From: Planotetraspora silvatica
GTDB lineage: Bacteria; Actinomycetota; Actinomycetes; Streptosporangiales; Streptosporangiaceae
NCBI RefSeq assembly: GCF_016863315.1
Contig: NZ_BOOQ01000012.1
Location: forward strand, 1 to 64,000
Length of the DNA: 64,000 nt
Direction of reading: 5' to 3'
The translations under genes were made by a program, and so were the position numbers. A model generated the notes under the pieces. That model was not told the DNA's origin. It ran no database searches and saw only the letters and a program-made list of their open reading frames with translations. How positions within the stretch are numbered: position 1 is the first letter of the stretch; the number at the start of each line of letters is the position of its first letter. Shown here piece after piece: positions 1 through 64,000 of this stretch.

Positions 1-765
1 AGGCTCATCAGACGGGGACGTCGGAGTCGCCGGAGGAGTCCCGGGCGCGGTGGGGGTGGTGCTGGGTGCGGGGGACGGGGCGCCGCTCGGAGACGTCCAC
101 GAATTCCAGGGGTCCCAGCGGAAGATCACATCGACCCAGTAGTTGTAGCGTCTGGCGTCCCCTTGCGAAGGGAAGCCTCGATCGCCGTACCCGATGACGC
201 CTCCGCGAGAGGTCGTCCTGAGTGGCCCGGCGCTGATCGCCCTGAAGCCGGCCGTGCGGACGTAGGTGCCGTTCTCGCTGTGGTAGGAGACGGTGTAGTC
301 GTGCCCGCCCCAGACGAACACGGGCTTCGCGAAAGAGACCTCCTGCCAGCCGGAACGGCTCTCGCCGGAGAACTCGGCCGACGCCAGCAGACGACCCCGG
401 GCGTCCCAGAGGCTTGCGACGTGCCGGCCCTGCTCTCTCGCCGGCTTGTAAAACCGGACCCCGGCCACCCAGCCGTTGCGGGCCGGAGTGAAGCGCATGC
501 CCAACTCGACGGGGCCGTGGTCGGAATGCGAACGTACAGGGACCTTGGACGTCTTCGACCAGAAGCTGACTTGCTGGAACTTCGGGAGGGAGGCGGGCCG
601 CGCCGTTCCGGTTCCGGATGCCGCGGTGGGATCGTCGTGAGATCCGATCGCCATGGCGGGCGCGACCACCAGCAGGAGGCTCGAGATCGCCACGGGCACG
701 AGCGCCGGTCTCAATCGCCGGTTGCCGCTCCTGACGCCGCCGTCGCGGGAATGCATGCCGGCCAT
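1..765 (-). CDS. Secreted/anchored DUF4082 domain protein, 3' end beyond window
   Basis: I translated this reading frame by hand: it is open for 255 codons from ATG at 765 to the first base of the window, so the C-terminus is missing. A GGAGG ribosome-binding site lies four bases before the ATG. The N-terminus has a basic stretch and a hydrophobic segment (about residues 20-40) that looks like a signal peptide. Residues about 60-165 carry the DUF4082 pattern (LGMRFTPARNGWVAGVRFYK, then LWDARGRLLASAEFSGES, then GWQEVSFAKPV and YTVSYHSENGTYV), a beta-sandwich domain seen in actinobacterial cell-surface and carbohydrate-associated proteins. The visible end is a Pro/Ser/Thr-rich linker, so a further domain probably follows. 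Function unknown; the neighbours suggest extracellular glycan. Confidence 0.8.
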   Translation of the reverse strand, partial: MAGMHSRDGGVRSGNRRLRPALVPVAISSLLLVVAPAMAIGSHDDPTAASGTGTARPASLPKFQQVSFWSKTSKVPVRSHSDHGPVELGMRFTPARNGWVAGVRFYKPAREQGRHVASLWDARGRLLASAEFSGESRSGWQEVSFAKPVFVWGGHDYTVSYHSENGTYVRTAGFRAISAGPLRTTSRGGVIGYGDRGFPSQGDARRYNYWVDVIFRWDPWNSWTSPSGAPSPAPSTTPTAPGTPPATPTSPSDEP

Positions 766-1091
766 GAAACTACCTCCATGCTGATACAGCCATTTAGTCC
801 CTTTGTCGCAATTATCACGGCCTAAATAAGGATTCACACTGGCGTGGCGGGTATTTTCGTTAAATGCCGATAAGGGATCGCGGAAAATTAACGCGCAGCT
901 TCTGGGCCATCTACCGGTTGTTGTGATAAGGGCACATCGGTCGGCTCCGAGGTAGCCGTCACCTATTAGGCTCTTTCCGCCTCACGGACCTGACGGTGCC
1001 CATGAGCCTCAGCGAGCGCCGTCACGCAGTGATCGAGCGCACGTCGGAGATCACCGAGTGGCAGGCACTGAATCGACCGCGCCGGAGGACG
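766..1091. other. Intergenic region, AT-richer, no gene seen
   Basis: The stretch between the two leftmost genes is clearly lower in GC around 780-900 than the genes beside it, as expected for the promoter and leader of the DUF4082 gene. I see no convincing coding frame, strong hairpin or repeat. A forward frame that opens near 996 is antisense to the beta-helix gene and has no coding character. Confidence 0.5.
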
Positions 1092-1961
1092 TCACTGGCC
1101 CTTCGGAAGGGAGATCGGCTCCCCGTTGTCGGCGAAGGTGTTTCCCCGCCATTCCTTGGTGTCGGCTCGGCCGTCCACCGGGCCGTACAGGTAGGAGTCG
1201 CGCAGGAACTTGTTGTCGGTGAAGTGGGTGTCCCCGGGGACGTCGAAGTAGACGGTGTAGCCGCCGCCCCCGAGCACGTTGCCGTCCACCACGATCCGGC
1301 CCGCGGTCCCCCGGTCGACGCTGTCGGCGAAGATCAGCGCGGAGTTCACGGCCGTGTCGTCGTCACCCTTCCCGTTCCGGGAGCCGCCTCCCAGGCCGGG
1401 GTTGACGAGGTTGTTCTTGATGGTGACGCCGGAGACTCTCTCGAAGATCTGCAGCCCGTCCGAGTGGGCGCCGGCGACCGGAGCGAAGTCGCGGATGCGG
1501 GAGTCGGCGACGGTGACGTTGTTGCCGACCTTGATGCCGTCATGGGTCATGCCGTAGATGTCGGCGTGGGTGACGGTGACGTTGTGGTAGCTGATCCCGG
1601 CGTCCTTGTAGTCGCCGCGGATGGTCACGTGGTCCACGGTGGCCGACCCGTCGCCCGCCGTCTGGATGGCGTACCACTGGCTGCCGTCGCCGTTGAAGCG
1701 GCAGTTGCGGATGACGACGTCGTGCACGCCGTCGCCGATGAACACCTGGCCGGTGATGTCCAGGTTTTCGATGACCTGACCGGACTTGGCCTTGAGGGAC
1801 TCGGACGGCTTCAACGCGATGTTCGGAGGGACGCCGTATTTCACGGTCACCGGAGGAGTCGGAGACGCGGAGGGAGTCGGCTTGGGGTCCGCCGAGCCCG
1901 GCGTGCACGCGGTGAGCAGCAAGACGGCGATCGAAGAGACGACGACAGCCAACCGCATCAT
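1092..1961 (-). CDS. Parallel beta-helix lipoprotein
   Basis: The protein (about 289 residues from the double ATG at 1961) begins with a short hydrophobic signal ending in LLTAC, a lipobox, so it should be lipid-anchored outside the membrane. A Pro/Ser/Thr linker follows. The rest is a ladder of short strands (VIENLDITGQVFIGDGV, VIRNCRFNGDG, ATVDHVTIRGDYKD, VTVTHADIYG, GVTIKNNLVNP) typical of right-handed parallel beta-helix (NosD/pectate-lyase-like) proteins that bind or cleave polysaccharide. No catalytic residues can be assigned. An in-frame upstream start at 1994 is possible but would put a Cys/Gly-rich stretch before the signal. It lies 45 bases downstream of the acyltransferase, same strand. 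Confidence 0.75.
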   Translation of the reverse strand: MMRLAVVVSSIAVLLLTACTPGSADPKPTPSASPTPPVTVKYGVPPNIALKPSESLKAKSGQVIENLDITGQVFIGDGVHDVVIRNCRFNGDGSQWYAIQTAGDGSATVDHVTIRGDYKDAGISYHNVTVTHADIYGMTHDGIKVGNNVTVADSRIRDFAPVAGAHSDGLQIFERVSGVTIKNNLVNPGLGGGSRNGKGDDDTAVNSALIFADSVDRGTAGRIVVDGNVLGGGGYTVYFDVPGDTHFTDNKFLRDSYLYGPVDGRADTKEWRGNTFADNGEPISLPKGQ

Positions 1962-2006
1962 CGAGCAACCACCAGATCCCGGGCAAATGGACACCGGATC
2001 ACGCTA

Positions 2007-3083
2007 CTACTTCTCCCCTCCGGAAAGCCGTCCCCGGAGTATCCTGGCGCGCCGCACGCCGGACCGCAGCGCGTCGCTCTTGCGTAAGGTGTCCTTGATC
2101 CTGCCGGCCGGCACGCTCTTGGCCCAGTGCAGGGTGGCGCCCACGGACGGCCGGCTGACCCTTCCCTCGGCCACCTGCGTCTCGGTGTTCGCCAGGAAGT
2201 CCTTGTAGGTCGCCTGGCTCTTGCCCAGGTGGATGTGGCGGACTCCCCGCTCCGCCGCCTCCCTGGCCATGCCCAGGTGCTGGACGAGGCCGGGCGAATA
2301 CCGGCCGAACTCCTTGTCGTAGGCGGGGAACCACTGGCAGAGCACCGTTTCCGACACCAGCCCGAAGTGGCCGGCGATCGGCTGATCTCCGGCGTAGAGC
2401 ATGCTCAGCGCACCGCGGACGCCTTCGCCGGGCTCCTGGTGCAGCCGCTCCACCAACTCCGTGAATCGGGGGTCGGCGAACAGGTCCCGCTGGCCGGTCT
2501 CGCGGTACTGCGCGGACTTCCAGCTCAGCAGCGCCCGCAGGTCACCCGGGTCCCGCGAGTCGAAGACATGCCTGATCTGCCCGACGTCACGGCCGAGCTT
2601 GCGCTCCCGGTAGGCGACCGTCTTGTAGGTGCTGGTGGACCGGGAGCGGATGAGGGCCACGTAGTCGTCGAACCCGCCGCCGAGATCGATGATGGGCGAC
2701 CGCTGACGTTCGGTGTGGAACTCCGTGAACTGCCCCGCGAGCAGATGGTCGAACTCCCATACCGCCAGACCGCACGCCCGCAGGAGTTCTCCGGCGTCCA
2801 CGCGCAGATCGGCGGCGCCCACTAGGCCCTGAGCGTCGTTGAACCCCGCCCCGACCGGTAGCCCGACGCCCAGCGCCTGCCGCTGGAACGGGAAGACGCC
2901 GACCACGCCCGTCGCCGACGAGATCACCGCGACATGGACGTTGTCTCGGTAACGGTCGACCGCGAGGGCGAAGTCGGGAGACAGGAACGGGTTGTCCAGT
3001 AGCAGGTCGGCACGTTGCAACGCACGCCACGCGGCGATCTCGGCGTCTCCGAGCTCGCCGGGGCGTACGACGGTGATGTTCAT
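2007..3083 (-). CDS. GNAT/FemAB-like (BioF2-type) acyltransferase
   Basis: A 358-residue protein with the layout of BioF2-like/CelD acyltransferases: an N-terminal half beginning WRALQRADLLLDNPFLSPDF and a C-terminal GNAT-like half with SKQATYKDFL-like elements (HLGKSQATYKDFLANTETQVAEG) and IAGHFGLVSE. Proteins of this group add acyl or aminoacyl groups to cell-surface sugars or peptides; they are common in exopolysaccharide clusters. Its ATG overlaps the stop of the upstream gene by four bases (ATGA), so translation of the two is probably coupled. The substrate cannot be read from the sequence. Confidence 0.75.
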   Translation of the reverse strand: MNITVVRPGELGDAEIAAWRALQRADLLLDNPFLSPDFALAVDRYRDNVHVAVISSATGVVGVFPFQRQALGVGLPVGAGFNDAQGLVGAADLRVDAGELLRACGLAVWEFDHLLAGQFTEFHTERQRSPIIDLGGGFDDYVALIRSRSTSTYKTVAYRERKLGRDVGQIRHVFDSRDPGDLRALLSWKSAQYRETGQRDLFADPRFTELVERLHQEPGEGVRGALSMLYAGDQPIAGHFGLVSETVLCQWFPAYDKEFGRYSPGLVQHLGMAREAAERGVRHIHLGKSQATYKDFLANTETQVAEGRVSRPSVGATLHWAKSVPAGRIKDTLRKSDALRSGVRRARILRGRLSGGEK

Positions 3084-4084
3084 TCGGCCGGGCCGGCCAC
3101 GGGCCGCAGCCAGGTCTCACGCCAGTAGGGATAGATCGCCCTCGGGCAGAAACGATGGTAGATGGCCGTGCAGGTCACGTTCTCCAGGACGTAGCAGTCG
3201 CGCAGGCGGATCATCCGCCCCGACTGTTCGTCGATGATCTGCTCGACCCGATGGGAGATCCTCGCCCGTGTGCCGCAGTAGGGCAGCATCTCGACGTCGA
3301 ACGACATCCCCCGGTTCTTGTTGTTCGGGTGGAGCGTCCGCAGGATCTCCTCCTTGCTCTTCACTTCGACGAGATCGCCCGGTTGCAGCCCCTTCGGCGG
3401 GGTCGGGGCGGGCTCGGGTCCGACACCCCGCAGGAACGGGTAGGTCTGACCCCCCCTGATCCGCAGCCACGCGGGGAACTTCATGCTCTGGAACTGATAC
3501 CTGTTGAAGGCCCCGATGAGCACTCCGCGAAGGACCACGCCGAGCTTCTCGTTCCCCGAGCGCACGTCCGCGACGTACTGGCTGGGGGCGTACGAGCTGA
3601 GCGGCTTGGACGCGGAGAGCAGTTCGGTGGCCTGGCAGCGGTAGAGCGGGTTGCCCTCCTCGTCCGTGCCCGCCTGGGCGTCGGCTTCCAGCGTTTCGAC
3701 CGAGGCGGCGGATCCGGCGGGACCCGCGCCGTCGGAGTGCTCGGCGAGTGGGGTGCCGTCCGCCTGCTCCAGCCAATCGGTGCGGAAGAACAGCATGCAG
3801 CGCGCCTGGCAGCCGCCGTGTGCGCTGCCGTCGCAACGGGCCCCGACCAGGTGGACGGTGTTGTCCATCTTCCTGAGATGGGCGCTGGGGGTGACCGTGT
3901 CGCAGGTCTTGTCGGCGCGTTTGAAGACGCGCATCTCCTGACCGGCGAACGCGAGCATCTCCGGCATGAACGGAAGACCGTCGATCCTGCCGTCGGCGTC
4001 GAGCGACGCGAGGATCTCCTCCTTCCCCCGGACTCGCACCACATCACCGGCTCGCAGGCCGAAGTCGGCCTTGCTCGTAGCCAC
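3080..4084 (-). CDS. Conserved Cys-rich protein with two related repeats, function unknown
   Basis: A 334-residue protein built from two similar halves. Half one starts GDVVRVRGKEEILASLDADGR and continues FMPEMLAFAGQEMRVFKRADKTCD; half two starts GDLVEVKSKEEILRTLHPNNK and continues FDVEMLPYCGTRARISHRV. Cysteines cluster in each half (RCDGSAHGGCQARCMLFF and DCYVLENVTC ... HRFCPRAIYPYWRETWL), which suggests metal or disulfide sites. I recognise the pattern from hypothetical proteins next to glycosyltransferases but know of no assigned function. The gene ends in an ATGA overlap with the acyltransferase and follows the glycosyltransferase at 38 bases, so it very likely works in the same glycan pathway. 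Confidence 0.7.
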   Translation of the reverse strand: MATSKADFGLRAGDVVRVRGKEEILASLDADGRIDGLPFMPEMLAFAGQEMRVFKRADKTCDTVTPSAHLRKMDNTVHLVGARCDGSAHGGCQARCMLFFRTDWLEQADGTPLAEHSDGAGPAGSAASVETLEADAQAGTDEEGNPLYRCQATELLSASKPLSSYAPSQYVADVRSGNEKLGVVLRGVLIGAFNRYQFQSMKFPAWLRIRGGQTYPFLRGVGPEPAPTPPKGLQPGDLVEVKSKEEILRTLHPNNKNRGMSFDVEMLPYCGTRARISHRVEQIIDEQSGRMIRLRDCYVLENVTCTAIYHRFCPRAIYPYWRETWLRPVAGPAE

Positions 4085-4122
4085 AATTAACCTTTCGTCG
4101 TTCAGCGGTAGTGGGGCGAGCG

Positions 4123-5067
4123 TCAGCCCGGGAGGGCGCGTAATCGTCGGGACGGGCGCAGCAGCGCCACGAGCGACGCACGGGCCGTGGGGCGGCCGGC
4201 GGCGGCGCGAACGGCCTCACCGACGACGACGGCGAGGAAGTAGATCGCACCGACGAAGGGCCCCTTGCGGCGCCGGTACAGCCGCACGCGATTCACCGTG
4301 ACCAGTGCCGCGAGCATCGGGCTGGTCCGCGACTCGCCTCCGATGTGCTCGACCAGCGCGGTCGGTTCGTACCACAGCGTCCAGCCCAGGTCGCCGGCTC
4401 GCAGCGCGTAGTCGGTCTCCTCGCTGTAGAGCAGGTAGGACTCGTCCCAGGGGCCGATCTCCCGCATCGCGGCGGCGGAGATGAGCATGGCGGCCCCGGT
4501 CGCCCAAGCCGCGGCCTGTGCGTGCTCGTACTGGCGGGGACTCCTGATCATCTCGCCGAGCGTTCCGATCCGGCCTGCGAGGTTGCCCCCGATGGCCGAC
4601 TGGACCACGGCGCGGAACACGGTGGGCATCCTGCGCAGCGAGGGCTGGAGGCTGCCGTCCGGATTGATCAGGCGTGGTACGGCGATGCCCCGCCCCGGCT
4701 CCCGCAGCGCGCGCGCGAGCACGGAGAGCGCACCCGGGCGCAGTCTGCAGTCCGGATTGAGCACGAGGACCGCGTCGAAACCGTCGGGGTCCAGAGCGTC
4801 TGTACCCGCGTTGATGGCCGCGGCGTATCCGGCGTTCCTGCCGACCTGGACGGTCGTGACAGGGATATGAGCGGTTCCCTTGGCGATCGCCAGGGAATCG
4901 TCCTTTGAAGCGTTGTCGGCCACGACGACGTCGGTGAGCCGGACGTCTTGGTCGCCGTCCGTGAGCGAGCGCAGGCAGTCCTCGAGGACGTCCGCGCTGT
5001 TGTATGTCACGACCACGACAGCGACCCGTAAGGCAGCAAAATTCACATGGGGGTCATCGTGCGCCAT
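4123..5067 (-). CDS. Glycosyltransferase family 2
   Basis: This 314-residue protein shows the GT-A fold signature of family 2: VAVVVVTYNSADVLEDCLRSL at the nucleotide-binding start, VVVADNASKDDS, NAGYAAAINAGTDAL, and VLVLNPDCRL in place of the metal-binding DXD region, then WATGAAMLISAAAMREIGPWDESYLLYSEETDYALRA. This pattern is closest to rhamnosyl/N-acetylglucosaminyl transferases that use dTDP- or UDP-sugars on the cytoplasmic side. A weakly hydrophobic segment near residues 270-290 may attach it to the membrane. It lies between the deacetylase and the two-repeat protein on the same strand. Confidence 0.88.
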   Translation of the reverse strand: MAHDDPHVNFAALRVAVVVVTYNSADVLEDCLRSLTDGDQDVRLTDVVVADNASKDDSLAIAKGTAHIPVTTVQVGRNAGYAAAINAGTDALDPDGFDAVLVLNPDCRLRPGALSVLARALREPGRGIAVPRLINPDGSLQPSLRRMPTVFRAVVQSAIGGNLAGRIGTLGEMIRSPRQYEHAQAAAWATGAAMLISAAAMREIGPWDESYLLYSEETDYALRAGDLGWTLWYEPTALVEHIGGESRTSPMLAALVTVNRVRLYRRRKGPFVGAIYFLAVVVGEAVRAAAGRPTARASLVALLRPSRRLRALPG

Positions 5068-5106
5068 TGGCGTGTTGTTACCTTTCCCCGAGCATAAGGT
5101 AGCGGG

Positions 5107-5772
5107 TCAGCCGCGAAGGCGTTTGACCGTTCGTGCAGCGAGTGAGCGGGCGCGCCGAACGGCAGGCGGGCTGCGGTCCAGCACATTGGTGATCCAGATG
5201 GCGTCGAGGTCGCGGCTGAGGCTGTTGCGCGCCTGAAGCCAGGCATGCCTCCTGGCCCGGCCGCGGTCACTGGTGAACGCGCGGGTCACGCCCGCCCTGC
5301 GGAGGCGGCGCAGCACGTGCCTGTCGTAGGACCCGAAGGGAATGGCCACTCGCGTCACCTCGTTGCCGGTCACCTCCGTCAGAACACGGTGAGCGTCGAT
5401 GAGTTCCTCGACCGCCTGTTTCTCGTCGATCCGGCGCCAGTCGCGATGCGCCCAACCATGGGAACCGACAGCCATGCCGGCCTGCACCAGTTCCCGCACG
5501 CTGTTGGCGCAGAGCCTGCCCGGCTCGCCGAGCCGTCCGGCCAACACGAAGAACTCCGCCTTCAGGCCACGCTTGAGCAGCCGAGGAAGAGCGATCTCGA
5601 CATCCGATAGGTTTCCGTCGTCAAAAGTGATCACAACGTCGGGACGTCCTGTCGCCGCATCGAGCACCTGCTCGAATTGGTCGACCTCCACCCAGGTGGC
5701 GTCCTCGCCGGTATCCAGCTCACGGTGCGTCGGGCCGATGCCGTGCACGGTGAGATTGACGACCGAATCCAT
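5107..5772 (-). CDS. Polysaccharide deacetylase (NodB/CE4-like)
   Basis: The start at 5772 shares one base with the upstream stop codon (TGATG), which favours it over a longer frame. The 221-residue product has the NodB-type order: VVITFDDGNLSDVEIALP (motif 1, metal-binding Asp pair), AEFFVLAGRLGEPG, MAVGSHGWAHRDWRRID (motif 2, SHGxxH) and VAIPFGSYDRHVLRRLRRAG (motif 3). Enzymes of this fold remove N-acetyl groups from amino sugars in envelope polysaccharides with a divalent metal. There is no signal peptide, so it may act on a cytoplasmic lipid-linked intermediate. Confidence 0.85.
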   Translation of the reverse strand: MDSVVNLTVHGIGPTHRELDTGEDATWVEVDQFEQVLDAATGRPDVVITFDDGNLSDVEIALPRLLKRGLKAEFFVLAGRLGEPGRLCANSVRELVQAGMAVGSHGWAHRDWRRIDEKQAVEELIDAHRVLTEVTGNEVTRVAIPFGSYDRHVLRRLRRAGVTRAFTSDRGRARRHAWLQARNSLSRDLDAIWITNVLDRSPPAVRRARSLAARTVKRLRG

Positions 5773-6668
5773 CAGCCCTTGCCCTCGTAGGACAGCGCCA
5801 CGTCCTCGGGCATTCGGTCCAGGTCCCGGACACGGATGAAGTCGCGAAGCGTCGTGCCCGTGCACGCGCAGTCGAAGTTGGGAGCCTCACGCCGGTTGAC
5901 GACGTCGTCCACGTGCACCGTGCGGAAGTCGATGCTGTAGCGCGTCTTGCCGGAGTTGTTGGGGACCGAGGAGTGCAACTGGTTGCCAGAGAAGATCATG
6001 ACACCGCCGGGCTCCGGAACGAGGGTCACCCGCGGTTCCAACTCGACCGGCTCTTCGGCCTTGGGCTGCTCCCTGGTGTCGGTGCCGATGTGCTGGGCGG
6101 CGTTGAACCGGCTGGTGCGGTTCCACTCGTAGTAGTCGTAGCGACCGGAGCTGTTCTTCACCGGTCCCCAGCCCTGCGGGTGGAACGTCATCACGTTCTC
6201 CGGAACCACTTCGAAGACCGGGATCCACCAGTTCACCTGGGACAACGGGGCGGAGTACCACGTGTCGCGGTGCGGGTGGAAGGCATAGGCGATGCCGGTG
6301 GTGAGGTAGTCGTTCGACGTGGACGAGCGCAGCCGGGGGACGTCGAAGTAGGTCTTGTCCACGTCGCAGTCGAAGGAGGCGAGCAGCGCCTGGAGCAGTT
6401 CCTTCGACTGGGGGTGGTGGATGAACTTCGGCTTGAGCTCCGACAGGATGCCCGCGAACTTCTCGACGGGCAGGTCGTGCTGCGCGGTCTCGGGATCGAG
6501 AGCGCCGAACGCCTCGGTGACCAGCGTCTGAGCGAACTCGATCAGCGCCACCGATTCCGGGCGGCTCGGGTAGATCAGTACCTGGCCCTCATACAGGCGG
6601 GTACGCCGCTCCTCGTCGCTGAATTGGGGGTTCGAATACGTGACAGTCACGACCAAATTATCGGGCAT
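5772..6668 (-). CDS. Fe(II)/2-oxoglutarate-type dioxygenase
   Basis: The protein of 298 residues has the facial triad arrangement of non-haem iron oxygenases: HPHRDTW (HxD-like, near residue 131), then a distal His in MIFSGNQLHSSVPN, followed by the Arg-containing strand TRYSIDFRTVH that usually holds 2-oxoglutarate. Many enzymes of this group hydroxylate small molecules or sugars. It is the first gene of the leftward glycan-type operon, with an AT-richer region upstream (6669-6820), and its stop overlaps the deacetylase start. Substrate unknown. Confidence 0.75.
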   Translation of the reverse strand: MPDNLVVTVTYSNPQFSDEERRTRLYEGQVLIYPSRPESVALIEFAQTLVTEAFGALDPETAQHDLPVEKFAGILSELKPKFIHHPQSKELLQALLASFDCDVDKTYFDVPRLRSSTSNDYLTTGIAYAFHPHRDTWYSAPLSQVNWWIPVFEVVPENVMTFHPQGWGPVKNSSGRYDYYEWNRTSRFNAAQHIGTDTREQPKAEEPVELEPRVTLVPEPGGVMIFSGNQLHSSVPNNSGKTRYSIDFRTVHVDDVVNRREAPNFDCACTGTTLRDFIRVRDLDRMPEDVALSYEGKG

Positions 6669-6824
6669 CCGGAGGCGCCTGTTACTTGAATCGCTCCAAA
6701 AAGCCCAGTGAACATCCCCTGAGAGTCGTCCTCAACGTCGGCGACGGGATGCCCGGGAGGACGCCGGACACGGCGACAGGCCGTACGACCTGCGATGGCG
6801 GAATCAGACCGGCCGCCCATACGT

Positions 6825-6861
6825 GAATGCCTCCGTCCCCTTGGCGGGGACGGAGGCATTC
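6825..6861 (-). terminator. Strong hairpin terminator downstream of korB
   Basis: A perfect inverted repeat, GAATGCCTCCGTCCCC and its complement GGGGACGGAGGCATTC, with a five-base loop, begins 10 bases past the korB stop. There is no clear T-run on the minus strand, as is usual in actinobacteria. It separates korAB from the glycan operon. Confidence 0.8.
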
Positions 6862-6871
6862 CGGGCTTTCT

Positions 6872-7936
6872 TCAGGCGATGCGCCAGGTGTCTCCGCCGT
6901 GGAGCAGTGCGTCGAGCCGTCCCTCGCCCTTCTCGGCGGTCGCGGCCTCCAACTGCTCGGCCATGAGCTGGTCGTAGGCCGGCCGGTCGATCGAACGGAA
7001 GATCCCGATCGGCACGTGCTCGAAGGCCGGGTCGTCCAGTCGCGACAGCGCGAACGCCAGCGACGGGTCGGGGCTGTGCATGTCGTGCACGAGGATCTCG
7101 CTGTCCGCGACCTCGGAGCGCCGCACGACCTCGACCCCTCCGTACGGCGAGAGCCGCACGGCCTTCTCGTTCTCGCCGGTGCCGAAGACGATCGGCCGGC
7201 CGTGCTCGAGCTTGACCGTGATGTCGTCGCGTACGGCGGGGTCCTTCAGCGCCTCGAAGGCGTTGTCGTTGAAGATGTTGCAGTTCTGGTAGATCTCGAC
7301 GAGCGAGGTCCCCCGGTGAGCGGCGGCCTCCCGCAGGACGCCCTGGAGGTGCTTGCGGTCGGAGTCGATGGTCCGGGCGACGAACCCGGCCTCCGCCCCG
7401 AGCGCGAGCGAGATCGGGTTGAACGGCTTGTCGAGCGAGCCCATCGGCGTCGACTTGGTGATCTTGCCGATCTCCGAGGTGGGGGAGTACTGCCCCTTGG
7501 TCAGGCCGTAGATCCTGTTGTTGAACAGCAGGATGTTGAGGTTGACGTTGCGGCGCAGCGCGTGGATCAGGTGGTTGCCGCCGATCGAGAGGCCGTCGCC
7601 GTCACCGGTGACGACCCACACCGACAGGTCGGGCCGGGAGGCCGCCAGCCCGGTCGCGATGGCCGGGGCACGGCCGTGGATCGAGTGGAAGCCGTAGGTG
7701 TTGAGGTAGTAGGGAAACCTCGACGAGCAGCCGATGCCCGAGACGAACACGGTGTTCTCGCGGCGCAGGCCCAGTTCGGGCAGGAAGCTCTGGACCGCGG
7801 CCAGGATGGCGTAGTCGCCACAGCCGGGGCACCAGCGGACCTCCTGGTCGGACTTGAAGTCCTTCATGGTCTGCGGGCCGTCGGCCCTGGGGACCAGGGC
7901 GAGGCCCTTGCCGTTGAGCGATTCCGAACTACTCAC
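6872..7936 (-). CDS. korB: 2-oxoacid:ferredoxin oxidoreductase, beta subunit
   Basis: The 354-residue beta subunit binds thiamine diphosphate. Visible signatures are RWCPGCGDYAILAAVQ near residue 35, FVSGIGCSSRFPYYLNTYG, HGRAPAIATGLAAS, and the ThDP/Mg motif TGDGDGLSIGGNH ... NILLFNNRIYGLTKGQYSPTS. With the alpha subunit it oxidises 2-oxoglutarate (or another 2-oxoacid) to the acyl-CoA and CO2 and passes two electrons to ferredoxin. Start is GTG, overlapping the korA stop by eight bases. No ferredoxin gene is adjacent; the complex I operon on the other side of the divergent region may be a route for its electrons (inference). Confidence 0.95.
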   Translation of the reverse strand: MSSSESLNGKGLALVPRADGPQTMKDFKSDQEVRWCPGCGDYAILAAVQSFLPELGLRRENTVFVSGIGCSSRFPYYLNTYGFHSIHGRAPAIATGLAASRPDLSVWVVTGDGDGLSIGGNHLIHALRRNVNLNILLFNNRIYGLTKGQYSPTSEIGKITKSTPMGSLDKPFNPISLALGAEAGFVARTIDSDRKHLQGVLREAAAHRGTSLVEIYQNCNIFNDNAFEALKDPAVRDDITVKLEHGRPIVFGTGENEKAVRLSPYGGVEVVRRSEVADSEILVHDMHSPDPSLAFALSRLDDPAFEHVPIGIFRSIDRPAYDQLMAEQLEAATAEKGEGRLDALLHGGDTWRIA

Positions 7937-9773
7937 TGTCGATCACGTCCTGGATGACGGCGGCCAGTTCCTCGGCCTTGAACGGAAGCCCGCGCACCCG
8001 GTTGTACCCGATCACGTCGATCAGGTAGCGGGCGCGGAGCAGCAGAGCCAGCTGACCGAGGTTGATCTCGGGCAGCAGCACCTTGTCGTAGGAGCGCAGC
8101 ACGTCGCCGGTGTTCGCGGGAAGCGGGTTGAGGTGGCGCAGGTGCGTCTGGGCGACCTTGGCCCCGGTCTTGCGGACCCGCCGGACGGCCGCCGCGATGG
8201 GGCCATAGGTGGAGCCCCAGCCCAGGACCAGGACACGGGCGTCGCCGTCCGGATCGTCCACCTCCAGATCGGGGACGTCGATACCGTCGATCTTGGCTTG
8301 GCGCAGCCGGACCATCTTGTCGTGGTTGTCGGGGTCGTAGGAGATGTTGCCGGTGCCGTCCGCCTTCTCGATGCCGCCGATGCGGTGCTCGAGGCCGGCC
8401 GTCCCGGGCACGGCCCACGGGCGGGCCAGCGTCTCGGGGTCCCGCTTGAACGGCAGGTAGGCGCCGTCGTCGCCGTTCGGCTCGGTGGTGAAGTCCACCG
8501 AGATGTCCGGCAGGTCGTCCACCTCGGGCACCCGCCACGGCTCGGAGCCGTTGGCCAGGTAGCCGTCCGACAGCAACATGACCGGCGTGCGGTACTTCAA
8601 CGCGATCCGCGCGGCCTCGATGGCGGCGTGGAAGCAGTCCGACGGGGTGGCCGGAGCCACGACCGGGACCGGCGACTCGCCGTTGCGGCCGTAGAGCGCC
8701 ATCAGCAGGTCGGTCTGCTCGGTCTTGGTCGGCATGCCGGTCGAAGGGCCGGCGCGCTGGACGTCCACGACGATCAGCGGCAACTCGGTCGTCACGGCCA
8801 GGCCGACGGTCTCGGCCTTGAGGGCGACACCCGGGCCCGAGGTCGTGGTCACGCCGAGTGCACCGCCGAAGGCCGCGCCCAGCGCGGCGCCCACGCCCGC
8901 GATCTCGTCCTCGGCCTGGAACGTCCGTACGCCGAACCGCTTGTGCTTGGACAGTTCGTGGAGGATGTCCGAGGCCGGGGTGATCGGATAGGACCCCAGG
9001 AACAGCGGCAGACCCGACTGCACGGAGGCCGCGATCAGGCCGTAGGCGAGAGCCTGGTTGCCCGAGATGTTCCGGTAGACGCCGGGAGCGAGCCGCGCCG
9101 GCTTGATCTCGTAGGAGACGGAGAACGACTCGGTCGTCTCGCCGTAGTTCCAGCCCGCCTGGAAGGCCGCGACGTTCGCCTTGGCGATGTCGGGCTTCTT
9201 CGCGAACTTCACCTCGAGGAACTTGACGGTCGCGTCGGTGGGCCGGTTGTACAGCCAGGACAGCAGCCCGAGCGCGAACATGTTCTTGGCCCGCTCGGCG
9301 TCCTTCTTGGAGATCTCGAAGCCCTCGAGCGCCCCGACCGTCAGCGACGTCAGCGGCACCGCGTGCACGCGCCACTCGGCGAGCGATTCGTCCTCGAGCG
9401 GGTTGGCCGCGTAGCCCACCTTCTGGAGGTTGCGCTTGGTGAATTCGTCGGTGTTGGCGATGATGTCGGCGCCTCGGGGCAGGTCGCCGAGGTTGGCCTT
9501 CAGCGCGGCCGGGTTCATCGCGACGAGCACGTTGGGCGCGTCACCCGGCGTAAGGATGTCATGGTCGGCGAAGTGCAGCTGGAAGCTGGACACTCCGGGC
9601 AGAGTCCCCGCAGGGGCGCGGATCTCCGCGGGGAAGTTGGGGAGGGTCGACAGGTCGTTGCCGAACTGCGCCGTCTCCGCCGTGAACCGGTCGCCGGTGA
9701 GCTGCATGCCGTCGCCGGAGTCGCCGGCGAAACGGATGATCACACGATCGAGTTGCTGCACCTGCTTGGTCAC
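7929..9773 (-). CDS. korA: 2-oxoacid:ferredoxin oxidoreductase, fused gamma-alpha subunit
   Basis: This 614-residue protein joins the gamma domain (VIIRFAGDSGDGMQLTGDRF at the start) to the alpha/pyrimidine-binding domain (ISGNQALAYGLIAASVQSGLPLFLGSYPITPASDILHELSKH near residue 225), as in the actinobacterial KorA type. The N-terminal domain binds CoA-acyl intermediate; the second contacts the ThDP of KorB. GTG start at 9773 with GAGGAGG ten bases upstream. First gene of a two-gene operon. Confidence 0.95.
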   Translation of the reverse strand: MTKQVQQLDRVIIRFAGDSGDGMQLTGDRFTAETAQFGNDLSTLPNFPAEIRAPAGTLPGVSSFQLHFADHDILTPGDAPNVLVAMNPAALKANLGDLPRGADIIANTDEFTKRNLQKVGYAANPLEDESLAEWRVHAVPLTSLTVGALEGFEISKKDAERAKNMFALGLLSWLYNRPTDATVKFLEVKFAKKPDIAKANVAAFQAGWNYGETTESFSVSYEIKPARLAPGVYRNISGNQALAYGLIAASVQSGLPLFLGSYPITPASDILHELSKHKRFGVRTFQAEDEIAGVGAALGAAFGGALGVTTTSGPGVALKAETVGLAVTTELPLIVVDVQRAGPSTGMPTKTEQTDLLMALYGRNGESPVPVVAPATPSDCFHAAIEAARIALKYRTPVMLLSDGYLANGSEPWRVPEVDDLPDISVDFTTEPNGDDGAYLPFKRDPETLARPWAVPGTAGLEHRIGGIEKADGTGNISYDPDNHDKMVRLRQAKIDGIDVPDLEVDDPDGDARVLVLGWGSTYGPIAAAVRRVRKTGAKVAQTHLRHLNPLPANTGDVLRSYDKVLLPEINLGQLALLLRARYLIDVIGYNRVRGLPFKAEELAAVIQDVIDSE

Positions 9774-10226
9774 AGCTGCTCAGTCCTCCTCGACGGCCCC
9801 AGGCTTGTCTGTCCGAGGCACGTTCTTATATCCATGCTAGATCCATCGAGACCACGATGCGTTCGTGGTGCGAATTATTGACGTGCGGACTACCGGCACT
9901 CGTCGCGTGCGCCAAGAGCGGGGCGGGGCCCCGCCGAGGGATCGATGGCTGCGAGAAGTGACGGGGTGGTCACTCGGGTGAACGGTCTGAACGACACAGT
10001 CCCCCCGCGAGCCGACACAGGTCCACGTGCAGGCGGGCGAAGAGAAAGGTAAGGCTCACAAGGCCCAACTATACGTGCAGCCGTAGACCCGGCCCGCTAC
10101 CGCTACGGGAACGGCGCTCCGCTCCATCTCGCGGGCGTTGCGCCGGACCTCCTGATGTCTCGCTGGATGTGGCTTTGCCGTCGCTTTGTGTGGCGCGTGA
10201 CGAGGCGAATCCCTATTCTCGGGAAA
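9774..10226. promoter_or_regulatory. Divergent intergenic region between korAB and the aminotransferase/nuo genes
   Basis: About 450 bases without a supported gene. The korA side holds AT-richer DNA at 9820-9880 (TATATCCATGCTAGAT) that probably includes the korA promoter. A forward in-frame extension of the aminotransferase to 10155 has poor third-position GC (TCT, CTT, CGT, TTT, CCT, ATT), so I treat it as non-coding leader. Confidence 0.5.
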
Positions 10227-11570
10227 ATGGTTGATCAGGATGACCGGCCTCGCTTCGCGCGATCCGAGCAGTTGCAACGTCGCCTCCACGAGGTGGTGCC
10301 CGGAGGGGCGCACACGTACGCCCGCGGTTCTGATCAGTACCCGGAGGGCATGGCCCCCGTTCTGGTGCGCGGTGAGGGAGCCCGGGTCTGGGACGCCGAC
10401 GGCAACTGCTTCGTCGAATACAACATGGGCCTGCGGTCCGTCACGCTCGGCCACGCCTACCGGCCGGTCCTGGACGCGGTCCGCGCCGTCCTGGACGGCG
10501 GGCTCAGCTTCACCCGCCCGACCGAGCTGGAGCTCACGGCGGCGGAGGAGTTCCTGGCGCTGGTGCCGGGCGCGGACATGGTGAAGTTCGGCAAGGGCGG
10601 ATCGGACGCCACCTCGGCGGCCATTCGGCTGTCGAGGGCGGCGACCGGCCGGGATCTCGTCGCGGTATGCGAGCAGCCTTTCTTCTCCGTCAATGACTGG
10701 TTCATCGGCGCCCTGGAGATGAATGCCGGGATCCCCGCGGCGATACAGGAGCTGACCGTCCGCTTCCGCTACAACGACCTCGACTCGCTGCGAGAGGTGC
10801 TCGAGCAGAACGAGGTCGCATGCGTGATCATGGAGGCGGCCACCGCGGCCGCCGAACCGGCTCCCGGATTCCTGGAGGGCGTCCGCGACCTGTGCGACAG
10901 GCACGGAACGGTGCTCGTCTTCGACGAGATGATCACAGGGTTGCGCTGGGCGGCGGGCGGGGCCCAGGCGGTGTACGGCGTCCGGCCGGACCTGTCGTGC
11001 TGGGGCAAGGCGCTCGGCAACGGCTTCCCGATCTCCGCGCTCGCCGGCCGCAGGGAGATCATGGAGCTGGGCGGCCTGCGCACCGATGAGCCGCGGGTCT
11101 TCCTGATGTCCACCACACACGGTGCGGAGAGCGTGTCCCTGGCGGCGCTTCGCGCGGTGCTGCGGGCCTACGCCGAGGGCGACCCGATCGGCACGATGGA
11201 GGAGCGCGGCCGTGAACTCGCCGAAGGGGTCAACGCCGCCGCGAGAGAAGTGGGCGTGGACCGTCACGTGACGGTCACCGGGAGGCCGTCCTGCCTGCTG
11301 TTCGCGACGAAGGACGGGTCGGGCTCGCCGTCCCAGCCGTTCCGCACCCTCTTCCTGCAGGAACTGCTGAGGCGAGGGGTGCTCGGTCAGAACTTCGTGG
11401 TCTCGGCGGCGCACACGCGCGAGGACGTCGAGCAGACGATCACGGCGGCGCGGGAGGCGATGCTGGTCTACCGCAAGGCGCTGGAGGCGGGCAGCGCGGA
11501 CGGCTTCCTCCAGGGCCGTCCGGTCGCACCCGCTCTGCGGCGATACGCGGCGCCGCGACGCATTCACTAA
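10227..11570 (+). CDS. Class III aminotransferase, glutamate-1-semialdehyde aminomutase-like
   Basis: The PLP-dependent protein (447 residues from the ATG at 10227) shows fold-type I class III features: LHEVVPGGAHTYARGSDQYPEG, GEGARVWDADGNCFVEYNMGLRSVTLGHAY, KFGKGGSDATSAAIRLSRAATGR, LVFDEMITGLRWAAGGAQ, and the presumed PLP-lysine in CWGKALGNGFPISALAGR. It resembles the HemL-like branch found in sugar or secondary pathways; the wording of the active-site segment differs from true HemL, so I would not call it haem synthesis. A start at 10155 would add 24 basic residues from a low-GC3 stretch. It ends 18 bases before nuoA and may share its transcript. Confidence 0.8.
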   Translation: MVDQDDRPRFARSEQLQRRLHEVVPGGAHTYARGSDQYPEGMAPVLVRGEGARVWDADGNCFVEYNMGLRSVTLGHAYRPVLDAVRAVLDGGLSFTRPTELELTAAEEFLALVPGADMVKFGKGGSDATSAAIRLSRAATGRDLVAVCEQPFFSVNDWFIGALEMNAGIPAAIQELTVRFRYNDLDSLREVLEQNEVACVIMEAATAAAEPAPGFLEGVRDLCDRHGTVLVFDEMITGLRWAAGGAQAVYGVRPDLSCWGKALGNGFPISALAGRREIMELGGLRTDEPRVFLMSTTHGAESVSLAALRAVLRAYAEGDPIGTMEERGRELAEGVNAAAREVGVDRHVTVTGRPSCLLFATKDGSGSPSQPFRTLFLQELLRRGVLGQNFVVSAAHTREDVEQTITAAREAMLVYRKALEAGSADGFLQGRPVAPALRRYAAPRRIH

Positions 11571-11588
11571 TCGGAGGGCGGGATTACG

Positions 11589-11969
11589 ATGGCGTCCATG
11601 GACGGGTATTTCGGCTCGTACGTCGTCGTTGTCGTCCTCCTGCTCATCGGTGTCGGGATCTTCGCGGGTGGCCTGTTCGTCAACCGGATGTTGCGGCCGG
11701 ACCGGCCGACGCCCGAGAAGCTGATGACCTACGAATGCGGCGTCGACCCCGTCGGCGAGGGCTGGGCGCAGTCGCAGATCCGCTACTACGTCTTCACGTA
11801 TCTCTATGTCGTCTTCGCCGTGGACGCGGTCTTCCTCTTCCCGTGGGCGACCGTCTTCGCGGCGCCCGGCTTCGGCATGACCACACTGGCCGAGATGTTC
11901 GTCTTCCTGGCCTTCATCGCCCTCGGCATCCTCTACGCCTGGCGCAAGCGGGTGCTCGCCTGGACGTGA
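11589..11969 (+). CDS. nuoA: Complex I subunit A
   Basis: A 126-residue membrane protein with three predicted transmembrane helices. The family loop between helices 1 and 2 is clear: [34 protein letters not shown], including the conserved YECG. NuoA wraps the quinone-binding end of the membrane arm. GGAGGG precedes the ATG. First gene of nuoABC-H operon; 25 bases before nuoB. Confidence 0.95.
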
Positions 11970-11994
11970 GGGCCGTGGAGAGGAGAATGGCCCT

Positions 11995-12513
11995 ATGCCT
12001 GTGAGCGATCTCCCGATGCCCACGGTGGGCCCGGCGTCCCGCCTGGCGCCCAAACCGATGAAGTTCGTCCTCAACTGGGGCCGGCGCTACTCGCTCTGGG
12101 TGTTCAACTTCGGGCTGGCCTGTTGCGCGATCGAGTTCATCGCGACCTCGATGAGCAGGCACGACTTCATCCGGTTCGGGGTGATCCCGTTCGCGAACGG
12201 GCCGCGGCAGGCTGACCTGATGATCGTCAGCGGCACCGTGACCGACAAGATGGCGCCCGCGGTGAAGCGGCTCTACGAGCAGATGCCCGACCCCAAGTAC
12301 GTCATCTCGTTCGGGGCCTGCTCCAACTCCGGCGGTCCTTACTGGGACTCCTACTGTGTGACCAAGGGGGTCGACCAGATCATCCCCGTCGACGTCTACG
12401 TCCCCGGTTGCCCGCCGCGCCCCGAGGCGCTGCTCCACGGCATCATGAAGCTTCAGGAGAAGATCGCCGGTGAGACGCTGAGCGACCGTTACCTGCCCGG
12501 CGGGCGCCCATGA
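11995..12513 (+). CDS. nuoB: Complex I subunit B (N2 cluster)
   Basis: The 172-residue protein holds the tandem cysteines and later cysteines that bind the terminal 4Fe-4S cluster N2: [30 protein letters not shown] and [18 protein letters not shown]2 passes electrons to quinone in a site formed with NuoD, which is absent from this operon. Stop overlaps the nuoC start (ATGA). Confidence 0.95.
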
Positions 12514-13091
12514 GCATCGGCGCCGCGATCGAGGCGCGGTACGGCTCGCGCGCCCGGATATCCGACTCGTTCGGGGACGTCGTGGCCGACGTGGAGCCGG
12601 GCGACTGGCTCGACGCGCTGGCCTTCGCCCGGTCGGAGGGCTTCGAGTTCTTCGACTGGCTGACCGGGGTCGACGAGCCGCCGGACGAGTTCGCGGTCGT
12701 CGCCCACGTCGTCGACATCGGCGCCGTCGCGCACCTGCTCGTCAGGACCCGGGTGCCGCGTGCCGATCCCCGGCTGCCCAGTGCGACGGGCGTGTTCCGC
12801 GGGGCCGACTGGCACGAGCGCGAGACCTTCGAGATGTTCGGTGTGATCTTCGACGGGCACCCGGGGCTGCGGTCGTTGCTGCTGCCCGAGGGTTTCGAGG
12901 GCAATCCCCTGCGCAAGGACTTCGTGCTCGCCGCCCGGGTGGCCAAGGCGTGGCCCGGCGCGAAGGAGCCGGGCGAGTCCGACCACGGGTCCCCGAGCCG
13001 CCGCAAGATGCTTCCGCCGGGCGTCCCCGCCGACTGGGCGAGGCCCCCGGGTGCGCCGGCCGTGCCGGAGGGGGAGGACGGCGATGGCTGA
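12510..13091 (+). CDS. nuoC: Complex I subunit C (30 kDa type)
   Basis: The 193-residue protein contains the 30-kDa subunit signature [20 protein letters not shown] followed by [19 protein letters not shown]. It is the peripheral-arm subunit that normally sits on NuoD. It is not fused to NuoD: after residue 150 there is only a Pro/Gly-rich tail. Overlaps nuoB by four and nuoH by eight bases. Confidence 0.92.
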
Positions 13092-14037
13092 GGTGCTCGA
13101 CATCGCGGTCCGGTTGATCGTGATCGTGGCGGCCTTCCTGGTGCTGCCCCTGATCGTCGGGCAGATGGAGCACAAGGCCATGGCGCACATGCAGTCGCGC
13201 CTGGGGCCGATGTACGCGGGCGGGTTCCACGGGTGGGCGCAGCTCATCGCCGACGGCGTCAAGTTCGCCCAGAAGGAGGACGTGATCCCGGCCGCGGCCG
13301 ACCGTCGCGTCTTCGCCATCGCCCCGGCCGTCGCGCTCGTGCCGTACCTCGTGGTGATGGTCGTCATCCCCGTGGGGCCCGGACTGGTGGGCGCGGACCT
13401 CGACGCGGGGCTGTTCTTCGTTCTCGCCGTGATGGGCATCGGCGTGCTCGGCTCGATCATGGCCGGGTGGGCGTCGGCCAACAAGTACAGCGTGCTGGGC
13501 GGCATGCGGGCGGCCGCCCAGCTCATGTCCTACGAGCTGCCGCTGGTCCTGGCCGCCTCCAGCGTGGCGATGGCCGCCGGGACCCTGTCGCTGGAGGGCA
13601 TCGCCGAGCAGTGGCGGTGGTGGTGGCTCCCGTGGCAGGCGATCGGGGCCGTGGTGTTCTTCGTCGCCGGGCTGGCGGAGTTGCGCAGGCCGCCGTTCGA
13701 CATGCCGATAGCCGACTCCGAGATCATCATGGGTCCGATGACGGAGTACACCGGGATCCGGTTCGCGCTGTTCATGCTGGCGGAGTACGCCGGCATCGTG
13801 GTGCTCTCCGCGCTGACGGCCGTGTTGTTCCTGGGCGGCTGGCAGGGTCCGATCCTCCCCGGCCCCGTGTGGACGCTCATCAAGATCTTCGTCCTGGCGT
13901 TCGTGGTGATCTGGGTCCGCGTGAGCTTCCCCCGGCTCCGTGAGGACCAGCTCCAGAAGCTCGCCTGGATCGGCCTCGTGCCGCTCGCTCTGCTGCAACT
14001 CGCGCTCACGGGGGTCGTCAGAGTCCTGCTGGCCTGA
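13084..14037 (+). CDS. nuoH: Complex I subunit H
   Basis: A 317-residue polytopic membrane protein carrying NuoH hallmarks: HMQSRLGPMYAGGFHGWAQLIADGVKFAQKED (quinone-site loop), GSIMAGWASANKYSVLGGMRAAAQLMSYELPL, and ELRRPPFDMPIADSEIIMGPMTEY with the conserved acidic loop. It links quinone reduction to the antiporter-like subunits. The ATG at 13084 overlaps the nuoC end. The operon continuity breaks just after this gene. Confidence 0.95.
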   Translation: MAEVLDIAVRLIVIVAAFLVLPLIVGQMEHKAMAHMQSRLGPMYAGGFHGWAQLIADGVKFAQKEDVIPAAADRRVFAIAPAVALVPYLVVMVVIPVGPGLVGADLDAGLFFVLAVMGIGVLGSIMAGWASANKYSVLGGMRAAAQLMSYELPLVLAASSVAMAAGTLSLEGIAEQWRWWWLPWQAIGAVVFFVAGLAELRRPPFDMPIADSEIIMGPMTEYTGIRFALFMLAEYAGIVVLSALTAVLFLGGWQGPILPGPVWTLIKIFVLAFVVIWVRVSFPRLREDQLQKLAWIGLVPLALLQLALTGVVRVLLA

Positions 14038-14186
14038 TCAGGTGGCACCCGGAGGACGCGAACCCCTTCGCCGTACGGCACGGCATCACCTTCGAGATCC
14101 GCGACCTGTCCAGGCGCGAGTACGCGGTCCTCGCGGCCGCCGCCCGCGACGGCTGTCCCTACGGTCTATCGCAGTCGATTTCCGCC
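14037..14186 (+). pseudogene. Orphan coding fragment without start codon, unknown family
   Basis: Immediately after nuoH a frame reads RWHPEDANPFAVRHGITF and then EIRDLSRREYAVLAAAARDGC. Nearly every codon ends in G or C, as in real genes of this genome, yet no ATG or GTG in frame precedes it, and the frame runs into the vapB promoter palindrome. It looks like the remains of a gene whose 5' part was lost when something entered the nuo operon. I do not recognise the family. Confidence 0.5.
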
Positions 14187-14218
14187 AGGACGGTTGCTAC
14201 ACCTGTAGCAACCGTCCT
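14187..14218. promoter_or_regulatory. 32-bp palindromic operator of the VapBC-type module
   Basis: Two 15-base arms, AGGACGGTTGCTACA and TGTAGCAACCGTCCT, are exact inverted copies around a two-base CC centre. The palindrome ends 11 bases before the antitoxin ATG. Antitoxin or antitoxin-toxin complexes commonly bind such dyads to repress their own operon. Confidence 0.85.
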
Positions 14219-14229
14219 ACGATTGGCGT

Positions 14230-14484
14230 ATGACGGCGATTCCGGCGCGTGAGCTGCGCAACAACACCGCCGACGTGCTCCGGCGCGTCGAGGCGGGTGA
14301 AGAGATCGAAGTGCTGAAGGACAATCGGCCGGTCGCCAGGATCATTCCCTTCTCTCTCAGGCGCCGCTGGCTGGCCGTCTCGGTGCTCGCAGGGGAATTG
14401 AGCCGTTTGGAGCCTGATGTGACGGGGCTCGCGGACGAGTTGCGCGAGACACTTACCGAAACAACGGATGATCTTTCGTGGTGA
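14230..14484 (+). CDS. vapB: Type II antitoxin, Phd/YefM fold (VapB-like)
   Basis: The 84-residue protein begins TAIPARELRNNTADVLRRVEAGEEIEVLKDNRPVARIIPF, the standard Phd/YefM DNA-binding half, followed by an acidic C-terminus that should wrap and neutralise the toxin. It overlaps the toxin gene by a few bases, the usual coupled layout. It interrupts the complex I operon between nuoH and nuoI. Confidence 0.88.
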   Translation: MTAIPARELRNNTADVLRRVEAGEEIEVLKDNRPVARIIPFSLRRRWLAVSVLAGELSRLEPDVTGLADELRETLTETTDDLSW

Positions 14485-14867
14485 GGCGTGCAATCGCTGA
14501 CACATCCGTTTTCATCGGGTTTGAAGGGCAGCGGTTTGATGCGGAGCGCTTCGCCGACTTCGAGTGGGGAGTCTCCGCAGTGACCCTCGGCGAGCTTCGG
14601 CTCGGGGTTCTTCAAGCTCGCGATCCCGTCGCGGCCTCGCGTCGCCTGTCCACCTATCAACTGGCTCAGCGGTTCGAGCCGATCCCTGTTGACGAGGCGG
14701 TCTCGGAGGCGTGGGCGTTGCTGGTCTCACGCCTGCGGGCGCTGGGACGCAAGGCGCCCATCAACGACAGTTGGATCGCCGCCACCGCCATTGCCTTTGG
14801 TGTTCCGGTCGTAACGCAGGACGCCGACTACGACCAGATGCCGGGCGTCGAAGTCATCAGGCTCTGA
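14478..14867 (+). CDS. vapC: Type II toxin, PIN-domain ribonuclease (VapC-like)
   Basis: A 129-residue PIN domain with the acidic residues that bind Mg2+: Asp8 in ADTSVFIG, Glu39 in TLGELRLG, Asp97 in NDSWIAATA and Asp115/117 in TQDADYD. Enzymes of this family cleave tRNA or rRNA sites. Two GTG codons (14478, 14481) can serve as start; both overlap the antitoxin stop. Catalytic residues all appear intact, so the toxin is probably active. Confidence 0.9.
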   Translation: MVRRAIADTSVFIGFEGQRFDAERFADFEWGVSAVTLGELRLGVLQARDPVAASRRLSTYQLAQRFEPIPVDEAVSEAWALLVSRLRALGRKAPINDSWIAATAIAFGVPVVTQDADYDQMPGVEVIRL

Positions 14868-14884
14868 GGATCTGGCGGCGACCC

Positions 14885-14969
14885 TGTGGATCGCTCCGCC
14901 TGGTTCGGCTGATCCTTCCGCACGTATCTGTGGATAAGTCGGCCGGATGCCTGTGGAAATTGTGGATAA
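14885..14969. promoter_or_regulatory. Cluster of DnaA-box-like sequences
   Basis: Between the toxin gene and nuoI the same-orientation 9-mers TGTGGATCG (14885), TGTGGATAA (14929), TGTGGAAAT (14952) and TGTGGATAA (14961) occur within 85 bases. TGTGGATAA is the complement of the consensus DnaA box TTATCCACA. There is no dnaA, dnaN or AT-rich unwinding element here, so this is not the chromosome origin; it could titrate DnaA or control nuoI. Confidence 0.5.
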
Positions 14970-15027
14970 CCGATATGGTCGCGCCACTGGATTCACCTGT
15001 CGGCGCTTGTACGTCATGATGTCGAAT

Positions 15028-15951
15028 ATGGCGCGCATACCAGGAGAAGGGCTGGCCAAGGGGCTGGCGGTGACTCTGAGGCACATGCTGCGCAAATCAG
15101 AGACGCAGCAGTATCCCGAGGTCAAACCCGACCTGCCGCCCCGCAGCCGGGGCGTGATCGCACTGGTCGAGGAGAACTGCACGGTGTGCATGTTGTGCGC
15201 CCGTGAGTGCCCCGACTGGTGCATCTACATCGATTCGCACAAGGAGACGCTCCCGGCCCCCGAGGGGGGCAGGCCCCGGGCGCGGAACATGCTCGACCGG
15301 TTCGCGATCGACTTCTCCCTGTGCATGTACTGCGGCATCTGCATCGAGGTCTGCCCGTTCGACGCGTTGTTCTGGACGCCCGAGTTCGAATACACGGAAT
15401 ACGACATTCGCGATCTTCTCCATGAGAAGGACCGGCTGGGCGAGTGGGCGGCGACCGTGCCCCCGCCGCCGCCCCACGAGGCCGGCGCCGAGCCGCCGAA
15501 GGAGATCTCCGCCGGCTCGCGTCCCGCACGCACGCCCGACACGGCACGACGGCCCGCCCCGGCCGGCCGTACGGACCGGGGAGTCGCCGGCCGCGCGGGC
15601 GAGAAGGCGGCCGAGACGGTGGCGGAGAAGGCGGGAGACGGCGCGGGCGACGGGACCGAACCCGCCACGCCGGCCGAATCCGGGCCCGGGCCGCGCACCC
15701 CGCGCGCGGCCGCCGGACCGGCGGTGACGCCGGAAACGTCCTCCGGCGAGAGCACCCCGTCAGACCAGGGCTCCCCGTCAGACAAGATCGTGACGTCGGA
15801 ACAGGGCGCGCCGCGCCGGGAGCCGCCGCGGCCGATGCGGGACATCCGCTCCATCCGGCCGCCCGGCGCGCTGCCGAAGAAGCCGAGCGCCCCGGAGAAC
15901 CCCGAAGGCCCCGGAAACCCCGCGAAGGACGGGCCAGGGGAGGACGCGTGA
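15028..15951 (+). CDS. nuoI: Complex I subunit I (two 4Fe-4S clusters) with long C-terminal tail
   Basis: Start set at [20 protein letters not shown] (15028). Two ferredoxin-type motifs are present: [15 protein letters not shown] and [18 protein letters not shown], giving clusters N6a and N6b. The core ends near residue 155; the remaining 150 or so residues are a low-complexity Ala/Pro/Glu/Gly-rich tail, far longer than usual NuoI proteins of about 160-210 residues. In-frame ATGs at 15016 and 15019 are possible. GTGA overlap with nuoJ. Confidence 0.93.
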
Positions 15952-16487
15952 CATTCGAGGCGCCGGGGTTCTGGCCGCCCAGCGGGCCTGAGGTGGTGTT
16001 CCTGCTGCTCGGCGTCGTCGCGGTCGGATCCGCGCTGCTGGTGGTCACGACGAGGCAACTCGTCCACGCGGCGTTGTGGCTCGTCCTGTGCTTCGGCGCG
16101 TTGGCCGGAGGCTATCTCGTGTTGACGGCGGAGTTCGTCGCATGGGTTCAGGTGCTCATCTACGTGGGCGCGATCGTCGTGCTGCTGCTGTTCGGGATCA
16201 TGCTGACCCGGGCGCCCATCGGACGCTCGGCCGATCTCGACTCCGGCAACCGATGGGCCGCCGTCCTGGTCGCCCTCGCCACGGCGGGGGTGCTCGTGAG
16301 CGTCGTCGTCGCGGGGTTCGGCACGGCCTACGCCCCGCTGGAGCCCGGTCAGGGGGCGGCCAAGCCGCTCGGGTCGAGCATCTTCAGGACCTGGGTGTTG
16401 CCGTTCGAGGCGCTGTCGGTGCTCCTGCTGGCCGCTCTGATCGGGGCCATCGTCCTGTCCCGCACCGACATCAGGGGGCGGGAATGA
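15948..16487 (+). CDS. nuoJ: Complex I subunit J
   Basis: The 179-residue membrane protein starts at a GTG overlapping the nuoI stop. It has five hydrophobic helices with the NuoJ pattern [53 protein letters not shown], where the pi-bulge helix 3 sits. It lies in the central membrane arm next to NuoA and NuoK. Confidence 0.93.
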
Positions 16488-16519
16488 CTCCGATCACCTG
16501 CGACGGGGCGGTGGGCTGA
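16484..16519 (+). CDS. Possible 11-residue bridging mini-ORF between nuoJ and nuoK
   Basis: An ATG overlapping the nuoJ stop (ATGA) opens a frame [11 protein letters not shown] that ends one base before the nuoK GTG. Its only likely role is to carry ribosomes from nuoJ to nuoK. It may simply be chance; there is no ribosome-binding site of its own beyond the coupling. Confidence 0.25.
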
Positions 16520-16520
16520 G

Positions 16521-16904
16521 GTGCACATCGTCTATCCCGTCGTCGTCTCCGCCCTGCTCTTCTCGATCGGCGTGTACGGCGTGCTGGCCCGGCGCAACGC
16601 GATCCTCGTGCTGATGTCGGTCGAGCTCATGCTCAACGCGGTCAACCTCAACCTCGTCGCCTTCGACGTGTGGCTGAGGGACCGGCTGCACGGCGGCCAG
16701 GTGCTCACCCTGTTCGTCATCGTGATCGCGGCCGCCGAGATCGGCCTGGGGCTGGCCATCGTGCTGGCCGTCTATCGCAACCGGCAGAGCATCGACGTCG
16801 ACCGCCTCCGCGACCTGTCGGAGACCGGGGCGTCGGAGGAGGCAGGCCCGCCGGAGGAGCCGGTGGGCGTGGGCGAAGACGCCGACAGGGAGGCCCGGCC
16901 GTGA
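16521..16904 (+). CDS. nuoK: Complex I subunit K
   Basis: A 127-residue protein with three transmembrane helices and the family segment [18 protein letters not shown], which contains the membrane-buried Glu used in proton transfer, plus [21 protein letters not shown]. The last 30 residues are an acidic tail absent from most NuoK proteins. GTG start. Confidence 0.93.
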
Positions 16905-18811
16905 TCTCTGTGGTCGTCCTGATCGTCCTATTACCCTTCGTCGCCGCCGTGGCGGGGCTGCTCGGTTCGCGGTGGCCGCGGGGCGGGAGCCGTACGAAGG
17001 AGAACGACCGCGCCGCCGCACGCAGGGCGGCGTGGTTCGCGATCGCGCCCGTCACGGGGTCACTGCTGCTGACGTTGTGGCTGGCGTCGTGGTCGGCCCG
17101 CGCGCTGCCAAGGGGTTCGGCGTCCTATACGGGTGCGCGATTTTGGGCGGGGCTTCTGCCGGGGAGCACCGAGGGCACGCTCACGATGGTCGAGACCGGG
17201 TCGGTTCCCATCTCGTTCACGCTGCGGGCCGACGGGCTGTCGATCCTGATCGGCGTGCTCGTGGTCGTCGTGGCGCTCGCCGTGCAGGTCTACTCGGTCG
17301 GATACATGCGCGACGATCCGCGCCATCCGTCCTACAGCGCCTTCATCAGCCTGTTCACCAGCGCGATGTTGCTGGTGGTCTACGCGGGGGACCTGATCGT
17401 CCTCTACGCCGGCTGGGAGATCATGGGCCTGTGCTCCTACCTCCTGATCGGGCACTGGTGGGAGGACCGTGCGAACTCCCGGGCCGCGGTCAAGGCCTTC
17501 CTCGTCACCCGGCTCGGTGACGTCGGCTTCCTGTTCGGGATCTTCACGCTGGGGTTCGCGGCCGGCAGCTTCCGGATCGACGACGTGCTGAGCGCCGACA
17601 TCCCCAGGGGCACCCTGATCACGGCGACGATGTTGCTGCTCGCCGGCGTCGCGGGCAAGAGCGCCCAGGTGCCGCTGCAGACCTGGCTGCCGGACGCCAT
17701 GGCCGGCCCCACTCCGATCAGCGCGCTCATCCACGCGGCCACGATGGTCGCGGCCGGAATCTTCATCGTCGCCCGGCTCTACCCGGCCTTCCTCGGCGCC
17801 CAGCCGACGCTCGACGTGCTGGCCGTCGTCGCCGCCATCGGCATGCTGGGTGCGGCGCTGGCCGCCCTCGCGCAGGACGACCTCAAACGTGTCCTCGCCT
17901 ACTCGACGATCAGCCAGCTCGCGTACATGGCCGCGGGGCTCGCCGCGGGATCGGACAAGGCGGCGATCTTCCACTTGCTGACGCACGGCGCGTTCAAGGC
18001 GCTGCTGTTCCTGGGGGCTGGCGCGGTGATCCACCATGTCGGATCCAACCTGATGACCCACATGGGCGGGCTGCGCACCTCGATTCCGATCACGTTCGCG
18101 GCGATGACGGTCGGCTTCGCCGCCCTGATGGGGTTGCCCCCGGCGAGCGGATTCTTCAGCAAGGACGCGGTGATCGCCGCCATCGAGCACTCGCACTCTC
18201 CGGCCCAGCCGTTCCTGTACGGCGCGGCGCTGCTGACCGTCGGGGTGACCGGTGCGTACGCGATGCGCGCCTGGCTGCGGACCTTCTTCGGCCCCGCGAG
18301 GGTCGAGGCGCTGCCGGAGCCGCCGCCGGGGACGGCCCACGTCTTCGACGGCCGCGAGGCGCCGAGGTCGATGCTCTGGCCGATCGGCGTGCTCGCCGTG
18401 CCCGCCCTGCTCCTGGGATTCGCCGGGGTCACCGAGGTCGACTGGGGGTCCGCGCTGGTGAGCCTTATCGTCGCCCTGCTGGGCGCGGGTGTCGTCTACG
18501 CCTTCTGGCGCGGTGCCCCCCACCAGGACCCGGCCCGGATGCTCGGCCCGTTCCGCACGGCGTGCGAGCGGGCGTTCTACGTGGACGAGGCGTACCGCGC
18601 GGTGTTCGCGCGACCGGTCCTCCGCCTGGCTCGCGGGGTCGTCAGGACCGACGGCCAGGTGGTCGACGGCGCCGTCCGGGGCGCGGGCCGGCTGACGATG
18701 AGCCTGTCCGGGTTCGTGCGCCTGGCCCAGAACGGCAATGCCCAGCTCTACGTGACGGGCCTGCTGGCGGGACTCCTGCTGATCACGGTGGCGGCGGTGG
18801 TGCTGGGATGA
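16901..18811 (+). CDS. nuoL: Complex I subunit L (antiporter-like)
   Basis: GTG start overlapping the nuoK stop gives 636 residues. Antiporter-core motifs: [92 protein letters not shown] and [20 protein letters not shown]. The conserved Glu and Lys/His path residues are present. It forms the distal proton pump module with its long lateral helix at the C-terminus. Confidence 0.95.
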
Positions 18812-20499
18812 GCTGGCTTCTCCTCGCGCTGCTCGCGGTGCCTCTGGCCGGCGCCGCGAGCCTGACCGCGCCGGCGTTCAGGGGGCGGGCGGTGAGCCTG
18901 CACGGGATCGCCGTCTCGGCGGTGACCTTCGTGCTCGCGGTCGTCGTCGCCGCGGTCTTCGACTACGGGGACGCGGGCCGCATGCGGCTCCAGACCGACT
19001 GGTCGTGGATCCCGGGGCTCGACCTGCGGTTCCACCTCGGAGTGGACGGCATCTCGCTGCCGCTGGTCGTGCTGACCGCGTTGCTGAGCCTGTTGTGCTT
19101 CGTCCACCTCGCCGGGCATCCACCGGACGGCGGGCGCCTCCGGGCCCTGGTGTTCACGCTGCTCGTCCTCGAAGTCGGGATGATCGGCACCTTCCTCGCC
19201 CTCGATCTGCTGCTGTTCTTCGTGTTCTTCGAGGTCGTGCTGATCCCGATGTACTTCGTGATCGCGATCTGGGGCGGCCGTCACCGGCGTGCGGCCGCGG
19301 TGAAGTTCATCCTCTACACGCTGCTCGGCTCGGCCGTGCTCCTGCTCGGCCTGCTGGTGATCTGGACCCAGACGGGCACCCTCGACATGGTCGAGCTGAC
19401 CGCTCGGCACGGGGCGGGGATCGCGAGGTCCGTGCAGATCGTGGCGTTCCTGGCCGTCGGGATCGGCCTCGCGGTCAAGACGCCGATGTGGCCCCTCCAC
19501 ACCTGGCTGCCCGACGCCCACACCGAGGCGCCGACGGTCGGCTCGGTCCTGCTGGCGGGCGTGCTGCTGAAGATGGGCTCGTACGGCTTCGCCAGGATCG
19601 CGATCCCGATCCTGCCCGAGGGCGCCGCCGCCCTCGCTCCCTGGCTGGGGGCGCTCGCCGTGGTCGGGATCATCTACGGATCGCTGGCCTGTCTCGCCCA
19701 GCGCGACCTCAAGCGCATGATCGCCTACTCCTCGGTCGGCCACATGGGCTTCGTGCTGCTCGGCTTCGCGACGCTCACCCCGGTGGGCATGAACGCCGCG
19801 CTCTTCGGCAACATCGCGCACGGTCTGATCACCGGTCTGCTGTTCTTCGTCGCCGGAGGGATCAAGGAACGGTACGGCACGGCGGACATGGTCAGGCTCG
19901 GCGGCGGCATGTTGCGCCGCCTGCCGTACATCGGCTCGCTGCTCACCTTCGCCTGCGTCGCCTCGCTCGGCCTGCCGGGGCTGGCCGGGTTCTGGGGCGA
20001 GATGCTCGCCCTGCTGGGGGCGTTCCGGCCCGCCGCCGGGCTGTCCCGGCCGCTCTTCCTCGTGTTCATGGCCGTCGGCGGCGTCGGCACGGTGCTCACG
20101 GCCGCGTACTTCCTGGTGATGTTGTCGAGGGTCACCCACGGCAGGGCGCGGGAGATCGTCCCCGTCGGCCCGCCGCTCGCCTCGTCGGAGGAGGTCCGTG
20201 TCGTGCTCGGTCCCGGCGAGCCGGTCGAGCCCGTCGCCACGGGGACGGCCGTCGCCGACGTCGAGGACTCCGGGCCCGCGCCTTCCGGCGCCCGTCTGCC
20301 CCGGGCCGACGCGCCCGCGCCTTCCGGCGCCCGTCTGCCGCGGGCCGGCCGCCTGGCGGATGTGACGGCCGGTGAACTGGCCGCGTGGGTGCCGCTCGTG
20401 GCGCTGACCATCCTGTTCGGCGTCTGGCCCAAGGCGCTGCTCGCCCTCACGGGACCCGCCGTGCAGGCGATCTTCGGTCTCGGAGGCGGCGCCGGATGA
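18808..20499 (+). CDS. nuoM: Complex I subunit M (antiporter-like)
   Basis: The 563-residue protein has LFFVFFEVVLIPMYFVIAIWGG, KTPMWPLHTWLPDAHTEAPTVGSVLLAGVLLKMGSYG and SSVGHMGFVLLGFATLT. Between the last helices is an inserted loop near residues 490-520 made of a nearly exact repeat, APSGARLPRAD then APSGARLPRAG, encoded by about 30 repeated bases around 20278-20345. ATGA overlaps at both ends. Confidence 0.95.
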   Translation: MSWLLLALLAVPLAGAASLTAPAFRGRAVSLHGIAVSAVTFVLAVVVAAVFDYGDAGRMRLQTDWSWIPGLDLRFHLGVDGISLPLVVLTALLSLLCFVHLAGHPPDGGRLRALVFTLLVLEVGMIGTFLALDLLLFFVFFEVVLIPMYFVIAIWGGRHRRAAAVKFILYTLLGSAVLLLGLLVIWTQTGTLDMVELTARHGAGIARSVQIVAFLAVGIGLAVKTPMWPLHTWLPDAHTEAPTVGSVLLAGVLLKMGSYGFARIAIPILPEGAAALAPWLGALAVVGIIYGSLACLAQRDLKRMIAYSSVGHMGFVLLGFATLTPVGMNAALFGNIAHGLITGLLFFVAGGIKERYGTADMVRLGGGMLRRLPYIGSLLTFACVASLGLPGLAGFWGEMLALLGAFRPAAGLSRPLFLVFMAVGGVGTVLTAAYFLVMLSRVTHGRAREIVPVGPPLASSEEVRVVLGPGEPVEPVATGTAVADVEDSGPAPSGARLPRADAPAPSGARLPRAGRLADVTAGELAAWVPLVALTILFGVWPKALLALTGPAVQAIFGLGGGAG

Positions 20500-21980
20500 T
20501 CCAGTCGATCGACTACTCCGCCGTCGCCGTCCCGCTGATCCTCGCGCTGACGGCCGGGCTGGTCCTGCTGCTGGACGCCTTCCTGCCCGCGCGGCCCGGT
20601 GGCGGGCGCCTGCTGGGCGTCGTCGCGCTCGGCGGCGTCGCCGTGGCGCTCGCCGTCCTCGTGGCGCAGGCCGTACGAGGAGGGGAGCGGCGCACCTTCT
20701 GCGTGCCTCCCTCGCTCGGATCCGCAGCGTCGTGTTCGTTCGTCCTCGACCGGTTCACGCTCGTCTTCATGGCGCTCGTGCTCGCCGCCGGGGTCGTCGT
20801 CGTGCTGTTGTCCATGGCGGAGACGTCCGGTGGGCGCGTTCCGGTCGGCGAATGGTATTTCCTGCTGCTCGGAACGCTCACCGGAGCGGTGCTGCTGGCG
20901 GCCTCACGTGACCTGATCATGCTCGTCGTCTCGCTGGAACTCGTGTCCCTGCCGGTGTTCGCGCTGACGGCGATGCGGCGCTACGACGGCCGTGCCTCCG
21001 AGGCGGCCCTCAAGCTGTTCCTCGTGTCCGTGGTCTCCACCGCGATCATGCTGTTCGGCGTCTCGTTGTTGTACGGCGTGACCGGCTCGGTGCATCTGGA
21101 CCGCATCGCCGCCTTCTACGCGTCCGGGCAGAGCGCCGCGCCGGCCGGGGTCGGCCAGGGGGTCACGACCGTCGCGATCGTGCTGGTGCTGGCCGGATTC
21201 GGATTCAAGGTCGCCGCCGTGCCGTTCCACTTCTGGGCGGCCGACGTCTACCAGGGCGCGCCGATCCCGGTGGCGGCGCTGCTGTCGGTCATCTCCAAGG
21301 CCGCGGGGTTCGCCGGGCTGGTCCTGATCCTGACGACCGCGCTGGCGAGCCAGGCCGCCGTGTGGGCGCCCGTCGTCGCCGTCATCGCCGCCCTGACCAT
21401 GACCGCCGGCAACGTGCTGGCGATGCGGCAACGCCATGCCGTACGGCTGCTCGCCTGGTCGTCGGTCGCCCAGTCCGGTTACATCCTCGCCCCGCTGGCC
21501 GCCTTCGCCGGCGTCCCGCGGGACGCCGTGGGCGCGTCCGTGGCCTACCTGGCGTTCTACGCGGCGATGAACCTCGTGGCGTTCGGCGTCGTCATGCTGG
21601 TGTCCCGGGCCCGGGAGCGGAACGACCTGGACGACTACCAGGGTCTGGCCTTCCACAGCCCGGTCGCGGCGCTGTCCCTCGCCTTCTCGCTCATCTGCCT
21701 GGCGGGGCTTCCCCCCGGGCTCGCGGGGCTGTTCGCCAAGGTGGTCGTCTTCCGCGCGATCGTCGACGGAGGGCTCGGCTGGCTCGCCGTCGTGATGGCC
21801 GTCAACACGGTCATCGGGCTCTACTACTACATCGCCTGGACGGCCCGGCTCTTCACCCCGCTGTCCACGGGCACTCACCGATCCGGGTCCGCGCCCGTCG
21901 CGGTGGCCGTGGGACTGGCCGTGATCGTCACGCTGGTCTTCTCCGTCGCCCCCCAGGTGGTGCTGTCGGCGGTGGGCTGA
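20496..21980 (+). CDS. nuoN: Complex I subunit N (antiporter-like)
   Basis: The 494-residue membrane protein shows FGFKVAAVPFHFWAADVYQGAPIPVAALLSVISKAAGFAGL and LLAWSSVAQSGYILAPLAAF, the NuoN version of the antiporter core. It is the last gene of the operon; downstream there is only a weak hairpin before htpX, 85 bases on. Confidence 0.95.
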   Translation: MIQSIDYSAVAVPLILALTAGLVLLLDAFLPARPGGGRLLGVVALGGVAVALAVLVAQAVRGGERRTFCVPPSLGSAASCSFVLDRFTLVFMALVLAAGVVVVLLSMAETSGGRVPVGEWYFLLLGTLTGAVLLAASRDLIMLVVSLELVSLPVFALTAMRRYDGRASEAALKLFLVSVVSTAIMLFGVSLLYGVTGSVHLDRIAAFYASGQSAAPAGVGQGVTTVAIVLVLAGFGFKVAAVPFHFWAADVYQGAPIPVAALLSVISKAAGFAGLVLILTTALASQAAVWAPVVAVIAALTMTAGNVLAMRQRHAVRLLAWSSVAQSGYILAPLAAFAGVPRDAVGASVAYLAFYAAMNLVAFGVVMLVSRARERNDLDDYQGLAFHSPVAALSLAFSLICLAGLPPGLAGLFAKVVVFRAIVDGGLGWLAVVMAVNTVIGLYYYIAWTARLFTPLSTGTHRSGSAPVAVAVGLAVIVTLVFSVAPQVVLSAVG

Positions 21981-21993
21981 GATCACAGCCCCT

Positions 21994-22042
21994 GTTCAGC
22001 GGGGAACGTTCAGCCAGGCAGTAGGCGTTAGTAAGGCTGAAC
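21994..22042. promoter_or_regulatory. Repeated GTTCAGC elements upstream of htpX
   Basis: GTTCAGC occurs at 21994 and 22008 as direct copies, and the second (GTTCAGCC) has an inverted partner GGCTGAAC at 22035. They lie 25-70 bases before the htpX start and could be operator sites for a stress regulator. Which regulator is unknown. Confidence 0.4.
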
Positions 22043-22065
22043 ACACCGAACCGTGAGGAGGAGGC

Positions 22066-22914
22066 GTGCACCACAACAGCCTGCGGACCGCGGTCCTTCT
22101 GGGAGCGCTGTCCGCGTTGATCCTGGTGGTGGGGGCCTGGGTCGGGGATGGCGCGGGCATGCGGTTCGCGCTGGTGGTCGCGCTCTTCGCGAACGGTCTC
22201 GCGTACTTCTTCTCCGACAAGATCGCACTGTCCGCCATGCGGGCCCGGCCGGTCGCCGAGGTCGAGCAGCCGGTGTTGTACCGGATCGTGCGGGAACTGT
22301 CCTACGACGCCCGCCAGCCCATGCCCCGGCTGTACGTGTCGCCGACCATGCAGCCCAACGCGTTCGCCACGGGCCGCAACCCGCGCAACGCGGCCGTCTG
22401 CGTGACCCACGGCATCCTCGGCATCCTCAACGAGCGCGAACTCAAGGGGGTCATCGGGCACGAGTTGTCGCACGTGTACAACCGCGACATCCTGATCTCC
22501 TCGATCGCCGGCGCGCTGGCCACGATGATCACCTACTTCGGTTACATCGGCCTGTTCTTCGGCTCGGACGACGACGAGGGCCCGGGAATCCTGGGCGCCC
22601 TCCTCGTCATGATCCTCGGGCCCGTCGCCGCGTCGATGATCCAGATGGCGATCTCCCGGTCGCGGGAGTTCGCGGCCGACGAGTCCGGGGCCCGGCTGAC
22701 GGGCGACCCGCTCGCGCTGGCCTCCGCGCTGCGGAAGATCGAGATGGGCATCCGCCAGCTGCCGCTCCCCGAGAACGGACGGCTGGCGTCGGCGAGTCAC
22801 ATGATGATCGCGAACCCGTTCCGCCAGGCCGGGATCGGCAGGCTGTTCTCCACGCACCCGCCGATCGCCGAGCGGATCTCCCGTCTGGAGCGGATGGCGG
22901 GCTATCGCCGCTGA
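22066..22914 (+). CDS. htpX: HtpX-family membrane zinc metalloprotease
   Basis: The 282-residue protein has two N-terminal transmembrane helices, the catalytic zinc motif VIGHELSHVYNRD, a further helix pair, and the third zinc ligand in SREFAADESGARL. HtpX degrades damaged membrane proteins. GTG start behind GGAGGAGG. It directly follows the nuo operon, an arrangement I recall from other actinobacteria. Confidence 0.93.
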   Translation: MHHNSLRTAVLLGALSALILVVGAWVGDGAGMRFALVVALFANGLAYFFSDKIALSAMRARPVAEVEQPVLYRIVRELSYDARQPMPRLYVSPTMQPNAFATGRNPRNAAVCVTHGILGILNERELKGVIGHELSHVYNRDILISSIAGALATMITYFGYIGLFFGSDDDEGPGILGALLVMILGPVAASMIQMAISRSREFAADESGARLTGDPLALASALRKIEMGIRQLPLPENGRLASASHMMIANPFRQAGIGRLFSTHPPIAERISRLERMAGYRR

Positions 22915-22919
22915 CGCGG

Positions 22920-23495
22920 TCAGGAGCGCAGGGTCGCCGGGTCGGTCTCCTCGGCCCGCAGTCCGGGCAGGCCGTCGATGCTCTCGCGGTTGTTCCTGGC
23001 CCGGTAGTCCCGCTTCTGCTGGACGTCCTTGCGCCCGGCCCACTCGTCGAGCAGGGTCCGGTCCTGGTCGTAGCTCATGAAGGGGACGGAGAACCCACAC
23101 GAGTCGGAGATACGGTCGCAGTCGACGACGATGATCGACCTGACCCCCGGATGCGGGCCGAAGAGCTTGATCAGGCCGTCGAACTCCGTGTCGTGCGGCG
23201 TGACGACGCGGCCCGTGCCGTACAGGCGGACGATGGTGGGCGGCCCGCTGAAGGCGCAGAACATCACGGTGATGCGGCCGTTGTCGCGCAGGTGGGCGAT
23301 CGTCTCGACGCCGCTTCCGTCCAGATCGAGATAGGCGACGGTGACGTCGTCGATGACGGCGAAGGTGTCGGCGTACCCCTTGGGGGACACGTTCACGTGG
23401 CCGCCGCTCTGTGGCGCCGTCGCGACGAAGTAGACCGGCTGGGCGGAGATGAAGTCGCGCAACCTGTCGGTGAGCCGCTCATAGATCTTCCCCAT
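22920..23495 (-). CDS. Pyridoxamine 5'-phosphate oxidase family protein
   Basis: Start set at MGKIYERLTDRLRDF (23495), 191 residues. The flavin-binding split-barrel is indicated by FISAQPVYFVATAPQSGGHVNVSPKGY, VAYLDLDGSGVETIAHLRDNGRITVMFCAFSG and IVRLYGTGRVV. Members bind FMN or F420; many are of unknown substrate. It converges on htpX with five bases between stops. Confidence 0.85.
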   Translation of the reverse strand: MGKIYERLTDRLRDFISAQPVYFVATAPQSGGHVNVSPKGYADTFAVIDDVTVAYLDLDGSGVETIAHLRDNGRITVMFCAFSGPPTIVRLYGTGRVVTPHDTEFDGLIKLFGPHPGVRSIIVVDCDRISDSCGFSVPFMSYDQDRTLLDEWAGRKDVQQKRDYRARNNRESIDGLPGLRAEETDPATLRS

Positions 23496-23555
23496 GTCGC
23501 GACCATATCCCGAGGGTGCATATCGGGAAATCCCCGGCAATTTCCGCGAAGGAGG

Positions 23556-23987
23556 TCAGACGTCCTCCGCCGCCGCGAGGCGGTCCATGAGTTCGCCGGC
23601 CAGGTAGAGCAGGTGGCGCTCGGCGGGCGAAAGGTGCCGGGCGATCGCGGTCCCTAGCCAATCGTCTCGGTGCGACATGTCCTCGATGAGCGCGGCCTCG
23701 CCGGCCGGCGTGAGGGTCAGCAGCGACTGCCGTCCGTCGGAGGGGTCGCGGTCGCGCGCCACGAGCCCGTGCCGTTCCAGGTCGGCCAGCACGCGCGTCA
23801 TCGACTGGGCTCGCACGTGGTCCGCCGCGGCGATCTCCTTCGGCGTCATGCCCCGGTTCCGGTAGAGATGCGCGAGCACGCTCAGCTTGGCGCCGCTGAG
23901 GCTCTCCGCCGGTCTCTCCGCGCGCAGTCGTCTGGCGAGCCGCATCGCGCCTCGCCGTACCGCGGCTGTCCCTTCGTGCTCCTCCAC
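23556..23987 (-). CDS. MarR-family transcriptional regulator
   Basis: From the GTG at 23987 the product has 143 residues with a winged helix: LSVLAHLYRNRGMTPKEIAAADHVRAQSMTRVLADLERHGLVARDRDPSDGRQSLLTLTPAGEA. Such repressors answer to aromatic acids or drugs. It is divergent from the FUSC exporter, which is its probable target. TTG at 23993 is an alternative start. Confidence 0.85.
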   Translation of the reverse strand: MEEHEGTAAVRRGAMRLARRLRAERPAESLSGAKLSVLAHLYRNRGMTPKEIAAADHVRAQSMTRVLADLERHGLVARDRDPSDGRQSLLTLTPAGEAALIEDMSHRDDWLGTAIARHLSPAERHLLYLAGELMDRLAAAEDV

Positions 23988-24048
23988 GCTCAAGATCCTA
24001 CGTTGTGCCTTGCTAGTAGGCCTTATCCGGGGCGAAAATCGTACGCAT
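23988..24048. promoter_or_regulatory. Divergent marR/FUSC promoter region
   Basis: The 61 bases contain CCTAC and GTAGG as inverted ends of a 24-base segment (23997-24020, TTGTGCCTTGCTAG inside), a candidate MarR operator placed where it could shut both genes. Spacing and symmetry are imperfect. Confidence 0.35.
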
Positions 24049-25482
24049 ATGCTTACGAATATTCCCCGGTCCTTCGTCGCGGCGGTGGGCACCGCCGCGA
24101 CGCTGGGCGTGCTCTGCTCGGTCGCGGGAGAGCGGCAACCGCTGGGCGCCGTCATTCTCGGCGTCGTCCTGGCGATCTCACTGGAACGCACGAAGGCCGG
24201 TCGCCGCTCTCTGCTGGTCGTGCCCGTGGTCGCCGCGACCGGCCTGATCGGCGCCCTGATGCACTGGTCGCCGCTGCTGGGAGAGGCCGTCTTCGTGGCC
24301 GCGGTCTTCGTGTCGATCCACCTGCGCCGGTACGGTTCCCGGGCCTCCGCGATCGGCCGCATGATGCTGTTTCCGCTGGTCGGGCTCTTCATCGCGCCGG
24401 TTCCCGTGGGACACGATCCGTGGAGCGCCCTGGTGTGGGCGGTCGTGGCGAGCGCCGTCGCGGTCGGATGGACCGCCCTCACCTCGATCCGCGCCACCTC
24501 GATCCGCACCCCGGCCGGGGAGCGAATCCAGGAGGGAACCGCCGGATCGGTTCACACGAGATTCGCCGCGCAGTCGGCGACCGCGCTGGCCCTGGCCTTC
24601 GCCATCGGCCACCTGCTCTTCCCCGGCCACTGGCCCTGGGTGGTGATCAGCGCGTTCACCGTGTCGGTGGGGGCGCGGTCCCGAGGTCACGTCGTGCACC
24701 GGAGCGTCCAGCGCACTGGTGGCGCCCTCCTCGGAACGGCCACCTCCACCCTCGTCGGCGTCCTGGTCCTCGGCCACGGATGGCTCGTGGCCGTGACGAT
24801 CTTCGGATACCTTCTGGCCGGGCTCATCCTGCGCGACCGCGACTACGCCTACTGGTCCTTCTGCGTGACCAGCATCCTCGCGCTGCTGTACGGGCTCGCC
24901 GCTCCGGCAGGGGTCTCGGGGATCGAGGTCCTCGGGGAGAGGCTGGCCGCCGTCGTCGCCGGGTGCCTGTGCGGGGTCCTGGCGGCCTGGGTCCTCGTCC
25001 CGGTCAGGACCGAGGCGGTCATGCGGAAGAACCTCGCGCGGACCCTGGCCGCGCTGGGGGCGCTGCTCGAGAAGCCCGGCGAGGACAGCCGGCGCGAGTT
25101 CGACAAGAACGTGGCGGCGCTCCGCGTGGCCGCCGAACCCGCCCTGGCCTGGCGGCGGATCATCCGGCGGCCCGGCCTGGCGGACTGCGTCGAGCCGCTG
25201 GCGTCCTGCGGAGCCCTGGCCGAGGACACGGACGCCGGCGGTGGGCCGGCCGGACGGGTGGCCCGCGGAGCGCTGCGGCGCAACATCGGAGCCACCCGGC
25301 TGGCCCTCGCCCGGCGGCCCGTCCCCGAACTGGTGCCGGTGGCGGTGCCCGACGCGGGGTCGCCGCTCGCGACGCTCGACCGGACTCTCAGGCAGGTCCA
25401 CGCGACCGTCTCCGCAGCGCTCGTCCTGGCGCCGAGCCTGCCGGGCTCGCCCGCATCCGGCGCCGGGACGGCGTCCGGCTAG
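24049..25482 (+). CDS. FUSC-family (aromatic acid exporter-like) membrane protein
   Basis: ATG at 24049 gives 477 residues. Two sets of hydrophobic helices are seen, the second matching the FUSC pattern [51 protein letters not shown] ... [19 protein letters not shown] cytoplasmic C-terminal region of about 130 residues follows. The family exports fusaric and hydroxy-aromatic acids. Its stop overlaps the stop of the convergent ABC ATPase gene. Confidence 0.8.
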
Positions 25483-26219
25483 TCCCCCGGATGCAGGACG
25501 CGGTGGAGGAACTCGCGTGTCCTGTTGTGCTGAGGCGCGGCGATGACCTGCGCCGGCGGCCCGTCCTCGACGATCACGCCCTGGTCCATGAAGACCACCC
25601 GGTCGGCCACCTCGCGGGCGAAGCCCATCTCGTGGGTGACCACCAGCATGGTCATGCCGTCCTCGGCGAGACGCCGCATGACCTGGAGGACGTCGCCGAC
25701 GAGTTCGGGGTCGAGCGCCGAGGTCGGCTCGTCGAACAACATCAGCGACGGGTTCATCGCCAGCGCCCGGGCGATGGCCACCCGCTGCTGCTGTCCGCCG
25801 GACAGCTGAGCGGGGTAGGACTCCGCCTTCTCGCTGAGCCCGACCTTCTCCAGGTTCTCCCGCGCGATCCGTACGGCCTCCGCCCGCGGGCGCTTGAGCA
25901 CCCGCTCCTGGGCGATGGTGACGTTGCGCAGCACGGTGAGGTGCGCGAAGAGGTTGAACTGCTGGAAGACCATGCCGAGCCGCCGCCTGGCGGCGTCGAT
26001 GTCCACATCGGGGTGGGTGAGCTCGATGCCGTCGACGAACACTTGGCCGGAGGTGGGCTGCTCCAGCAGGTTGACGCAGCGCAGCAGCGTCGACTTGCCC
26101 GAGCCCGATGGTCCGATGACGCAGACGACCTGGCCGGTCTCGACGCTGAAGTCGATGCCCTTGAGCACTTCGAGCTTGCCGAAGGACTTGTGCAGATTCC
26201 TGATCTCGACGGTGCTCAT
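25479..26219 (-). CDS. Polar amino-acid ABC transporter ATPase
   Basis: The 246-residue ATPase has Walker [10 protein letters not shown] near residue 36, Q-loop [12 protein letters not shown], signature [15 protein letters not shown], Walker [13 protein letters not shown] and switch His in VVTHEMGFA. The FNLFxHLTV and [14 protein letters not shown] wording is that of glutamine/glutamate (PAAT) importers. Last gene of a three-gene operon; its ATG overlaps the permease stop. Confidence 0.93.
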
Positions 26220-27040
26220 CGGCTCGCTCCCTGGCGTGCTTCCATCCGGCGGGCCGCATACCCCAACGGGATCGTGATCAGCAGGTAGGTCAAGCCGGTG
26301 ACCAGGAGCGGTGTCGGGTTGGCGAACGTCGAGGACTGGTCGTTGCCGAACTTCGCGAGCTCGACCTGGGTGGCCGTCACTCCGAGGATCAGTACCAGCG
26401 ACGAGTCCTTCAGAAGAGCGACGAGCTGGTTGGTGAGCGGTGGTACGACGATCCGGATCGCCTGCGGGATGACGATCGACACCATTGCGCGTCCGTGCGG
26501 CATGCCCAAAGAGCGCGCCGCCTCCATCTGCCCCTTGGGCACCGCCTGGATGCCGGCCCGGAAGTTCTCCGCCATGTAGGCCGCAGAGACCATGCCGAGC
26601 CCCAGCGCCGCCTGGCCATACACGCCACCGGGCAGTTCGAAGCCGGGGAAGGCCAGCGGGACACTGATGATCATCAGGAAGACGACCAGGATCGGCAGCC
26701 CGCGGAAGATCTCGATGTAGATGGCCGACAACCACCGGTAGGGTGCGACCCGGGACAGCCGCATCAGGGCCAGCACCAGGCCGAAGGCGAAGCCGAGTAC
26801 GAAGCCGGACACGGTGTAGATCACGGTGTTCCGGAGGGCCACCGTGAACAGCTCGGGCAGGCCCTCCTTCGCGACATCGAGGTTAAGGAACGACTGCTGG
26901 ATGGCCGACCAGTCGGCCAGCGCAGCGAGCAGGACGGCGACCGCGATCAGCACGGCGTACTGCATGCCCCGGCTGGCCCGCTGTCGCTGCCGGAGGGTGA
27001 GCCGCCTCCCGGAGGAGGCGGGCGTCTGTTGGTCGGCCAT
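26216..27040 (-). CDS. Polar amino-acid ABC transporter permease
   Basis: A 274-residue membrane protein with the His/Glu/Gln/Arg-permease features: [42 protein letters not shown], and the coupling helix [27 protein letters not shown], then [27 protein letters not shown] one codon upstream (27043) is an alternative start. Two copies or a homodimer would complete the importer. Confidence 0.92.
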
Positions 27041-27044
27041 CACG

Positions 27045-27899
27045 TCACGAAGTCGGGGTCGCGGACGGGGTGGCGCCGGGCTCGGTGCCGAACCACTTCT
27101 TGTAGATCGCGTCGTAGGTGCCGTCGGCCTTGGCCGCCGTGATGGCGTCGTTGATGACCGTGGCCAGGGCGGTGTTGCCCTTCTTCATGCCGATGCCGTA
27201 CTGCTCACCGGTGTCGAGGCTAGCCACCTGTGCGAACTTGGCGCCGATCTCCGGCTTCTTCAGCCACGTCTGCACGACGGGGAGGTCCTGGACGATCACG
27301 TCGGCCTGACCGGTCTGCAGGGCGAGGAGCTCCTTGGGCGAGTCGGCGTACTCGACCGGGTTGAAGCCCTGCTTCTTGACGTAGTCGAGACCCGTCGTGG
27401 ACGCCTGGGCGCCCAGCTTGAGGTTCTTGGCCTTGACGTCGGCGAGGGAGGTGATCCCGCTGTCCTTCTTCGCCATGAGCGACTGGGTCGCGTCGAAGTA
27501 CGGCACGGAGAACAGGATGTTCTGCTTGCGCTCGTCGGTGATCGTCATGCCGGCGGCGGCGACGTCGCACTTGCCGGAGTTCATGGCCGCGCCGCTCTTG
27601 ATGGCGGCGAAGTCGATGTCGACGATGTCCTGCGTCACCCCGAGCTTCTTGGCCGCCAGGTTGACGATGTCCACGTCGAACCCGACGACGTCACTGCCCT
27701 GGTTGAACTCGAACGGCTCGTAGGGGATGTTCGTGCAGGTCGTGATCTTTCCTGCGTTGACGAGCTTGACTCCCCCCGCAGCCGGGGCGGCGGTGGAATC
27801 CCCGCCGGAGTCTCCGCCGCAGGCCGCGGCGGCGAGCGTGATCGCCAGCGCAGTCGTGCCGATCGCGGCCGCTCGCGGGATGGTGGACCAGAGAGCCAC
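27045..27899 (-). CDS. Substrate-binding lipoprotein, polar amino-acid ABC transporter
   Basis: GTG at 27899 lies six bases after GAGGAGG, which decides the start. The 284-residue protein has a signal peptide ending LAAAACGG (lipobox) and the solute-binding family 3 fold: NIPYEPFEFNQGSDVVGFDVDIVNLAAKKLGV, CDVAAAGMTITDERKQNILFSVPYFDATQSLMAK, LALQTGQADVIVQDL, GEQYGIGMKKGN. It delivers an amino acid to the permease. Confidence 0.93.
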   Translation of the reverse strand: MALWSTIPRAAAIGTTALAITLAAAACGGDSGGDSTAAPAAGGVKLVNAGKITTCTNIPYEPFEFNQGSDVVGFDVDIVNLAAKKLGVTQDIVDIDFAAIKSGAAMNSGKCDVAAAGMTITDERKQNILFSVPYFDATQSLMAKKDSGITSLADVKAKNLKLGAQASTTGLDYVKKQGFNPVEYADSPKELLALQTGQADVIVQDLPVVQTWLKKPEIGAKFAQVASLDTGEQYGIGMKKGNTALATVINDAITAAKADGTYDAIYKKWFGTEPGATPSATPTS

Positions 27900-28197
27900 G
27901 CAGGCCTCCTCATTGTGGTACAAACCGAACTTCCTGCATGCGCAGTTTAGGGGCTGATTGCAACAGGCCGTCTTCGGGCTGAACTTTAGGGTCGAATCCC
28001 CATATATAACAACAGACCCAACAAAAACGACAGTTGTTTAGAGACTGTGGCGTTACACGGGCGGGTCCTCTTGCTGGAAACACCGAAGCCCCTGTTGAGG
28101 GGCAGTAGAGACGTGCGTTGCCCGGCCGTCCCCCTCGCCCCTGTGTCTCGTAGCCGCCGCCGACCGGCGAGTCTATCGGTCCACGTATCGTGACCGA
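27900..28197. promoter_or_regulatory. Promoter and leader region of the amino-acid ABC operon
   Basis: The minus strand holds an AT-rich block at 27995-28045 (TTGTTGTTATATATGG is the clearest -10-like stretch) about 100 bases before the binding-protein gene, and a small GC hairpin (GCCCCTGTTGAGGGGC, 28090-28105). No gene seen. Confidence 0.45.
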
Positions 28198-29031
28198 TCA
28201 GTTCCGGACAGTCTTCTCGGCCGCCAGGGAGGCCAGCTTGGCGAAGGCGTTTCGCGATCCCCCGTACGGCTCCGCCTGGCCGACGACGAGCTGCTGGCCG
28301 GGGGCGCTGCCGATGTGGAACACCTCAAAGTGGAGGGTCATCTCGCCGACTTCGCCGTGCCGATAGCGGATCGACCTGTGCGTTCTGGATCGGATGTCGT
28401 GGCGGTTCCACAGGCGCCGGAAGTCTTCGCTGCCGCGTGACAGCTCCTCGACCAGTTCCCGTACGGACGGGTCGTCGACATCCGTCCCCACTGTGGCTCG
28501 GAGGTGGGCCGCCAAATCTCGGGCCTGCTCGGGCCAGTCCATGTAGAAGTCCCGTGCCAGGGGATTGAGGAAGGTCAGCCGTATCAGGTTGTCGCAGTGG
28601 TCCAACCCCGCGTAAAGAGCTGTGGCCAGCGGGTTCTTGGCGAGAATGTCCAGCCGGATGTTCATCACCAACATCACGGCGTGATCGCAGCCGAGGATGA
28701 ACCGCAAAGCCTTCGGGCACACCTGCTCGGCTCCTGGAGCATGCGGGCGCCTGGCCCGGGGGCGCGCGAGATCGTAAAGATGTTCGGTCGCCTCGGCGTC
28801 GAGCTGGAAGACCCGTGCCAGGGCTTCCAGCACCTGAGCCGAGGGATTGCGTTCCCGTCCCTGTTCCAGCCGCACGTAATAGTCGGCGCTGACATCCGCC
28901 AGCATCGCGACCTCGTCGCGACGGAGCCCGGGGGTGCGGCGGCGGCCGATACTCGGCAGCCCGACCTGGTCGACGGTCGTGGCCTGGCGCCGAGCGCGAA
29001 GGAAGTCCCCGAGCGCGCTCCTGCCTTCCAT
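28198..29031 (-). CDS. XRE-family regulator with MmyB-like ligand domain
   Basis: The 277-residue protein has an N-terminal helix-turn-helix (LGDFLRARRQ ... RRTPGLRRDEVAMLADVSADYYVRLEQGRERNPSAQVLEALARVFQL) and a C-terminal MmyB-type PAS-like domain (NIRLDILAKNPLATALYAGLDHCDNLIRLTFLNPLARDFYMDW, then EVFHIGSAPGQQLVVGQAEP). These regulators are very common in actinomycetes, often beside the dehydrogenase they control; none is adjacent here. Confidence 0.9.
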   Translation of the reverse strand: MEGRSALGDFLRARRQATTVDQVGLPSIGRRRTPGLRRDEVAMLADVSADYYVRLEQGRERNPSAQVLEALARVFQLDAEATEHLYDLARPRARRPHAPGAEQVCPKALRFILGCDHAVMLVMNIRLDILAKNPLATALYAGLDHCDNLIRLTFLNPLARDFYMDWPEQARDLAAHLRATVGTDVDDPSVRELVEELSRGSEDFRRLWNRHDIRSRTHRSIRYRHGEVGEMTLHFEVFHIGSAPGQQLVVGQAEPYGGSRNAFAKLASLAAEKTVRN

Positions 29032-29270
29032 TCCGTCACGTTACGACGCGATGCCTGCGGCAGGGTAGGTGTGTCACTCCCCGGTATGGCGCCTTCCGCC
29101 CGGCCCACCGGCGGATCGGCGCGACCCCGCTGACCCGCCGGGCGTTCACGGCGCGGCCTCCACGCGGCGCCGTCGAGCGTCGAGTCCAGCCGTCGTACGC
29201 CGGGTGCAACCGGCGAGCGGTCTTCGGGATAGAGGACGTTGTCAGCACCTTGGACACGGAGGAGGCACCC

Positions 29271-29312
29271 ATGAAGGGACACACCGGCCGATGGCTACGG
29301 CGAGAGTGGTGA
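29271..29312 (+). CDS. Possible 13-residue leader peptide overlapping the sigma-factor start
   Basis: GGAGGAGG stands six bases before an ATG that opens MKGHTGRWLRREW and stops at TGA (29310-29312). This is a far better ribosome site than that of the sigma gene, whose possible starts (ATG 29291, GTG 29306 or 29309) lie inside it, the last forming a GTGA overlap. Translational coupling or leader control is likely; the peptide itself may have no function. Confidence 0.45.
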   Translation: MKGHTGRWLRREW

Positions 29313-29875
29313 GTCAACCTGCGGAGAAGCTCGACGATTCGGGAATCGTCGCCGCTTCTCTGGAGGACCCGGAGGCGTTCGGTGAATTGTTCCGCCGCCA
29401 CGCGCCACGACTCCACGCCTACATCAAGCGGCGCCTCGGGAGCACTCTCGCCGATGACGTCGTGGCGGAGACGTTCGCCACCGCGTTCCGGCAGCGGGGG
29501 AGATTCGACGGGCGAGCGGAGTTCGCCGCGTGGCTGTGGGGCATCGCCGGCCATTTGATCGCCAGGCACCATCGGCAGGAGACCCGCATGTACAGGGCGT
29601 TCGCCCGGACAGGCGTGGACCCCGCCGAGGACGGTATCGCCGACCTGGCCGGCGATCGCGCGGACGCGGCGGCGCGCAGCCCTCAGCTGGCCAAGGCCCT
29701 CGCCTCACTGAGCGCGCAGGACCGCAGCGCCGTTCTGTTGCTCGCCTGGGGCGAGCTGTCGTACGCCGAGATCGCAGCGACTTTGGACCTGCCCCTCGGC
29801 ACCGTCAAGGCCAAGATCCACCGGGCTCGGACAAAGCTCCGCAAGGCCCTCCCCGAGGAGAAGAACGATGGATGA
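29291..29875 (+). CDS. Sigma-70 family (ECF-type) sigma factor
   Basis: Up to 194 residues. Region 2 reads FGELFRRHAPRLHAYIKRRLG ... DDVVAETFATAFRQRGRFDGRAEFAAWLWGIAGHLI; region 4 reads LSAQDRSAVLLLAWGELSYAEIAATLDLPLGTVKAKIHRARTKLRKAL. There is no region 1 or 3, as in extracytoplasmic-function sigma factors. The true start may be GTG 29309. It overlaps the downstream membrane protein by eight bases. Confidence 0.88.
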   Translation: MATARVVSQPAEKLDDSGIVAASLEDPEAFGELFRRHAPRLHAYIKRRLGSTLADDVVAETFATAFRQRGRFDGRAEFAAWLWGIAGHLIARHHRQETRMYRAFARTGVDPAEDGIADLAGDRADAAARSPQLAKALASLSAQDRSAVLLLAWGELSYAEIAATLDLPLGTVKAKIHRARTKLRKALPEEKNDG

Positions 29876-31073
29876 ACTCGACGCGCTGCGGCAGATGCGG
29901 ACGGCACTTGCCCGTGAGGAGAGCCCGGACCGGCTCGCCCTGCGTACCAACTGGCGGTCCGGCACTCCACCACGCCGCCGCCGTAGCTTCAAGGTTCCGA
30001 TCGTGAGCGTGATCTCGACGGCCGCTCTGGTCGCCGGGGCCGTCGTCGTCATCTCTGTGACGTCCTCTCCGGCACCGGACGGGGTCCCGCCGGTCCGTCT
30101 GGGCGAGAAGGGCGGTGCTCACGAGCCGGGCAACGCGCTGCTGGTGGCCGCCACGAACGTGCAGAAGGGGCCGACCCGCGAGTACTGGCACACCACGCGC
30201 ATCACCGGGGAGATCTACGCGATCGGCAAGAGCGCGGCGGACCACTACAAGCTCGAGTCGAGGTGGCAGTACGACGAGTGGACCGACCAGAGCGGCAAAC
30301 AGTGTGTCGTCAATCAAGACTTGAACGCCCGCCCGTGGACCGCCCTCGACAAACAGAAGTGGGAGAAGGCGGGGGCTCCTACGACGGTGGAGTTCCCCGT
30401 CCCAGAAGGGGGGATGGGCGTTCTGTTCCTGAAACCCACGAGAACAGGGGGACCCTGCCGCAACATCGGTGATCGGCAATTCCTCGGCATGACGGTGAAG
30501 CAGCTGGCCGCGCTGCCCACCCAGCCTGAGCAGTTGAAGAACGCCCTGTTGGACATCAAGGGCAACTGGGAGGCGGTCAGCGCGAAGCCCGGCGAGCGGC
30601 CGATTCGGGCCCTGAAGGGCGAGAAGCGGGTCCGGGCGCTGAGCGATGTCGCCGGCACCCTGCTGGGCGTCGCGCCCGCCCCTCCGGCGGTGCGGGCGGC
30701 GGCGTTCCGGATGCTCGCCACCCTCCCCGGCGTCAAAGCGGAGGGCGAGGCGACCGACCCCCTGGGCCGCCCGGGAACGGTGATCTCCCTGCCGGTGGAG
30801 ACGACGGTCCCTCTCGGCATCTACACAGCGCCCAAGCAACTCGGCACCTACCGGCGACAGTGGATCATCGATCCGGGCAGCGGGACGCTGCTGGCCGTAC
30901 GGGATCTCGTGGCGACGCCGCCGCACGGCTCCCGGAAACTCCCCCCGGGAGACGACGGCAAGCCCCGCCGCCTGACGGTCGACACCCAGCCCGACCGGTT
31001 CCACAAGCCCGGAGAGGTGTCCCAGTACGAGGTGTACGCGGTCGCGGAATGGACCGACGCGACACCGAACTGA
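29868..31073 (+). CDS. CU044_5270-type membrane protein, partner of the sigma factor
   Basis: The 401-residue protein has a short cytoplasmic N-terminus (MDELDALRQMRTALAREESPDRLALR), one transmembrane helix near residues 43-65 (FKVPIVSVISTAALVAGAVVVIS) and a large outside domain including EYWHTTRITGEIYAIGK and QWIIDPGSGTLLAVRDLV. Proteins of this layout regularly follow ECF sigma genes in actinomycetes. Acting as the anti-sigma factor is inferred from position and topology only; there is no zinc anti-sigma motif. Confidence 0.75.
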   Translation: MDELDALRQMRTALAREESPDRLALRTNWRSGTPPRRRRSFKVPIVSVISTAALVAGAVVVISVTSSPAPDGVPPVRLGEKGGAHEPGNALLVAATNVQKGPTREYWHTTRITGEIYAIGKSAADHYKLESRWQYDEWTDQSGKQCVVNQDLNARPWTALDKQKWEKAGAPTTVEFPVPEGGMGVLFLKPTRTGGPCRNIGDRQFLGMTVKQLAALPTQPEQLKNALLDIKGNWEAVSAKPGERPIRALKGEKRVRALSDVAGTLLGVAPAPPAVRAAAFRMLATLPGVKAEGEATDPLGRPGTVISLPVETTVPLGIYTAPKQLGTYRRQWIIDPGSGTLLAVRDLVATPPHGSRKLPPGDDGKPRRLTVDTQPDRFHKPGEVSQYEVYAVAEWTDATPN

Positions 31074-31194
31074 CGCGATAGGACCCAGGTCAGCCCGGGC
31101 TCTCCTGGCCGGTGTTTTCAGCGGATGGTCGGCGTGGTGGCGCGGCTGCCGTGCCGACGCGGCGCTCGTAGACCGCCGCGATGCCGAAGGCCAT

Positions 31195-31237
31195 GCCACT
31201 CCCACGATCACGCCGGATGGCGGCGTATGGGAGTGGC
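31195..31237. terminator. Nested hairpin between convergent genes
   Basis: GCCACTCCCA (31195) pairs with TGGGAGTGGC (31228), and inside it CGCCG pairs with CGGCG. It lies between the stops of the CU044_5270 and yajQ genes and can terminate in both directions. Confidence 0.65.
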
Positions 31238-31320
31238 CTGAGCCTCATGCACCGCGTCGTCGACGGTGCTCCGGGGCTGTGTGCCCTGAGACCGCCCGTC
31301 GATGAAACGCCAGGTCTCTT

Positions 31321-31809
31321 CTAGCGGTAGTTCGTGAACTGCAGGGCGATGTCGAGGTCCTTGCCCTTGAGCAGGGAGATGACCTCTTGGAGATCGTCCT
31401 TCTTCTTGCTGCTGACCCGGAGCTCGTCGCCCTGGATCTGCGCCTTGATGCCCTTGGGGCCCTCGTCGCGGATCAGCTTCGAGATCTTCTTCGCGTTCTC
31501 CTGGTCGATGCCCTCCTTGAGGGCGACCGCCAGCCGGTATTCCTTGCCGGACAGCCTCGGGTCGTCCGCGTCGAGGACCTTCAGCGAAAGGCCTCGCTTG
31601 ACGATCTTCTCCTTGAACACGTCGAGGACGGCGTTCGCGCGCTCCTCGCTGTTCGCCTTGATCTCGATGCTCTCGCCTGACCAGGAGATCTCCGCCCCGG
31701 TGCCCTTGAAGTCGAATCGGTGTCCGACCTCCTTGGCCGTCTGATTCAGGGCGTTGTCGACCTCCTGCCGGTCGATCTTGCTGACCACGTCGAAACTACT
31801 GTCGGCCAT
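31321..31809 (-). CDS. yajQ: YajQ-family nucleotide-binding protein
   Basis: A 162-residue protein from the ATG at 31809, beginning [28 protein letters not shown] and [11 protein letters not shown], ending [24 protein letters not shown]: the full YajQ family pattern of two RNP-like domains. Some members bind cyclic di-GMP or RNA; the function here is untested. Probably monocistronic. Confidence 0.93.
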
Positions 31810-31862
31810 CGGTGTCCGTGTCCTCTCCTCGTTGCCTTCTGAGATTAGTGGCCCAGGCGTGA

Positions 31863-32342
31863 TCAGAGGGCTTTGCGCATGACAACACGGGGTTCCACGT
31901 CGATGCCCAGCGCGTGCTCCTGCCGTACGAGTGCGGTCAGCTCGGGACCCCACGCTTCGGGAGGCAGTACGGCGAAGCCGCGGACGGCGTACCAAGGGGC
32001 GTTCCACGGGACATCGCGGAACGTCGTCAATGTCATCGCCGCCGCACCGGCCGCCACCGCCGCGTCGCAGGCGGCGGTGAGTAGGTCCGTGCCGATGCCG
32101 CGTCTGCCATGATCAGGGTGTACGGCGAGCTGTTCGAGGTGAGCCAGCCCGTCGACTGTCCCGAGCATGGCGAACCCCAACGGCGGCCGGCCCGCGACGA
32201 TCACGCTCTCCGGGTCGTCGCATTCCTCGATCATCGTGGTCCCGGGAGGGAAGAAGATGCCCATAGGCGCGAACATCCCGTCGGCCGCGAACTCCACCGT
32301 CACCAGCGTTTCGAGGTCACCGGTCTCGGCCCATCTGATCAT
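31863..32342 (-). CDS. GNAT-family N-acetyltransferase
   Basis: The 159-residue protein has the acetyl-CoA motif [28 protein letters not shown] (R/Q-x-x-G-x-G) and the C-terminal strand [25 protein letters not shown] typical of the family. Substrate unknown. Confidence 0.88.
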
Positions 32343-32480
32343 GCTTCTACTATGGCGCGCGTCGGCGGCCGGGCGGCGAAATCTCCAGTTCGCCGGAGTC
32401 CTTCCCTGAGAAAACGGGCGTCACGTGCACCCTGGAAGTCCGCTATTCTTCTTGCTGTCGCTGCGATGAGCAGCTGACAC

Positions 32481-32565
32481 GGCAGGTTGCCCGAGTGGCC
32501 AAAGGGAGCGGTCTGTAAAACCGTCGGCTCAGCCTACGCAAGTTCGAACCTTGCACCTGCCACCA
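32481..32565 (+). tRNA. tRNA-Tyr (GTA), CCA encoded
   Basis: Acceptor GGCAGGT pairs with ACCTGCC; the anticodon arm GCGGT-CTGTAAA-ACCGT gives anticodon GTA; a long variable arm and the T-arm GCAAG-TTCGAAC-CTTGC follow, as in class II tRNA-Tyr. The 3' CCA is in the DNA. Its T-arm and 3' end are duplicated at 44296, marking it as an integration site. Confidence 0.95.
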
Positions 32566-32573
32566 GGGATTTT
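32539..32573 (+). repeat. Left att-like repeat (3' end of tRNA-Tyr)
   Basis: Thirty-five bases, from the last bases of the T-arm through CCA and into the flank (ends CACCAGGGATTTT), are identical to 44296-44330. Similarity continues with mismatches for about 90 more bases (for example GCCGCCGTTTGTCGC near 32640 and 44397). This is the pattern left by tyrosine-recombinase elements that use tRNA genes. Confidence 0.85.
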
Positions 32574-32581
32574 CCCAGCTC

Positions 32582-32604
32582 AGAGACCCTACGGGGTCTC
32601 TTTT
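32582..32604 (+). terminator. Intrinsic terminator of tRNA-Tyr
   Basis: AGAGACCC and GGGTCTCT form an eight-pair stem around TACG, followed directly by TTT. The copy near 44340 has lost the symmetry. Confidence 0.85.
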
Positions 32605-32954
32605 GCTTTTCAGGGACATGCAGCCGCAGGCCACTCTAGGCCGCCGTTTGTCGCCAATCGCGCAATATCCGCACAATGATCTTGGTGGGGGGATCGAGGG
32701 TGCGGCGGCTCGTGTCCCGGCCTTGATGGGAGCGTGCTCGGAGGATCGTGCCGAGATGTTCGCGGCCATCAGGAACTTTCCGGGGCACCGCCGACCCTGG
32801 AAATGAAAAAGTCCCGAGCCTGTGAACCGCAGAGATTCGGGACCGAGGTTGGTGTCCGAGGGGCGATCGCAACCATACGTCCATGGCGCGCCCCGCTCGG
32901 CGGGATCACGGTCCTCCTACGGCCCCCCGGCCTCAGTGGAGCTCTCAGCTTCGG
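32605..32954. other. Island left end, no gene seen, with LysR terminator
   Basis: About 350 bases between the tRNA terminator and the lysR stop. A minus-strand hairpin GTCCCGA/TCGGGAC (32811-32843) followed by TTTTT is a good terminator for lysR. No integrase or excisionase frame is visible. A minus frame through the tRNA is an artefact of the tRNA sequence. Confidence 0.6.
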
Positions 32955-33794
32955 TTAGAGGAGGGTGGCGGTGCGGACGAGGGCGGCGAGGGCCTGGGAG
33001 CGGCTGTGGGGAGGCCAGGCGATCACCGTGGTCACCTTCGGAGCGTCGAGGACGGGGACGGCGGCCAGGTCGCTGCGCAGGTGGGTCCGGCAGGACTCCG
33101 GAAGGACCGCCGCGGCCCGGCCGAGGGCGATCAGTTGGTACAGCTGCGCGGTGTCGCGGACCTTCGGGCCGGGGCCGTCGGTGTAGACGCCGACGCGGTC
33201 GGGCCAGCGGGGTAGCGGCAGGCCGGGCAGGTCGGTGACGTCGGCCATCTTCACATGAGGCCGGCTGAGGAGCTCGTGGCCGCGGGGCAGGATCGCGAGT
33301 TGGTTCTCGGTGTGCAGCTCCTCGGTGTCGAAGCCGAGCGTCGAGTCGAACGGGAGGTGCAGCAGCGCGACGTCGGCACGTCCGTCACGGAGCATGCGTT
33401 CCTGCTCGCCGACGCCGCAGAGCTGCACGTCGACGGTAACCGCGGAAGGGTCGGCGGCGTAGGCGTCGAGCAGCCTGGCCAGCAGTTCGCCGGCCGATCC
33501 GGCCTTGGTGACCAGGACCAGGCCTGGGTGGGGTTTCGCGGCGCGGCGGGTGCGGCGGTCGGCCGCCTCGACCGCGTCCAGGGCCGCCCGGCCCTCGCGG
33601 AGCAGGACGGATCCTGCCTCGGTCAGCGTGACGGCGCGGCTCGTCCGTTCCAGCAAGTCCACTCCGAGACGTCGCTCGAGCTGCTGGATCGCCCGCGACA
33701 GCGGCGGCTGGGCGATCCCCAGCCGTTCGGCGGCGCGCCCGAAGTGCAGTTCCTCGGCGACGGCGACGAAGTACCGCAATTCCCTCGACTCCAT
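32955..33794 (-). CDS. LysR-family transcriptional regulator
   Basis: A 279-residue regulator. N-terminal HTH: LRYFVAVAEELHFGRAAERLGIAQPPLSRAIQQLERRLGVDLLERTSRAVTLTEAG; then a periplasmic-binding-like effector domain. It is divergent from an SDR gene, with a perfect dyad between them, so it most likely controls that gene and itself. Confidence 0.92.
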   Translation of the reverse strand: MESRELRYFVAVAEELHFGRAAERLGIAQPPLSRAIQQLERRLGVDLLERTSRAVTLTEAGSVLLREGRAALDAVEAADRRTRRAAKPHPGLVLVTKAGSAGELLARLLDAYAADPSAVTVDVQLCGVGEQERMLRDGRADVALLHLPFDSTLGFDTEELHTENQLAILPRGHELLSRPHVKMADVTDLPGLPLPRWPDRVGVYTDGPGPKVRDTAQLYQLIALGRAAAVLPESCRTHLRSDLAAVPVLDAPKVTTVIAWPPHSRSQALAALVRTATLL

Positions 33795-33810
33795 GCCACC
33801 AGGCTATCCG

Positions 33811-33837
33811 GGATCGATACCTGTGAGGTATCGATCC
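33811..33837. promoter_or_regulatory. LysR operator dyad
   Basis: GGATCGATACCT and AGGTATCGATCC are exact 12-base inverted copies around GTG. The core contains the T-N11-A arrangement expected for LysR-type binding, 17 bases before the lysR start and 52 before the SDR start. Confidence 0.75.
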
Positions 33838-33888
33838 CCATCCAAACGGTGTTGGAACCCTCGCCGGGACGCGAAGCAGGATCGGAAC

Positions 33889-34620
33889 ATGACCGGACAG
33901 AAGATCGCGCTTGTCACCGGCGCGAACAAGGGGATCGGGTTTGAGATCGCTGCAGGCTTGGGCCGTCTCGGCTGGATCGTCGGCGTCGGCGCGCGCGACG
34001 CGGCGCGCCGACAAACCGCCGTGGAGAAGCTGAGCGCGGGCGGCGCCGACGTCTTCGGCGTCCCGCTGGACGTGACGGACGACGCAAGTGTGGCCGCCGC
34101 GGCAGCAATGCTGGAGGAGCGCTTCGAACGCCTCGACGTACTCGTCAACAACGCAGCCGTCACCGGCGGCATGCCCCAAGAACCCACCAACGTCGACATC
34201 GCGACGGTACTAACAGCCGTGGAGACCAACGTGATCGGCGTCATCCGCGTCACCAACACGATGCTGCCGCTGCTCCGCCGCTCGCCGTCACCCCGCATCG
34301 TGAACATGTCCAGCAGCGTCGGCTCCCTGACCCGCCAGACCTCCTCTACCGACCAGGGCTCCACAGGCCCCCTGTCAGCCGCCTACGCCCCCTCCAAGAC
34401 CTTCCTCAACGCCCTCACCATCCAGTACGCCAAGGAACTACGCGACACCAACATCTTGATCAACGCCGCCTGCCCCGGCTTCGTCGCAACCGACCTCAAC
34501 GCCTTCCGCGGCCACCGCACCCCAGAACAAGGCGCCGCAATCGGAATCCACCTTGCGACCCTCCCCGACAACGGCCCCACCGGCGGCTACTTCGAAGACG
34601 CCGGCGCAATCCCCTGGTGA
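33889..34620 (+). CDS. Short-chain dehydrogenase/reductase
   Basis: The 243-residue Rossmann protein has the cofactor motif ALVTGANKGIGFEIA, NNAAV in the fourth strand, catalytic Ser in IVNMSSSVGSL and YAPSK (Tyr and Lys). The GANKGIG form is that of carbonyl-reductase-like SDRs using NADP(H). Codon choice in its second half leans to C-ending codons but is not foreign. A terminator follows. Confidence 0.9.
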   Translation: MTGQKIALVTGANKGIGFEIAAGLGRLGWIVGVGARDAARRQTAVEKLSAGGADVFGVPLDVTDDASVAAAAAMLEERFERLDVLVNNAAVTGGMPQEPTNVDIATVLTAVETNVIGVIRVTNTMLPLLRRSPSPRIVNMSSSVGSLTRQTSSTDQGSTGPLSAAYAPSKTFLNALTIQYAKELRDTNILINAACPGFVATDLNAFRGHRTPEQGAAIGIHLATLPDNGPTGGYFEDAGAIPW

Positions 34621-34653
34621 CACGCCTGGCGCGACCCCGGAGAGGCCAGGGCG

Positions 34654-34694
34654 AAGAGGCCCCTGACCAGCGGAAACGTGGTCAGGGACCTCTT
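34654..34694 (+). terminator. Terminator after the SDR gene
   Basis: AAGAGGCCCCTGACCA and TGGTCAGGGACCTCTT form a 16-pair stem with one mismatch and a nine-base loop, starting 33 bases after the SDR stop. Confidence 0.8.
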
Positions 34695-34790
34695 GCTGCA
34701 TGTCCGGGCTACGCACCCGCCGATCCGTGGACTACGCACCCGCCGACCGTGCGCAACTCTCCGCCAACCTCGCCCGATCATGACAAAGTA

Positions 34791-35180
34791 CTACGAGGCC
34801 AGGGTCACGATCTGGATCAGGTTCCCGCAGGTGTCGTCGAAGACCGCCATGGTCACCGGCCCTGCCTCCATCGGCTCCTGTGTGAACGTCACCCCCAGCC
34901 CGCGCAGCCGCTCGTACTCCGTCTGCACGTCCGCGACCTGGAACGAGGCGGCCGGAATGCCGTCGGCAACCAGCGCCTCCTTGTACGGCTTGACCGCGGG
35001 GTGCCCGTCCGGCTCCAGCAGCAACTCCGTGCCCCCGGGGTCCTCCGGTGAGACGACCGTCAGCCACCGGGCCTCACCCAGCGGGATGTCGTGCTTCTTG
35101 GTGAAGCCGAGCACCTCGGTGTAGAAGTCGAGGGCCTTTTGCTGGTCGTCAACGAACACGCTGGTGACGTAGATCTTCAC
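34791..35180 (-). CDS. VOC/glyoxalase-fold protein
   Basis: From the GTG at 35180 the 129-residue protein reads VKIYVTSVFVDDQQKALDFYTEVLGFTKKHDIPLGEARWLTVVSPED and ends TMAVFDDTCGNLIQIVTLAS, a single vicinal-oxygen-chelate module of the DUF/extradiol type. Function unknown. It is coupled (GTGA overlap) to the ArsR-type regulator upstream, a common pair in actinomycetes not tied to arsenic. Confidence 0.85.
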   Translation of the reverse strand: MKIYVTSVFVDDQQKALDFYTEVLGFTKKHDIPLGEARWLTVVSPEDPGGTELLLEPDGHPAVKPYKEALVADGIPAASFQVADVQTEYERLRGLGVTFTQEPMEAGPVTMAVFDDTCGNLIQIVTLAS

Positions 35181-35464
35181 GGTGCCTGTCCTTTCCTGGT
35201 GACCGGCCACCGCTCGAAGATGGCGGCCAGGGGAGTGGTGTCGAGGTGGTGGAACTTGTACCGCCCCTGCTTGCGCGTCGTGATCAGCCCGGCCTCCTCC
35301 AGCACCGCCAGATGCTGGGATACGGCCTGCCGGGTCAGGCTCAGCTGATGTCGACTCGTCAGGCGGACACAGATCTCGAAGAGGGTCTGGCCGTCGCGCT
35401 CGGTCAGCTCGTCGAGGATGGTTCGCCGGGTGGGGTCGGCGAGGGCCTTGAAGACATCGCCCAT
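35177..35464 (-). CDS. ArsR-type winged-helix regulator (not arsenic-type)
   Basis: ATG at 35464 begins MGDVFKALADPTRRTILDELTERDGQTLFEICVRL; a TTG six codons upstream is an alternative. The recognition region is QLSLTRQAVSQHLAVLEEAGLITTRKQGRYKFHHLD. It lacks the CVC As(III) motif, so despite the family name it should respond to something else, perhaps the substrate of the VOC protein. Confidence 0.88.
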   Translation of the reverse strand: MGDVFKALADPTRRTILDELTERDGQTLFEICVRLTSRHQLSLTRQAVSQHLAVLEEAGLITTRKQGRYKFHHLDTTPLAAIFERWPVTRKGQAP

Positions 35465-35557
35465 GCGGGCGAGGATAGGCAAGCCGTCACTTGCCTGTCA
35501 ATCCATCCTCCGGCGGGGGCACTCCGGCTCCGGGATGATCGCCAAGACAGGGGAGGG

Positions 35558-35624
35558 TCCGTAGGCGGCTGAGGTAGAGCCGCGCATCCCTCCACCCATC
35601 GACCCAGGCGGAGCCCAGCAGACT
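35558..35624 (-). repeat. Dispersed repeat, copy 1
   Basis: About 67 bases, including CATCGACCCAGGCGGAGCCC, are roughly 80 percent similar to 43845-43911 (CATCGACCCAGGCAGAGCCC). Both lie in non-coding DNA inside the island. Origin unknown. Confidence 0.6.
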
Positions 35625-35651
35625 CCGCGTGGTTGGTGCGTACGGTTTCGA

Positions 35652-36410
35652 TCAGCGCCGTCGGCGACGCAAGTCGATCAGGCATGCGTGTGCCATGGCC
35701 GCGAACTCCGGGTGTCGTGTCGCGATGACCCGCTCGAATGCGGCTTCGGCGTCCGCGACCCGGCCCGTGGCGAACCAGAGGGCACCAAGCTGGGTCAGGG
35801 CTCCCGGCGACTCGTCGGGATGACCTGAATCCACCGCGCGCTGCAACGCGCGCATCGCCTCTTCGGTATGGCCCTCTCTGGAGAGCAGGCCACCCAGATT
35901 GAAAGCCCCTTTCGGCGAGGCCTCCGGGTGTCCCGACTCCATGGCGATGGTCAGGAGGGCTCGGGCCTGCTCGGTGTCGCCTTCGTGAAACAGGATGATC
36001 CCCAGGTTCAACGCGGCCATCGCCGCCGCATCGGAATTGGGAAAATCCATGGCCATCCGGTACGCGTGCTGGGCACCGCGCGCATCACCGCGGGATTCCA
36101 ACACCAAGCCCAGATCGAAGGCTGCCATCCCGGCGGCCGATGACCTGCCCTCGACCGCGATCACGCGCAGCATTTCCTCCGCCGCGGCGATGTCGCCTTT
36201 CTCGTAGGTGTTCCTCGCCACTGCGATCGCGAGGACCTCGACGTCGGAACTGCTCACCCGCTCAGCGGGGACACCCCGTTCCCGCGCCGCCGCCAGCAAG
36301 GAGTCAGAGAAAGAATCAGATGTGGCGGCCCGTCGTCGCCAACGTCCCGGCCACCACCGCATCCCTTGTCCACCCCTTCGGCTAAGGGCCCTGTCCCATC
36401 CTTCAGTCAC
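35652..36410 (-). CDS. TPR/Sel1-like repeat protein
   Basis: The 252-residue protein is a series of about 36-residue helical hairpins: AFDLGLVLESRGDARGAQHAYRMAMD, ALNLGIILFHEGDTEQARALLTIAMESGHPEASPKGAFNLGGLLSREGHTEEAMRALQRAVDSGHPDESPGAL and AFERVIATRHPEFAAMA. Such repeats bind partner proteins. There is no enzyme domain and no signal peptide. The real start may be later than 36410, because the first 30 residues are Arg/Trp-rich and weakly coding. Confidence 0.75.
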   Translation of the reverse strand: MTEGWDRALSRRGGQGMRWWPGRWRRRAATSDSFSDSLLAAARERGVPAERVSSSDVEVLAIAVARNTYEKGDIAAAEEMLRVIAVEGRSSAAGMAAFDLGLVLESRGDARGAQHAYRMAMDFPNSDAAAMAALNLGIILFHEGDTEQARALLTIAMESGHPEASPKGAFNLGGLLSREGHTEEAMRALQRAVDSGHPDESPGALTQLGALWFATGRVADAEAAFERVIATRHPEFAAMAHACLIDLRRRRR

Positions 36411-36922
36411 TCCCTCTGCGGGTCAACACAAACCGGGAGTGGCCGAAGACCGATGGACAAACACATGAACGGATGTCCTGGAGTCCAGGTTGCGCGCAAG
36501 CTCACCGGTCTCCTGTGGGGCGTACGTCACGAGACGACTCGGACCCGCACCGCTCGTGGGCAGAGGGGGCCCGCGGGGACGGGAGTGCGAGTCGCTGCAC
36601 GGCCGCTCGCTCTATCTACCGGCGACCCGTGGGCGGGTGCCGACATGCGGGCCTTCTCATGGATGCGGAGCCTGGGGGAGCGTTCGCACTCTCTCGGCGT
36701 AGCCAGCGACCAGTACGGATACCACCTCGACCGGTGTCTGGAGTCGATGTTCCCTAGCCGTGGTCAACTCCGTCTCGGCCCAGGCTGACCCAACTATCGT
36801 CACATCGATGCATTGACCAGTTACCGGCCACAAGGACACAAGTCGGCGCGTCTCCTCCCAATGCGCAATGCGTGCAGGCATACAACCGGGCCTGTCATCG
36901 TCGATCGACTTGGGAGATCCGC
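36411..36922. other. No supported gene
   Basis: About 510 bases. Several short frames cross it but none has a ribosome site, coding bias or a recognisable product. It must hold the promoters of the TPR gene and of the beta-propeller gene. Confidence 0.5.
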
Positions 36923-38239
36923 ATGCTTGCGCGGTGGAAGAGAAATATGGCGCAGAATCGTTGTCCAGAGCTGCCCGGCGGGCGCCATGAGCGCGGGCGG
37001 GGATTCCGAATCCGGCCAGTGGTGGCCGCGGCCGCCATCGCGATGGGGCTGGCGCCGCTGGCGGCAGTGGCCGGTCCCGCTCTGGCTGGGCCGAGGCCCG
37101 TGCCGGGAGAATTCGCCTACGTCAACAACAACGGCAACAGCACCGTGTCGCGGCTCAACACCACGACCAACACCATCGTCGCCACCATCCCCCTGCCTGC
37201 CGGGGCCAATACGATCGGGTCGGAGGTCACGCCGAACGGCGCCTTCTACTACGTGGCCAACGCCGGCATCGACAACGTCACGAAGATCAACACCGTGACC
37301 AACAGAATCGTCGCCGTCATCCACCTCCCAGCGGGAGCCGCTCCCAACGGGGTGGGGATCACGCCCGACAGCGCCTTCATCTACTCCACCAACAAGGGCA
37401 ACAACACCGTCTCGAAGATCAGCGTCGCCACCAACACCGTCGTCGCCACCATCCCCCTCCCCCCGGGGTCCGCTTCCGAGTCAGTGGCGGTCACGCCGAA
37501 CGGTGCCTTCGCCTACGTCTCCAACAGCGGCACCAGCACCGTCTCGAAGATCAGCGTCGCCACCAACACCGTCGTCGCCACCATCCCCCTCCCCGCCGGG
37601 AGCGCTCCTCGGGGGGTGAAGATCACGCCGAACGGTGCCTTCGTCTACATCGCCGACAACGGCAACGCCACCGTGTCGAAGATCAGCACCGCGACCGACA
37701 CCGTCGTCGCCAACATCTCCGTCGGAACCGGTCCGACCTGGCTGGGGATCACGCCGGACAGCGCCTTCACCTACGTCTCCAACAACGGCAGCAACACCGT
37801 CTCGAAGATCAGAGTCGCCGACGACATGGTCGTCGCCACCATCCCCGTCGGGATCGGTCCCAGGGGAATGTGGATCAACATCGGCGGCACCCAGGTCTAC
37901 GTGGCCAATCATGACAGCGACTCGGTGTCGGTGATCAATGTCGCCACCAACGCCATCGACGCGACCATCAACTTCCCCGCTGGGGCCGGTCCCGAAGGAG
38001 TGGCGTTCGGGCGCCACCCCGTTCCTGTGAAGGCGACCAAGACTCACAGCTCAACCTCCGGCGGCATCGTCAGAAGCAAGCACACGAACTTCACCGGCAT
38101 CGTCGCCACCGGGGGCAGCGGGGACAAGGTCAGCAAGAAACTGGCCGGCGTCGACTCCTTCGTGCAGCAGTTGAAGCAACGCCACCTCAACAACCCTGCC
38201 CTCACCAAGCATGTGATGGGCGCCGGGCAACACGGCTGA
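36923..38239 (+). CDS. Secreted YVTN-repeat beta-propeller protein
   Basis: GGGAG seven bases before the ATG at 36923 supports this start (438 residues). A basic stretch and hydrophobic helix (PVVAAAAIAMGLAPLAAVAGPALA) form a signal peptide. About seven 43-residue repeats follow, each like AYVNNNGNSTVSRLNTTTNTIVATIPLPAG, ending near residue 365; a short Lys-rich tail follows. Proteins of this YncE-like kind are export- or surface-located; ligand unknown. Two repeats are almost identical at DNA level. Confidence 0.82.
   Translation: MLARWKRNMAQNRCPELPGGRHERGRGFRIRPVVAAAAIAMGLAPLAAVAGPALAGPRPVPGEFAYVNNNGNSTVSRLNTTTNTIVATIPLPAGANTIGSEVTPNGAFYYVANAGIDNVTKINTVTNRIVAVIHLPAGAAPNGVGITPDSAFIYSTNKGNNTVSKISVATNTVVATIPLPPGSASESVAVTPNGAFAYVSNSGTSTVSKISVATNTVVATIPLPAGSAPRGVKITPNGAFVYIADNGNATVSKISTATDTVVANISVGTGPTWLGITPDSAFTYVSNNGSNTVSKIRVADDMVVATIPVGIGPRGMWINIGGTQVYVANHDSDSVSVINVATNAIDATINFPAGAGPEGVAFGRHPVPVKATKTHSSTSGGIVRSKHTNFTGIVATGGSGDKVSKKLAGVDSFVQQLKQRHLNNPALTKHVMGAGQHG
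37405..37594 (+). repeat. Near-identical internal repeats in the beta-propeller gene
   Basis: Fifty-eight bases starting CACCGTCTCGAAGATCAGCG recur exactly at 37405 and 37537, 132 bases (44 codons) apart. The identity at silent sites means recent duplication or gene conversion of one propeller blade. Confidence 0.9.
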
Positions 38240-38266
38240 CGCCGTCAGGGACAAACCATCACCAAG

Positions 38267-38297
38267 CGCCCCCTGACCTCTTTGCGGGAAGGGGGCG
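38267..38297 (+). terminator. Terminator after the beta-propeller gene
   Basis: CGCCCCCT (38267) pairs with AGGGGGCG (38290), followed by TCCTCTTT. Confidence 0.7.
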
Positions 38298-38409
38298 TCC
38301 TCTTTCGCATCTGCTGTGTGTGGACGACCGGTAGCCGATCCCGATCGAACCCGGCTCTTCCGGTCTCGGCCGGGGACGGAGGGGATGGTCAGGTGAACGT
38401 GCGACCGTG

Positions 38410-39660
38410 TTACTTGGCCCCCGCGATGGTGCTGCGGCGTTCGATGAAGACGACGTCGCGCCAGCGGTCGTGATGGCGGCCGATGCGCTGGCGGGTGCCG
38501 ACGGTGCGGAATCCGGCCCTTTCGTGGAGGCGGAGACTCACGGCGTTCTCGGGGAAGATGCCGGATTGGATGGTCCAGATGCCTACGGTCTCGGTGGACT
38601 GAACAAGGGCCTTCAGCAGCGCGGTGGCGATTCCGCGGCCCCCGTGATCAGGGTGAACGTAGACAGAGTGCTCGACCACTCCGGCGTAGACGCATCGGTC
38701 GGATACGGCGCTTGCGGCGATCCAGCCCACTACCTGTCCAGTCGAACTGTCGGCGGCGACATGGCGGTGTTCGGGCAGCTTCGCCCGATCGAACGCCTGC
38801 CAGCTCGGCGCGGTGGTCTCGAAGCTGGCGTTGCCGCTGTCGAGTCCGGCTTGGTAGATGTCGAGCACCTGTCCGGCGTCGTCGGCGCTCATGGGACGGA
38901 TGATGATCCCGGGCGGTGCCGTCGGCTTGCTAGCCCGGATGATCGCTGAGTGGAGACCGTCGGCTGCCGGCTGGGTGCGTGTGATCGTGTAGGTGGTGAA
39001 CCCGGCGGCTGCCAGCAGAGCGCGGTATTCCGCTTCGGCCAGGGTGCCGACCGAGCAGCCGACGAGGTGTTCGGCTTCTGCGCGCTGTGCGGGGTCGAGT
39101 CCGTCGTCCGCGATGACGTCACTGATGCCGAGTCTGCCGCCGGGCTTGAGTACGCGGAATGCTTCAGCCAGGACACGGGGTTTGTCGGCGGACAGGTTGA
39201 TCACGCAGTTGGAGATGATCACGTCGATGCCGGCGTCGGGGAGAGGAATGTCCTCGATGTGGCCGTGCAAGAACTCGACGTTGGTGGCTCCGGCTTCGGC
39301 GGCGTTGGCTCTGGCCAGGGTGAGCATGTCCGGGGTGGCATCCAAGCCGTACGCCTTACCGGCGGGGCCGACTCTGCGGGCCGAGAGCAGGACGTCGATG
39401 CCTCCGCCTGAGCCTAGATCGAGGACGGTTTCCCCTGGTTGGAGGTCGGCGACGGCGACGGGGTTTCCGCATCCCAGGCTGGCGCGGACGGCTCCCTCGG
39501 GGAGCTCCCCGGTGTCGCTGTAGGCGGCGGCCCCGAATCCGCCGTCGTTGAACTGCTGTGGTTCGCAGTCGACGATCTGGAGTTGGGCTTGGGCGGCGCG
39601 GGCGAGCCGGCCGTAGCGTTCGATGATGGTTGCTCGGACCTTGTCGGCGTCTTCGGGCAT
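38410..39660 (-). CDS. arsM: ArsM arsenite methyltransferase fused to a GNAT acetyltransferase (ArsN1-like)
   Basis: GGAGGACAC precedes the ATG at 39660. Residues 1-245 are an ArsM-type SAM methyltransferase: VLDLGSGGGIDVLLSARRVG is the SAM loop, and the four family cysteines are present (Cys32 in VDCEP, Cys64 in LGCGNP, Cys152 in SNCVINLS, Cys202 in VGCSVG). Residues 252-416 are a GNAT domain with VYVHPDHGGRGIATALLKALV and the phosphinothricin/arsinothricin-acetyltransferase-like ending AGFRTVGTRQRIGRHHDRWRDVVFIER. Known ArsM makes methylated arsenicals from As(III); known ArsN1 acetylates arsinothricin. One polypeptide doing both is inference. It follows arsR by 11 bases. Confidence 0.88.
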   Translation of the reverse strand: MPEDADKVRATIIERYGRLARAAQAQLQIVDCEPQQFNDGGFGAAAYSDTGELPEGAVRASLGCGNPVAVADLQPGETVLDLGSGGGIDVLLSARRVGPAGKAYGLDATPDMLTLARANAAEAGATNVEFLHGHIEDIPLPDAGIDVIISNCVINLSADKPRVLAEAFRVLKPGGRLGISDVIADDGLDPAQRAEAEHLVGCSVGTLAEAEYRALLAAAGFTTYTITRTQPAADGLHSAIIRASKPTAPPGIIIRPMSADDAGQVLDIYQAGLDSGNASFETTAPSWQAFDRAKLPEHRHVAADSSTGQVVGWIAASAVSDRCVYAGVVEHSVYVHPDHGGRGIATALLKALVQSTETVGIWTIQSGIFPENAVSLRLHERAGFRTVGTRQRIGRHHDRWRDVVFIERRSTIAGAK

Positions 39661-39671
39661 GTGTCCTCCGG

Positions 39672-40007
39672 TCAACAGGCGCAGCCTGGCGGGGAAACGG
39701 GATGGCCCATGACCACGTCGGCGGCCGTGGGGAAGGCCCCGATGCACGCCTTGTTGATCTCATACAGGCTGGACGTGCCGCGACGCTCGACCAGGACGAA
39801 TCCCACCTCGGCCAGCACCTTCAAATGCGCGGACACGGTCGACTGCCCGACGTCGACCGCCGCGACGATCTCCTTGACCGACATGGGTGTCTGGCGGCGG
39901 GCGAGCAGGGTGACGATCTGGATGCGCGTGGCGTCCGCCAATGCCTTGAACCACGAGGCGTACGTCGCTGCGGTCGCCCGGTCAAGCGGTCCTGTTCCCT
40001 CGTTCAT
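39672..40007 (-). CDS. arsR: ArsR-family regulator with C-terminal Cys pair
   Basis: A 111-residue winged-helix protein: WFKALADATRIQIVTLLARRQTPMSVKEIVAAVDVGQSTVSAHLKVLAEVGFVLVERRG. It lacks the CVC motif in helix 3, but has Cys in NKACIGAF and ends PPGCAC, so As(III) or methylarsenite would bind at a different site than in classical ArsR. First gene of the arsR-arsM/N operon; a dyad overlaps its start codon. Confidence 0.88.
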   Translation of the reverse strand: MNEGTGPLDRATAATYASWFKALADATRIQIVTLLARRQTPMSVKEIVAAVDVGQSTVSAHLKVLAEVGFVLVERRGTSSLYEINKACIGAFPTAADVVMGHPVSPPGCAC

Positions 40008-40031
40008 CGTTCATCGACGATAAACGATGAA
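40003..40031. promoter_or_regulatory. Operator dyad at the arsR-arsM/N promoter
   Basis: TTCATCGTT and AACGATGAA are exact inverted copies 11 bases apart, overlapping the arsR start codon (40005-40007). This is the form and place of ArsR/SmtB operators. A transcript starting here would be nearly leaderless. Confidence 0.75.
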
Positions 40032-40120
40032 GCCGGCCTCGGGAAGGGGGTCGACTGATTGCCTTCACCAACCTGATCCGTGGCCAGGCCGGTGGCCTTC
40101 TTCGTGGCGATGCGTCGGTG

Positions 40121-41377
40121 TCAGTGGGCGGGGACGAGTTCGGCGAGGAGTTCCGTGACGCGCTTGTCGATCTCGTCGCGGATGGGGCGGACCTGGTCGA
40201 CCGGCTTGCCGGCGGGGTCGTCGAGTGCCCAGTCCAGGTATCGCTTTCCGGGGAAGATCGGGCAGGCGTCTCCGCATCCCATGGTGATGACGACGTCGGC
40301 GGCCTGGACCGCTTCGGTGGTGAGCGGCTTGGGGAACTCCTTGGTCAGGTCGAGGCCGAGTTCCTCCATGACCTGGATGACAGCGGGGTTGATGGTGTCG
40401 GCGGGGGCTGAGCCGGCGGAACGGACGCGGACCTTGCCTTGGGCGTGGTGATCGAGCAGGGCGGCGGCCATCTGGGAGCGTCCCGCGTTGTGCACACAGA
40501 CGAACAGCACCTCGGGGATATCGGACACAAGTGCTCCTTGAGCTTGGCCTGTGGCGCGTAGCCGGTCGTCGGCGAGCCGCACGGCCAGGGTGGGCAGGTG
40601 AGTGTGGATGCGGGCTGGGGCATCGGAAGGCTCGTGGGAGGAGATGGGGAGTGCAGGGTTCTGCGTGACCGGTTCACGGTCGGTGGCCCGTCGCGTCGGA
40701 TGGAGGCTGGTGACGAGGACGGCACCAAGCGCAGCGCCGACGAGTTGGGCGGCGATGAATGCCGGGATGGATGCGGGGGCGATCCCGGCGAAGGTGTCGG
40801 AGAATCCGCGGGCGATCGTCACGGCGGGGTTGGCGAAGCTGGTCGAGCTGGTGAACCAGTACGCGGCCCCGATGTAGGCGCCGATGACCGGCGGGGCCAG
40901 ATGCGCGCGCCCTTGTCGCGGCAAGGCGACAACGAGGGCGACGAGGCCGGCCGTCGCGACGACCTCTCCCACCCACAAACCAAGCGATGACCGGTCATGG
41001 GTTGAGACACTCACGGCGGGCAGGTCGAACATCGCATTGGCGAGCATCGTGCCGGCGATCCCGCCGATGGTCTGCGCGGGCAGGTAGGCGGCCACATCCC
41101 GTGCGGTGAGTCCGACGCGGTCTCGGCGGCCGAGCAACCAGTCCACCAGGGACACCACCGGGTTCAGATGCGCCCCGGAGACCGGACCAACCAGCACGAT
41201 GATGACCGGCAGGGCGGCGGCCGTGGCCGCGCTGTTGGCGAGCAGTTGCACACCGACGTCAGGCGACAGGCGCGCGGCCATGATTCCGGACCCGACTACG
41301 ACTGCGACCAGCAGGCCCGTGCCGAGAGACTCGGCGAAGGCGCGCCGGATGAGGCTGGGAGCCTCGCACGTGCTCAT
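40121..41377 (-). CDS. Aquaglyceroporin-arsenate reductase fusion (AqpS-ArsC type)
   Basis: Residues 1-225 are a MIP channel with both pore motifs, AHLNPVVS (72-74) and FANPAVT (183-185). After a polar linker, residues 288-418 are a low-molecular-weight-phosphatase-type ArsC: CVHNAGRS (C-x5-R, Cys294/Arg300) and MGCGDACP (Cys368, Cys372). Channel-enzyme fusions of this kind are known in actinobacteria: arsenate is reduced in the cell and arsenite leaves through the channel. The ATG overlaps the arsR stop (ATGA). There is no arsB or acr3 nearby, so this is the only visible arsenite exit. Confidence 0.92.
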   Translation of the reverse strand: MSTCEAPSLIRRAFAESLGTGLLVAVVVGSGIMAARLSPDVGVQLLANSAATAAALPVIIVLVGPVSGAHLNPVVSLVDWLLGRRDRVGLTARDVAAYLPAQTIGGIAGTMLANAMFDLPAVSVSTHDRSSLGLWVGEVVATAGLVALVVALPRQGRAHLAPPVIGAYIGAAYWFTSSTSFANPAVTIARGFSDTFAGIAPASIPAFIAAQLVGAALGAVLVTSLHPTRRATDREPVTQNPALPISSHEPSDAPARIHTHLPTLAVRLADDRLRATGQAQGALVSDIPEVLFVCVHNAGRSQMAAALLDHHAQGKVRVRSAGSAPADTINPAVIQVMEELGLDLTKEFPKPLTTEAVQAADVVITMGCGDACPIFPGKRYLDWALDDPAGKPVDQVRPIRDEIDKRVTELLAELVPAH

Positions 41378-41763
41378 GCCGGGGCGCCGGCCAGAGCGGA
41401 CGTGGGGCTGAGCAGGGCGGACATCCGGGCCAGGACATTCGGGTTGATCCAGTAGTAGACCCAGGTGCCCCGGCGTTCGGAGTCGATCAGCCCGGCCTGC
41501 TTGAGCACCTTGAGATGGTGGCTGATCGTCGGCGCGGTCAGATCGAACGCGACGGTCAGATCACACACGCACGCCTCGCCGCCCTCATGGCAGGCGATCA
41601 GCGACAGCAAGCGCAGCCGTACCGGGTCGGCGATCGCCTTGAACAGCGGAGCAAGCTCCGTCGCCTCGGCCTCGTTCAGCGGTTCACAGACCAAGGGCGC
41701 GCAGCACGCCTCGGCCGATACCTGAACACCCACGTCCACGATCGGCAACTCTTGCTTCGACAT
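41374..41763 (-). CDS. arsR: ArsR-family As(III)-responsive repressor
   Basis: From ATG 41763, 129 residues. It carries an N-terminal Cys cluster (AEACCAPLVCEPL) and the classical helix-3 site EACVCDLTVAFDLTAPTISHHLKVLKQAGLI, where the CVC cysteines bind As(III) and release DNA. It heads the operon with the AqpS-ArsC gene and is divergent from the small Cys protein and arsI. Confidence 0.92.
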   Translation of the reverse strand: MSKQELPIVDVGVQVSAEACCAPLVCEPLNEAEATELAPLFKAIADPVRLRLLSLIACHEGGEACVCDLTVAFDLTAPTISHHLKVLKQAGLIDSERRGTWVYYWINPNVLARMSALLSPTSALAGAPA

Positions 41764-41770
41764 GTCTCTA

Positions 41771-41835
41771 ATTTGACAGATATCTATGTACGAGTGCAAG
41801 CTGAGCCCAGCATGCTACTTAGACATCTATCAAAT
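41771..41835. promoter_or_regulatory. Paired operator half-sites in the divergent ars promoter
   Basis: ATTTGACAGATATCT (41771) and, on the other strand, ATTTGATAGATGTCT (41835-41821) match at 12 of 15 bases and face each other across the intergenic region, one near each start. One repressor could shut both directions. Confidence 0.7.
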
Positions 41836-41847
41836 CAGGAGAGTGTG

Positions 41848-42027
41848 ATGGCCTATCGACTTTCCGCCCTGATGCGCAGGACCACCGGCAAGGCCGGTCG
41901 AGTTCGCGGTCCGGTGATCTTCAACGAGGCCACCGGAGAAGTCTGCGACGGTGCCTGCCGCAGTGACGCCCGACTCGATCGGGCCCGCACGTTCGCCATC
42001 TCGGCCACCCTCGGCTACCGCCGTTGA
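41848..42027 (+). CDS. Small 59-residue Cys-containing protein, first gene of the arsI operon
   Basis: An ATG with AGGAGAG seven bases upstream opens MAYRLSALMRRTTGKAGRVRG and continues NEATGEVCDGACRSDARLDRARTF. The C-x3-C pair and the ars context suggest a metalloid-binding or chaperone role, but I recognise no family. It ends 44 bases before arsI on the same strand. Confidence 0.6.
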   Translation: MAYRLSALMRRTTGKAGRVRGPVIFNEATGEVCDGACRSDARLDRARTFAISATLGYRR

Positions 42028-42071
42028 CCTGGCCCACCCATCCGATCCGCCTCACCTTCAGGAGGAACGCC

Positions 42072-42530
42072 ATGTCCCGTGTTCAGCTCGCCCTCCGTGT
42101 CGCCGACCTGGAAGGCTCCGTCGCCTTCTACTCCAAGCTGTTCGGCGTCGAGCCGGCCAAGCGTCGGCCCGGCTACGCCAACTTCGCCATCACCGAGCCC
42201 CCGCTGAAGCTCGTGCTTCTGGAAGGTGAGGACGGAGAGCCGACCCGCATGGATCACCTCGGCGTCGAAGTCGAAGACACCAGTCAGGTCACCGCCGCGA
42301 CCGACCGACTCAAGGAAGCCGGCCTCGCGACGTTCGAGGAGAACGACACCACCTGTTGTTACGCAGTCCAGGACAAGGTGTGGGTCACCGGTCCCGGCAG
42401 TGAGCCGTGGGAGGTCTACGTGGTCAAGGCCGACGCCGACAGCTTGACCAAGGAAACAGCCACCGTCTGCTGCACTCCCGCAGGCGCCACCCACGAGGCC
42501 CCGACGGCCGCCGCGTCCTCCTGCTGCTGA
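42072..42530 (+). CDS. arsI: ArsI/CadI-family VOC protein, probable C-As lyase
   Basis: AGGAGG precedes the ATG. The 152-residue protein has a VOC fold and the ArsI marks: vicinal Cys95-Cys96 in NDTTCCYAVQDKVWV, and candidate Fe(II) ligands Gln5, His62 and Glu114. Known ArsI enzymes split methylarsenite to As(III). The C-terminus adds two further CC pairs (TVCC and SSCC), a metal-binding tail. A strong terminator follows. Confidence 0.9.
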   Translation: MSRVQLALRVADLEGSVAFYSKLFGVEPAKRRPGYANFAITEPPLKLVLLEGEDGEPTRMDHLGVEVEDTSQVTAATDRLKEAGLATFEENDTTCCYAVQDKVWVTGPGSEPWEVYVVKADADSLTKETATVCCTPAGATHEAPTAAASSCC

Positions 42531-42541
42531 CAAGGCACCAG

Positions 42542-42576
42542 CCGGCGATCACCTGTTCCCCGCGGGTGATCGCCGG
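42542..42576 (+). terminator. Terminator after arsI
   Basis: CCGGCGATCACC and GGTGATCGCCGG form a perfect 12-pair stem with an 11-base loop, 11 bases past the stop. Confidence 0.85.
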
Positions 42577-42741
42577 ACCTCACTCCTGCCTGTCCTCGAC
42601 CGCGTCTCGGGTTGGGCCGGTGTGCTGGGCCAGCGGAAAGTGAGCAAGACCATTGACGTGGGGTCATCGTGAATACCGAATTCCGAAATCACGCCAATCG
42701 AGGATGCAACGACGCCCCGATGCAGGGAATGTCCCGTAGCG

Positions 42742-43531
42742 TCAGGTGACAAAAGCGCATTGGACCCGAGCAGCGAGAGAAAAGGTGCTGCCGCCGTTGT
42801 TGAATGCCTGCACCGACCATATATCCGCTGTCAAGTTTGATTGGTTCTCTGAGACTGAGATGCTGGTGACTGTACCGGATGTGCCGTAACCACCGCCGAG
42901 TACTCGTTTCCCTGCAGGGCAGAATGCCGTAGCAGAACAGAATCCCCCAGCAGGGCACGATGCCTGCGTCCCAGTTATGAGTTGGTAGCCCGAGACTCCT
43001 GGCGGGCCCGTGGCGCCTTGCGGACCTCGCGGACCTGTGGCGCCTGGATCGCCTTGCGGACCCTGCTCGCCGGCGGGGCCTGAATCGCCTTGCGGTCCCT
43101 GTGCACCTGTGGCACCCCGGAACGCCCTGCGGACCCCGCGCGCCTGCGGGGCCTGGAACGCCTTGCGGGCCCCGTTCGCCTCGGGGACCTTGGGGACCTT
43201 GAGACGGTTGCATCGCCTCCGGGCCCGTCGCGCCCTTCTGGAGCGGCGTCACAACGTCAGTGAAGTCGCGCAGTAGATGCTGATCCTGGCGCTCATGCTG
43301 GCGCCCGTGTTGACGCTGTTTGTGCCTGTTGTGGTTCTTGTTCGAGTTCCTGGTCGAACCTGGCGTGGAAACGACTGAGTGATCCGGGGCGCTTTCGACG
43401 GCCGCACTGGCGGAGGTGGCAGCGATGGTGCCCCCCAGGGCGACGGCACCTGTGCTCAATACGGCACTGATCGCAAAGGCACTGAGAAGGCTGCTGGGCT
43501 TGGGCAACTGAATTTCCCCTTGAAAGGACAT
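42742..43531 (-). pseudogene. Secreted collagen-like (Gly-X-Y) protein gene with a frameshift
   Basis: The first frame (ATG 43531) gives a signal peptide ending SASA, a His/Arg/Gln-rich stretch and GPQGPRGERGPQGVPGPAG repeats, then loses sense after GVPG. Removing one G in the GGGG run (43115-43118) restores a clean frame: GATGAQGPQGDSGPAG repeats, then a compact Cys-containing domain (SCPAGGFCSATAFCPAGKRVLGGG ... ARVQCAFVT) and a stop at 42742. Thus the gene is interrupted by a one-base insertion, or the base is an assembly error. Unshifted, the frame would run to 42689 with nonsense sequence. Confidence 0.75.
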
Positions 43532-44005
43532 GTCGTCCTGGACTTCCAGCGTGCTCCAGATTCACAGGGAAGCTATCGGCATTGACCGTCCAGTACGATG
43601 CGTCTCGCATTGCCTTGGTTGCCGCGCAGTCGAGCAGTAAACGCCTGCTGGTGACTCCACCTTTTCTTTGGTGTTTTCTTAATGGCAGCCGATCGCTTCG
43701 TCCTTTTTGTTCCCGATTACCACCGTGGCCCCATGTCTACTGGTCCTCGGCGGACGCCCGAGAGAGAGTGAGAGGCGGGGAAGTGCCGGGAAGACCTCGG
43801 GGCGCTCAAGCTCCGAGAGAGGGACGCCCGCGCAGCATGGCGGGGCCGTAGCCGGCTGAGGTGGAGGTCCTGATCGCTCGCCTGTCATCGACCCAGGCAG
43901 AGCCCGGCAGACCGGAGATCAGGGCAGGGGAAGAGTGTGCGAGTCCGCGCATGACGGTGAGCGCTGGTATTGGCACGCCTCCTCCAGATCAATACGATCG
44001 GCCGC
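43532..44005. other. No supported gene; holds dispersed repeat copy 2
   Basis: About 470 bases with T-rich stretches near 43660-43710 (promoter side of the collagen-like gene). Positions 43845-43911 repeat 35558-35624. No coding frame is convincing. Confidence 0.5.
43845..43911 (-). repeat. Dispersed repeat, copy 2
   Basis: Partner of 35558-35624, same orientation; about 80 percent similar by eye with one small gap. Confidence 0.6.
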
Positions 44006-44275
44006 ATGGCCGGTATAGGTGCGCCTGAGCTCGTAATCATTGCTTTAGTCCTCGTGCTAGCCGGCTGTTTCATCGGCTTCGTCATCTTCGTGAGTGGGAG
44101 GGTCGCGAGAGCGCGCAGACCGTTCGACGGCAGCGTTTCGCACGGCTCTTTCGATCTTGCAACGAAGGTTCGCGGTCTGAAATCTCAGGGACGGTACGAG
44201 CAGGCTGTGCTTCTCGTTCGGGGTGAAACCGGCTTTGGTGAAGAGGAGGCGCGCTCGTTCGTGGACCGCGCATGA
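44006..44275 (+). CDS. Small membrane protein, unknown
   Basis: From the ATG at 44006, 89 residues: a hydrophobic helix (APELVIIALVLVLAGCFIGFVIFVSG) and a soluble tail with DLATKVRGLKSQGRYEQAVLLVRGETGFGEEEARSFVDRA, a helical pattern like that of ribosomal L7/L12-type C-terminal motifs in many small actinobacterial membrane proteins. An ATG at 43970 would add 12 residues. It is the last gene of the island, 20 bases before the right repeat. Confidence 0.6.
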   Translation: MAGIGAPELVIIALVLVLAGCFIGFVIFVSGRVARARRPFDGSVSHGSFDLATKVRGLKSQGRYEQAVLLVRGETGFGEEEARSFVDRA

Positions 44276-44295
44276 TCGGACGCCTCGGCCGGTCT

Positions 44296-44330
44296 CAAGT
44301 TCGAACCTTGCACCTGCCACCAGGGATTTT
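44296..44330 (+). repeat. Right att-like repeat (tRNA-Tyr 3' fragment)
   Basis: Identical over 35 bases to 32539-32573. Only the T-arm and acceptor 3' half with CCA are present; there is no tRNA upstream, so this is not a functional gene. The following 90 or so bases resemble the tRNA downstream flank at about 70 percent. Confidence 0.85.
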
Positions 44331-44594
44331 GCCAGCTCAGAGGCCCTACGGGGTGCTTTTACCTTCCAGGGGAATGCGGCCGTAGGTCACCGCGAGCCGC
44401 CGTTTGTCGCTGGTCCCGGAATATGTCCGGAATGGATCATGGCCTGTTTCCCCAGGTCGCGAACCATGATCCGGAAGGGTTGCGGAAGCTCATGGAACGA
44501 CGAAGGGGCCCCGGGAGCAGTCTCCCAGAGCCCCATGTCCAACTCGCGATCACACCACCAGGGCGCCCACGCGAGCGTGGCGGCGTGGCAGTGC
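44331..44594. other. Degenerate tRNA flank and hairpin, no gene
   Basis: Contains the diverged copy of the tRNA downstream region and a hairpin, GGGGCCCCGGGAG with CTCCCAGAGCCCC (44505-44534), that may terminate the cupin gene from the right. No coding frame supported. Confidence 0.55.
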
Positions 44595-45053
44595 CTAGCC
44601 GACGGGGGGCGGCCCGGCGACTCGCACGTGGTAGGACTCGGCAGAGGCGATGATCGCCTCGATGTCGAAGGGGGCCGGGGCCTCAGCGACGCCGGTGACG
44701 GGTGAACCGTTGGCCGTGAACCAGTCTTCGACGCGAGAGGGGGAGAAGACGGCGGCGAGGCGGGCGGTCTTGGTGCGGACCAGGTAGCTGTGTGCGACGC
44801 CGCGCGGGCCGTGTGCCGCCTGGCCGGGTTCCAGATCGAACCGCTGGTCGCCGACGAAGAAGGTCACCTTTCCGTCCAGGACGATCCAGACCTCCTCCTC
44901 GTCCTCGTGGATGTGGAGCGGCGGCGCGTGGCCGGCCGCGTCCGTGAACTCCATGACCGAGAGGGAGCCGTTCGTGGCGTGTCCGGGCACCAAGACGCGG
45001 GCCTGTCCGCCGAGGAACCAGAACGGCTCCGTGGCGTTGCGTGGGGTGATCAT
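44595..45053 (-). CDS. Cupin-domain protein
   Basis: The 152-residue protein has a cupin motif 1 (HAPPLHIHEDEEEVWIVLDGKVTFFVGDQ, with metal-binding His/His/Glu) and motif 2 (GPRGVAHSYLV). It resembles quercetinase-like or storage cupins; substrate unknown. Its ATG overlaps the stop of the hydrolase upstream. Confidence 0.82.
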   Translation of the reverse strand: MITPRNATEPFWFLGGQARVLVPGHATNGSLSVMEFTDAAGHAPPLHIHEDEEEVWIVLDGKVTFFVGDQRFDLEPGQAAHGPRGVAHSYLVRTKTARLAAVFSPSRVEDWFTANGSPVTGVAEAPAPFDIEAIIASAESYHVRVAGPPPVG

Positions 45054-46051
45054 GAGGACCTCAGGAAGTCGAGGAGGATGTGGGTCATCTTGGCCGGTTG
45101 CTCCTCGTAGAGCCAGTGGCCGGAATCGGGGACGACGACGCCGGTGACGTTCTTCGCGTACCGCTTCACCTGGTCGGGCACGGAGGAACCGAGGCTGCCG
45201 GAAGCGCCGATCGCGAGCACGGGCATGGTGAGCTTGTGCTTGCGGTAGACGGCGTTATCCACCATGTCCTGCGGCAACGTACGGAACCACGCGAGGCTCG
45301 CCTTCAGGTGCGCCTTGTCCCGCAGGTAGCCGGCGAAGACCGAAACATCGTCCGGCGTGACGGCGCCCCGCTTGACCTCGAGATTCTCGATGAATTTGCC
45401 GGTCCACACGGTCTCGCGGCCACTGATGAGGTCTTCGGGCAGGCCGTTGGCGAGTGCGAAGAAGCCGAAGTGCCACGCGCCGGGACCGTCCGCGGTCAGT
45501 GACGGGAAGGAGTAGATGCCGGGATCGGGGATCGGCGCCTCGCTGAGTACCAGTTTCCGCACGTCCGCCGGATGCGCGGCGGCATAGGAGTACGCGACCA
45601 TCGTGCCGATGTCGTGCCCGACGATGCGGAGATCCTTGTCCCGTCCGAGTCGGACCAGCAGCGCGTGCAGTTCCGCGGCCATCGTCTTCTTGTCGTAGCC
45701 GGCCGCCGGGGCGTCGCTGCGTCCGGCGCCGGGCAGGTCGGGGGCGATGACCGTGTAATGCTCGGCCAGGGCCGGCATGATGTGCCGCCACTCGTACCAG
45801 GTCTGCGGGTATCCGTGGATCAGGACCAGAGTCGGTCCGTGGCCGCCGATCACGTAGTCGATGCCGACCGAGCCGGCCTGCACCTTGTGTTCTGAGAATC
45901 CGGCGGGCATCTGCTCCTTCACGGAGCGGGCGGACGTCGGCGAAGCGGCGCTCACCGGCCCGGTGACGACGACGGATGCCAGTCCGACGGCCGCGGCCAC
46001 GGCGAGCAGCGCCAGACCGCGCGGTCTGGACAAGCTGAGGGAGGGAAGCAT
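45050..46051 (-). CDS. Exported alpha/beta hydrolase, epoxide hydrolase/dehalogenase-like
   Basis: A 333-residue protein with an N-terminal signal-like helix (GLALLAVAAAVGLASVVVTGPVSA). Catalytic features: oxyanion HGYPQTWYEWR, nucleophile Asp in RIVGHDIGTMVAY, and a C-terminal His in VVPDSGHWLYEEQP. Asp rather than Ser as nucleophile points to the epoxide hydrolase/haloalkane dehalogenase branch. Operon with the cupin. Confidence 0.87.
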   Translation of the reverse strand: MLPSLSLSRPRGLALLAVAAAVGLASVVVTGPVSAASPTSARSVKEQMPAGFSEHKVQAGSVGIDYVIGGHGPTLVLIHGYPQTWYEWRHIMPALAEHYTVIAPDLPGAGRSDAPAAGYDKKTMAAELHALLVRLGRDKDLRIVGHDIGTMVAYSYAAAHPADVRKLVLSEAPIPDPGIYSFPSLTADGPGAWHFGFFALANGLPEDLISGRETVWTGKFIENLEVKRGAVTPDDVSVFAGYLRDKAHLKASLAWFRTLPQDMVDNAVYRKHKLTMPVLAIGASGSLGSSVPDQVKRYAKNVTGVVVPDSGHWLYEEQPAKMTHILLDFLRSS

Positions 46052-46089
46052 CGATGGCTCCAGGGTGAAGAGATGGTGAGCGGTCGACG

Positions 46090-46173
46090 TCAGAGCGTGC
46101 TGACGAGACCGCCGTCGATGGTGAAGCCGGCGCCGGTGACGATCACGGTCCTGCCGGTCAGTCCAAGATCCAT
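46090..46173 (-). pseudogene. Internally deleted SDR gene, 27 codons left
   Basis: An ATG with an AGAGGA site opens MDLGLTGRTVIVTGAG, the N-terminal cofactor motif of a short-chain dehydrogenase, which joins in frame to FTIDGGLVSTL and a stop, the standard SDR C-terminus. The roughly 220 residues in between are missing. Both ends remain intact, so this looks like a clean in-frame deletion. The peptide cannot be an enzyme. Confidence 0.8.
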
Positions 46174-46203
46174 GGCGGATCCTCTTGAAGGAGCGGGACG
46201 GTC

Positions 46204-47001
46204 CTACAGGGACTGCCGGCGCAGCCAGGTCAGCGTGGTGTCGGCGACGTCGCGCCAGCCCGCGTCGATGGTCAGCGAGTGACCCCGGTCGGGGAATGCG
46301 GTGATGTCGGTGACGGCGTCAGAGTGCCGGTACTGCTTGAGTGTCGCGCGGACGACGGTCTCCGGGACGGTGTGGTCCTTGCCGCCGGTCATCAGCAGCA
46401 GCGGGCCGCGTCCCTGGTTGGCGGTGTCGACCTTGGCTGGTGAGTGCGGGTTGAAGTTGGCGGCGGCCGCCTCGAACAGCGGCTTGCCAGGTGCGGGGAT
46501 CGTCCATCTCTCGTACAGCGTGTCCGACTCGGCCTCGGAGATGGCGTTGCCGAACGCGAACCGGAACTGCTCAGCGGTCAGTGAGACCGCACGGTGCTTG
46601 TTGGCGGGGTTCTTGAACACCGGCAGCGTGGCGCGCAGCGCGGACAGCGGGAGCGGCAGGACGCCCTTGATCTGCGCGGCGTCGATCGCAACGGCGGCGC
46701 GGGCCAGGTCCTGTCCGAGCAGCTTCTGCGCGATCATTCCACCGAAGGAGTGGCCGACGAGGATCGGCGGGGTGTCCAGAGTGCGAATGATCCCGGCGAA
46801 GTGTTCCACGACGTCGTCGATGCCATGGTCGGCGATGCTTTCGGGGTTCTCGCGTGCCTCGGCCACCGTATCGGGGTCGCCCGGCCAGCCAGGGGCGGAC
46901 GGCGCGTAGCCCGCGTCGCCGAACATCTCGATCCAGGGGGTCCACGACGTGGCGTGCAGCCACAGGCCGTGGATGAAGATGACGGGGATCGGTGTCGTCA
47001 T
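46204..47001 (-). CDS. Alpha/beta hydrolase
   Basis: Start at 47001 with GGAGG five bases before. The 265-residue protein has the oxyanion motif IFIHGLWLHATSW, nucleophile Ser in LVGHSFGGMIAQ, an acid in TGGKDHTVP and a catalytic His in FPDRGHSLTIDAG. No signal peptide. Substrate not evident. Divergent from the first LAL regulator, 191 bases apart. Confidence 0.88.
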   Translation of the reverse strand: MTTPIPVIFIHGLWLHATSWTPWIEMFGDAGYAPSAPGWPGDPDTVAEARENPESIADHGIDDVVEHFAGIIRTLDTPPILVGHSFGGMIAQKLLGQDLARAAVAIDAAQIKGVLPLPLSALRATLPVFKNPANKHRAVSLTAEQFRFAFGNAISEAESDTLYERWTIPAPGKPLFEAAAANFNPHSPAKVDTANQGRGPLLLMTGGKDHTVPETVVRATLKQYRHSDAVTDITAFPDRGHSLTIDAGWRDVADTTLTWLRRQSL

Positions 47002-47192
47002 GGTGCCTCCAAATGTGTTCTTGTCTGTCGCAGCAGGAGAACACCGGCACCGGAGGCTTCGTATCAGGGAAAGACCACAGTCCCCCCACGTCGCTTGCCA
47101 GAGGCGATGTGGTTTCCTAACTTCGGAGCGCATGAGGTCTTCCGCCCGGTTTCCGGCGGAATGCTCATGTCGGAGGTGACAAGCAGCGCTCC

Positions 47193-50006
47193 GTGACGAC
47201 TGGCACTGGGGGGTTCGGGCACGTGGACCCTGATGCGGTGGACGAGTTGTTCGTCGGGCGTGCGCGTGAGTCCGACCGGCTTCGGTACTGTGCGGGCAAG
47301 GTCAGGGCAGGTGACTCCTGGCTGGCCGTCATCGAGGGTGAGGCGGGGATCGGCAAGAGCGCCCTCGTGCGCAGGTTCGCCGCGTCACTGGACGACTTCA
47401 CGGTCCTCCGGGCGATCGGCGACCCATCGGAGGCCGACCTGCCCTACGGCGTGATCGGACAGCTGACCCGGCATGTGGAACGAGCGGTGCTGAAACAGTT
47501 CCCCTTGCTGGCCGAGAGTCCGCCCGCGGGGACGAATCCGCACGTGGTCGGCGGGCAGTTGCTGCTCCTGCTGGGCGCGTTGCAGGAGTCCGGGAACCCC
47601 GTCGCTGTGATCGTGGACGACGTCCAGTGGGCGGACCGGTTGTCGGTCCAGCTGCTGGGCTTCGTTCTGCGCCGTCTCTGGGCGGACCGGGTTCTGACGA
47701 TTCTGGTGATCCGGCCGGAAGCGGAAGCGTCCGGCGAAACGCTGGAGAGGCTGCTGCGGTCGTCGGAGCGGACGGTGAAGGTCGATCTGGGCGGTCTCGG
47801 CGGCGGCGAGATCGCGCAGCTGGCGCAGGCCCTGATCGAAGGCCGGTTGGCGCCGGGCCTGGCCGACCGGCTGTACGCCTACACCCGGGGGCACCCGCTG
47901 TACGTCCGGACGGTGCTGGCGGAGATTCCCGCCGACGTGCTGCGCGACGGCGTGCTGGAGCGCTGGCCCGTCCCGCGATCGCTTCAGGTCGGGATCAGGG
48001 CGCAACTGGACCGTCTCCCACAGGAGTCCCGTGATCTCCTGGAGGCGATGGCGGTGCTGGACGCGCAGGTTCCGCTGTCGGCTGTCGGTCGGCTCGCCGA
48101 CCTCCCGGACCCGGCGCGCGCGCTCGGGCCTGCTCTGGCCGCCGGGCTCGCGCTGTGGTGGCCCAAGGAACCTCAGAGCCCCGTCGCCCTGGTGCACGCG
48201 CTCCAGCGCGACACGATCTATGACTCGCTCGCCCCTGAACGGCGTCGCTCCCTGCATGCCGGGGCGGCTGCGCTCGTGGGGACGGCCGCCAGTTGGGCCC
48301 ATCGGGTCGCGGCTGCCGCGACCACCGACGCCCGGCTCTCCGACGAGCTCGACCGGTCCGGAATGGAAGAGGCGGCGAGCGGACGCAACGCCGTGGCCGC
48401 CACCCGCCTGCTGTGGGCCTCGTCTCTGTCGGCCGACCGCGCGGATCGCGAACGACGGCTCCTCACCGCCTGTGCCCAGTCGCTGCTCACCATGCAGCCC
48501 GGGTGGGCCGCGAACCTGCGGCAGCAGGTCGAGGACTGCTCGCCGGGGCCGCTGCGCAGCTGCGTCCTGGGGACCCTGGACATGATGGCGGGCCGGTTCG
48601 CCACCGCCGAGGCGCACCTCACCCAGGCATGGCAGGAGGCCCTGTCGCTCCCGAAGCCCGGATGGGTCGCCGTACTGGCCGGCACCTTCCTGACCAACAT
48701 CATGCTCTGGCGCGGGCGGGGCGCCGAGACGGTGGAGATCGCCCGCCGCACCCTGGCGATAGGCGATCTCGACCCGGCGACGACCGACTTCACCCGCGCG
48801 GCCCTGGCGACCGGCCGGCTCTGGCACGAAGGTCCGCGCGCGGCATTGCGGGACCTCGCGTATCTGCCGGTCCAGGGCACCACGGTGGGCAACCACAATC
48901 TCGACACGCTGGCCACGCGCGGCGTCCTGCGTCTGTTCCTGGGCGAGCTCTCCGCGGCGCGCGCTGATCTCCAGATCGTGGCGCAACGCGACCAGCAGGG
49001 GGCCGGATCCAAGTTCGGCCCGCTGACGATCTCCCTTCTGTCCGTCGTCCACTACGTCGCCGGCGACTGGGACGAGAGCGAGTCCACCGCGGAGCGGGCC
49101 CTGGCCGTCGCGTCGTCCCAAGACCAGCTGGCGGGCGAGGCCCCGGCCCGTTTCGCGGCCGTCTGCGTCAAGGCCGGCCGGGGCGAGTGGGACATCGCAC
49201 AGCGACACCTCGACGACCTGGCGCGGATCGCGCAGTCCCTCGACTCGGCAGCCGAGATCGTCTACTCGTCCCTGGCGGCTGCGACCGTGGCACAGGCCAG
49301 GGCCGACTACCCGGCCTTGCTGCGCTCGCTCCGGCCGCTGCTCGACGGGACGGCCGAAGACGGCGGGTTCCGCCTGCGGGACAAGCCCTTCTGGCTGTGG
49401 CAGCAGTCGCTGCTCATCGAGGCGCTGACCGGCACCGGGAGGGTGGACGCCGCAGCGGTGGCACTGCGTGAACTGCGGGCGGCCTACGACGGCGATGGCT
49501 ATCTCGGGGTCGTCGTCGCCAGACTCGGCGGTCAGCTCGCCGAAGCCCAGGGCCGTCCGCACGACGCCCTCGCGATCTATGAGCAGGCCGTCGCCGCCGA
49601 CGCGGACACCGACACCGCGCCCCTTTACCGGGCCATCGTGGAACAGGCCTACGGAAGGCTTCTCCTGGCCACCGGTTCCACGTCGCGACGGGAAGCGGCA
49701 GCGTGGCTCCACAAGGCTCACGGCCGTTTCAGCACGCTGCGCGCCGTGCCGTTCGTCCGGCGGTGCGAAGCCGATATGTCTGCGAGCGGGCTCACGGCCT
49801 TCGAAAGGGATCCCAGCCGGCTGTCGGCGCTGACGGAACGCGAGCTCTCTGTGGCACACATCATCGCGAGCGGACGGACGAACCAGGAAGCCGCAGCGGA
49901 GCTCTACGTCAGCCAGAAGACGGTCGAATACCACCTGTCCCGTATCTACGCCAAGCTCGGTATCTCCTCCCGCCGCCAGCTCTCCGAAGCCCTTCGCTCT
50001 CCGTGA
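47193..50006 (+). CDS. LuxR-family LAL-type ATPase regulator
   Basis: A 937-residue STAND regulator. N-terminal ATPase: Walker A EGEAGIGKSAL (about 49-57), Walker B VIVDDVQWAD; a long TPR-like middle; C-terminal LuxR HTH LTERELSVAHIIASGRTNQEAAAELYVSQKTVEYHLSRIYAKLGISSRRQL. LAL proteins activate single pathways in response to ligands. GTG start with GGAGG 14 bases upstream, so the start is uncertain. The divergent hydrolase at 46204-47001 is a candidate target. Confidence 0.9.
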   Translation: MTTGTGGFGHVDPDAVDELFVGRARESDRLRYCAGKVRAGDSWLAVIEGEAGIGKSALVRRFAASLDDFTVLRAIGDPSEADLPYGVIGQLTRHVERAVLKQFPLLAESPPAGTNPHVVGGQLLLLLGALQESGNPVAVIVDDVQWADRLSVQLLGFVLRRLWADRVLTILVIRPEAEASGETLERLLRSSERTVKVDLGGLGGGEIAQLAQALIEGRLAPGLADRLYAYTRGHPLYVRTVLAEIPADVLRDGVLERWPVPRSLQVGIRAQLDRLPQESRDLLEAMAVLDAQVPLSAVGRLADLPDPARALGPALAAGLALWWPKEPQSPVALVHALQRDTIYDSLAPERRRSLHAGAAALVGTAASWAHRVAAAATTDARLSDELDRSGMEEAASGRNAVAATRLLWASSLSADRADRERRLLTACAQSLLTMQPGWAANLRQQVEDCSPGPLRSCVLGTLDMMAGRFATAEAHLTQAWQEALSLPKPGWVAVLAGTFLTNIMLWRGRGAETVEIARRTLAIGDLDPATTDFTRAALATGRLWHEGPRAALRDLAYLPVQGTTVGNHNLDTLATRGVLRLFLGELSAARADLQIVAQRDQQGAGSKFGPLTISLLSVVHYVAGDWDESESTAERALAVASSQDQLAGEAPARFAAVCVKAGRGEWDIAQRHLDDLARIAQSLDSAAEIVYSSLAAATVAQARADYPALLRSLRPLLDGTAEDGGFRLRDKPFWLWQQSLLIEALTGTGRVDAAAVALRELRAAYDGDGYLGVVVARLGGQLAEAQGRPHDALAIYEQAVAADADTDTAPLYRAIVEQAYGRLLLATGSTSRREAAAWLHKAHGRFSTLRAVPFVRRCEADMSASGLTAFERDPSRLSALTERELSVAHIIASGRTNQEAAAELYVSQKTVEYHLSRIYAKLGISSRRQLSEALRSP

Positions 50007-50036
50007 GCCTCGCCCGGCGCAACCCTGGGACCGACG

Positions 50037-50055
50037 ACTAGGGATCGTCCCTAGT
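50037..50055. promoter_or_regulatory. Perfect dyad upstream of the XRE-STAND gene
   Basis: ACTAGGGA and TCCCTAGT are exact inverted copies around TCG. The site lies 30 bases after the LAL stop and about 190 before the next start; it could be an operator for the downstream gene. Confidence 0.5.
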
Positions 50056-50242
50056 GTCCAGGTCGGGCGCCGGGTGCTTCGATTGATCGAGGATTGTCGG
50101 TTCACGCGACCGGCCGCTGCGCTATGCGATGTCGGTGTTGCACAAGCTGTCGGCGCCGGCGCACGACTCGCCTGTGGTGCTCGTGGTTGATCGACGCCTC
50201 CGTGATGGCCTTCGTGGGTCATGGACCCACAGCTGAGAAGGA

Positions 50243-52528
50243 GTGGTCCCCATCACCGATCCACTCAGCTTCGCGGAGGTGCTGCGCCGCCATCGGCACG
50301 CGGCGCGTCTCACGTTGGAACAGCTCTCCGAAGCCTCGGGGGTCAGTGCCCGAAGTCTCTCCAACATGGAGCGGGGACGCAGCAGAGGACCTCAGCACCG
50401 GACCGTCACCGCCATCGCGGACGCACTCGCTCTCGATGAGAGCTTCCGTGAACAGCTCGTCGAACTGGCGCGGGACGGCCGCCTCCGGGATCACTGGACG
50501 CGCCCGGCCGGTCTGTGCGCGCTCCCCCGATCCGTCGGCGACTTCACTGGCCGGGCCGCGGAGCTGGCCTGGACGAACGATCTCGTTCACGCCGACAACT
50601 CGCCGGGGACGGCCGGCGTCGGGCTGCTCACCGGATCTGCCGGTCTGGGGAAGACCACGTTCGCCGTTCGTGCCGCCCATGCCCTGCGGACCGATTTCCC
50701 GGACGGGGTGTTCTTCCTCGATCTGTTCGGCATGTCCCCGCACCCCGTCGCCGCCGGGGAGGCTCTGGCGCTGCTGCTTCGTGCGCTCGGCGTCGCGGAT
50801 CACGAAGTACCCAATGACGTCCCCGATCGTGCCTCCTTGTACCGGTCGTTGCTTGAGGGGAAGCGCGTTCTGGTCGTGCTCGACAACGCCGCCTCCGAGG
50901 AGCAGATCCGGCCATTGCTGCCGAGTGGCGGCCACGGCCGGGTCCTGATCACCAGCCGCCGACTGCTGGCCGGCCTGGAGGGGGTGCGCAGGCTCAGCCT
51001 GGGACCCCTGCCCGTGGCGGAGGCCACCGAACTGCTGACCGGGATTCTGGGCGACCGCTCCGCATCGGACGGCGAACCGGCGCTGACGCAGCTCGCGCAG
51101 CTGTGCGGCGGCTTGCCTCTGGCGTTGCGGATCATCGGGAACCGGCTGGTCAGCCGTCCCGGCTGGAGCGCCGCCGAGCTCGTCGCCCGGCTGGCGAACG
51201 AGGAGCGCCGTCTTGAGCAGCTCAGCGCGGGCGATCTGAAGATCGCTAATGCGTTCGGGATGTCGTATGAGCAGCTCGCGGCGTCCGCGCGGCGGGTCTT
51301 CCGCCGGCTCGCTCTGGTGCCGGGCCGGGACTTCGACGCCGCTCTGGCCGCGGTCGCCGGCGGGATTTCGGTCGAGGATGCCTGGGATGCCCTTGACGAG
51401 CTCGTCGACCTCGGTCTGCTGCAGGACGGCGCGTCGGGCCGGTACCGCTTCCATGACCTGGTCCGGCTGTTCGCCCGCGACCGGTTTCGGGAGGAGGACA
51501 CCTCGGCCGAGCGTGATGCGCTCAGCGGCAGGATGACGTCGTGGCTGTTGCGGATGGCCACCACCGCAGGGCGGTGGTTCGAACCCGCCTACGGGCGTCC
51601 GTCCCGGCCCGACGCCGATCTCGCCGAACTTTCCTCCCCGGAGCAGGCCGACCACTGGCTGCGCGTGAACGTGGACAACTGGCTGGGCGCGCTGCGCCAC
51701 GCGGCGAGCAGCGGCCTGCACTCCGCCGTTCTCGACTGCGCCGAGTCGATGTACTGGTTCTCCGACCGGTGGATGCACGTGCCGTACTGGCAGGAGGTCT
51801 TCACCTTCGGTGCGGAGGCCGCCGCCGCCCTGGGCGATCCGGCCCGCCAGGCCACGCAGATGAACTTGCTGGCCTGGGCCCATCTGGTGCCGCGAGACGA
51901 CCCGGAGACCGCACTGCGGTACACAGCCCGGGCGATCGACCTGGCGACCCGCAGTGGCGCCACGACGCAGATCGCCTCGGCCCACCACCACGCGGGAGGC
52001 GCGCTCCGACGGCTCGGCCGGCTCGATGAGGCCATCGCGGCGGAAACCCAGGCGGCGCAGATCCACAAGGCCAACGGCGACATGGACCGGTACTGCCACT
52101 GTCTCGGCAGTCTCGGCACCTGCCTTCTCGACGCCGGAGATCACACCAAGGCACTGGAGCAGTACCTCGACGTGCTGGCCCTGATGAACGACGACCGCTC
52201 GGGGATAACGCCGAGCGTCGCGGCGTTCAACCGGCCGATCGTGCTTGCCCGCATCGGCGAATGTCTGGGACTGCTCGGCTACCTGGCCGAAGCGATCACC
52301 AAGCTCACCGAGGCGATCGGCCTCATGGAGCAGGCTCAGCTGCCCGTCCCGCAGGCACGCTCCCTGGAGACACTGGCGGCCCTGCTGGCCGACGAGGGCC
52401 GGACCGGCGAGAGCCGCCATGCCTACGCGCGGGCGGCCGAGGTGTACGAGGCCATCGACGACGCCGAGGCGAGCAGCCGCTGCCGCGACCTTGCGGCCGC
52501 TTCTCCTCAGCCGCCGAAAGCCGGTTGA
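50243..52528 (+). CDS. XRE-HTH, NB-ARC-like ATPase, TPR regulator
   Basis: The 761-residue protein joins an XRE helix-turn-helix (residues 8-62, EVLRRHRHAARLTLEQLSEASGVSARSLSNMERGRSRGP), a STAND ATPase (P-loop LLTGSAGLGKTTF near 131, RVLVVLDNAASEEQIRPLLP, GRVLITSRR, CGGLPLALRIIGNRL) and C-terminal TPRs. This is the AfsR-like layout without the SARP domain. GTG at 50243 follows GAAGGA very closely. Ligand and targets unknown. Confidence 0.9.
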   Translation: MVPITDPLSFAEVLRRHRHAARLTLEQLSEASGVSARSLSNMERGRSRGPQHRTVTAIADALALDESFREQLVELARDGRLRDHWTRPAGLCALPRSVGDFTGRAAELAWTNDLVHADNSPGTAGVGLLTGSAGLGKTTFAVRAAHALRTDFPDGVFFLDLFGMSPHPVAAGEALALLLRALGVADHEVPNDVPDRASLYRSLLEGKRVLVVLDNAASEEQIRPLLPSGGHGRVLITSRRLLAGLEGVRRLSLGPLPVAEATELLTGILGDRSASDGEPALTQLAQLCGGLPLALRIIGNRLVSRPGWSAAELVARLANEERRLEQLSAGDLKIANAFGMSYEQLAASARRVFRRLALVPGRDFDAALAAVAGGISVEDAWDALDELVDLGLLQDGASGRYRFHDLVRLFARDRFREEDTSAERDALSGRMTSWLLRMATTAGRWFEPAYGRPSRPDADLAELSSPEQADHWLRVNVDNWLGALRHAASSGLHSAVLDCAESMYWFSDRWMHVPYWQEVFTFGAEAAAALGDPARQATQMNLLAWAHLVPRDDPETALRYTARAIDLATRSGATTQIASAHHHAGGALRRLGRLDEAIAAETQAAQIHKANGDMDRYCHCLGSLGTCLLDAGDHTKALEQYLDVLALMNDDRSGITPSVAAFNRPIVLARIGECLGLLGYLAEAITKLTEAIGLMEQAQLPVPQARSLETLAALLADEGRTGESRHAYARAAEVYEAIDDAEASSRCRDLAAASPQPPKAG

Positions 52529-52639
52529 GTGTGGAACTTCTTCCTGCTGTTGTGCATGGTCTGGTTCCTTCCGCGCGACTTGGATTGAACGCACAGGACA
52601 GGCGTCAAGCCTGTCCGTCCATCCACGTCAGGAGCGACC

Positions 52640-53320
52640 ATGACGACAATCAAGAACGTCGTGCTCGTGCACGGCGCCTTCGTGGACGGATCCGGTTGGC
52701 AGGGCGTCTACGACGAGCTCGCCACGGACGGTTTCCGCGTCCGGATGGTGCAGAACCCGACGCTGTCGCTCGACGGTGACGTCGCAGCGACCCGCCAAGT
52801 GCTCGACGCGCTCGACGGCCCGGCCGTCCTGGTCGGCCACTCCTACGGCGGGGCCGTCATCAGCGAAGCCGGTACGCACCCCAACGTGGCGGCGCTGGTC
52901 TACATCGCCGCATTCGCCCCCGACAAGGGCGAGTCGGTCGGCACCCTCATCGCCGACCCGCCGCCCGGGGCGCCGGTGCCGCCGATCCTGCCTCCGCGCG
53001 ACGGCTTCCTCTATCTCGACCGTGACAAGTTCCACGGCGCGTTCGCCGCAGATCTGCCCGCACAACTGGCCGCGTTCATGGCCGACACGCAGGTCCCCTG
53101 GGGCGTGGACGCCCTCGCCGGGGTGGTCAACGAGCCGGCCTGGCGGCACAGGCCCAGCTGGTACCTCGTCGCCACCGAGGACCGCATGATTCCGCCGCCG
53201 GTCCAGCGCGTCATGGCCGAACGCGCCGGATCGTTCGTCGTGGAGGCGATCGGCAGCCACGCCGTCCACGTCTCCCAGCCCGCCGCGGTCGCCGACCTCA
53301 TCCGCCAGGCAGCCGCCTGA
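52640..53320 (+). CDS. Alpha/beta hydrolase
   Basis: Start ATG with CAGGAG nine bases before. The 226-residue protein has VLVHGAFVDGSGW (oxyanion), VLVGHSYGGAVISEAG (Ser nucleophile), ATEDRMIPP (acid) and IGSHAVHVSQP (His), the pattern of small EstC/RutD-like esterases common in soil actinomycetes. Coupled to the next regulator through TGATG. Confidence 0.88.
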   Translation: MTTIKNVVLVHGAFVDGSGWQGVYDELATDGFRVRMVQNPTLSLDGDVAATRQVLDALDGPAVLVGHSYGGAVISEAGTHPNVAALVYIAAFAPDKGESVGTLIADPPPGAPVPPILPPRDGFLYLDRDKFHGAFAADLPAQLAAFMADTQVPWGVDALAGVVNEPAWRHRPSWYLVATEDRMIPPPVQRVMAERAGSFVVEAIGSHAVHVSQPAAVADLIRQAAA

Positions 53321-56094
53321 TGACGGCCGTCATGAGCCTGGGCCTGCCGGTCGGCGCCCGCGACCGGCCGCTCATCGGCCGCATCGAGGAACAACACGTC
53401 CTGACTGGCCTTGTGGCCGGCGTCCGGGAAGGGCTGAGTGGCGTGCTGGTACTGGTCGGCGAACCTGGGACCGGCAAGACCCGGCTCCTCGACCAGGCCG
53501 CGACGGGTTGTCCGGACGTCCGCGTCGTCAGGATCGCCGGTGTGGAGTCCGAGGTGCATCTCGGCTTCGCCGCGTTGCACCGCCTCCTGCGCCCCTGGTC
53601 GCCTCGTATCGAGAGCCTTCCCACCCCGCAGCGCGACGCGTTGCGCTCGGCGTTCGGCCAGGTGGCCGGAGTCGCGGCCGACCGGTACCTCGTCGGCATG
53701 GCGGCTCTCACGCTTCTCGCCGATGCCGCCTCGGTCCAGCCCCTGCTGTGCGTGGTGGACGACGTGCAGTGGCTGGACCGGGAATCGGCCGGAGCCTTGG
53801 CGTTCGTCGCTCGCCGCCTCCATGCCGAAGCCGTGGGGCTCCTGTTCGCCACCCGCCCCCGCTCTGACGGTTCGGCCCTCTTCGACGGGCTACCCGTCAT
53901 GGCGGTGTCCGGGCTGCCCGATCGCGATGCCGGGAGGCTGCTGTCGACGAGCGTCGCCGGACGTCTCGACGACGCGGTGGCCGCGAAGATCGTCACCGGC
54001 ACCGGCGGCAACCCGCTGGCGTTGATCGAGCTCGCCCGCACGCTCACCGCTGAGCAGTTGTCGGGCCGTGCCCCCTTGCCCAGCCCTCTCCCGGTCGGCC
54101 CGCTCCTCGAAACACATTTCCTGCAGCAGATCCAGTCCCTCCCCGCGGATACCCGGACCCTGCTCCTCGTCGTCGCCGCCGCGCCGCCCGGAGACCAGTC
54201 GCTGCTCTGGCGGGCCGCCGGTCACCTGGGGATCGCCGCGAGCGCGGCGGACACCGCGCTGTCCGCGGGCGTTCTAACCCACCACGACTCCCTGGACTTC
54301 CGGCATCCGTTGATCCGCTCCGCCGTCTACCGGGGCGCCGACGCGGTGGAGCGGCGTAGCATCCACGCCGCCCTCGCCGCCGTGAGCGATCCGGATCGCG
54401 ACCGGGACCACCGCGCGTGGCATCGCGCGCACGCCACGATCGGCCTCGACGAAGAGGTCGCGGCGGAGCTCGAAAGAGCCTCGGAGCACGCACGTTCCCG
54501 CGGCGGCCACGCGGAACAGGCCGCCTTCCTGTCCCGCGCGGCGGAGCTCACTCCCGATGCCCGCGATCAGGCCGCGCGGCTCGTCGCAGCCGCACACGCC
54601 TACGTCGTGGTCGGAGAGTCGGTCGCGGCGCGGGAGATGCTCGGCCGTGCCGAGCCCGGTCTGGACCGTCCCGTGCTGCGCGCCCGTGCGCGGCAGATAA
54701 GGGCGACGGCCGAGCTGTACCTCGGCCGGGTCGCCGCCGCCCCTGCGATTCTCCTGGAGGCCGCCGAGTCGATCGCCGACCTGGATCCTCGTCTGTCGCG
54801 GAAAATGATGTTCGAAGCACTCCAGGTGGCTCTGATCACATACGACCGCTCCGTCGGAGTCACCCCGCAGGGCCTCGCTCGCGCGGTGCTGGCGTCACCT
54901 GCGATGGAGTCGACGGAGCCGACCTTCTCCGACCTCCTGCTCAACGCCTACGCCACACGCATCGCCGTCGGCCACCGGCCCGCCGTGCCGTTGCTGCGCG
55001 GCGCGCTGGAAGCCCTGCACACGGACGGAAGCCTCGCGGAGGACGGCCTGCCGCTGGCGGCGGTCAGCATGTTCGCGTCCGAAGACGTGTGGGACGACGA
55101 GGGAGGATGGCGGGCGTGGAAGCGGCTCGAAGCCTTCGATCGCGAGAACGGAGCGCTGGGCGCTCTGCGGACCACACTCATGGTCGGATCCATGTGGGAG
55201 CTGCGCGCGGGCCGGTTCTCAGCGGCGGGCGCGCTGCAGGACGAGCTCGCTGATCTCTCCAGCATGATCGGACAGCCGTCCTCCGGAGACATCCAGCGGA
55301 TCGAGCTCCTGGCATGGAGCGGTAGAGAGGCCGAGACACGGGCGCTGGCGGTCGCCGCGCGGACCGGCTCGACCGTCGGTCTCGTCGACTTCGCCAGTAA
55401 CTGCATGGCAGTGCTGGAGCTGAGCCTCGGCCGCTACGCCGAAGCACTGGCCTGCGTCCTTCCGTCATTCGAGGCCGACAGGCCGGGCACCGGCACCAGA
55501 TCGTTGCACGAGATCGTCGAGGCAGGAGTACGGAGCGGCGACCACGTCGCCGCGAAGGCGGCCCTCACCCGTCTGGAGGAGCGCGCCCTGGCCGCTGACA
55601 CCGCCTGGGGCCTCGGCCTGCTCACCCGCTGCAGGGCGCTGATGGTCGACGACGAGCACGCCGAGCGGCTCTACCGCGAGTCGATCGAGCTGCTCGGCCA
55701 CACGCGGATCACGACCGAAACCGCGCGAAGCCACCTCCTGTTCGGCGAGTGGCTCCTGCGGCGCAAGCGCCGCAGCGACGCGCGCCCGGAGCTGCGAACT
55801 GCCTACGAGATGTTCACGGGAATGGGCGCCGCGGCGTTCGCCGAACGAGCCCGAGCCGAACTGTCGGCGACCGGCGAACACCCCCGCAAACGAACCGCCC
55901 CCAACGCCAATGCCCTGACCCCCCGTGAAAAGCAGATCGCGACCCTCGCCGCTTCCGGCGCCACCAACAGCGAAATCGCCGCCCGCCTGTTCCTCAGCAC
56001 CTCGACCATCGAATACCACCTCAACAAGATCTTCCGAAAACTCGACATCACCTCCCGCCGAAAACTCGCTCCCCTCCTGCAAAACGCGCCCTGA
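53320..56094 (+). CDS. LuxR-family LAL-type ATPase regulator
   Basis: The 924-residue protein has Walker A VGEPGTGKTRLL (about 47-55), Walker B LLCVVDDVQWLD, a helical middle and a C-terminal HTH LTPREKQIATLAASGATNSEIAARLFLSTSTIEYHLNKIFRKLDITSRRKL. Its start shares a base with the hydrolase stop, so regulator and enzyme are made together. Related in build to 47193-50006 but not a close duplicate. Confidence 0.9.
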   Translation: MTAVMSLGLPVGARDRPLIGRIEEQHVLTGLVAGVREGLSGVLVLVGEPGTGKTRLLDQAATGCPDVRVVRIAGVESEVHLGFAALHRLLRPWSPRIESLPTPQRDALRSAFGQVAGVAADRYLVGMAALTLLADAASVQPLLCVVDDVQWLDRESAGALAFVARRLHAEAVGLLFATRPRSDGSALFDGLPVMAVSGLPDRDAGRLLSTSVAGRLDDAVAAKIVTGTGGNPLALIELARTLTAEQLSGRAPLPSPLPVGPLLETHFLQQIQSLPADTRTLLLVVAAAPPGDQSLLWRAAGHLGIAASAADTALSAGVLTHHDSLDFRHPLIRSAVYRGADAVERRSIHAALAAVSDPDRDRDHRAWHRAHATIGLDEEVAAELERASEHARSRGGHAEQAAFLSRAAELTPDARDQAARLVAAAHAYVVVGESVAAREMLGRAEPGLDRPVLRARARQIRATAELYLGRVAAAPAILLEAAESIADLDPRLSRKMMFEALQVALITYDRSVGVTPQGLARAVLASPAMESTEPTFSDLLLNAYATRIAVGHRPAVPLLRGALEALHTDGSLAEDGLPLAAVSMFASEDVWDDEGGWRAWKRLEAFDRENGALGALRTTLMVGSMWELRAGRFSAAGALQDELADLSSMIGQPSSGDIQRIELLAWSGREAETRALAVAARTGSTVGLVDFASNCMAVLELSLGRYAEALACVLPSFEADRPGTGTRSLHEIVEAGVRSGDHVAAKAALTRLEERALAADTAWGLGLLTRCRALMVDDEHAERLYRESIELLGHTRITTETARSHLLFGEWLLRRKRRSDARPELRTAYEMFTGMGAAAFAERARAELSATGEHPRKRTAPNANALTPREKQIATLAASGATNSEIAARLFLSTSTIEYHLNKIFRKLDITSRRKLAPLLQNAP

Positions 56095-56265
56095 CCAAAG
56101 CAGACCAGGAATGTCCACCTCGCCTGAACGCCCCCGCACGTTCCTCGATCGGGACCCGGGTGACGCTCCGGGAGGCGATGGAGACCGCCATGGTCGCGCT
56201 GGAGCACACGGTCGGCACGCCCCCGCCATGACGGGCCGGCTGGATCCTGCCCGCGCAGACAGCCG

Positions 56266-56670
56266 TCACCAGAGCGAGAAGAAGCTGCGCAGCGGGTGGG
56301 GATGGTACGAGTCGAACAGCGCGAAGTTGATGAAGGGGGTAGAAGCCACTGCGAGCAGGGCGAAGGCGCGGTTGAGCTCGGTCATCGATTGCGGATGACG
56401 GCGGTTGCCCTCGGTGTCGATGGCCGCATCAGCGGATGCGTGCCCCTCCCCGGGGACGGACCGGTCGGCCGGGGATTCGCGTCGCGAGAGCACCTTGCCG
56501 ACCAAGGCCGCGGCGCCGGTGAGAACCGTACAGGCGACGAGCACGTCCTTGGCGGTCACCATGACTCTCACGTCTTTGTCCAGGGACCGACCGTAAAGAG
56601 TTCTTCGCTCACTCAGCCATCCCACCGCGATGGCGGCGTTGACGAGCAGATCGTAGATGGAGTCGCTCAT
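56266..56670 (-). CDS. Small unknown protein, paralogue of 56838-57203
   Basis: From ATG 56670, 134 residues: SDSIYDLLVNAAIAVGWLSERRTLYG, VRVMVTAKDVLVACTVLTGAAALVGKVL (hydrophobic), then EGNRRHPQSMTELNRAFALLAVASTPFINFALFDSYHPHPLRSFFSLW. It aligns along its length with the next gene (EGN, NRVFA, INF-like and RSxF). One or two membrane helices are likely. A GTG at 56826 would add 52 Pro/Gly-rich residues. Family unknown to me. Confidence 0.6.
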   Translation of the reverse strand: MSDSIYDLLVNAAIAVGWLSERRTLYGRSLDKDVRVMVTAKDVLVACTVLTGAAALVGKVLSRRESPADRSVPGEGHASADAAIDTEGNRRHPQSMTELNRAFALLAVASTPFINFALFDSYHPHPLRSFFSLW

Positions 56671-56837
56671 GCCGGGCCGAGCGTCAGTAGTCGTCTCAGC
56701 GGGCCCACCGGCGGCTTCGGGCCGCTCACCGGTACGGCCGGGCGTAGGTTTGCCGAACGCGGCGGCGGCCAGGCCGAGGCGGCCGATCGAAGCGGTCGCG
56801 GTCTGCGCGATCGTCACGGTCCTCACCGCCGGTTTCG

Positions 56838-57203
56838 TCAGGTGAACAGCCGGAAGATCGTGCCGGGCCGGTAGGAGCGCAAGATGTTGAAGTTCACGCT
56901 GGGAGTGAGACCGATCGCACCGGCCGCGAATACTCGGTTCAGCATCTTCATCGCCGTGAAGCAGCGGTAGTAGCGTCTCCCGCGCCGGGAGGAGTCGGAC
57001 GTGAGGTTGCCCTCCGCGTCCAGCGGCAGCCCCTGTGGGAACTCATGCTTTACGAGTCGGCCGGCGGCGATGGTGGCGATGTTCGTGAGCGCGGATCCGA
57101 GGACGGCGAGATCCTTGAGCCTGACCGCGTCGTCCGTCGCTTGATCGAGGTGGTGCTGCGTCCTCAGGGTGTGCTGCTCGATCAGCCAGCCCCCGGCGAG
57201 CAT
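56838..57203 (-). CDS. Small unknown protein, probably 5'-truncated paralogue
   Basis: The visible product (121 residues) reads GGWLIEQHTLRTQHHLDQ, LAVLGSALTNIATIAAGRLV, EGNLTSDSSRRGRRYYRCFTAMKMLNRVFAAGAIGLTPSVNFNILRSYRPGTIFRLF. Similarity to the downstream paralogue starts before the ATG: the in-frame codons upstream read ELWSRYDVAANT, matching its DSIYDLLVNAAI, yet no start codon lies there before a TAG. So the true N-terminus is lost or uses a rare start. The two genes are 12-170 bases apart depending on start. Confidence 0.5.
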   Translation of the reverse strand: MLAGGWLIEQHTLRTQHHLDQATDDAVRLKDLAVLGSALTNIATIAAGRLVKHEFPQGLPLDAEGNLTSDSSRRGRRYYRCFTAMKMLNRVFAAGAIGLTPSVNFNILRSYRPGTIFRLFT

Positions 57204-57650
57204 CGTGTTCGCCGCGACGTCGTACCTGCTCCACAGCTCCCTGGCCCCAGCATCACCTGTCTTGCTGGGGCGCAGTCCCTATGGGCCGCCGACGAGAGCA
57301 GCGGCGGCGCCCAGTTGGTGGATGGACGCCGCAGAAGTCGTGAGCAAACTCATCGTGACCCCCGCGTTGAATGCGGCTCACAAGGCTTCTCATGGCGACC
57401 CGCGAGATGACGGGTCAGTGCTACGTCCTCTAACCAAGACTGTGACCTGCCGTTTCTCATGTCAAGCGCACGTCCGGAGGCCCACCGATGCCCTCTGGCG
57501 TACGGGCGCGAGTCTGCAGCCGGGCGATCGACGCCGCCACGCGGAGTCGGGATCTCGAAGTCCATCGCAGGCGTCCGCGGTCGGCCTGGTATGCGACAGG
57601 GCCGCCTTCGATCTGCATCGGAAGGCGGCCCCATCTCCATCGGACTCCGG
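57204..57650. other. Intergenic, remnant 5' end of paralogue and hairpin
   Basis: The first 35 bases continue the reading frame of 56838-57203 without a start codon. GCCCCAGC (57244) and GCTGGGGC (57264) form a hairpin. The remainder has no convincing gene on either strand. Confidence 0.5.
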
Positions 57651-60600
57651 TCAGCTGATGGGCTGCCAGGGGCCGTACTGCTGGCCGGGCGCCTGGTTAC
57701 GGGTCCACCACTGCGCCTTGTACTTCTTGTCCTTGTAGACGACGACGTCGCCGGAGTTGAAGACCCGGGACGGGGTCCAGATGGCGGTGCCGTCGGCCGC
57801 GGTCTCCATCTGCTCCCATGGGCCGTTGGGGTCGCCCGGCTTCTGGTTCTGCGTCCACCACATGGCCAGCCAGGTCGAGCCCTGGTAGGTCACCGTGTCG
57901 CCGTTGTTGTACACCTTCGAGGCGTTCCAGGCCGGCGCGACGGGCGTGACCGGAAGGTTCAGCCCGACGATGACCGGGTCGTGGTCGGAGGCCGCGAACG
58001 GGTCGGTGCCGTTGAACAGTTGAGCGGCGTTGTAGTTGTAGCGGCTGTAGCCGTAGGCCACGGACTCCTGCGCGTTGATCTGCCACACGTCCGCGCCGGT
58101 CGCCATCGCCTTCGCGGCCGCGTTGGCCAGCACGTGGTCGAGGGAGCCCTGCAGGCCGTTGAAGGAGTACGTCGACTCCGACGGGTCGAACGTGCTGCCC
58201 AGGTCGGTGTAGCCGGCGGCGTACAGGACCTGCATCGGGTCCTCGTGCGTGTAAGCGTTGAAGTCGCCGAGCAGGAAGATCCGGTCGGTGCCGAGGCCCG
58301 ACGCCGCCTGCGACGCGAACACCGAGAGATCCTGCGCCTGGCGGACCCGGGTCGCGTTGAACGCGCCCTGGTCGACCGCCGGGGAGGAGGTGTCCTCGAG
58401 GTCGCCGTCGTAGAGCGGAGTGCCGGCGCCCTTCGACTTCAGGTGGTTGGCCACGACGAGGAACGCGTCCTTGTCGGTGGCGCCGGCCTTCTTGAAGCCC
58501 TGGGCCAGCGGCTGGCGGGCGATCGAGAACGGCTGGCCGGGGCCGGAGTCGCCGGTCAGCACGGTCGACGCTCCGACCAGGGTGACGTCGGCCGGCTTGT
58601 AGATGAAGGCGGTACGGATGACGTCCTGCTGGGACAGCGGCGGCAGCTTGTCGGTGGACGGCGTCGGCGCGTAGGCCCAGACGTTCGAGCCGGCGGCCGC
58701 GTTGAGCGCGTCGACGAGGCCGGCCAGCGCGGTGTCACGCGGCTCACCGAACTTGGCGGAGTTCTCGACCTCCTCCAGCGACACGATGCTCGCGCCGAGC
58801 CGGTTGATACCGGTGACGATCTTCGCCTGCTGGCGGGCGAAGTTGACGTCGTCGGCCGCGCCGCGCGGGCCGGAGCCGCCGTCGGTGCCGGTGCACGTGT
58901 TGACCGCGATCCGGTTGCCCTGCCGGTCCGTGTAGTACGTGCAGCTGCCCAGTCCCTTGGCGACGTAGTCCTCGCCGGTCATGGGGAAGTAGTTCTGGAC
59001 GTTGAACGTGGCCAGGCGGATGTCGCCACTGACGGCCGCCGGCCGCTGGTTGCCGGTACGGAGGTCGCTGAAGGTGGCGACGGCCGAACCGTCGTCGGTG
59101 ACCTGCTGCCTCGGCTGGAAGTTCCACAGCGAGAACCGGTACTCGAGGACCACCGGCTCGTGGAAGGTGACCTTCGAGCCCACCGTGACCGGGTGGGTCG
59201 TGGTCAGCCACGGCAGAGGAGTGTTGCGGGCGCTGCTGGTGCTGTAGTTCGTGCTGGAGCCGTCGTCGAGCGTCACCATCCGGGCGGCGTTGTCGGCCGC
59301 GACGGCCTTCGCCTCGGTGCTGCCCGCGGTTCCGGCGTCGGTCGGCTGGCGCAGCGGCTTGTCGCCCGCGGCCAGCGTGAAGGAGCCGTAGAAGTTCGCG
59401 TCGTAGTTGTCCGACACCGTGAAGTCGCCCTGCGGGGTGATCAGCTCACCCTCGTGCGCCTCCTTCGCGGCGTCGGTCGCCAGGTCCGACCACGCGATCT
59501 GGTCCGGGACGACGGCCGGCAGCGCGGTGGCGAGCTTGGTCACCGTCGGGGACTGGATCTCGGTCTCGCCCTGGAACTCGGTGACCTCGCCGGTCACCTG
59601 GACGCTGTCGCCGATCGTGACCTGGCCGGCCGACGCCGACCCGTAGACGAACACCGCGTCGGAGGCGTCCGGGGTCTTGTCGTCGGCCTTGGTGCCGCCG
59701 GCGCCACCGGTCTCCAGGAAGAAGCCGTTGAAGCCGCCGGTCGCGTAGACAGCGGTCACGACACCCTCGGTCGTGACGGTCTGCCCCTTGTACGGCGAGG
59801 TGTCGGTGTTCGTGCCCTGGATCGACGCGATCGGGGTGATGGTCGAAGCGGCCTCGGTGACCTTGAAGGTGAAGGTCGCCGAACCGGTCGCACCGGTCGA
59901 GTCGGCGGCGGTCACCGTCACCGACGACGTGCCGGGCGAGGTGGGAGTACCCGAGACGGTGCCGTCCGAGGAGATCGTCAGCCCGGCGGGCAGTCCGGTC
60001 GCCGTCCAGGTGTACGGCGCGGTGCCGCCGGAGGCCTGCAGGTCGATCGGTGTGATCGCCGTGCCGGAGACGGCGCTCTGCGCGCCGGGGCTCGTGACCG
60101 TGATCGTCCCGGTGCCGCCACCGGGGTTCCCGGCGTCGGAGGCGGCGTTCTGGGGGTTCGGAGCGGCGACGTGGAAGTCGGCCGCGTTGTCATCGGTGTC
60201 CGCGCCGTCCGCGGCGCGCTGGTAGCTCAGGGTCAGCGAGTTACCCGTCGGAGCGTTCGCCTCCGGAGAGTTGCTGGTTCCCCAGCCGATCTTGTCGATC
60301 ACCGTGCCGTCGGTGGGAAGCACACCCGAGGTGCTGGCCGCGATGAACAGCGTGCCGCCTCCCGCGCCCGGGTTGACGCTCCCGCCTGTGCTCAGATCGG
60401 GGGTCGGCAGCGGCGAGCCCGGGTTGGTGCTCGCGTTGTTGCTCGGCAACTGGATGAGGAAGTGGCCGTGGCCGGCGACCGTCCCGGAAAGCGGGAACAC
60501 CTGCGAACCGCTCGGGACCACGGTGCTCGTGGGCGCGCGGTACTGGAGGGTGTCGCCGGTGAGGGAGACGGCGTTCGGCGTCGGGTTGTAGAGCTCGACG

Positions 60601-60776
60601 AACTTGTTGAGGTAGCTCGCGCCGGACGAGCCTCCGTTGACGTACGCCTCGCTGATGATCAGGCCGGTCCCGGCCGGGCTGGCGGACGCCGGGGCGGCGA
60701 ACAACGAGCAGGCGACGCCTGCTGTGGATAGTGTCAATGCGGCGATGGTGACTCGCCGGAAAAGCGGCGCAGACAA
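57651..60776 (-). CDS. Secreted ExeM/NucH-like nuclease with two carbohydrate-binding modules
   Basis: GGAGG eight bases before TTG at 60776 supports that start (about 1041 residues; in-frame codons continue to 60827). Order: signal peptide ending AAPASAS; lamin-tail domain (GLIISEAYVNGGSSGASYLNKFVELYNPT); Ig-like module (PYTWTATGLPAGLTISSDGTVSGTP); OB-like region; endonuclease/exonuclease/phosphatase domain with LATFNVQNYF, SLEEVEN, VANHLKSKG, LLGDFNAY, SLDHVLAN and SDHDPVIVGLN; then two chitin-binding type 3-like modules, WNASKVYNNGDTVTYQGSTW and WTPSRVFNSGDVVVYKDKKY. It should degrade extracellular DNA while bound to chitin or another polymer. Confidence 0.88.
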   Translation of the reverse strand: MSAPLFRRVTIAALTLSTAGVACSLFAAPASASPAGTGLIISEAYVNGGSSGASYLNKFVELYNPTPNAVSLTGDTLQYRAPTSTVVPSGSQVFPLSGTVAGHGHFLIQLPSNNASTNPGSPLPTPDLSTGGSVNPGAGGGTLFIAASTSGVLPTDGTVIDKIGWGTSNSPEANAPTGNSLTLSYQRAADGADTDDNAADFHVAAPNPQNAASDAGNPGGGTGTITVTSPGAQSAVSGTAITPIDLQASGGTAPYTWTATGLPAGLTISSDGTVSGTPTSPGTSSVTVTAADSTGATGSATFTFKVTEAASTITPIASIQGTNTDTSPYKGQTVTTEGVVTAVYATGGFNGFFLETGGAGGTKADDKTPDASDAVFVYGSASAGQVTIGDSVQVTGEVTEFQGETEIQSPTVTKLATALPAVVPDQIAWSDLATDAAKEAHEGELITPQGDFTVSDNYDANFYGSFTLAAGDKPLRQPTDAGTAGSTEAKAVAADNAARMVTLDDGSSTNYSTSSARNTPLPWLTTTHPVTVGSKVTFHEPVVLEYRFSLWNFQPRQQVTDDGSAVATFSDLRTGNQRPAAVSGDIRLATFNVQNYFPMTGEDYVAKGLGSCTYYTDRQGNRIAVNTCTGTDGGSGPRGAADDVNFARQQAKIVTGINRLGASIVSLEEVENSAKFGEPRDTALAGLVDALNAAAGSNVWAYAPTPSTDKLPPLSQQDVIRTAFIYKPADVTLVGASTVLTGDSGPGQPFSIARQPLAQGFKKAGATDKDAFLVVANHLKSKGAGTPLYDGDLEDTSSPAVDQGAFNATRVRQAQDLSVFASQAASGLGTDRIFLLGDFNAYTHEDPMQVLYAAGYTDLGSTFDPSESTYSFNGLQGSLDHVLANAAAKAMATGADVWQINAQESVAYGYSRYNYNAAQLFNGTDPFAASDHDPVIVGLNLPVTPVAPAWNASKVYNNGDTVTYQGSTWLAMWWTQNQKPGDPNGPWEQMETAADGTAIWTPSRVFNSGDVVVYKDKKYKAQWWTRNQAPGQQYGPWQPIS

Positions 60777-60949
60777 AGACCGCACCTCCAAATGGGGTCG
60801 CTGGCTTGCTGTGGCCCGGTGTCTCATTTGGGCCGACGTTGCAGGCTATGCGGCGATCTTGGATCGCGTGCGGACGGAAGCTGAACAGCGTGTTACGGGG
60901 TGCTGGGGATCTGGGTGGAGAACACCCGAGGGGGAATGCCCGCCCGGCC

Positions 60950-61363
60950 TCAGGAGCCGAGCGCGTGCCCAGTCGTCGCGTCGATGTGGTCAGGGATCTC
61001 GGCGTGGCGGTCGCCGACCGTCGGTGTCCCGGTGGGTTCGAACATGAGGATCGCGGCTCCGATGGGAGCGGACGGCCTGTGCTCAGTGCCGCGGGGGACG
61101 GTGAACACCGTGCCCTGGGGAAGCCGGACCGTGCGCTCCCCGCCGGGCTCGCGCAAGGAGATGTGCAGCTCCCCGTCGAGCACCAGGAAGAACTCGTCGG
61201 TGTCGTCGTGGACGTGCCAGATGTGCTCGCCCTCGACCTTGGCAACGCGTACGTCGTAGTCGTTGACGCGCGTGACGATGCGCGGGCTCCACAGGGCGTC
61301 GAAGGAGGCCAGGGCCTTGCCGAGGGGGATGGGTTCGTTGCTCACAAGTGGATCCTGGCCCAT
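60950..61363 (-). CDS. Cupin-domain protein
   Basis: The 137-residue protein has VEGEHIWHVHDDTDEFFLVLDGELHISLRE (cupin motif 1) and VPRGTEHRPSAP (motif 2). GTG at 61345 after AGGATCC is a possible start. Divergent from the GlxA-type regulator by about 35 bases, and so a likely target of it. Confidence 0.85.
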   Translation of the reverse strand: MGQDPLVSNEPIPLGKALASFDALWSPRIVTRVNDYDVRVAKVEGEHIWHVHDDTDEFFLVLDGELHISLREPGGERTVRLPQGTVFTVPRGTEHRPSAPIGAAILMFEPTGTPTVGDRHAEIPDHIDATTGHALGS

Positions 61364-61397
61364 TGGGCATGAGCGGCGTGAGTGCTAGGAATGGCAC

Positions 61398-62477
61398 ATG
61401 GCGCAAGAATCCTCGCACGTCGCTCGTACGGCAGGCCCGCACCGGGTCGTCGTGATCGTGGACCAGAACTCCAACCCCTTCGAGCTGGGCTGCGCGACCG
61501 AGATCTTCGGCCTGCGCAGGCCCGAGATCGGGCGCGATCTCTACGACTTCCGCCTGTGCTCCCCTGAGCCGCGCACGCTGATGCGGGACGGGTTCTTCAC
61601 GCTCACGGGCGTCGCCGACCTGGAGGCGGCCGAATCGGCGGACACGTTGATCGTCCCCAACCGTCCCGACGTCGAGGTGCCCCGCCGCCCCGCCGTACTC
61701 GACGCCATCCGGCGGGCGCATGCGCGCGGCGCCCGCCTGGTCGGCTTCTGCAGCGGTGCTTTCACCTTGGCCGAGGCCGGGGTCCTCGACGGGCGCCGGG
61801 CCACCGCGCACTGGCAGTGGGCGGATTCCTTCCGGGCCCGCTTCCCGTCCGTCCGGCTCGAAACAGACGTGTTGTTCGTGGACGACGGTGACATCCTCAC
61901 GGCCGCGGGGAGCGCTGCCGCGCTCGACCTCGGCCTGTACATCGTCGGCCGCGACCACGGCGCGGAGGTCGCCAACTCCGTGAGCCGACGGCTCGTCTTC
62001 GCCGCGCACCGCGATGGCGGACAGCAGCAGTTCGTGGAGCGGCCCGTGCCGGACATTCCGGATGAGTCCTTGGCGCCCGTCCTCGCCTGGGCCCAGGAGC
62101 GGCTGGACGCCCCGATCACGGTGTCCGACCTCGCGGCGCGCGCGTCGGTCAGTCCGGCGACCCTGCATCGCCGCTTCCGGACGCAGCTGGGCACCACACC
62201 GCTGGCGTGGCTCACAGGTGAACGGCTTGCCCTGGCATGCCGGTTGATCGAGCGGGGCGAGTCGCGCTTCGAGATGGTCGCACGGCACAGTGGACTGGGC
62301 ACCGCCGCCAACCTGCGTGCGCTGATGCGCCGCAAGATCGGGCTCACTCCGTTGGAGTATCGGCACCGATTCGGCCTCGGGATCTCATACGTCGCCGGTG
62401 AGCCGGCCGGCACGCGCTTGATCCGGGCCGGCCGGGATCAGGCCAGACGGGTGGAGGAGATCCCGCCGTCTACGTAG
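61398..62477 (+). CDS. GlxA-family regulator (DJ-1/PfpI plus AraC HTH)
   Basis: A 359-residue regulator. Residues 15-190 are a DJ-1/PfpI domain (VVVIVDQNSNPFELGCATEIFGL; elbow Cys in LVGFCSGAFTLAEAG); residues 230-330 are an AraC-type double HTH (ITVSDLAARASVSPATLHRRFRTQLGTTPLAWLTGERLALACRLIERGESRFEMVARHSGLGTAANLRALM). Such proteins sense small metabolites. No RBS is obvious. Confidence 0.92.
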   Translation: MAQESSHVARTAGPHRVVVIVDQNSNPFELGCATEIFGLRRPEIGRDLYDFRLCSPEPRTLMRDGFFTLTGVADLEAAESADTLIVPNRPDVEVPRRPAVLDAIRRAHARGARLVGFCSGAFTLAEAGVLDGRRATAHWQWADSFRARFPSVRLETDVLFVDDGDILTAAGSAAALDLGLYIVGRDHGAEVANSVSRRLVFAAHRDGGQQQFVERPVPDIPDESLAPVLAWAQERLDAPITVSDLAARASVSPATLHRRFRTQLGTTPLAWLTGERLALACRLIERGESRFEMVARHSGLGTAANLRALMRRKIGLTPLEYRHRFGLGISYVAGEPAGTRLIRAGRDQARRVEEIPPST

Positions 62478-62499
62478 CGCGTCGAGCGTGAGAAGCGGA

Positions 62500-63459
62500 T
62501 CAAGCCCTGGCCCGGTTGAACAGGGCGCCCCAGTTGTGGATCTGCTCGAGCAGTTCGGGTGGGTCGAGGACGCGGAAATCGGCGCCGAGCACGCCCAGTG
62601 CCATGGTCGGCCAGTCGAGGGAGTCGGCGGTCATGCGCACCCGGCAGTGCTCGGCGTCGACCTCTTCGACGGTGCTCCACCTGCCGATCCGTTCGCGCAC
62701 GGTCGTGGCCGGGGCGTCGACCAGGACCTCCACCCTGTACGGGCGGGGCAGGTTGTCCAGGCCGGCACGGACGAACTCGGCGGCGTCGGCGGCAGGCAGG
62801 TCGCGGGGCCGGAACCGGGAACCGGTGCCGTGCGGCGCGGTGAGCCGGTCGACTCGGAAGCTGCGCCAGTCGTGCCGGGTGAGGTCGTAGGCGACCAGGT
62901 ACCAGCGGCGGCCGAGACAGACCAGCCGATGGGGTTCGACGTGCCGGTCGGTGTGCCGGCCGTCGGCGGCGGTGTAGGAGAACTGGAGGTGTTCGCTGTC
63001 CCGGCAGGCCAGCGCGACCGCGGTGAGCACGCCCGGCTCGACGCCCGCCCTGGCTGAGCCGTCCCAGCCGGCGGGCACGGTCATCGCGCGCAGCGCCTCG
63101 ACCCGGCGCCGCAGCCGGGCCGGCATCACCTGCACCACCTTGGCCAGCACCCGCACCGAGGACTCGGCGATGCCCTCCACCGCGCCCTGCGCGGCGGCCT
63201 GCAGCCCCACGGCCAGGGCGACCGCCTCCTCGTCGTCGATCACCAGCGGCGGCAGTGCCGCGCCCGCGGCAAGCTCGTACCCGCCGTCCACGCCGCGCTG
63301 CGCCTCAACCGGATAGCCCAGCTCGCGCAGCCGGTCGATGTCCCGGCGCAGGGTGCGGACCGAGACCCCCAGCCGCTCGGCCAGTTCGGTGCCCGGCCAG
63401 TACCGGTGGTTCTGCAGCAGGGACAGCAGTCGCAGCGTCCGGGTGCTGGTGTTCGCCAT
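62500..63459 (-). CDS. HTH-WYL regulator (YafY/PafC-like)
   Basis: The 319-residue protein has an N-terminal HTH (LRLLSLLQNHRYWPGTELAERLGVSVRTLRRDIDRLRELGYPVEAQRG) and a WYL domain (SYTAADGRHTDRHVEPHRLVCLGRRWYLVAYDLTRHDWRSFRVDRL) followed by a WCX extension. It is divergent from the DinB gene, about 100 bases apart, a frequent pairing. Confidence 0.92.
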   Translation of the reverse strand: MANTSTRTLRLLSLLQNHRYWPGTELAERLGVSVRTLRRDIDRLRELGYPVEAQRGVDGGYELAAGAALPPLVIDDEEAVALAVGLQAAAQGAVEGIAESSVRVLAKVVQVMPARLRRRVEALRAMTVPAGWDGSARAGVEPGVLTAVALACRDSEHLQFSYTAADGRHTDRHVEPHRLVCLGRRWYLVAYDLTRHDWRSFRVDRLTAPHGTGSRFRPRDLPAADAAEFVRAGLDNLPRPYRVEVLVDAPATTVRERIGRWSTVEEVDAEHCRVRMTADSLDWPTMALGVLGADFRVLDPPELLEQIHNWGALFNRARA

Positions 63460-63556
63460 GTTTCGATTCTTCCGCGATTCAGGTCAGAAAGTGACCGCTA
63501 TGCGGCCTAGCGTGGGTCCTGACCGACGGAACAGAAACAAACGGAGGGCGGAGACC

Positions 63557-64000
63557 ATGAGCGAGACCACGACCGTCAACGAGCTGACCACCCGCGACAT
63601 CACCGATGCGCCCGCCCCCACCGGCGAGCGCGCCGACCTGCTGGCGATGCTGGCCAAGCACCGGCACTTCTTGCGCTTCACCACCCGCGACCTCACCGAC
63701 GAGCAGGCGGGGCGGCGGACCACCGCCAGCGAGCTGTGCCTGGGCGGATTGATCAAGCACGTCGCAGCGGTCGAACGGACCTGGGCGGACTTCATCCTGG
63801 ACGGCCCGTCGGTGATGGGCGACTTCACCACCATGACCGAGGCCGACTGGACCCGAAGGGCCGACGAGTTCCGGCTGCTACCCGGCGAGACACTGGCCGG
63901 TGTGCTGGCCGACTACGCCGAGGTCGCTCACCGGACCGACGAACTGGTCGCCGCCCTGCCCGAACTGGACGCCACCCAGCCGCTGCCGAAGGCCCCGTGG
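63557..64000 (+). CDS. DinB-family protein, 3' end beyond window
   Basis: ATG at 63557 opens a frame with 148 codons to the edge. Translation includes GERADLLAMLAKHRHFLRFTTRDLTDEQAGRRTTASELCLGGLIKHVAAVERTWADFILDG, the four-helix DinB start with the first metal-binding His in IKHVAAVE. Members are mycothiol- or metal-dependent transferases. Only part of the gene is visible. Confidence 0.85.
   Translation, partial: MSETTTVNELTTRDITDAPAPTGERADLLAMLAKHRHFLRFTTRDLTDEQAGRRTTASELCLGGLIKHVAAVERTWADFILDGPSVMGDFTTMTEADWTRRADEFRLLPGETLAGVLADYAEVAHRTDELVAALPELDATQPLPKAPW

Follow-up and report, generated by a model that had tools for sequence, protein, structure and literature searches.

A probable relic AICE accretion hotspot with arsenic-resistance genes at a tRNA-Tyr gene of Planotetraspora silvatica

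The window analysed here is a stretch of 64,000 nucleotides from a contig of 83,252 bp (C12) of the soil actinomycete Planotetraspora silvatica. Its only tRNA gene according to ARAGORN is tRNA-Tyr, which is followed by the features collected in Table 1. As an initial annotation of the window had proposed, the content between this gene and a second copy of its 3' end at 44.3 kb is accessory in character, and all recognisable ars genes among the scanned proteins of this stretch lie between the two copies, at 38.4-42.5 kb. The ORF at 43970-44275 has neither a Pfam nor an NCBIfam match, and the weak flank-like sequence at 34654-34706 starts where the match of the LysR and dehydrogenase genes to the sister genome G003 stops. 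Comparison of the GC content of the 11.8-kb stretch (0.662) with the DNA left of the tRNA (0.685), the other part of the variable zone (0.693) and the DNA beyond the zone (0.681), a check suggested in that annotation, reveals a slight AT shift but is not decisive.

Table 1. Features of the tRNA-Tyr locus, in window coordinates
Feature	Position	Strand	Basis
tRNA-Tyr (GTA), intact, attachment gene	32481..32565	+	ARAGORN; Rfam tRNA 53.1 bits
Orphan AICE P' arm A, tRNA terminator and paired arm repeats, integrase lost	32566..32688	+	Profile HMM
LysR-type regulator	32955..33794	-	Pfam HTH_1, LysR_substrate
Short-chain dehydrogenase (SDR)	33889..34620	+	Pfam adh_short 136 bits; start chosen by eye in ORF 33505-34620
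Type II tRNA-Tyr flank-like sequence, no tRNA core	34654..34706	+	Weak match, 78% in 55 columns (E 3e-4)
Glyoxalase-fold protein and ArsR-family regulator	34791..35482	-	Pfam; NCBIfam
Dispersed repeat of ~120 bp, copy 1	35507..35623	+	Sequence comparison
TPR protein	35652..36410	-	Pfam
Beta-propeller protein	36872..38239	+	Pfam Lactonase; NCBIfam TIGR02276
ArsM arsenite methyltransferase fused to ArsN1-like GNAT domain	38410..39747	-	NF008823 269 bits, cut-off 263
ArsR-family regulator	39672..40007	-	Pfam; NCBIfam
Aquaglyceroporin-arsenate reductase (MIP-ArsC) fusion	40121..41377	-	Pfam MIP 78.6, LMWPc 77.4 bits
ArsR-family regulator	41374..41799	-	Pfam; NCBIfam
ArsI/CadI metalloenzyme	42024..42530	+	NF041414 205.7 bits, cut-off 116
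Dispersed repeat copy 2 and small membrane-protein-like ORF 43970-44275	43794..44295	+	Sequence comparison
Truncated att core, last 27 bases of tRNA-Tyr	44296..44322	+	Sequence match
Orphan AICE P' arm B, integrase lost	44323..44536	+	Profile HMM; alignment
Rest of strain-variable zone in the window	44537..64000		Sister comparison; end near C12:70,730, beyond the window

Judged from their families, the arsenic genes should form an ordinary detoxification set, with arsenate reduction and release by MIP-ArsC, methylation by ArsM, and ArsI. The ArsN1a model gives the ArsM-GNAT fusion 120 bits, under its cut-off of 170, and the NCBIfam arsenate-reductase and MIP models likewise match MIP-ArsC under their cut-offs. 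Aquaporin-arsenate reductase fusions occur in Salinispora and mycobacteria and combine the channel domain with a C-terminal arsenate reductase as here, whereas in the window the fusion stands beside an ArsM-GNAT fusion (PMC9775063). A recent foreign origin of these genes is unsupported, since their identity to sister genomes is near that of the core (89-91 vs 88-92% in G003, 88-95 vs 92-93% in G004, 86 vs 87-92% in G002). Nor is there a general association of ars with tRNA-Tyr: among the matches listed, ars-like DNA was found near this gene in only two of 17 genomes, the present one (G000) and G016, where it lies about 24 kb from tRNA-Tyr, just outside the distal copy of an AICE. The ars-like DNA of G034 is on the same contig as tRNA-Tyr, about 3.7 Mb off.

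The repeat at 44296 could be confirmed exactly as first described: a 35-mer made of the last 27 bases of tRNA-Tyr and the 8 bases that follow occurs on the plus strand at 32539 and 44296 only, and has no copy on the other strand. No tRNA body precedes the second copy, as ARAGORN's single prediction bears out. The wider match around the 35-mer, with 108 of 130 positions identical (83%, E 2e-33), is too strong for chance. An old duplication of tRNA-Tyr with later loss of the 5' part could produce the identity of the 3' ends. However, of 16 other partial copies in 50 compared stretches, 15 begin within tRNA bases 24-33, and the sole match on the 5' side is 21 bases long with E 0.05, leaving this explanation with a negligible probability. 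Bases 24-33, around the anticodon loop, are the usual crossover region of integrases. The copy at 44296 begins at base 59. The window is not alone in having a truncated copy: two weaker ones, below the count threshold, begin at base 38 in G001:C10 and at base 69 in G004:C62, and G004:C62 has a further one that begins at base 62.

The sequence behind both copies was probed with a profile HMM built from 19 integrase-bearing tRNA loci outside Planotetraspora. Up to E 10, its only two matches on C12 are 32565-32688 (69.9 bits) and 44322-44536 (94.2 bits). A second HMM, which drew on 13 integrase-bearing loci likewise from outside the genus, none of them at tRNA-Tyr, also finds just these places (32562-32686, 39.6 bits; 44319-44535, 70.8 bits; best shuffle 8.0). 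The lower similarity past the CCA, which had been ascribed to a flank carried in by a related element, is indeed that of the P' arm of an AICE (actinomycete integrative and conjugative element), and tRNA-Tyr with arm A has the structure of an attL. Arm B is complete, in the alignment, to the terminator that stands before int in intact elements. The arm repeats of A and B differ, so the two arms probably come from two different elements. Since the flank occurs behind tRNA-Tyr in several genera, it might instead be a conserved functional part of the gene, a terminator or small RNA, duplicated at 44296 with no mobile element involved. Against this, the same arm follows tRNA ends of Ser, Arg, Met and Lys type and adjoins integrase genes, the non-Tyr HMM matches both window copies, and the only credible Rfam match is the tRNA itself (two others, far under their gathering scores, are not at the arms). 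We consider a purely functional flank highly improbable; the same occurrences speak against taking the 32566 flank for native chromosome, which would have told against any element, and they also uphold the tyrosine-integrase origin proposed for the repeat.

Intact elements with this arm exist in relatives. Among the 30 best-match integrase loci, searched with an arm profile that included the window copies, 19 have both arm and tRNA gene (Arg 8, Tyr 6, Ser 3, Lys 1 and His 1 by ARAGORN) and two the arm only. The remaining nine have neither within the ~1.5 kb of flank covered, and weaken the case for a hotspot of such elements. In G016, G009 and G031 the arm stands at tRNA-Tyr, the integrase gene ends 224-235 bp behind the tRNA, and genes for RepSA (346-348 bits) and FtsK/SpoIIIE adjoin it in all three; an element at tRNA-Ser of G009 has the same gene set.

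In order to search C12 for such genes, we used six AICE profiles (int, repSA, traB, spd-like, gntR and nudix) built without G016, which could thus serve as an independent positive control (E <= 6.5e-55; int on a relic in G004, E 5e-176). None of the six matches C12 (best E 0.054): the tyrosine integrase profile gave noise only (E 0.054), a RepSA-type replication gene did not emerge (best E 0.054), and the best value for an FtsK/SpoIIIE-like transfer gene was E 0.2, with no FtsK among the Pfam matches of the scanned proteins. PF00589 reaches E 0.001 at no place on C12 and at 23 places elsewhere in the genome. The absence of a visible integrase, already remarked on, thus holds for the tyrosine type on the whole contig; integrase and replication searches covered the tyrosine and RepSA types. 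We also compared seven integrase proteins or pieces by tblastn with the window and the stretch L045, and then with three spacers. Among the matches listed, the lowest E on the window was 1.6e-6, at residues 2-61 of one ORF, which we attribute to composition because similar matches are scattered over the window. The first 60 residues of this ORF look out of frame with integrase. A 14-codon tail ending in VV and a stop before the 44.5-kb terminator was rejected as an int relic, being too short.

The 11.8-kb stretch had been read as a single element between two att sites. Alignment with relatives does not support this: among the matches listed, none of the other genomes of the 17 (the present one included) carries 32.5-44.3 kb as one unit, and the strain-variable zone reaches far beyond 44.3 kb, from 32.57 to 70.73 kb, where core synteny returns in G001, G002 and G003 (the contig of the fourth sister, G004, stops earlier). 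In these three of four sisters, conserved core thus encloses strain-specific content; the zone measures about 38 kb in G000, 35.5 in G001, 9.8 in G002 and 25.3 in G003. The pieces of the 11.8-kb stretch are dispersed, although most genomes are drafts, whose contig breaks may make loci seem further apart than they are. The LysR-SDR segment (32954-34653) is 98.6% identical to G003:C35, the TPR gene has a 94-96% match in the tRNA-Tyr zone of G003 and in G004:C62, and ars genes are found at G002:C22, G003:C18 and G004:C9/C40, with the beta-propeller gene close by in G002 and G004:C9, and at a distance of some kb in G003. The longest colinear piece elsewhere, among the matches listed, is about 5.9 kb (G002:C22).

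The proposed boundary at 44296 fares no better. Its core is truncated, the 150 bases read to its left lack the P-arm motif that stands in that place in three other copies examined, and 43907-44296 is 94% identical to G004:C4, in which different DNA continues past the same point. With so short a core and no P arm, this copy is probably unusable as an attR and would have lost working att function; with the mosaic interior, this makes mobilisation in trans through it, one of the options first considered, unlikely.

Could 32566-44295 nevertheless be the rest of one AICE, inserted before an older element, that lost int, rep and tra, gained ars and left a damaged attR at 44296? The order tRNA, P' arm, DNA, core, P' arm is that expected of two stacked elements, with 44296 at the attR place of the first; later damage could explain the truncated core and lost P arm, and the TPR gene and other pieces are common to tRNA-Tyr zones. 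However, we consider this unlikely, given the lack of all six AICE genes, the bare 27 tRNA bases at 44296, the other partner of its left side in G004:C4 and the separate loci of the interior pieces in sisters. Plasmid and phage origins found no support either: 80% of the stretch is not covered by any plasmid record (the best 8 of 23 hold at most 14%), and a comparison with phage records at the sensitivity of megablast gives no match.

Several att remnants share the tRNA-Tyr core, and the locus is probably a relic AICE accretion hotspot, with an ars cluster that is part of a patchwork rather than the cargo of one element. As we infer the recombination chemistry and the order of events, an AICE tyrosine integrase would recombine attP (P arm, tRNA 3' half, P' arm) into the tRNA gene, each insertion restoring the tRNA 3' end and bringing in, immediately after it, the element's P' arm with a terminator of its own. 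Several elements would have arrived at tRNA-Tyr and then decayed, the two P' arms being the only AICE remains found here after loss of integrase, RepSA and transfer genes, while the DNA between and beyond the arms, including the arsenic cluster, would stem from separate exchanges within the 38-kb zone. In favour of this reading, the arm of G004 is 77.7% identical to that of the window and its left flank 92.4%. Against it, the arm of G001 (93% over 60 nt) agrees better than its left flank (85%), so that turnover of the arm does not show in every genome, and in the other three genomes the arm, which is intergenic, is compared with a flank that is partly coding.

The locus belongs to a known kind and is essentially an ordinary case. 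AICEs of the pSAM2/RepSA type insert in tRNA genes and share the tRNA 3' core, the adjoining arm repeats and int directly behind; their int-repSA-tra set is found in the intact relatives too, whereas the window keeps only the arms and has lost all tested AICE genes (PMC3218068, PMC3364876). The Streptomyces tRNA-Arg hotspot resembles the window in AICE accretion, with stacked elements and remnants, one without traB, at a single tRNA, but the window is at tRNA-Tyr of Planotetraspora, more decayed and filled with long DNA (PMC9513070).

SLP1 of Streptomyces coelicolor targets tRNA-Tyr, the same tRNA gene as here. For arsenic resistance, our reading would place the genes in a patchwork hotspot and not on a recognisable transferable unit. 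An exact repeat of a tRNA 3' end need not bound an element, the diagnostic part being the arm behind it, and an arm profile picks up dead AICEs by their scars where a search for integrases misses them, offering a practical test for 'islands without integrase' in actinomycetes.

Orphan arms common to elements at different tRNAs might even act as homology anchors, at which unrelated cassettes such as ars would swap by homologous recombination long after element death and pass from one tRNA zone, or one strain, to another; we give this speculation little credence. Finally, as to excision, G000:C65 and G002:C21 have a core and a type II arm after a cupin block, in the reverse order of the tRNA-Tyr insert of G001; this arrangement may represent either an attP joint or a tandem array that was displaced.

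Planotetraspora is a soil actinomycete of the family Streptosporangiaceae, and the window covers positions 1 to 64,000 of contig C12, which is 83,252 bases long and belongs to an 8.66-Mb genome (G000). We compared this genome with four others of the genus (G001-G004). The initial annotation had proposed an arsenic-resistance island between tRNA-Tyr and a copy of its 3' end, lacking an integrase. The repeat is real: the 35-mer that begins inside the tRNA has exactly one further copy, with no tRNA body before it, and the pair sits inside a 130-bp match of 83% identity. Profile searches likewise found no integrase on C12.

Features of the window
Feature	Position
Long genes, strong AT skew	16670-21980
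tRNA-Tyr	32481-32565
35-mer, starts of the two copies	32539; 44296
Proximal arm (19-locus profile)	32565-32688
LysR-SDR	32954-34653
Type II flank-like sequence	34654-34706
Dispersed repeat	35507-35623; 43794-43914
ars block	36.7-42.6 kb
ArsM-GNAT fusion	38410-39747
MIP-ArsC fusion	40121-41377
Collagen-like ORF	42689-43531
Distal arm (19-locus profile)	44322-44536
Segment shared with G001 and G003	45.06-56.2 kb

Because tRNA-Tyr of G002 and the distal copies of G001, G003 and G004 have a similar flank behind them, the DNA behind the tRNA end was initially read as native. This reading was dropped, since the same sequence also lies behind tRNA-Ser, tRNA-Arg, tRNA-Met and a tRNA-Lys-like end, and adjoins tyrosine integrases. 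In G009, from another genus, it separates tRNA-Ser from an integrase gene, behind which come RepSA and FtsK/SpoIIIE genes; this locus is an actinomycete integrative and conjugative element (AICE). Relatives of this integrase were found in 106 of 150 family genomes (E <= 1e-20), and the best 30 integrase loci carry the arm plus a tRNA gene (19), the arm alone (2) or neither (9), as counted with a profile that included the window's own copies. We therefore rely on a non-circular profile, made from the 230 bases that follow the tRNA at each of those 19 loci, all of them outside Planotetraspora. On the contig it matches only the distal (94.2 bits) and proximal (69.9 bits) flanks, the best of ten two-base-block shuffles reaching 8.8 bits; with the six Tyr loci taken out, the 13-locus profile still gives 70.8 and 39.6 bits versus 8.0 in shuffles. 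Since both profiles match both flanks, these are, judged by sequence, AICE P' arms. Their paired repeats are not alike, so the arms probably come from different elements. In pSAM2, according to PMC3364876, arm-type repeats beside the att core are bound by the integrase.

Intact counterparts exist in G016, G009 and G031, all of other genera, where tRNA-Tyr is followed by the arm, an integrase gene ending 224-235 bp behind the tRNA and, in all three, RepSA and FtsK/SpoIIIE genes. Against a PF00589 cut-off of 27.1 bits their integrases score low (27.8, 31.0 and 23.3 bits, respectively), and G031 has the shorter frame (433 vs 454 aa). In G004 the arm of the displaced copy is followed, about 0.6 kb on, by a 337-codon integrase piece. 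Six AICE gene profiles (int, repSA, traB and three more), built without G016 and recovering its genes as a control at E <= 6.5e-55, found none on C12 (best E 0.054); on these searches both window arms are orphans. An AICE at tRNA-Ser(TGA) in G009 (L091/L092, G009:C20:94984-113543) is followed about 17 kb on by a partial tRNA-Ser copy, then by a second arm and integrase piece, forming a stacked pair.

Across 50 stretches compared, partial tRNA-Tyr copies start at tRNA bases 24-33 in 15 of 17 cases, the others being the window's copy (base 59) and one in G004:C62 (base 62); two weaker copies, seen in one comparison only, start at bases 38 and 69. An arm-type paired repeat lies left of all three full-core copies read (G016, G009:C9, G000:C65). 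Left of the window's copy is a small ORF, and the 390 bp up to it are 94% identical to G004:C4, where the DNA beyond is different. From the late core start, the small ORF and the G004:C4 match, we infer that the joint resembles an illegitimate junction formed inside a former att site.

Left of tRNA-Tyr the chromosome matches that of the sister genomes (85-92%), and the conserved part resumes at about C12:70,730, before tRNA-Thr and tRNA-Met. As content varies up to there, the distal copy, originally taken as the right boundary, is internal. The variable zone spans about 38 kb in the window genome, 35.5 in G001, 9.8 in G002 and 25.3 in G003; the G004 contig ends about 20 kb past tRNA-Tyr. Inserts directly behind tRNA-Tyr in G001, G003 and G004 (about 3.2, 4.2 and 6.0 kb) carry a different flank, type II. 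In L044 9004-10693 (G000:C65) and L068 8980-10990 (G002:C21) a cupin block precedes the tRNA-Tyr core and a type II arm, an order permuted relative to G001's insert; this is possibly an attP joint or a displaced tandem array.

Within the zone, LysR-SDR is 98.6% identical to G003:C35 against 88% in the local flank, pointing to recent exchange; weak type II flank-like sequence where this match ends may be a further scar. The TPR gene matches G003's zone and G004:C62 at 94-96% identity, and the shared segment has 93-96% matches both in G001's zone and on G003:C47; G003's whole zone lies on a different contig. G002, G003 and G004 carry the ars block elsewhere in the genome, with near-core identity, among different neighbours and, in the latter two, in rearranged order; a 338,054-base G004 contig carries ars genes. 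In G016 an ars cluster lies directly outside an AICE's distal tRNA-Tyr copy (L062 8229-11297, G016:C2:2233229 on).

The locus is probably a heavily eroded AICE accretion, a kind of system already known: accretion with remnants at a single tRNA is described in PMC9513070, and integrases that are close relatives yet use different tRNAs in PMC3218068. The literature searched, limited in range, yielded no publication on this locus, and one Planotetraspora genome paper (PMC11431748), checked for arsenic, genomic islands and integrases among other topics, mentions none of them.

Among the arsenic genes, ArsM (arsenite methyltransferase) exceeds its NCBIfam cut-off, as does ArsI/CadI. The GNAT domain fused to ArsM resembles ArsN1, the arsinothricin-resistance acetyltransferase, under the ArsN1 cut-off; ArsM-GNAT frames of equal length (445 aa) occur in G002, G003 and G004. 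No arsenite efflux pump appeared among the Pfam matches of the island proteins scanned. The MIP-ArsC fusion is similar to channel-enzyme fusions studied elsewhere (PMC9775063); it is one frame in the window and two overlapping frames in G002 (L041 10388-11627). The collagen-like ORF has Pfam support under the cut-off, and similar sequences occur at several places in the genus. The dispersed repeat, noncoding-looking and up to about 130 bp long, occurs at 10 places in G000, in all five Planotetraspora genomes and in G016, at several places near integrase relics. The AT skew of the long genes reaches -0.38.
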